DNA of 18,897 bases, from the NCBI GenBank assembly GCA_020444775.1, contig JAGRHX010000017.1:1-18897 (forward strand), given 5' to 3'. The position numbers and the translations under genes were made by a program. Source of the stretch: Gammaproteobacteria bacterium. Its GTDB lineage: Bacteria; Pseudomonadota; Gammaproteobacteria; HK1. A model generated the notes under the pieces. It saw nothing but the letters and a program-made list of their open reading frames with translations. It did no database searches and was not told the DNA's origin. Positions 1 through 18,897 of the stretch are shown here, piece after piece; positions within the stretch are counted from its first letter, which is position 1, and each line of letters opens with the position of its first letter.

Positions 1-1
1 C

Positions 2-610
2 GATCGGATCTTCGAGCCGTTCTTCACCACCAAGCCGGAGGGGGTGGGGACCGGTATCGGGCTGTCGGTGTGCCGCGGCATCGTGCTCGCGCACGAAGGG
101 CAGATCGATATCGAGACAGGCCCTGCTGACGGCGTGACTGACGGTGGGACCACCTTCGTGGTCAGGCTGCCGATCATGGACGATGCGCCCGCTGACGGTA
201 TGCCGGACGAGGCTGCCGCCGGGGATCCGGCACGCTACCGATTCCTGGTGATCGACGACGAGCCCGATGTGGGCGAGACGATCGGCGAGATTCTCACCGT
301 CGTGGGCCACCAGGTCGATGTCCGCAGCAGCGGCGTCACGGCCCTGGAGGCTTTGGAGACGACTCGATATGATCTGGTCATCACCGATCTGCGCATGCCC
401 GATATCGACGGGCGGCAGCTGTGGGAGAAGGCGAAGGCGCTGCGCCCCGAGCTCTCCGACCGGTTCCTGTTCCTGACCGGTGATACGCTGAGTCCGCTGG
501 CTCACCAGTTCCTCATCGAAGGCGAACGTCCGTATCTGCGCAAACCCATCATGCCGCAGGAGTTGCGACGCGCGGTGGAGAACGCGCTCACCGATTACCG
601 GCCCTGCTGA
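2..610 (+). CDS. Hybrid sensor histidine kinase, C-terminal part (ATPase domain end plus receiver domain), 5'-truncated
   Basis: The reading frame is open from base 2, so the gene starts before the window; 202 residues are visible. The first residues (FEPFFTTK, then [15 protein letters not shown]) are the G1/G2 glycine boxes of a HATPase_c domain, followed by the typical final strand TTFVVRLP. A CheY-like receiver follows from about base 233. It has the acidic pocket (VIDDEPD), the phospho-acceptor Asp in ITDLRMPD (codon 386-388), the switch Thr in FLTGD and the conserved Lys in LRKP. A kinase with a C-terminal receiver passes phosphate on through a phosphotransfer step. No DNA-binding or sigma-54 activator domain follows. 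It lies 124 bases upstream of, and on the same strand as, the racemase-family gene, so it might sense the same substrate, but this is only inference from position. Input domain and substrate are unknown. Confidence 0.93.
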
Positions 611-734
611 GCGTTTCGTGCACGGCGCGAAACCGCCCCGCGGGATGCCCGTCTCTTGCATCGTCTGCCGTCACGGACGCTCGGCTGACAGCGCCGCTTC
701 GATCCCCGTCGCGATCAACCCCGGACACCTGCCC

Positions 735-1487
735 ATGCGAATATTGCTGATCAACCCCAACGTCACCGAGGCGGTCACCGAGCTGATGCTCGACGAGGCA
801 CGTCGCAGCGCCCGTCCCGGCACCACCTTGGAGGCCGCGACCGCGCGTTTCGGTGTCGAGTACGTGGCGACCCGTATCGAGGCGCAGGTCGCCGGTCACG
901 CGGTGCTCGAGGCGATCGCCGAGCACGGCGATGATGCCGACGGCATCATCATCGCCGCGTTCGGCGATCCGGGTCTGCTCGCCGCGCGCGAGCTGGCGCG
1001 GGTGCCGGTGGTCGGCATCGCCGAGGCGGCCTTGCATGTCGCCTATCTGTGCAGCACGCGATTCTCCATCGTCTGTCTCAACGAGCGGCTCGCACGCTGG
1101 TACGCGGAGTGCGCGGCCGAGCACGATCTGGACCGGCGTCTGGTCAGCGTGCGTCCCATGCGGGCGACGCTGGACGACATCCGCAACGCACGCGGCAGCG
1201 CGGCCGAGGCCCTGGTCAACGAATGCCATGCCGCGGTCGAGGCCGATGGCGCCGAGCTCGTGATCATGGGTGGCGGACCGATCGCCGGGCTGGCGCGCGA
1301 CGTCGAGGACAGGATCCCGGTGCCGGTCATCGACGGTGTGCGTTGCGCGGTGGGGCTGGTCGAGGCACTGGTCAGCATCGCCCCCCGGCAGCCGCGAAGC
1401 GGGACCCTCGCCCGACCGCCGGGTAAGCGCAACATCGGTCTGTCCCCGGCGCTGGCCGCGTTCTTGCACGGCGACCAGGTGTCTTGA
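735..1487 (+). CDS. Asp/Glu/hydantoin racemase family protein, catalytic cysteines absent
   Basis: 250 residues, the usual size for hydantoin or allantoin racemases (HyuE/HpxA type). The start is ATG 735 because the family N-terminus MRILLINPN begins there; upstream in-frame sequence is not family-like. Visible family features are the N-terminal LLINPN strand, the AFGDPGL segment (76-82), PVVGIAEA (91-98) and the C-terminal MGGGPIAGLA segment (178-187). In characterised hydantoin racemases a Cys precedes FGDPGL and a second Cys follows LG near residue 180. Here these positions are Ala75 and Gly180, so the normal two-base racemisation chemistry looks impossible. It lies 30 bases before the hydantoinase start and is probably in one transcript with it. 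A role in hydantoin or N-carbamoyl amino acid metabolism is suggested by context only. The fold assignment is secure; the activity is not. Confidence 0.85.
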   Translation: MRILLINPNVTEAVTELMLDEARRSARPGTTLEAATARFGVEYVATRIEAQVAGHAVLEAIAEHGDDADGIIIAAFGDPGLLAARELARVPVVGIAEAALHVAYLCSTRFSIVCLNERLARWYAECAAEHDLDRRLVSVRPMRATLDDIRNARGSAAEALVNECHAAVEADGAELVIMGGGPIAGLARDVEDRIPVPVIDGVRCAVGLVEALVSIAPRQPRSGTLARPPGKRNIGLSPALAAFLHGDQVS

Positions 1488-1517
1488 GCAACCCCGCTAG
1501 CCGCCATGAGGTACGTC

Positions 1518-2957
1518 ATGCATGCTCACCAGCTCGTCGTGCGAAATGCACGAGTCGCGACCGCGTCCGATTGCTTCGAATGTGACATCGGTATCGATGA
1601 TGGCGAGATAACCGCGTTGGCCCGAGACCTGCCCCCGGGCGAGCGGGAGATCGATGCCGCTGGTCGGGTGGTGACACCGGGCGGGATAGACGGCCATTGC
1701 CATATCGATCAGGTCAGCGGTGATGGCTCGGTATGCGCCGACGACTTCACCTCGGCGACCCGCTCCGCGGCCTGTGGCGGCACCACGACCGTCATGCCCT
1801 TCGCTGTCCAGCAAGCGGGCATGACGCTGCGTGAAGCGGTGAACGACTACCACGCGCGTGCCGAGGGCAAGGCGCTCGTCGACTACAGCTTCCACCTCAT
1901 CTTGAACGATGTGAACGAGGCGGTGCTCGGCCAGGAGCTTCCGGCGCTGATTCACGACGGCTACACCTCGTTCAAGGTCTATATGACCTATGACGATCTG
2001 CGTCTCAATGATACCGAGATACTGGACGTGCTCGCGGTGGCGCGACGCGAGCAGGCCATGGTCATGGTCCACGCCGAGAATGCCGATGCGATCGGCTGGT
2101 TGACCACGCGCCTCGAGCGGGCCGGCATGACGCAGCCGCATCATCACGCGACCTCCAGGCCGATGGCGGTCGAACGCGAGGCCACGCATCGCGCCATCAC
2201 GCTGGCAGAGCTGGTCGATGTGCCGATCCTCATCGTCCACGTCTCCGGTCGCGAGGCCATCGAGCAGATCCGCTGGGCGCAGGGACGGGGTCTCAAGATC
2301 TTCGCCGAGACCTGTCCTCAGTACCTGTTCCTCACCGAGGACGATCTGCGCAAGGATGGTTTCGAGGGCGCGAAATGCATCTGCAGCCCGCCGCCACGTG
2401 ACGCGAAGAACCAGGAGATCGTCTGGGAAGCCTTGTGCAACGGGACCTTCGCGGTGTTCTCGTCCGACCATGCGCCGACCCGCTTCGACGATCCCAAGGG
2501 CAAGAAGCTGCGCGGCGAGACGGCCAGCTTCAAGTGGGTGCCCAATGGCGTACCGGGACTCGAGACCCGTCTGCCGCTGCTGTACTCGCACGGCGTGCTG
2601 ACCGGACGTATCAGCATCAACGAGTTCGTCGCCCTGACCGCGACCAACGTGGCGAAGATGTACGGTCTGGAGCGCAAGGGCCGCATCGCGGTCGGCGCCG
2701 ACGCGGATCTCGTCATCTGGGACGAAGGCACGCCCAGGCTCATCAGCAACCAGATGCTGCATCACGACGTCGACTACACGCCCTATGAAGGCATGCAGGT
2801 CAACGCCTGGCCGGCCTGCACCCTGTCGCGCGGCGTGGTCGTGTGGGACGGTCAGGCACCCGCTGCCCTGCATGAGCACGGTCGCTTCATCGTGGCGGAC
2901 AAGCCCGCTCCGGCACGGCCGCGTGGCCGCTTCGTCAGCGAGCTTCATTTCGACTGA
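1518..2957 (+). CDS. D-hydantoinase / dihydropyrimidinase family cyclic amidohydrolase
   Basis: 479 residues from ATG 1518, chosen over the in-frame ATG 1506 because GAGGT at 1508-1512 lies six bases before it. This is a binuclear-metal amidohydrolase that opens hydantoin or dihydropyrimidine rings to N-carbamoyl amino acids in the cytoplasm. All metal ligands of the family can be placed: His60 and His62 (GHCHID), the Lys that becomes carboxylated, Lys153 (SFKVYMTY), His185 (VHAEN), His241 (HVSG) and Asp317 (SSDHAP). The family segments ADDF...GGTTT, WVPNGVPGLETRLPLL and the C-terminal KGRIAVGADADLVIWD are also present, and the length is normal. It follows the racemase-like gene closely. Allantoinase and phenylhydantoinase are alternatives that sequence alone cannot exclude. 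No N-carbamoyl amino acid amidohydrolase of the HyuC or nitrilase type is in the window. Confidence 0.92.
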   Translation: MHAHQLVVRNARVATASDCFECDIGIDDGEITALARDLPPGEREIDAAGRVVTPGGIDGHCHIDQVSGDGSVCADDFTSATRSAACGGTTTVMPFAVQQAGMTLREAVNDYHARAEGKALVDYSFHLILNDVNEAVLGQELPALIHDGYTSFKVYMTYDDLRLNDTEILDVLAVARREQAMVMVHAENADAIGWLTTRLERAGMTQPHHHATSRPMAVEREATHRAITLAELVDVPILIVHVSGREAIEQIRWAQGRGLKIFAETCPQYLFLTEDDLRKDGFEGAKCICSPPPRDAKNQEIVWEALCNGTFAVFSSDHAPTRFDDPKGKKLRGETASFKWVPNGVPGLETRLPLLYSHGVLTGRISINEFVALTATNVAKMYGLERKGRIAVGADADLVIWDEGTPRLISNQMLHHDVDYTPYEGMQVNAWPACTLSRGVVVWDGQAPAALHEHGRFIVADKPAPARPRGRFVSELHFD

Positions 2958-3058
2958 GGTCTGTTGGGGCGACGGTCGCTGCACCAGATTGGGTAGGCCG
3001 TGGCCAAAGAGGTGCCGGACGCGCGCCATTGTGGTGCGGAGCCCGAACCTTCCCGGTC

Positions 3059-3079
3059 GGCCGAGCGTGTGACTCGGCC
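3059..3079. promoter_or_regulatory. Inverted repeat, possible activator binding site upstream of the sigma-54 promoter
   Basis: GGCCGAG (3059-3065) and CTCGGCC (3073-3079) form a perfect 7-bp inverted repeat with a 7-base spacer. It is centred about 95 bases upstream of the -24 element, roughly -115 to -120 from the expected transcription start, where enhancer-binding activators of sigma-54 usually bind. No T-run follows, so a terminator is less likely. Its role as a binding site is inference. Confidence 0.4.
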
Positions 3080-3159
3080 TCAGGCTTGCGGTGGGTCATC
3101 GTCCCCGCCTCCTGCCACGGCTCCCGGCAGGCGCTGAGCGAAGCGTCCTGTCGAGTCGA

Positions 3160-3175
3160 TGGCACGCTCCTTGCT
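3160..3175 (+). promoter_or_regulatory. Sigma-54 (RpoN) promoter, -24/-12, upstream of dctP
   Basis: TGGCAC (3160-3165), five bases, then TTGCT (3171-3175). This fits the RpoN consensus TGGCAC-N5-TTGCW at every defined position, with the invariant GG and GC at the correct 12-base offset. Transcription would begin near 3186, leaving a leader of about 88 bases to the dctP ATG. Classical C4-dicarboxylate uptake genes are also RpoN-dependent. No activator gene of the NtrC/DctD type is in the window. Confidence 0.7.
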
Positions 3176-3273
3176 CAAGCTCGAACGTCAGTGCTGCGCC
3201 AGCGCCCATCCGTCCGCGGTGGATGCGTATCGCCGGCATATCGAAGCCCACACGCGCACAGGAGAGACGTTCG

Positions 3274-4329
3274 ATGAAGCCAACCCGACTCATGGGGGCC
3301 CTTGCCACCACCTGCACACTCGCAGCCCTGAGTCTTGCCGGGCCCGCGGTCGCGGAGGACATGACCTTCAAGGTCATCGGTCAGCCGGCGGCGACCGGAT
3401 TGATCCAGAAGGAGCTGGAGAGGCCGTTCTTCGAGAGCTTCGAAGAGCGCTCGGGTCTGCCGATCAAGATGGACTACAAGCCGTTGGACCAGCTCGGCGT
3501 CAAGGACACCGAACAGCTACGTCTGATGAAGGCGGGACTGTTCGACGTCGTTTCCCTGCGTGTGTCGCAGAACTCCCGGGACGAGCCGACCCTGCTCGGC
3601 ATGGACCTGGTCGGTCTGAATCCGGACTACGCGACCGGCAGGAAGACCATGGAAGCGTTCTACGACGTGGTCGACCAGCGTCTGCAAGAGCAGTTTCGCG
3701 TCAAGCTGCTCGGCATCTGGGCGTTCGGTCCGCAGATGTTGTTCTGCAAGCCGCCCATCACCCAGCTCTCCGATGTGAAGGGCTTGAAGGTTCGTGTCTA
3801 CGACCAGAACCTCGCAAAGTTCGTCGAATCCATCGGCGGTATTCCTGTGCCACTGTCCTTCACCGAGGTGCATCAGTCGCTCTCGCTGGGCGTGGTCGAC
3901 TGTGCCATCACCGGGCCGAGCTCGGCCAACTCCTCGTCCTGGCCCGAGGTCACGACCCATCAGCTGCCGCTCGGCTTCCAGCTCGCCCTGAATGGCTACG
4001 CGATCACCTTGAAGGCGTGGCAACGGCTGTCGCCCGAGCAGCAGGAGAAGATGCAGGCGGCCTTCGACAAGCTGACCGACGACATCTGGAAGCGTTCGGA
4101 GGAGCTGTGGCTGGACGCGGTGAACTGCAACGTGGACCAGGACCCCTGCACCACAGGTAAGCGCTACAAGCTCGTCAACGTGCCAGTCAAGCCGGCCGAC
4201 ATCGAGGTCGTGCGTGAGGCGCTGGCCAAGATCTCGGTGCCCGTCTGGTCCGAGCTGTGCGACAAGTCCCATCCCGGCTGCTCGAAGAAGTGGATGGAGA
4301 CCGTGGGCCCGGTCGTCGGTCTGAAATAA
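3274..4329 (+). CDS. dctP: TRAP transporter substrate-binding protein, DctP family
   Basis: 351 residues. The start is ATG 3274, with AGGAGAG at 3260-3266 seven bases upstream; a Sec signal peptide follows (Arg5, hydrophobic 8-22, probable cleavage after AVA at residue 27). The periplasmic protein captures an organic anion for the DctQM membrane unit. Family features are GLKVRVYD with Arg174, the position of the Arg that binds the substrate carboxylate in characterised DctP proteins, followed by IPVPLSFTEVHQSLSLGVVD (190-209). Unusually, four cysteines lie near the C-terminus (Cys285, 292, 329, 336) in two spaced pairs; in the periplasm they may form disulfides. The gene is first in dctP-dctQ-dctM behind a sigma-54 promoter. 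The ligand is unknown; a carboxylate such as an N-carbamoyl amino acid or half-amide would fit the neighbours. Confidence 0.92.
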   Translation: MKPTRLMGALATTCTLAALSLAGPAVAEDMTFKVIGQPAATGLIQKELERPFFESFEERSGLPIKMDYKPLDQLGVKDTEQLRLMKAGLFDVVSLRVSQNSRDEPTLLGMDLVGLNPDYATGRKTMEAFYDVVDQRLQEQFRVKLLGIWAFGPQMLFCKPPITQLSDVKGLKVRVYDQNLAKFVESIGGIPVPLSFTEVHQSLSLGVVDCAITGPSSANSSSWPEVTTHQLPLGFQLALNGYAITLKAWQRLSPEQQEKMQAAFDKLTDDIWKRSEELWLDAVNCNVDQDPCTTGKRYKLVNVPVKPADIEVVREALAKISVPVWSELCDKSHPGCSKKWMETVGPVVGLK

Positions 4330-4348
4330 TCGGGAACGGGAGTTGAAC

Positions 4349-4948
4349 GTGCGGCTGCGTAGTTTCATAGACGACGTTCTCAGCATCGTCTTCGGCGTGA
4401 TCTTCATCAGCCTTTCGTGCGTCGTGACGTTGGAGACCATCCTGCGCAAGCTGTTCAATTTCTCCATCCAGGGTGCCGACGAGCTGGGCGGCTATGCGCT
4501 CGCCGTCGGCGCCACCATTGCGTTCGCCACCGCTGTCATCGGACGCAACCACATCCGTGTCGACGTGATCCACGCGCTCCTGCCGCGCCGCCTGCAGGCG
4601 CTCTTGAACTGGACATCCATCGTCCTGCTGGCGGCCTTCTCCAGCCTGATCGCCTGGCTCGCTTTCAAGGTGTTGCTCGACACCATGGACTATCGAAGCG
4701 TCGCGCAGACGCCCTGGGCGACGCCGCTCATCTACCCACAAAGCGCCTGGTTCGCAGGTCTCGCCGTATTCGCGCTGGTCTCGGTGGTGCTCGCGTTGCG
4801 CGCCACCTGGCTGGCGGTCACCGGCCGAGTGGATGCCTTGAACGAGGAGTTCCATCCGAAGAGCGCGAAGGAGGAGCTCGACGACGAGCTTCAGAGCGTG
4901 TCGCAGCGGGGCGTGGACGCCCGGCCGAAGGATGGGGTGCCGACATGA
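4349..4948 (+). CDS. dctQ: TRAP transporter small membrane subunit, DctQ family
   Basis: 199 residues from GTG 4349, preferred because GGGAG at 4338-4342 lies six bases before it; TTG 4343 is an in-frame alternative adding two residues. There are four hydrophobic segments in the normal DctQ pattern (about 10-32, 45-65, 85-107 and 130-150), the GADELGGYALAVGATIAFA segment of the second helix, and a charged cytoplasmic tail. It is the small inner-membrane partner of DctM in a sodium-driven TRAP importer. Its stop overlaps the dctM start (ATGA at 4945-4948), so the two are translationally coupled. Confidence 0.9.
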   Translation: MRLRSFIDDVLSIVFGVIFISLSCVVTLETILRKLFNFSIQGADELGGYALAVGATIAFATAVIGRNHIRVDVIHALLPRRLQALLNWTSIVLLAAFSSLIAWLAFKVLLDTMDYRSVAQTPWATPLIYPQSAWFAGLAVFALVSVVLALRATWLAVTGRVDALNEEFHPKSAKEELDDELQSVSQRGVDARPKDGVPT

Positions 4949-6246
4949 GCGTGCTGGTCATCTTCATCGCCTTCGTGCTGATGCTGGCCATGATGCTGTT
5001 CGGCCTGCCGATCGCGGTCGCGATGGCCGCCGTGGGCATCGTCGGCGGCATGCTGGCCTACGGGATCCCCTTCATGGATTCCATCGCGCCGGTGATCTGG
5101 GGCGTGCAGAACGACAATCTGCTGACCGCCATCCCGCTGTTCGTGCTGATGGGCGAGGTGCTGCTGCGCTCCGGTGTCGCCGACCGCACCTACGGTGCGC
5201 TGGCGGCCTGGCTGGGCTGGCTACCCGGTGGTCTGCTACACACCAACATCGGCTGTTGTGCGATGTTTGCCGCCACTTCGGGATCGTCGGTGGCGACCGC
5301 GGCGACGGTCGGCACCGTTGCCTTGCCCTCACTGCAGGCACGCGGCTATCCGAACAATCTGTCGCTGGGCTCGCTGGCGGCCGGTGGCACGCTGGGGATC
5401 CTGATTCCGCCGTCGGTCAACATGATCGTGTACGGCTCGATCACGGACACGTCGATTGGTCAGCTGTTCATCGCCGGTATCGTGCCCGGTCTGATGCTGA
5501 CGGCGTTGTTCATGCTCTACATCCTGCTGGTCAGCCTGCGCGGCACATCGGCTCCGAAGGAGATCCGTATGCCGTTGCCCGAGCGCGTCCGGCTGTTGCT
5601 CGATCTCATTCCACCACTGGTGATCTTCCTGACCGTGATGGGCAGCTTGTACCTCGGCATCGCGACCACCACCGAGTCGGCCGCGTTGGGTGTGAGCGCC
5701 TCGCTGTTCTTCGCCTGGCGCAACGCGCGGCTGCGCTGGTCGGTGCTCAAGGTCTGCTTCCTGCAGACCGCGCGTACCACCGGCATGATCCTGCTCATCA
5801 TCACATCGGCGTTCGTCCTCAACCTGGCCATGAGTCTGACCGGTGTCGCCGACGCGATGACCCGCTGGGTCGCCTCACTGGGGCTGTCGGCGACGCAGAT
5901 GCTGCTCATCCTCATGCTCTTCTATCTGCTGCTCGGGATGTTCATGGACGTGATGTCCATGTTGGTGGCGACCGTGCCCATCACCTTTCCGTTGGTCACC
6001 GCGCTCGGCGTCGACCCGGTCTGGTACGGGGTGTTCATCGTCTTGATGTGCGAGCTGGGCATGATCACACCGCCGGTCGGGATGAACCTGTTCGTAGTGC
6101 ACGGTATACGCCCCGATAGCGGCGGTATCCACGATGCCATCCGCGGAGGTCTGCCGTATGCGGCCATCATGCTGCTGTTCGCTGTGCTCCTGATCGCCCT
6201 GCCTGAGCTGGTGACCTGGCTGCCGGCGCAGACGCGACCGTATTGA
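4945..6246 (+). CDS. dctM: TRAP transporter large permease subunit, DctM family
   Basis: 433 residues, the standard DctM size, from ATG 4945, which overlaps the dctQ stop. It is almost entirely hydrophobic, with about 12 membrane segments. It carries family segments such as LFGLPIAVAMA near the N-terminus, AIPLFVLMGEVLLRSG, ATSGSSVATAATVGTVALP, GTLGILIPPSVNMIVYG and, near the C-terminus, MITPPVGMNLFVVHGI. It forms the ion-coupled translocation path that takes the ligand delivered by DctP. It ends the TRAP unit; a 228-base gap with its own sigma-54-like element separates it from the ABC genes. Confidence 0.95.
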   Translation: MSVLVIFIAFVLMLAMMLFGLPIAVAMAAVGIVGGMLAYGIPFMDSIAPVIWGVQNDNLLTAIPLFVLMGEVLLRSGVADRTYGALAAWLGWLPGGLLHTNIGCCAMFAATSGSSVATAATVGTVALPSLQARGYPNNLSLGSLAAGGTLGILIPPSVNMIVYGSITDTSIGQLFIAGIVPGLMLTALFMLYILLVSLRGTSAPKEIRMPLPERVRLLLDLIPPLVIFLTVMGSLYLGIATTTESAALGVSASLFFAWRNARLRWSVLKVCFLQTARTTGMILLIITSAFVLNLAMSLTGVADAMTRWVASLGLSATQMLLILMLFYLLLGMFMDVMSMLVATVPITFPLVTALGVDPVWYGVFIVLMCELGMITPPVGMNLFVVHGIRPDSGGIHDAIRGGLPYAAIMLLFAVLLIALPELVTWLPAQTRPY

Positions 6247-6260
6247 CGCCGGCGCGTCTA

Positions 6261-6326
6261 TGCACCGATTGCCGGCAGCGTTGCACCGTATGCGTGCGCG
6301 CGCCGGATGCGACGGCCGATGCACCG
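6261..6326 (+). repeat. Three TGCACCG direct repeats upstream of the ABC genes
   Basis: TGCACCG occurs at 6261-6267, 6282-6288 and 6320-6326, all in the same orientation. The first two are 21 bases apart (two helical turns). They lie 65-130 bases upstream of the -24 element at 6391, a fitting place for activator binding. A related TGCACC occurs at 2980-2985 before the TRAP genes. In GC-rich DNA such heptamers could recur by chance. Confidence 0.3.
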
Positions 6327-6390
6327 CGGCGGGTCTACTGCGAACCGCACCCCGACGGCGTTCACCTACGCTCGCGGTCGACGGATGTCA

Positions 6391-6406
6391 TGGCCTGGAT
6401 GTTGCT
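6391..6406 (+). promoter_or_regulatory. Sigma-54-like promoter upstream of the ABC importer genes
   Basis: TGGCCT (6391-6396), five bases, then TTGCT (6402-6406). The invariant GG and GC have the exact 12-base offset of RpoN promoters; only two bases of the -24 hexamer differ from TGGCAC. Transcription would start near 6417, about 58 bases before ATG 6475. It is weaker than the element at 3160, but its position in the only sizeable gap between the two transporters supports it. Confidence 0.5.
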
Positions 6407-6474
6407 AGCTCACCGATGAGTCCAGATGTTATCGAGTCGTTACCATTGTCACCGCGGGCGAAGTGGAGATGCGT

Positions 6475-7542
6475 ATGAGCAAGAACAGACCGACCAGGGC
6501 CTCGACCACACGGCGCGAGTTCCTCAAGCAAAGCGGCGCCGCGGGTGCGTTGCTCACCGGCTTTCCGTACATCGCGCGCGCCGCGGGTAAGAACCGGCAG
6601 CTGGTGATCGGCTGTGCAGGTGGACACACGGGATGGATGGCCGAGACGGTCGTGCCGGTCTTCGAGAGGAAGTATGACTGCACCCTGCTGTTGGAAGGCA
6701 CCAAGTCGACGGTCAACCTCGAGAAGATGCGTGCCAACAAGGACGCCCCGTATCTCTCGGTGGTGATGATGGACGATCCGGTGCTGATACTCGCCGCGGA
6801 CGAGGGGCTCATCACACCGCTCACGCCACAAATCACCCCGAACATCGCCGCGATCAAGCCCGCGGCGGTGCACCGGGACGGCATGTGGGCCAACTATCAG
6901 CAGCCCTGGTGCGGGATCGCGTACAACACTGATAAGATGTCGGACGGTGTGCAGTCGTGGTCGGCCCTGTGGGATGAGAAGAACAAGGGCAAGGTGATCA
7001 TCCCGTCCCTGCAGAACACCGAGGGCATGTGGGCATTCTTCCTGGCGGCACATCTGGCTACCGGCAAGCCGCTCGCCGAGGCGCAGTACGAGGTCGATGC
7101 GGCTTTCGACAAGATGGCACAGATGAAGCCGAACCTGCTGACCATCTATACCAAGATGCCGCCCAGCTTCAATCTGCTCGAGCAGGGCGAGGCCTGGCTG
7201 CTGGCCGGTGGCTTCTCCTCGTTCGCCATCCCGCGCAAGCTCGACGGTGCGCCGGTCGATCTCGCGGCGCCCAGCGAGGCGATCTGTGCCATGCCCTCGG
7301 GTATCGCGCTGGTCAAGGACGGCCCCGAGCAGGAGCTCGCGCTTGCCTTCGTCAACGAGATGCTCGGTGCCGAGTTCCAGGCGCTGATGACGCCGAAGAC
7401 GTTCTCCATCCCGACCAACACGGCCACGCCCACACCGGCCGGCTTGCCGGACGGTGTGCCGGTGTTCTCACCCGACTGGCAGTTCGTCAGCGAGAATCGC
7501 AGGGCATGGATCGAGCGTTGGGATCGGCTGATGGCGATCTGA
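6475..7542 (+). CDS. ABC transporter substrate-binding protein, PotD-like, Tat-exported
   Basis: 355 residues from ATG 6475, chosen because GGAG at 6465-6468 lies six bases upstream. The N-terminus has a twin-arginine signal, TTRREFLKQS with Arg13-Arg14, a weakly hydrophobic stretch (20-33) and probable cleavage after ARA (residue 36). So it is exported folded through Tat to the periplasm. The remainder resembles extracellular solute-binding proteins of the spermidine/putrescine and iron(III) groups: LVIGCAGGHTGWMAETVVPVFERKY at the start of the mature part, and WCGIAYNTDKM and SALWDEKNKGKVIIP in the middle. It is followed by its ATPase with a TGATG overlap. The ligand is not known; polyamine specificity should not be assumed. 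Confidence 0.88.
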   Translation: MSKNRPTRASTTRREFLKQSGAAGALLTGFPYIARAAGKNRQLVIGCAGGHTGWMAETVVPVFERKYDCTLLLEGTKSTVNLEKMRANKDAPYLSVVMMDDPVLILAADEGLITPLTPQITPNIAAIKPAAVHRDGMWANYQQPWCGIAYNTDKMSDGVQSWSALWDEKNKGKVIIPSLQNTEGMWAFFLAAHLATGKPLAEAQYEVDAAFDKMAQMKPNLLTIYTKMPPSFNLLEQGEAWLLAGGFSSFAIPRKLDGAPVDLAAPSEAICAMPSGIALVKDGPEQELALAFVNEMLGAEFQALMTPKTFSIPTNTATPTPAGLPDGVPVFSPDWQFVSENRRAWIERWDRLMAI

Positions 7543-8696
7543 TGGACGCTGTCGCGCGCCTGGAAGCGGATGACGACGCGCAGAGGCATATGGCGCCGTC
7601 CGGCGCGCGGGCGAGAGCGGTATCGGCCCCATATCTTCGTGTCGACAAGGTCAGCGTGTCGTTCAAAGGCAACCGGGTCATCCAGGATCTGGATCTGGAC
7701 GTCTCACGCGCCGAGCTCGTTTCGCTGCTCGGGCCTTCGGGTTGTGGCAAGACCACGCTGTTGCGGCTGGTCGCGGGACTGCTGCGGGCCGAGCGCGGTC
7801 AGGTGACGCTCGGCGGACGCGGCCTCGATCGTCTGCCCGCGCATCGACGCAACGTCGGCGTGGTCTTCCAGAACTATGCCCTGTTCCCGCATCTGTCGGT
7901 GGCCGACAACGTGGCCTTCGGGCTCAAGGCCCGGCGTACGCCGGCCGCCCAGGTCGCGACCGAGGTGCAGCGCGTGCTCAGCCTGGTGCACATGCAGGAC
8001 TACGCGCAGCGTTCGGTGCGTGCGCTGTCCGGCGGTCAGCAGCAGCGTGTCGCGGTCGCACGCGCGCTGGCCGTGCGGCCGGATCTGCTGCTGCTGGACG
8101 AGCCGTTCTCGGCGCTGGACCGAAAGCTACGCGAGACCATGCAGATCGAGCTGCGTCGACTGCTGCGTGAGCTGGAGATCACGGCGGTGTTCGTGACCCA
8201 CGATCAGGACGAGGCGCTGATCATGTCCGATCGTATCGCGGTGATGAACCAAGGGGTCATCGAGCAGGTGGACCGGCCCGACGTGGTGTACGCGCGGCCG
8301 GCCACCGCCTTCGTGCTCGATTTCGTCGGCACCGCGACCCATCTGCCCGGCACCGTGCAGTCAGGCTTGCCATCGGGCGGCGCGCGTGTCCAGACCCGTC
8401 TGGGCACGGTCACGGTGCCCGATGGCTTCACCGCCGGCAGTCGGGTGCTGGTCGCCGTGCGTCCGGAGCACATCTCGCTGGGGCCGCCGCCCGGTGATGC
8501 CGAGCGTTACAACCAGGTCGAGGTCAGGCTGCGCGAACGCTTGTTCCTCGGCTCACGCACCGTGCTGCATTTCCAGGCAGGTGACGACGAGCGGCTGATG
8601 GTCGAGGCGAGCGGGGCCGGGGGCAGCGCGCTCGAGCCGGGCAGCACATCGCTGTTGCATTGGCCGGTGGACAAGACCTTGAGCTTTGCACAATGA
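7542..8696 (+). CDS. ABC importer ATP-binding protein, PotA-like
   Basis: 384 residues. ATG 7542 overlaps the stop of the binding-protein gene (TGATG), which supports this start although the family core begins only near residue 31. It has Walker A GPSGCGKT (64-71), Q-loop Gln110 (VVFQNYALFPHLSV), signature LSGGQ (162-166), Walker B LLLLDEP (182-188) and H-loop His220 (VFVTHDQDEA). The C-terminal part after about residue 290 is a TOBE-type regulatory domain (LVAVRPEHISLG), typical of the PotA/FbpC/CysA group. It energises the two permeases that follow. Its stop overlaps the next start (ATGA at 8693-8696). Confidence 0.93.
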   Translation: MDAVARLEADDDAQRHMAPSGARARAVSAPYLRVDKVSVSFKGNRVIQDLDLDVSRAELVSLLGPSGCGKTTLLRLVAGLLRAERGQVTLGGRGLDRLPAHRRNVGVVFQNYALFPHLSVADNVAFGLKARRTPAAQVATEVQRVLSLVHMQDYAQRSVRALSGGQQQRVAVARALAVRPDLLLLDEPFSALDRKLRETMQIELRRLLRELEITAVFVTHDQDEALIMSDRIAVMNQGVIEQVDRPDVVYARPATAFVLDFVGTATHLPGTVQSGLPSGGARVQTRLGTVTVPDGFTAGSRVLVAVRPEHISLGPPPGDAERYNQVEVRLRERLFLGSRTVLHFQAGDDERLMVEASGAGGSALEPGSTSLLHWPVDKTLSFAQ

Positions 8697-9565
8697 GCGA
8701 GCTCGCGGCCGGGAGGGCACACGCGCCACGGCGCGCCCGTTGGTCAGCACCCGAACCGATCGCCTGGCTGGCGGCGCCAGGCATCGTCTATCTGCTCGCC
8801 GCGTTTGCCCTGCCACTGGTGCTGCTGCTGCTCACCAGCCTGCGCACCGAGCACGGCTTCGGTCTGCAGCGCTACGCGGTCTTTCTCAGCGACGCGTTCC
8901 ACTGGAAGGTGATTGCCAACACCCTGTCGGCCGCGGCGTGGACGACGCTGTGTTGCCTGCTGCTCGGCTATCCCACGGCCGTCGCGCTCGCCCGCTCCCG
9001 CGGCTACATGCAGACCATCCTGCTCGTCGCCCTGATACTGCCGCTCTCGGTGGGTGTCGTGGTCAAGGCCTTCGCCTGGGCCATCGTGCTGCGCTCCGAT
9101 GGGGTGCTCAACCAGACGCTGCTGGCCATTGGCGCGATCGACGAGCCGCTGCGTCTCATCTTCACCCAGACCGGTCTGGTGTTCGGCGCGACCAACATCT
9201 TCCTGCCGTTCATGGTCTTGCCGATCTATTCGGTGCTCAAGCTCATCGATCCGCGTCTGAGCGCGGCCGGTGCAACCCTGGGCGCAAGCCCGCTGTACCG
9301 GTTCATCCACATAACGCTGCCGATGAGCATGAGCGGGGTGATCGCCGGGATTGCCTTCGTGTTCTCGCTGTCGGTGTCCATGTACGTGATCCCCTCGCTG
9401 CTCATCGGTGAACGATATCCCACGCTGTCCACCTTGACCGCGCGTTCTTATCTGTATCTGCGCGACCATGCGCTCGGCTCGACCTCGGCCTCGATCCTGC
9501 TCATCATCGCGGTCGCGGTGGTGCTCGCGAGCAGCCTGCTCGGGCGTCGCTGGTACAAGCCATGA
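8693..9565 (+). CDS. ABC importer permease, PotB-like
   Basis: 290 residues from ATG 8693, which overlaps the ATPase stop. It has about six membrane segments after a basic N-terminal tail of roughly 20 residues. The cytoplasmic EAA-type loop that contacts the ATPase is visible at about 187-210 (DPRLSAAGATLGASPLYRFI). The segment VVVKAFAWAIVLRSDGVLN is typical of the PotB group. It forms the heterodimeric channel with the next gene, whose ATG overlaps its stop (ATGA at 9562-9565). Confidence 0.92.
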   Translation: MSELAAGRAHAPRRARWSAPEPIAWLAAPGIVYLLAAFALPLVLLLLTSLRTEHGFGLQRYAVFLSDAFHWKVIANTLSAAAWTTLCCLLLGYPTAVALARSRGYMQTILLVALILPLSVGVVVKAFAWAIVLRSDGVLNQTLLAIGAIDEPLRLIFTQTGLVFGATNIFLPFMVLPIYSVLKLIDPRLSAAGATLGASPLYRFIHITLPMSMSGVIAGIAFVFSLSVSMYVIPSLLIGERYPTLSTLTARSYLYLRDHALGSTSASILLIIAVAVVLASSLLGRRWYKP

Positions 9566-10362
9566 CCCGCCTGGAGCAAATCGCGCTCGGACTCACCTGG
9601 GGCATCGCGCTGCTGGTGGTCGTGTACCTGATGTTGCCGCTGGCGGTGACCATCGCGGTCTCCTTCAGCAGCTCGCCGGTCTTCGATCTACCGCCGCCGC
9701 AGTGGTCGCTGCGCTGGTACGCGCAGCTGGCGCGACTGCGCGGGCTCGATGATGCCGTCTGGCTGTCGCTGCAGATCGCGCTCATCTGCACCTTCGTGTC
9801 GTTGCTGCTCGGCACGGCGTGTGCCATCGCGGTCGTGCGTGGCAACCTGCCGTTTCGCGAGAGCGTCACGACCTTCATGGTTTCGCCGTTGATGATGCCG
9901 GGGCTGGTGCTGGGCGTGGCGCTGCTGCAGTTCCTGCGTGAGATGGGGCTTCGGGAGGCTTATCCGAGTCTCGTCATCGGACACATCATCGTCACCTTGC
10001 CTTTTGTCATGCGCGTGGTGGTCGCATCCTTGTCCCTGTTCGACTTCAGCCTGATCGATGCCGCGCGGACCTTGGGCTGCTCGTACCCCAAGGCGCTGTT
10101 CAAGGTGCTGGTGCCGGCGCTGGCACCGGCCTTCATCACCTCCGGGCTCTTTGCATTCCTGGCGTCGATGGACAACTATCCGGTTTCGATATTCTTGACC
10201 GATGCGCGCTACAAGACGCTGCCCATCCAGATGTTGCAGTATCTGGACGAGCGTCCTGACCCGACCATCGCCGCAATCTCCGCCGGTCTCATCGCGCTCA
10301 CCATCGTCGTCCTGCTCATCGGCGACAAGATGGTGGGACTGAAGAAGATCGCCGAGTTCTGA
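9562..10362 (+). CDS. ABC importer permease, PotC-like
   Basis: 266 residues, about six membrane segments. The EAA loop lies at about 165-190 (IDAARTLGCSYPKALFKVLVP), and NYPVSIFL in the segment after it is typical of PotC-type permeases. It is translationally coupled to the preceding permease and completes the binding protein-ATPase-permease-permease set. The amidase gene begins 22 bases after its stop. Confidence 0.92.
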   Translation: MTRLEQIALGLTWGIALLVVVYLMLPLAVTIAVSFSSSPVFDLPPPQWSLRWYAQLARLRGLDDAVWLSLQIALICTFVSLLLGTACAIAVVRGNLPFRESVTTFMVSPLMMPGLVLGVALLQFLREMGLREAYPSLVIGHIIVTLPFVMRVVVASLSLFDFSLIDAARTLGCSYPKALFKVLVPALAPAFITSGLFAFLASMDNYPVSIFLTDARYKTLPIQMLQYLDERPDPTIAAISAGLIALTIVVLLIGDKMVGLKKIAEF

Positions 10363-10384
10363 TCCGACACTGGTTTGAAGGCTC

Positions 10385-11788
10385 ATGTGTGACGTCCCGC
10401 TCTGGCAGCTCGATGCGACGCGTCTACGGACGATGCTGCAGCAGCGCGCCACGACCCCCGAGGTTTTGCTCGAATCGGTGCTGGAGCGTCTCGTCGGCGT
10501 CAATCCGATGCTCAACGCCGTGGTCACGCTCAATCCCAGTGCGAGGGCTGAGGCCGCCGAGAGTGCGCGGCGGATCGCGGCTGGCGCCGCCCGCGGGCCG
10601 CTGGAAGGCATTCCGGTGACGATCAAGGACAATCTGCTCGCCAGAGGCATGCGCGCCACCTGGGGTAGCCGACTGTACGAGCATTTCATACCGACCGACG
10701 ACGAGCTGCCGGTGCAGCGACTTCGCAACGCCGGCGCGGTGGTCATCGGCAAGACCAACGTGCCCGAGTTCACGGTCGAGGGCTATACCAGCAACCCGCT
10801 GTTCGGCACCACCGTCAACCCCTGGAACACCCGCTTGACCCCGGGCGGATCCAGCGGCGGCGCGGTCGCCGCCGTCGCGTCCGGCATCGGGCCCATCGCG
10901 CTGGGCACCGACGGCGGCGGCTCGATTCGCCGACCCGCGGCCTACGGCGGTCTGGTCGGCTTCAAGCCGTCCATCGGCCGTGTGCCCCGCGTCGGTGGCT
11001 TTGCCCGTGTGCTGCTCGACATGGAGGTGGCCGGTCCATTGACGCGCACGGTGGCCGACGCGCGTCTGGCGCTCGAGATCCTGGCCGGGCCGGACCGACG
11101 CGACCAGGCTTCGCAGCGTTTCAGCGAAGGAGTCGAAACCCGAAGTGGGCCACTGCGTATCCTGTACGTGCCACGCTTTGGCGATGCCCCCGTGGATCCC
11201 GAGATCGAGCGCAGTGTCGCGGCGGCGGTGCCGGTATTCGAAGCGCTCGGGCATCGTGTCGAGACCGGCGAGCTACCGTTTTGCATCGATGCCATCAGCC
11301 GCGCCTGGCCGCTCATCGGCCAGGTCGGGATCGCACGTCTGCTCGGCCAACACGATGATGTCGAGGGTCGCATCGGACCCAACGCCAATGCCATGGGGCG
11401 TGCGGGCCTGGCCGTGGCCGCGCCGGACTATCTGTCGATCATCGAGTGCCTGAACGGCTTCAGGGCCCGGGTCGCCGAGGCCTTCTCGGCCTTCGACCTG
11501 ATGTTGACCCCATCGGCCGCCGCCTTGCCCTGGGAAGCCGACAAACCCTTCCCCACGACGATCGCCGGCCGCGACGTGGAACCACGCGGACACGCGGTCT
11601 ACTCCGGCTGGGTCAACGCCTGCGGGCATCCTGCGATCAGTCTGCCGTGCAGTCCCTCGTCGTCCGGGCTGCCGATAGGGCTGCAGCTCATCGGTCGGTT
11701 CGGCGATGACCAGCTGCTGCTGGAGGTGGCGAACGCCTACGAGCAGACCGCGCCATGGTCGCAGCGTTGGCCCGTGCTCGGCGGCTGA
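10385..11788 (+). CDS. Amidase of the amidase-signature family
   Basis: 467 residues from ATG 10385, preceded by GAAGG at 10377-10381. The full Ser-cisSer-Lys triad can be placed: Lys81 (PVTIKDNL), cis-Ser156 (TPGGSSGG) and Ser180 (GTDGGGSIRRP); the 24-residue Ser-Ser distance matches family structures. This is a cytoplasmic hydrolase of a linear amide. Substrates vary widely in the family (carboxamides, allophanate, half-amides), so motifs alone do not tell which. Because it is cotranscribed with ring-opening hydrolases, it is the only candidate in the window for hydrolysing their linear carbamoyl or half-amide products. GatA is an unlikely alternative, since no gatB or gatC is nearby. Confidence 0.9.
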   Translation: MCDVPLWQLDATRLRTMLQQRATTPEVLLESVLERLVGVNPMLNAVVTLNPSARAEAAESARRIAAGAARGPLEGIPVTIKDNLLARGMRATWGSRLYEHFIPTDDELPVQRLRNAGAVVIGKTNVPEFTVEGYTSNPLFGTTVNPWNTRLTPGGSSGGAVAAVASGIGPIALGTDGGGSIRRPAAYGGLVGFKPSIGRVPRVGGFARVLLDMEVAGPLTRTVADARLALEILAGPDRRDQASQRFSEGVETRSGPLRILYVPRFGDAPVDPEIERSVAAAVPVFEALGHRVETGELPFCIDAISRAWPLIGQVGIARLLGQHDDVEGRIGPNANAMGRAGLAVAAPDYLSIIECLNGFRARVAEAFSAFDLMLTPSAAALPWEADKPFPTTIAGRDVEPRGHAVYSGWVNACGHPAISLPCSPSSSGLPIGLQLIGRFGDDQLLLEVANAYEQTAPWSQRWPVLGG

Positions 11789-11800
11789 GCGGATCGAGCG

Positions 11801-11825
11801 CGGCCGCTAGCCGTATTCGCGGCCG
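11801..11825. repeat. Intercistronic inverted repeat
   Basis: CGGCCGC (11801-11807) and GCGGCCG (11819-11825) can pair over seven GC-rich bases with an 11-base loop. They lie in the 64-base gap between the amidase and the cyclic amidohydrolase genes. There is no T-run. An mRNA-stabilising hairpin or partial attenuator is possible. Confidence 0.35.
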
Positions 11826-11852
11826 GCCTCATTGGCGGACTGGAGAGTGAAG

Positions 11853-12746
11853 ATGAGCAGAGACTTTGCAGGCTATGGCGACAATCCGCCGGATATCCGC
11901 TGGCCGGACGGTTCGCGGCTGGCGGTCTCGGTGGTGCTCAACGTCGAGGAGGGCGCCGAGCTGTCATTGCTCCACGGTGATGAGCGCAACGAGGCGGTTC
12001 ACGAGGTCACGCAGCTGGTTAACGGTGCCCCCGACCTGTGTCTGGCCTCGCATTTCGAGTACGGCACCCGGGTCGGCTATCACCGGATCATGTCGGTCAT
12101 CGGCAAGGCCGGTATTCCAATAACCTACAACGCCTGCGCGCGCTCCCTGGTCGGTTTGCCCTGGCTGGCACGCGACGCCATCGCCCGCGGACACGAGATC
12201 TGTTCGCACGGTTGGCGCTGGGAGGCTCACGCCGGCATGGACGAGGCGCACGAGCGGGCCTTGATCGCTCGCGCCCACGCCGAGATCGCGCGGGTAGCGG
12301 GCGTCGCGCCAGTCGGCTGGCACACCAAATCCAGTGCTTCGATCAACACCCGCAGGCTGCTGGTGGAGCACGGCGGCTGGATCTATGACAGCGACGCCTA
12401 CAACGACGATCTGCCGTACTATCTCGAGGTCGCCGGGCAACCGCACCTGGTGGTTCCGTACAGCTTCGATACCAACGACATGCGCTTCTTCGACAGTCAC
12501 GCCTTTGTCAAGGCGGCTGACTTCGCCGAATATGTGATCGATACCTTCGATTGGCTGGCGCGCGAGTCCGTGCATCGGCCAGCGATGCTCTCCATCGGCC
12601 TGCACCTTCGCATCATGGGACGCGCAGGCCGCATTGCCGGCCTTGCCCGGGCGCTCGAGCACATGCAGCAAACCGGTGGCGCCTGGTTCGCGCGCCGCGA
12701 TCAGATCGCCCGCCACTGGCTAGAGGTCTGTCCCCCCGGCGGCTGA
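11853..12746 (+). CDS. PuuE-type allantoinase/imidase-like hydrolase (polysaccharide deacetylase fold)
   Basis: 297 residues from ATG 11853, with GGAG at 11842-11845 seven bases upstream. The whole sequence follows the cofactor-independent allantoinase PuuE pattern: N-terminal RDFAGYGDNPPDIRWP, LNVEEGAE (29-36) in place of the NodB TFDDG motif, GHEICSHGWRWE (113-124) with His119, GGWIYDSDAYNDDLPYY, SFDTNDMRF and C-terminal SIGLHLRIMGRAGRI. Such enzymes open five-membered cyclic ureides; bacterial cyclic-imide hydrolases of about 290 residues are, as I recall, of the same type. It is thus a second ring-opening enzyme, structurally unrelated to the hydantoinase upstream. True polysaccharide deacetylation is unlikely given the altered motif and the absence of a signal peptide. 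It ends 10 bases from the convergent minus-strand operon. Confidence 0.88.
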   Translation: MSRDFAGYGDNPPDIRWPDGSRLAVSVVLNVEEGAELSLLHGDERNEAVHEVTQLVNGAPDLCLASHFEYGTRVGYHRIMSVIGKAGIPITYNACARSLVGLPWLARDAIARGHEICSHGWRWEAHAGMDEAHERALIARAHAEIARVAGVAPVGWHTKSSASINTRRLLVEHGGWIYDSDAYNDDLPYYLEVAGQPHLVVPYSFDTNDMRFFDSHAFVKAADFAEYVIDTFDWLARESVHRPAMLSIGLHLRIMGRAGRIAGLARALEHMQQTGGAWFARRDQIARHWLEVCPPGG

Positions 12747-12756
12747 TGGCGCTCAC

Positions 12757-13539
12757 TCAGCGCGCCGGCACCTCGAAGATCCGCCCCCAGCCCTTGACCC
12801 GGGTCGGATCGCGTCCTGCAAGGGCGAGCATCTTCCAGACCACCGTGCTCACGGTATCGAGCAGCATCGCGGCACGTCCGTGCTCGATCCGCTCCGCCAG
12901 CTGTGCGGCGCGCAGGTTGGTGCACAAGGTGATCACGGCTTCGGCATCGCTGGCATCGAGCAGGGCAGCGCAATCCGCTTCGATGTCCTCGGGGGGGACG
13001 CGTGCGAACTCGTAGTTGGTGCGTATGCCCAGATGCCGCTCGGCGCGGCACTCGATACCGATACGCCGGTAGTTGTCGATGATGCGTGCCTGCACATCAG
13101 CGGTGTACGGTGTATATAGCGCGACCCGACGCACATCGAGGCCGGCCAGCAGCTCGTTGAGGGCGAGCACCGAGGTGGTCGCGGCAATGCCGGTCGCCGT
13201 CTCGATCTGCTCACACAGTGCCAGGTCGCGCTCGAATCCCAGCCATCCGGCCGAGGTGCCGCTCCAGCCGATGACATCCACGTTGGCGTCGGCCAGAAGA
13301 TTCGCTGCCTCGACGATGGTTTCGATCTCGAACTGGCGCTCAGAGCGCTGATCGAGTCCGATCTCGGTCACGCGAAAGCGGCTGAAATGCGCGGAAACGC
13401 CCGGCACGGTTGCGACCAGGGCACTGGTGAGGGGCTCGAGCGCGGTATTCGACGAGGGCGTCAACACGCCCAGACGAATCTGCTTCTCGACCGGTCCGAT
13501 ATTCCTCGAATCGTTCATGCTGACGTTGAGCTGCGACAT
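12757..13539 (-). CDS. Arylmalonate decarboxylase / maleate isomerase-like protein
   Basis: 260 residues, read from ATG 13539, with AGAGG nine bases upstream; an internal Met at residue 8 is an alternative start. The hallmark LGVLTPSSNTALEP (23-36) places it in the maleate cis-trans isomerase/arylmalonate decarboxylase branch of the Asp/Glu racemase superfamily. The other signatures are DVIGWSGTSAGW (88-99) and AVITLCTNLR (201-210). Maleate isomerases carry a Cys in the first of these and another in the second. Here the first is Gly94 and only Cys206 remains, the arrangement seen in arylmalonate decarboxylase. So a decarboxylase, or another one-cysteine reaction, is more likely than isomerisation. 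It begins five bases after the end of the broken racemase gene and is surely cotranscribed with it. The substrate is unknown. Confidence 0.85.
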   Translation of the reverse strand: MSQLNVSMNDSRNIGPVEKQIRLGVLTPSSNTALEPLTSALVATVPGVSAHFSRFRVTEIGLDQRSERQFEIETIVEAANLLADANVDVIGWSGTSAGWLGFERDLALCEQIETATGIAATTSVLALNELLAGLDVRRVALYTPYTADVQARIIDNYRRIGIECRAERHLGIRTNYEFARVPPEDIEADCAALLDASDAEAVITLCTNLRAAQLAERIEHGRAAMLLDTVSTVVWKMLALAGRDPTRVKGWGRIFEVPAR

Positions 13540-13544
13540 GGCCT

Positions 13545-14301
13545 TCAGCCTCTATCCGAGGGTCGATCCGCGAAGAACGCGGCCAACTCGGCTGACAGCC
13601 CGGTGGTGGGCTTCGCGCCGGGACTGCGGTAGCCGCCGCTGCGTGGCTTGCGCCAGCAGGAGGCAGCCAGGCTCTCGGCCATCGAGGCGGCAAAATGCGT
13701 GGGCGCGACCACCGGCACCGGCAGGTGATCCGCAATCCGTGCGGCTACGGTGGCGTAGGCGGCACCACCCAGCACCAGCACGTCCGCGCCATCCTCGTCC
13801 ACCGCGCGCAGACCCATTTCGATGATGCGCCGCTCTGCGGCCTTTTGATCGGCGGCCAGCTCGGTGCCGCTCATCGGCAGGTTGCGCACCGAGACGACGG
13901 CGTCGGTGCCGGTCAGACCATGGCCCACATCGTAGCGGCGCCCGCTCGGGGCTGCCGAGCCCGAGCACGCCGATGCGTCGGCCGATGAGCTGGGCCGCGC
14001 GCAGCCCGGCCTCGGCCAGACCCACCACCGGCACCGGCATCAGCTCCTTGGCGGCGGCCACGAACCCGTGACAGAAGGCGCCGACGATGATCGCATCATA
14101 GCCCTGGTGATGACGGGCCAGCAGGTCGAGCAGCGCATGACCCGCAATCGCGAGCTCGCTGGGCGTCGCGATGAAGGGCACGCCGAATGACGCCGCCAGA
14201 CCGTCCAGCTCGGTATCGGCTCTACACCCGCCGCGCGCTTCCTCGAGCATCAGCCCGAGCATCTGCTCGGAGGTGTTCGGGTTGGCGATCAGGAGTTTCA
14301 T
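13545..14301 (-). pseudogene. Second Asp/Glu/hydantoin racemase family gene, interrupted by a frameshift
   Basis: Start ATG 14301 with GGGGAG six bases upstream; the family N-terminus MKLLIANPNTSEQMLGLMLEEAR is clear and resembles the protein at 735. Homology runs to about RRIGVLGLGSP and then continues in another frame (VGHGLTGTDAVVSVRNLPMSGTE to AAFFADRPSDRG, stop 13545). The change lies within about 13931-13960, in the GC-rich stretch CGGCGCCCGC; removing one base would give a 251-residue protein, the same size as the first racemase. Codon use and family features persist on both sides, so the event is very recent or is a sequence error. The first catalytic Cys position is Ala75 (a Cys sits two residues later, 77) and the second is Gly in VLGGAAYAT. 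Confidence 0.75.
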
Positions 14302-14618
14302 GTTGTTCTCCCCGGAGACCGTGTTGCATTGGCATCGACCACCCGTGAGTTGGTTTCACACCGGCGGCCAACATATCTCGGATTCGGTGTCATCATGCTG
14401 GTTGTCGCCAGCAGTCGCAGCAGGACGCGTGCCAACATCGAGGTGAACGGTAGGGCATCAAGCCGACAGGAACACCAACGAGCATCGCATGGCCGCCCGC
14501 CGCGGTGTAGAGGATCGAGTGGTGCGATCCGATGGTCCCCTGCGCCAGGGTGCTCGGTTGCCATGGCCGGGGCGGCTGGGAAGCGTCGCTTCGAGCAGTG
14601 CGAGACAAGTGCCGGGAT
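14302..14618. other. Intergenic region between heme oxygenase and the minus-strand racemase operon
   Basis: 317 bases without a convincing gene. It must hold the promoter of the minus-strand racemase operon, but I found no clear -35/-10 or sigma-54 element. A short palindrome, GAAGC-GTC-GCTTC (14580-14592), lies about 27 bases downstream of the heme oxygenase stop and may be a weak terminator hairpin, though no T-run follows it. Confidence 0.5.
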
Positions 14619-15281
14619 TCAGTCTCCGAAGTCATCACGGCGGGCGTCGATCTGATCGAACAGGCGCCGGTTGAGGTCGAATGCGCGGCGCGCTTCCGCA
14701 ACCATGTCGGCGCTCCGACCGCGTGCCTCCAGGCTGTCCAAGCCGCGCCGGAACATCTCCTTGAGGGCCGTCGGGTCGGGCACCTCGGGAAAGCGATAGA
14801 AGGCCAGGCCGGCCCCTCCGTCCAGACCCAGGTGTCGGCCCACCCGGGAGCCGACGACCTTGCCGCCGCTGAGATCCCCCAGGTAACGCACGTAGGCGTG
14901 GGCGACCAGGAGCGTGGGGTCGGCGGCAGCCAGGCGCTGGAGTCGTCGCGTCCACGCCTCGCTGGCGGGCATGCAAGGCAGCTCAGCCCAGTCGAGACCG
15001 TGGTGTGCTTTCAGATCGGTCTCCAGTGCGGCCCTGCGACGTAGTGGCGGAGCCGCAAAGCTGGCAAGCTCCGGATCGTCACCTGCGACGAGGTCGAATG
15101 CCGACTCCATGGTGGCGTAGATGGCGTAAAGGTTTCGAAGCAGCACGGCATAGGTCGTGCGACCTACACCGCCGGACAGCAGAGCCCGGACCAGGGGGCG
15201 TCCCTCGGCCATCCGATGGTGATCGCGGGTCTGCTCCCTGAGCACGGCCGACAGGCCAACAGAGGCCGATGGTGCGTTCAC
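14619..15281 (-). CDS. Heme oxygenase (biliverdin-producing), HO-1 type
   Basis: 220 residues from GTG 15281, with AGGGA about ten bases upstream. Heme oxygenase cleaves heme to biliverdin, iron and CO in the cytoplasm. The proximal heme ligand is His22 in TRDHHRMAE, which aligns with the TKEVHTQAE segment of HO-1. The distal-helix motif YLGDLSGG is at 133-140, with the glycines that let the helix kink over the heme. The length fits bacterial BphO/HmuO enzymes. In a phototroph the usual role is to supply the biliverdin chromophore of a bacteriophytochrome; no phytochrome is in the window, so iron release from heme remains possible. The GTG start overlaps a TGA of a reading frame upstream (GTGA), suggesting coupling to a small upstream gene. 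Confidence 0.93.
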   Translation of the reverse strand: MNAPSASVGLSAVLREQTRDHHRMAEGRPLVRALLSGGVGRTTYAVLLRNLYAIYATMESAFDLVAGDDPELASFAAPPLRRRAALETDLKAHHGLDWAELPCMPASEAWTRRLQRLAAADPTLLVAHAYVRYLGDLSGGKVVGSRVGRHLGLDGGAGLAFYRFPEVPDPTALKEMFRRGLDSLEARGRSADMVAEARRAFDLNRRLFDQIDARRDDFGD

Positions 15282-15480
15282 GAATGAGTGTTCCCTGCGT
15301 GGCGCCCTTCGACCTCGTCGAGGGCCTCGTGGTCTGGAGTACCGGCCTGGAAGGCCGCCGCAATGCGCTGGTCGTCAGCAGGCTGATCGGGTCGCGCATG
15401 TGGCGGCGCAAGGCAGGCTTTCGCGCCTGGGTCTGGCGGATGAGTGTCAGGACGCGCCGTGCCCGGTTCAAGGTGCGCAT
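15278..15480 (-). CDS. Possible small gene upstream of heme oxygenase, apparently frameshifted
   Basis: Read from ATG 15480, the minus strand gives a basic start (MRTLNRARRVLTLIRQTQ, then RRHMRDPISLLT). About 15370-15390 the coding-like signal moves to the frame DQRIAAAFQAGTPDHEALDE, which ends at TGA 15278-15280, overlapping the heme oxygenase GTG as GTGA. If one base is missing there, the product is about 67 residues. I do not recognise the family. Against it: the start has a poor ribosome site, and the plus strand over the same bases also has a coding-like third-position GC bias. Treat it as a candidate only. Confidence 0.3.
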
Positions 15481-15481
15481 G

Positions 15482-15738
15482 CCCACTGGGCTGCATGTCG
15501 GCAACTGATGTCCAGGGTACCATCTGACCTGACGACACGGAGTCAAAAGGCCAGCAGTTGGACGAGACCGCGACCGCGACGTGGTCGTGGATTGCGAACC
15601 TGCTCGGTCTGGTGCTCGTTGCATCGATACAGCTACGGCCCATTGCCGCTGGCGAGACGCCTGGTGCCGGTCGTATGATCTTCATTCAGCCACCCATGCC
15701 ACACGGAGGCAAATCGATGACGCGACCGCGGATTGCCG
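15482..15738. other. Divergent promoter region between heme oxygenase and the alpha/beta hydrolase
   Basis: About 257 bases between oppositely oriented genes. A TATGAT hexamer at 15674-15679 could be a plus-strand -10 box, but there is no good -35 at the right distance. A strong GGAGG (15705-15709) and a nine-codon reading frame precede the hydrolase. No clear TGT-N12-ACA photosynthesis regulator site was found. Confidence 0.35.
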
Positions 15739-15746
15739 ATGACTGA
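15717..15746 (+). other. Nine-codon leader reading frame overlapping the hydrolase start
   Basis: ATG 15717 follows a perfect Shine-Dalgarno GGAGG (15705-15709) at seven bases and encodes MTRPRIADD before TGA 15744-15746. The hydrolase ATG (15739) lies inside this frame and has no ribosome site of its own. This suggests coupled translation, or a small frameshift at the hydrolase N-terminus. Confidence 0.45.
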
Positions 15747-16680
15747 GCCGCAATCGGTCGTCGATCTTGCTGGTGCCGTTGAAACGCGTATCCAAGAGTC
15801 GGGCATCGGTAGGATCTGTGTCTACCACGGCGGCCCGGAGACGGCCGATGCACCGCCGATGCTGCTGGTGCATAGTGTCAACGCCGCGGCCTCCGCGCAC
15901 GAGATGGCGCCGCTCTACGCCCACCACGCGCGCAGCCGTACGGTCTATGCGATCGACCTGCCTGGCTTCGGTCAATCCGAGCGACGCCAGCGACGTCATA
16001 CGCCGAGCTTGATGTGCGATGCCATCGGCGCCGTGTTGGCTTTCATCCAAGCTCGGCACGGCGCCGCACCGGTCGATGCCGTCGCGCTTTCGCTTGGCTC
16101 GGAATTCCTGGCCCGTCTGGCCATGCACAGACCGCAAGCCTTTCGCACGCTCGCACTGATCAGCCCGACCGGGCTGAACGCTCGGGCGGCCGCCGATGGG
16201 GCTGGCAGCGGTGACCGGGGTGTGTCGTGGCTGCGGCAGCTGCTGGGCCTGCCGCTGCTGCGCGATCTGCTGTTCTCTTCACTGACGAGCAAGGTCAGTA
16301 TTCGCTACTTTCTGCGCCGTACCTGGGGCGGTGCTGGCGTGCCCGAGTCGCTGGTGGAGGCTGCGTGGCGCTGTAGCCATCAGCCTGGAGCGGTGCACGC
16401 GCCGCTCGATTTCCTGTGCGGCATGCTCTTCAGTCGGGACATGCCCTCGGTCTACAGGGCTCTGCTCATGCCGATCTGGGTCGCGCACGGTGAACGTGGC
16501 GACTTCACTGACTATTCGGGGCTCGACGAGCTGGAGGCCAGGCCGAACTGGTCGAGACGTGTCTACCCGGGCGGCGCCATGCCGCACTTCGAGTTCCCGG
16601 CGGCGTTCATCGATGACCATGATCGGTTTCTGTCACGGCCGGGCGCGGCCAACGAGGTCTGGCGGCCGGGGTGCGCATGA
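15739..16680 (+). CDS. Alpha/beta-hydrolase fold protein
   Basis: 313 residues from ATG 15739; TTG 15733 is an in-frame alternative. The fold signature includes the oxyanion strand MLLVHSVNAA (41-50), the strand DLPGFGQSERR (73-83) and the nucleophile elbow Ser118 in VALSLGSEF, a variant of GxSxG with Ala at the first Gly. The acid is probably Asp255 (AHGERGDF) and the base His283 (MPHFEFP). There is no signal peptide, so it is probably cytoplasmic. The substrate is unknown. Its neighbours are heme oxygenase and photosynthesis-linked genes; BchO is a related fold in bacteriochlorophyll clusters, but I see no specific BchO signature. Translation seems to depend on a strong ribosome site placed for a nine-codon leader frame. 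Confidence 0.85.
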   Translation: MTEPQSVVDLAGAVETRIQESGIGRICVYHGGPETADAPPMLLVHSVNAAASAHEMAPLYAHHARSRTVYAIDLPGFGQSERRQRRHTPSLMCDAIGAVLAFIQARHGAAPVDAVALSLGSEFLARLAMHRPQAFRTLALISPTGLNARAAADGAGSGDRGVSWLRQLLGLPLLRDLLFSSLTSKVSIRYFLRRTWGGAGVPESLVEAAWRCSHQPGAVHAPLDFLCGMLFSRDMPSVYRALLMPIWVAHGERGDFTDYSGLDELEARPNWSRRVYPGGAMPHFEFPAAFIDDHDRFLSRPGAANEVWRPGCA

Positions 16681-16735
16681 ACGATGTTCGCGGCCGTTGC
16701 GGTGACGATGCCTGTCGGCGCCTTCGTCCGTCTTT

Positions 16736-18037
16736 TCAGCCGCTGTCGTGTCCGGCGTCGTCCTGCTCCACCGACCGTCTGCGCCTGCGCAGCATGTGCC
16801 AGCAGACCAGCACGACCACCGGCACAGACAGCGCTTGAACGAGCGACAGCCCACCTGCGAAGAACCGGTCGGCCACTGGCTTGCTTACATATCCAACCAG
16901 ACCAACCACGTAGTAGGCAATCGCGGCCAGCGATAGTCCCTCGACCGTCTGCTGTAGTCTCAGCTGCATGCGTGCATGCCGCGCCATCGAGCTCAGCAAC
17001 ATGCGGCTCTGCCGCTCCATCGCGCATTCCACCCGGGTGCTCAGCAGACTGGCGGCGCGGGCGATGCGACGCGCAAGCCGCTCTTGTCGCATCGATACCG
17101 AGTCGATTGTTCGCATTGCAGGATCGAAGCGCCGGGAGAGAAACGCATCCAGTGTCTCGAGCTCGCGCAATGGCTCCTCTTGCAAGGAAGCGAGGCGAGA
17201 TTTCACCAGCGCACGGTAGGCGCTCGTGGCGCTGAAGCGAAACGCGGAAGCGGCACCAATGTCTTCCATCTCAGCCGAAAGCGCGATCAGTTCTTCGAGC
17301 AACGCATGATCGCTATCCAGGTTCGAGTCACCGTGTATCCGACTGACCTGGTGGTACAGCCGGTCACCGACCTCACGTAGTTTCGGCTCCAGACGACGCG
17401 CGGTTGGCAGTCCGAGCAGGGCAAGCGCGCGATAGTCGGAGAGCTCCAGGAGCCGTTGAACGAGCGCACCGAGCCGCCTCTCGTCACCGCTGCAGTCCTT
17501 TACCGCGATCCGCTCGTAGCCGTCCGGATGAATACGGAAATCGGTCCAGATGCGGGCGTCGGCGCGTCGACAGATGGCGCCGCACAGGCTGCTCGTCTCG
17601 AAGTGCCGTGTGAGATCGGACTCCTCGAAGCCGGGGGCGTCCGCCGGCCAGACGCTCATGGTGACCGCCAGCACACGCTCACCGGGGAACATCCTGATCC
17701 AGTGCTGCAGACGCTGGAGAACCGGCTCGCTACCGAAAGGCGGATCAAAGCCCTGCTCGAGAATGAAGGTGATGGTGACGAACTCCGCGTGCCGCTCCCA
17801 ACGCAGCCTGAACTCCGGAAAGGTCTCGAGCAGCTGATTGCCATCCACCGCGGGCATGCTCATGTCATGCCGCTCGTACAGCGTCCGCAGCGCCTCGATA
17901 CTCGCCTGCAAGCCATCGCCTTCGAGTAGCAAGGCGTGGTGCCACAGTCGCGCTGGCGGCGCCAGCGTCATGAACGGTCGAGCATGCAGCTCGGCATTGA
18001 GCAGCTGACGATGCTGGTCGACCGAGCCGCTGCTCAT
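16736..18037 (-). CDS. DUF3422 family membrane-anchored protein
   Basis: 433 residues from ATG 18037, chosen because it overlaps the stop of the upstream gene (ATGA at 18034-18037) and is followed at once by the family N-terminus (LNAELHARPF, near residues 12-21). A large soluble region contains GYERIAVKDCSG and a helical, probably coiled-coil part rich in Glu/Arg (about 240-360). Two hydrophobic helices lie at about 366-386 and 397-416, then an Arg-rich tail. This matches the uncharacterised membrane-anchored DUF3422 family, whose function is unknown to me. The order bchP, small membrane protein, DUF3422 on one strand suggests a link with photosynthetic membranes or pigment synthesis, but this is context only. 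It converges on the alpha/beta hydrolase, with 55 bases between the stops. Confidence 0.88.
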   Translation of the reverse strand: MSSGSVDQHRQLLNAELHARPFMTLAPPARLWHHALLLEGDGLQASIEALRTLYERHDMSMPAVDGNQLLETFPEFRLRWERHAEFVTITFILEQGFDPPFGSEPVLQRLQHWIRMFPGERVLAVTMSVWPADAPGFEESDLTRHFETSSLCGAICRRADARIWTDFRIHPDGYERIAVKDCSGDERRLGALVQRLLELSDYRALALLGLPTARRLEPKLREVGDRLYHQVSRIHGDSNLDSDHALLEELIALSAEMEDIGAASAFRFSATSAYRALVKSRLASLQEEPLRELETLDAFLSRRFDPAMRTIDSVSMRQERLARRIARAASLLSTRVECAMERQSRMLLSSMARHARMQLRLQQTVEGLSLAAIAYYVVGLVGYVSKPVADRFFAGGLSLVQALSVPVVVLVCWHMLRRRRRSVEQDDAGHDSG

Positions 18038-18432
18038 ACGGATCGAGACGCACGCGGCTCGCGCAGACCATTCGCGTCCGCGGTCGGCTCGGCAGCAACC
18101 GTGAGCTTGTTTGTCGCGGCGGCACCATCTCGACCTGCGGTTTCGCGTATGGCGCATCGGCTCGGCTCGGGTTGCCCGTGCCATCGCATCGCCAGATCGA
18201 GAAGGTGCGCCAGTAGCGACAGCAGCAAGCACAGGGCAATCCACCAGCGTGGGCCATCGCCGAGCGCGGCCCGTGCGGCGAGCAGCAACAATCCACCGGC
18301 GCACAGGTTGGGCAGCAGTGTGGCGGGCCGGATCCCGCGCCGGGTGATCGTGTGATAGCCGAGCAGGCCAAGCGCCTCGAGTACCATCAGCGCGAGGATC
18401 CAGTCGATCGTCGTGGCGTCTACGTGCATCAT
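18034..18432 (-). CDS. Small integral membrane protein, three predicted helices, unknown function
   Basis: 132 residues from ATG 18432; ATG 18429 or ATG 18471 are possible, and none has a good ribosome site. Three hydrophobic segments are visible: about 9-27 (DWILALMVLEALGLLGY), 36-56 (ATLLPNLCAGGLLLLAARAAL) and 62-80 (WWIALCLLLSLLAHLLDL). A hydrophilic, low-complexity tail of about 48 residues follows. I do not recognise the family. It lies between bchP and the DUF3422 gene and overlaps the latter by ATGA, so the two are translated together. Conserved coupling would suggest that the two membrane proteins act together. Confidence 0.75.
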   Translation of the reverse strand: MMHVDATTIDWILALMVLEALGLLGYHTITRRGIRPATLLPNLCAGGLLLLAARAALGDGPRWWIALCLLLSLLAHLLDLAMRWHGQPEPSRCAIRETAGRDGAAATNKLTVAAEPTADANGLREPRASRSV

Positions 18433-18534
18433 CGCGGGCTCGTCAGGCCCGTCGCCGGAACCTTGCGGCATGCACGAATACGCTTGCGTGGTGGTGCTGG
18501 CGGGGGGAGACGTTGGGCTTGCATCGGACGCGCT

Positions 18535-18897
18535 TCAGGCCCTGACCAGCCCTAGCAGGTGGGCCAGGTCCTTGACGAAGATGCGTGCATGCGCGGCAGG
18601 CCGTGCACGCACGAGGCGCTTTTGCATGTACGCTTGCCAGGTCAGTGCCTGCACGTCCTTGTCCGCACAGATGTGCACGAAGCGCTCACGCCGCTTGTCG
18701 CTGCAGTACCAGAAGCGCTGCATCATGCCGAGCATCCAGAAGATCCGCCCATGCTGGCGCATGAACGCCTTGCGCGCGCCGCCAAGCGCACGTGCATCGC
18801 CGCTGCGCAGGCGGCGATGCACGGCCTGCGCAACCAGACGGGCGCTGCACATCGCGTAGTAGATGCCCTCTCCCGAGGCGGGGGCGACCACGCCGGC
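18535..18897 (-). CDS. bchP: Geranylgeranyl reductase BchP/ChlP, C-terminal part
   Basis: The last 121 residues are visible; the gene continues beyond the right edge. The segment AGVVAPASGEGIYYAMCSARL is the C-terminal FAD-binding region of the geranylgeranyl reductase family. RKAFMRQHGRIFWMLGMMQRFWY, SDKRRERFVHIC and HARIFVKDLAHLLGL are characteristic of BchP/ChlP. The enzyme reduces the geranylgeranyl tail of bacteriochlorophyll to phytyl with NADPH. This is the main evidence that the host is phototrophic. The small membrane protein gene follows at 102 bases on the same strand. Confidence 0.93.
   Translation of the reverse strand, partial: AGVVAPASGEGIYYAMCSARLVAQAVHRRLRSGDARALGGARKAFMRQHGRIFWMLGMMQRFWYCSDKRRERFVHICADKDVQALTWQAYMQKRLVRARPAAHARIFVKDLAHLLGLVRA

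What the first reader, a model, noticed from the sequence alone, without database searches (positions are those of the whole stretch)
735..14301. Candidate RpoN-linked cyclic-amide uptake and degradation island with two unrelated ring-opening enzymes
The sequence shows a hydantoinase (amidohydrolase fold), a PuuE-type hydrolase (deacetylase fold), one amidase-signature amidase, three racemase-fold proteins and two complete importers in a single block. The families imply ring opening followed by linear amide hydrolysis. Usual partners are missing: no HyuC or nitrilase-type carbamoylase and no allantoate or ureidoglycolate genes. So neither the classical hydantoin nor the classical allantoin pathway is complete. 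A cyclic imide route (imidase, half-amidase, dicarboxylate) would fit the PuuE-type protein plus amidase, with the AMDase-like protein acting on the acid product. A previously undescribed combination is possible.
Basis: partly seen in the sequence, partly recalled or inferred. Interest (0 to 1): 0.75.

Follow-up and report, generated by a model that had tools for sequence, protein, structure and literature searches.

The report
Conserved cyclic-amide breakdown gene island
This stretch of bacterial DNA carries a set of uptake and ring-opening genes, shared with many soil and water bacteria, that probably lets the cell eat a small nitrogen-containing ring compound still to be identified, and one of its so-called racemases has lost the two amino acids that such racemases need.

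Summary
Mostly confirmed. The genes named lie at 735-14301: a dihydropyrimidinase-type hydantoinase, a TRAP importer, a PotD/PhnS-like ABC importer, one amidase and one PuuE-type hydrolase. An exact sigma-54 site precedes the TRAP genes. Corrections: the first 'racemase' lacks both catalytic cysteines (as do the 119 closest homologues listed), the third is frame-broken, the second is AMDase/EutA-like with one cysteine. The PuuE-type protein is neither PuuE allantoinase (299 bits, cut-off 424.6) nor the metal-binding imidase type; it belongs to a subfamily (loop GWHT[KR]S) that in L039 coexists with a true PuuE. Looser versions recur in Burkholderiales and alphaproteobacteria, with deaminase-like amidohydrolases in about a third of 80 loci and urate-degradation genes in one verified locus. 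Best reading: a catabolic island for a cyclic ureide or imide of purine/pyrimidine type. Substrate undetermined; the cyclic-imide route is possible, not favoured. New variant of a known kind. Most unusual: two groups of cysteine-free racemase-fold proteins tied to ring-opening enzymes.

The parts
735..1487 (+). racemase-fold protein race1 (PF01177), both catalytic cysteine positions replaced (A75, G180)
   Evidence: (147 bits), alignment to allantoin racemase 3qvj, (120 of 120 rows A and G, race1 itself included; TM 0.87 to 3qvk)
1506..2957 (+). hydantoinase / dihydropyrimidinase, amidohydrolase fold
   Evidence: NF009941 and TIGR02033 above cut-off; metal-ligand motifs (recalled) kept in 15 of 15 aligned rows, window included
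3160..3174 (+). sigma-54 type -24/-12 promoter site TGGCACGCTCCTTGC, exact consensus
   Evidence: similar sites before dctP in L049 and L087, none in L003 or L004
3274..4329 (+). TRAP binding protein DctP
   Evidence: PF03480; NF037995; start
4343..4948 (+). TRAP small permease DctQ
   Evidence: weak (NF007374 1.5e-5, below cut-off); position between dctP and dctM; 52-56% identical copies at the same place in L003, L004, L049
4945..6246 (+). TRAP large permease DctM
   Evidence: (TIGR00786 above cut-off)
6469..7542 (+). ABC binding protein, PotD/PhnS-like, twin-arginine signal
7542..8696 (+). ABC ATPase with TOBE domain
   Evidence: start
8693..9565 (+). ABC permease 1
   Evidence: start
9562..10362 (+). 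ABC permease 2
10385..11788 (+). amidase-signature amidase with K81, S156/S157, S180 motif residues
   Evidence: 333 bits
11853..12746 (+). PuuE-type ring-opening hydrolase without the metal ligands, GWHT[KR]S subfamily
12757..13539 (-). AMDase/EutA-like racemase-fold protein, GTS motif and cysteine C206 at the second site
13552..14301 (-). third racemase-fold gene, reading frame broken between about 13922 and 13956

Best explanation
The block is a catabolic island for a small cyclic ureide or imide, most likely a hydantoin- or dihydropyrimidine-like compound of purine/pyrimidine origin. Uptake is by the TRAP importer, probably RpoN-driven, and the ABC importer (inferred). The zinc hydantoinase opens one ring (catalytic motifs shown, substrate inferred). 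The PuuE-type enzyme, without metal ligands, opens a second or related ring (fold and subfamily shown, substrate inferred). The amidase hydrolyses the linear amide or ureide (motif residues shown, reaction inferred). The AMDase-like protein acts on the acid product by proton transfer or decarboxylation at its single active-site cysteine (inferred). Race1 is not a two-cysteine racemase; it binds or converts an intermediate by another mechanism (inferred from invariant residues).
For: Same block (hyd, dctPQM, amidase, PuuE-type, racemase-fold, AMDase-like; ABC genes too in L003 and L004) in L003 Hydrogenophaga MAG, L004 betaproteobacterial MAG and L049 Vreelandella glaciei. Hydantoinase of at least 60% identity lies within 10 kb of the PuuE-type gene in 14 of 80 loci, against about 0.24 expected from 21 such copies in 24 genomes of about 144 Mb (my arithmetic; relatives are not independent). 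hyd and race1-type genes are within 100 bases in 12 of 33 hyd loci, hyd and the AMDase-like gene within 260 bases in 10 of 33 (L055 and L106 show the same hyd gene). Relatives add TRZ/ATZ-type amidohydrolases (F8 29 of 80, F9 31 of 80) and a guanine/nucleoside-deaminase-like protein (24 of 80). L039 carries true PuuE, allantoate amidohydrolase, UraD and a UraH-like gene beside the same PuuE-type and a cysteine-free racemase-fold gene. SsnA and HyuA act on purine-derived ureides in the reductive urate pathway (PMC12507026, passages); F8 and F9 match the SsnA model below its cut-off, and that HyuA is a hydantoinase relative is recalled.
Against: In the window no deaminase or urate gene was found. 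The two halves also occur apart: hyd, race1 and AMDase-like genes without the PuuE-type gene in the stretches held of L087 and L104 (both genomes have it elsewhere, L048 and L056), and PuuE-type plus ABC without hyd in L085 and L086. Importers vary among relatives (TRAP, PotD-like and NMT1-like ABC, MFS, TctC), so transport says little about substrate. I found no member of this PuuE-type subfamily with a tested substrate.
Confidence: 0.5

Rival explanations
1. Cyclic-imide route: the PuuE-type protein is an imidase, the amidase a half-amidase, and the product a dicarboxylate that the TRAP/AMDase-like parts handle.
For: A polysaccharide-deacetylase-fold imidase (HxnM) and an amidase (HxnN) are assigned these steps in Aspergillus nidulans nicotinate breakdown (PMC9304392, passages). 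A sigma-54 TRAP operon suits a carboxylate (inference).
Against: HxnM and the Pseudomonas putida imidase are related to metal-binding HpPgdA. The window protein scores 273 bits to PuuE and 55 to HpPgdA, with W where the second metal histidine stands and N, E where a family member has its Asp pair. The hydantoinase is then unexplained.
Confidence: 0.2
2. Two independent units side by side: race1-hydantoinase-TRAP for one substrate and ABC-amidase-PuuE-type for another.
For: Each unit occurs alone in the stretches held of some relatives (L087, L104 against L085, L086).
Confidence: 0.2
3. An ordinary hydantoin-utilisation cluster (racemase, D-hydantoinase, carbamoylase supplied elsewhere).
For: Hydantoinase above curated cut-offs; racemase-fold gene directly beside it.
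Against: Race1 lacks both catalytic cysteines; no carbamoylase found in the window; PuuE-type, amidase and AMDase-like genes unexplained.
Confidence: 0.07
4. The PuuE-type gene is a cell-wall or polysaccharide deacetylase that merely sits near catabolic genes.
For: Pfam name only (35 bits).
Against: Best sequence and fold match is PuuE allantoinase; metal ligands lost; gene kept near importer and amidase genes.
Confidence: 0.02

Closest known systems
PuuE allantoinase (3cl6, TIGR03212)
   Same: Fold (TM 0.85), 273-bit sequence match, loss of the metal ligands, HG.RW motif
   Different: 299 bits against a cut-off of 424.6; loop GWHTKSS with one extra residue in place of GWYTGR; true PuuE occurs beside the window type in L039
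HxnM/HxnN imidase and amidase pair of fungal nicotinate degradation; Pseudomonas putida imidase
   Same: Deacetylase-fold ring opener followed by an amidase (HxnN is modelled on FAAH1 in the paper, and FAAH also matches the window amidase)
   Different: HxnM belongs with the metal-binding HpPgdA side of the family; no hydantoinase in the steps described (PMC9304392 and PMC3084791, passages)
Allantoin racemase KpAllR (3qvj)
   Same: Fold (TM 0.87), 37% identity over the structural alignment; substrate contact Asn12 kept (N9)
   Different: Cys79 and Cys184 replaced by Ala and Gly; Thr118-Thr119 substrate contacts replaced by Cys-Leu (residue numbering matched by eye)
Arylmalonate decarboxylase / EutA
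   Same: G-T-S at the 74-76 site and one cysteine at the 188 site; published AMDase genes also lie beside TRAP or ABC importers (PMC4996985, passages)
   Different: Only 71 and 78 bits (cut-offs 225 and 318); CTNL instead of SCGGL; PS instead of PP
Reductive urate pathway of E. coli (SsnA, HyuA, YgfK)
   Same: Amidohydrolase plus hydantoinase-type enzyme acting on purine-derived ureides
   Different: No YgfK, YgeX, YgeY or YgeW relative appeared among the window ORFs scanned; the passages seen mention no deacetylase-fold or racemase protein (PMC12507026, passages)

Membership tests
PuuE allantoinase (TIGR03212) | score at or above the curated cut-off of 424.6 bits | tested here: not met
   299.4 bits. 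Controls: L039 second copy 537.4, L084 434.5; but an annotated PuuE next to ureidoglycolate lyase in L083 also falls short at 369.6
PuuE allantoinase (TIGR03212) | GWYTGR loop seen in true PuuE copies | tested here: not met
   GWHTKS; 78 of 100 aligned rows have GWHTKS or GWHTRS, 7 have GWYTGR, 15 something else (L055 and L106 show one gene twice)
Metal-binding cyclic imidase type (CIH, HxnM, HpPgdA) | metal ligands D14, H86, H90 | tested here: not met
   H86 kept and H90 is W against 3qbu (placed by the HxxxH spacing); the Asp pair is N and E against 3rxz; the Asp region was not aligned to 3qbu itself
Hydantoin/allantoin racemase | two catalytic cysteines (Cys79, Cys184) | tested here: not met
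   Ala75 and Gly180; the same in all 119 other homologues listed
Hydantoin/allantoin racemase | fold | tested here: met
   predicted model, TM 0.87 to 3qvk
Dihydropyrimidinase / D-hydantoinase | curated score and metal-ligand motifs | tested here: met
Dihydropyrimidinase / D-hydantoinase | activity on hydantoin or dihydrouracil | not testable with these tools
   needs an assay
Arylmalonate decarboxylase | Gly74, Thr75, Ser76, Cys188 | tested here: met
   GTS at 94-96 and C206 (criteria from PMC4996985)
Arylmalonate decarboxylase | Pro15, Gly189 and curated score | tested here: not met
   Ser29 and Thr207 by motif reading; 70.7 bits against 225. Hydrophobic-pocket residues not tested
Maleate isomerase | two active-site cysteines | tested here: not met
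   no cysteine at the first site, where GTS stands
Amidase signature family | Lys-Ser-Ser motif residues | tested here: met
   K81, S156/S157, S180 invariant in 6 of 6 aligned rows, window included
Classical hyu hydantoin cluster | N-carbamoyl hydrolase beside the hydantoinase | tested here: not met
   none among ORFs scanned; contig is cut at both ends
Sigma-54 regulation | -24/-12 site before the operon | tested here: met
   TRAP genes only; no activator gene found in the window

The most novel reading that the evidence does not exclude
The cysteine-free racemase-fold proteins (Ala/Gly group next to the hydantoinase, Val or Ile/Gly group next to the PuuE-type enzyme) are enzymes of a new catalytic kind in this superfamily, for instance taking the step for which no carbamoylase or lyase was found, in an undescribed pathway for an N-heterocycle in which a zinc hydantoinase and a metal-free PuuE-type enzyme act in series.
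Probability: 0.25. Interest if true: 0.75.

Novelty: new variant of a known kind. Interest (0 to 1): 0.5.

Why it matters
Such genes are annotated as allantoinase, hydantoin racemase or polysaccharide deacetylase, names that the residues do not support here. A defined, conserved module with clear cloning targets would let a missing piece of bacterial nitrogen-ring breakdown be assigned, and would show what a racemase fold does without its two cysteines.

Tried and rejected
Rejected: race1 as a hydantoin racemase (both cysteines absent); the PuuE-type protein as PuuE allantoinase (below cut-off, different loop) or as cell-wall deacetylase; the AMDase-like protein as true AMDase or maleate isomerase. 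Considered and left open for lack of evidence: a xanthine-amidohydrolase-like purine route and caffeine-derived ureides (literature searches gave nothing decisive), creatinine and barbiturate (ideas only, not searched). Searches for a description of the gene combination or of cysteine-free members returned none that seemed to fit (judged from listings except for the six papers of which I read passages: PMC9304392, PMC3084791, PMC3546935, PMC12507026, PMC4996985, PMC12661438), in a library limited to openly licensed papers. The ABC ATPase and GntR counts use loose identity cut-offs and say little alone. The host organism could not be named (no genome held). Structure models confirmed the folds but gave no substrate.
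Full report
What is there. The window is a whole 18,897-base contig (one search lists its proteins on a contig of that length), 65.7% G+C. Pfam and NCBIfam scans give, on the + strand: the tail of a hybrid histidine kinase with receiver domain (2-610); race1 (735-1487); hydantoinase (1506-2957); dctP, dctQ, dctM (3274-6246; dctQ only weakly recognised); ABC binding protein, ATPase and two permeases (6469-10362); amidase (10385-11788); PuuE-type hydrolase (11853-12746). On the - strand follow an AMDase/EutA-like gene (12757-13539) and a racemase-fold gene (13552-14301), then a haem oxygenase (14619-15281, -), an alpha/beta hydrolase (15733-16680, +), DUF3422 (16736-18304, -) and the end of a BchP-type geranylgeranyl reductase (18535-18897, -; TIGR02023 148 bits over its last 115 positions, a fragment). 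Both contig ends cut a gene, so missing partners may lie outside.

RpoN. An exact sigma-54 site, TGGCACGCTCCTTGC, lies at 3160-3174, about 100 bases before the dctP start. With two mismatches allowed the window holds 32 sites against 23.1 (sd 5.1) expected, so weak sites mean nothing; exact sites averaged 0.0 in 60 mononucleotide shuffles. Among relatives, near-consensus sites precede dctP in L049 (2 mismatches to the 16-base consensus used), L087 (1) and one of two dctP genes in L063 (2); L003, L004, L060 and the other dctP of L063 have none. So the TRAP operon is plausibly RpoN-driven; the whole island is not shown to be.

The racemase-fold genes. Race1 aligns to Klebsiella allantoin racemase with 135.7 bits and no gap around the two active-site positions. 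A structural paper states that Cys79 and Cys184 are the catalytic pair (PMC12661438, passages). Race1 has Ala75 and Gly180 there. Of 1756 homologues found, the best 120 were listed, race1 itself among them; all 120 have Ala and Gly, but they were ranked by likeness to race1. Invariant or nearly so instead are N7, N9, Y43, R47, E49, H55, D78, E97, R118, W122, E125, R135, R140, D200 and K231. In a tree of 65 racemase-fold rows (race1, 57 matches to race1 from the fetched loci, 7 chosen homologues; the broken third gene left out), 61 lack both cysteines, 3 have both and 1 has the first only. The Ala/Gly type (28 rows) and the Val/Gly type (26 rows) each need two changes of label on the tree, against about 21 for shuffled labels; the Ala/Gly side has only modest support (86/82), so I speak of groups, not clades. 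A model of race1 (mean pLDDT 89.6) matches allantoin racemase 3qvk with TM 0.87. So the fold is kept and the known racemase chemistry is not. The 13552-14301 gene matches homologues in one frame for residues 1-117 and in another for 130-244: a frameshift, real or a sequencing error in a metagenome contig.

The AMDase-like protein. In 22 of 22 aligned rows (window included; the truncated L004 copy not) the second-site cysteine and the GT of the first site are kept; the window reads GTS. Published AMDase criteria (PMC4996985, passages) are met at G74, T75, S76 and C188 but not at P15 and G189, and curated scores are far below cut-off. One active-site cysteine suggests single-sided protonation, as in a decarboxylase; this is inference.

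The PuuE-type protein. It scores 299 bits to the PuuE model against a cut-off of 424.6, 273 bits to PuuE 3cl6 and 55 to HpPgdA 3qbu. Against 3qbu the second metal histidine is W, and against 3rxz the Asp pair is N and E (read by eye); HpPgdA binds metal and PuuE does not (PMC3084791, passages). Its model (mean pLDDT 77.1, residues 34-63 under 50) matches 3cl6 with TM 0.85. Of 100 aligned rows, 78 read GWHTKS or GWHTRS like the window, 7 read GWYTGR and 15 something else. Six of the 7 are second copies in loci that also hold the window type (L029, L036, L039, L043, L044, L047). I scored only the L039 one against the PuuE model: 537 bits. As a caution, an annotated PuuE in L083 scores 369.6, below the cut-off. 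So at least in L039 the two types are kept side by side.

Conservation. A scan of one genome per species found 342 places encoding a relative; the best 80 were kept. Within 10 kb of the PuuE-type gene lie, of 80 loci (24 of them shorter than 16 kb): amidase of at least 35% identity 37; racemase-fold gene of at least 30% 51, of at least 42% 14; hydantoinase of at least 60% 14; AMDase-like of at least 50% 22; a binding protein together with the second permease 37; GntR regulator of at least 34% 32; TRZ/ATZ-type amidohydrolases F8 (50%) 29 and F9 (40%) 31; guanine/nucleoside-deaminase-like (45%) 24; dctM of at least 60% 3 (family names). Hydantoinase of at least 60% identity occurs 21 times in 24 of these genomes (about 144 Mb), so about 0.24 of 80 such stretches would hold one by chance; related genomes are not independent. 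By matching contig lengths across, hydantoinase and PuuE-type genes lie within 20 kb in 13 of the 24 genomes; 7 of these were known before I chose the 24. L003, L004 and L049 carry the window's set in one block, L049 without the ABC genes in the stretch held. hyd sits within 100 bases of a race1-type gene in 12 of 33 hyd loci and within 260 bases of the AMDase-like gene in 10 of 33 (L055 and L106 show the same gene, and a 34th locus, L099, fell just under the 57% limit). Against a single unit: hyd, race1 and AMDase-like genes occur without the PuuE-type gene in the stretches of L087 and L104, and PuuE-type plus ABC occurs without hyd in L085 and L086.

Substrate. L039 has a urate-degradation group (PuuE, allantoate amidohydrolase and UraD above cut-off, a UraH-like gene at 78 bits, cut-off 87) a few kilobases from an AtzE-like amidase (345 bits, cut-off 461), the window-type enzyme and a cysteine-free racemase-fold gene. 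The deaminase-like neighbours and this group point to purine/pyrimidine-type ureides. In the E. coli pathway SsnA and HyuA act on purine-derived ureides (PMC12507026, passages); F8 and F9 match the SsnA model below its cut-off, and HyuA's kinship with hydantoinases is recalled. The imide route has a real precedent: HxnM opens a cyclic imide and HxnN hydrolyses the amide in Aspergillus (PMC9304392, passages), but HxnM belongs to the metal-binding side of the family. HpPgdA homologues are reported next to polyamine importers (PMC3084791), which resembles the ABC linkage here. I therefore hold cyclic ureide at 0.5 and cyclic imide at 0.2.

Verdict. Observation confirmed in the main, with three corrections; interpretation partly supported. 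A conserved catabolic island of undetermined substrate, a new variant of known ring-opening clusters. Its least expected feature is the conserved cysteine-free racemase fold. Openly licensed papers only were searched, so 'undescribed' is limited to those, and mostly to their listings.

Noticed in passing
window 18535-18897 (-): C-terminal end of a BchP-type geranylgeranyl reductase (TIGR02023, 148 bits over positions 273-387; a fragment, so below the full-length cut-off); the host may make bacteriochlorophyll and the island may sit beside photosynthesis genes.
   Followed up: partly
window 13552-14301 (-): Racemase-fold gene with a frame break between about 13922 and 13956; pseudogene or assembly error.
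   Followed up: partly
window 2-610 (+): Tail of a hybrid histidine kinase with a receiver domain directly upstream of the island; best models are EspC, EspA and CckA-like, all far below cut-off.
   Followed up: no
window 14619-15281 (-): Haem oxygenase (PF01126, 159 bits) next to the island; no match in the 56 relatives' loci of 16 kb or more.
   Followed up: no
L007, L008: MAG records titled Bordetella parapertussis and Klebsiella pneumoniae whose PuuE-type gene is 66-68% identical to the window's, like those of environmental Burkholderiales; the titles may be mislabels.
   Followed up: no
L036:2-2398 (-): A single open frame, cut by the locus edge, joining Hydantoinase_A and the start of Hydantoinase_B (oxoprolinase type), next to an AMDase-like gene and a second, GWYTGR-type PuuE-like gene.
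   Followed up: partly
L093:10521-12321 (-): NAD-epimerase and short-chain dehydrogenase frames between the hydantoinase and an NMT1-type ABC importer in Variovorax boronicumulans; role in the pathway unclear.
   Followed up: no
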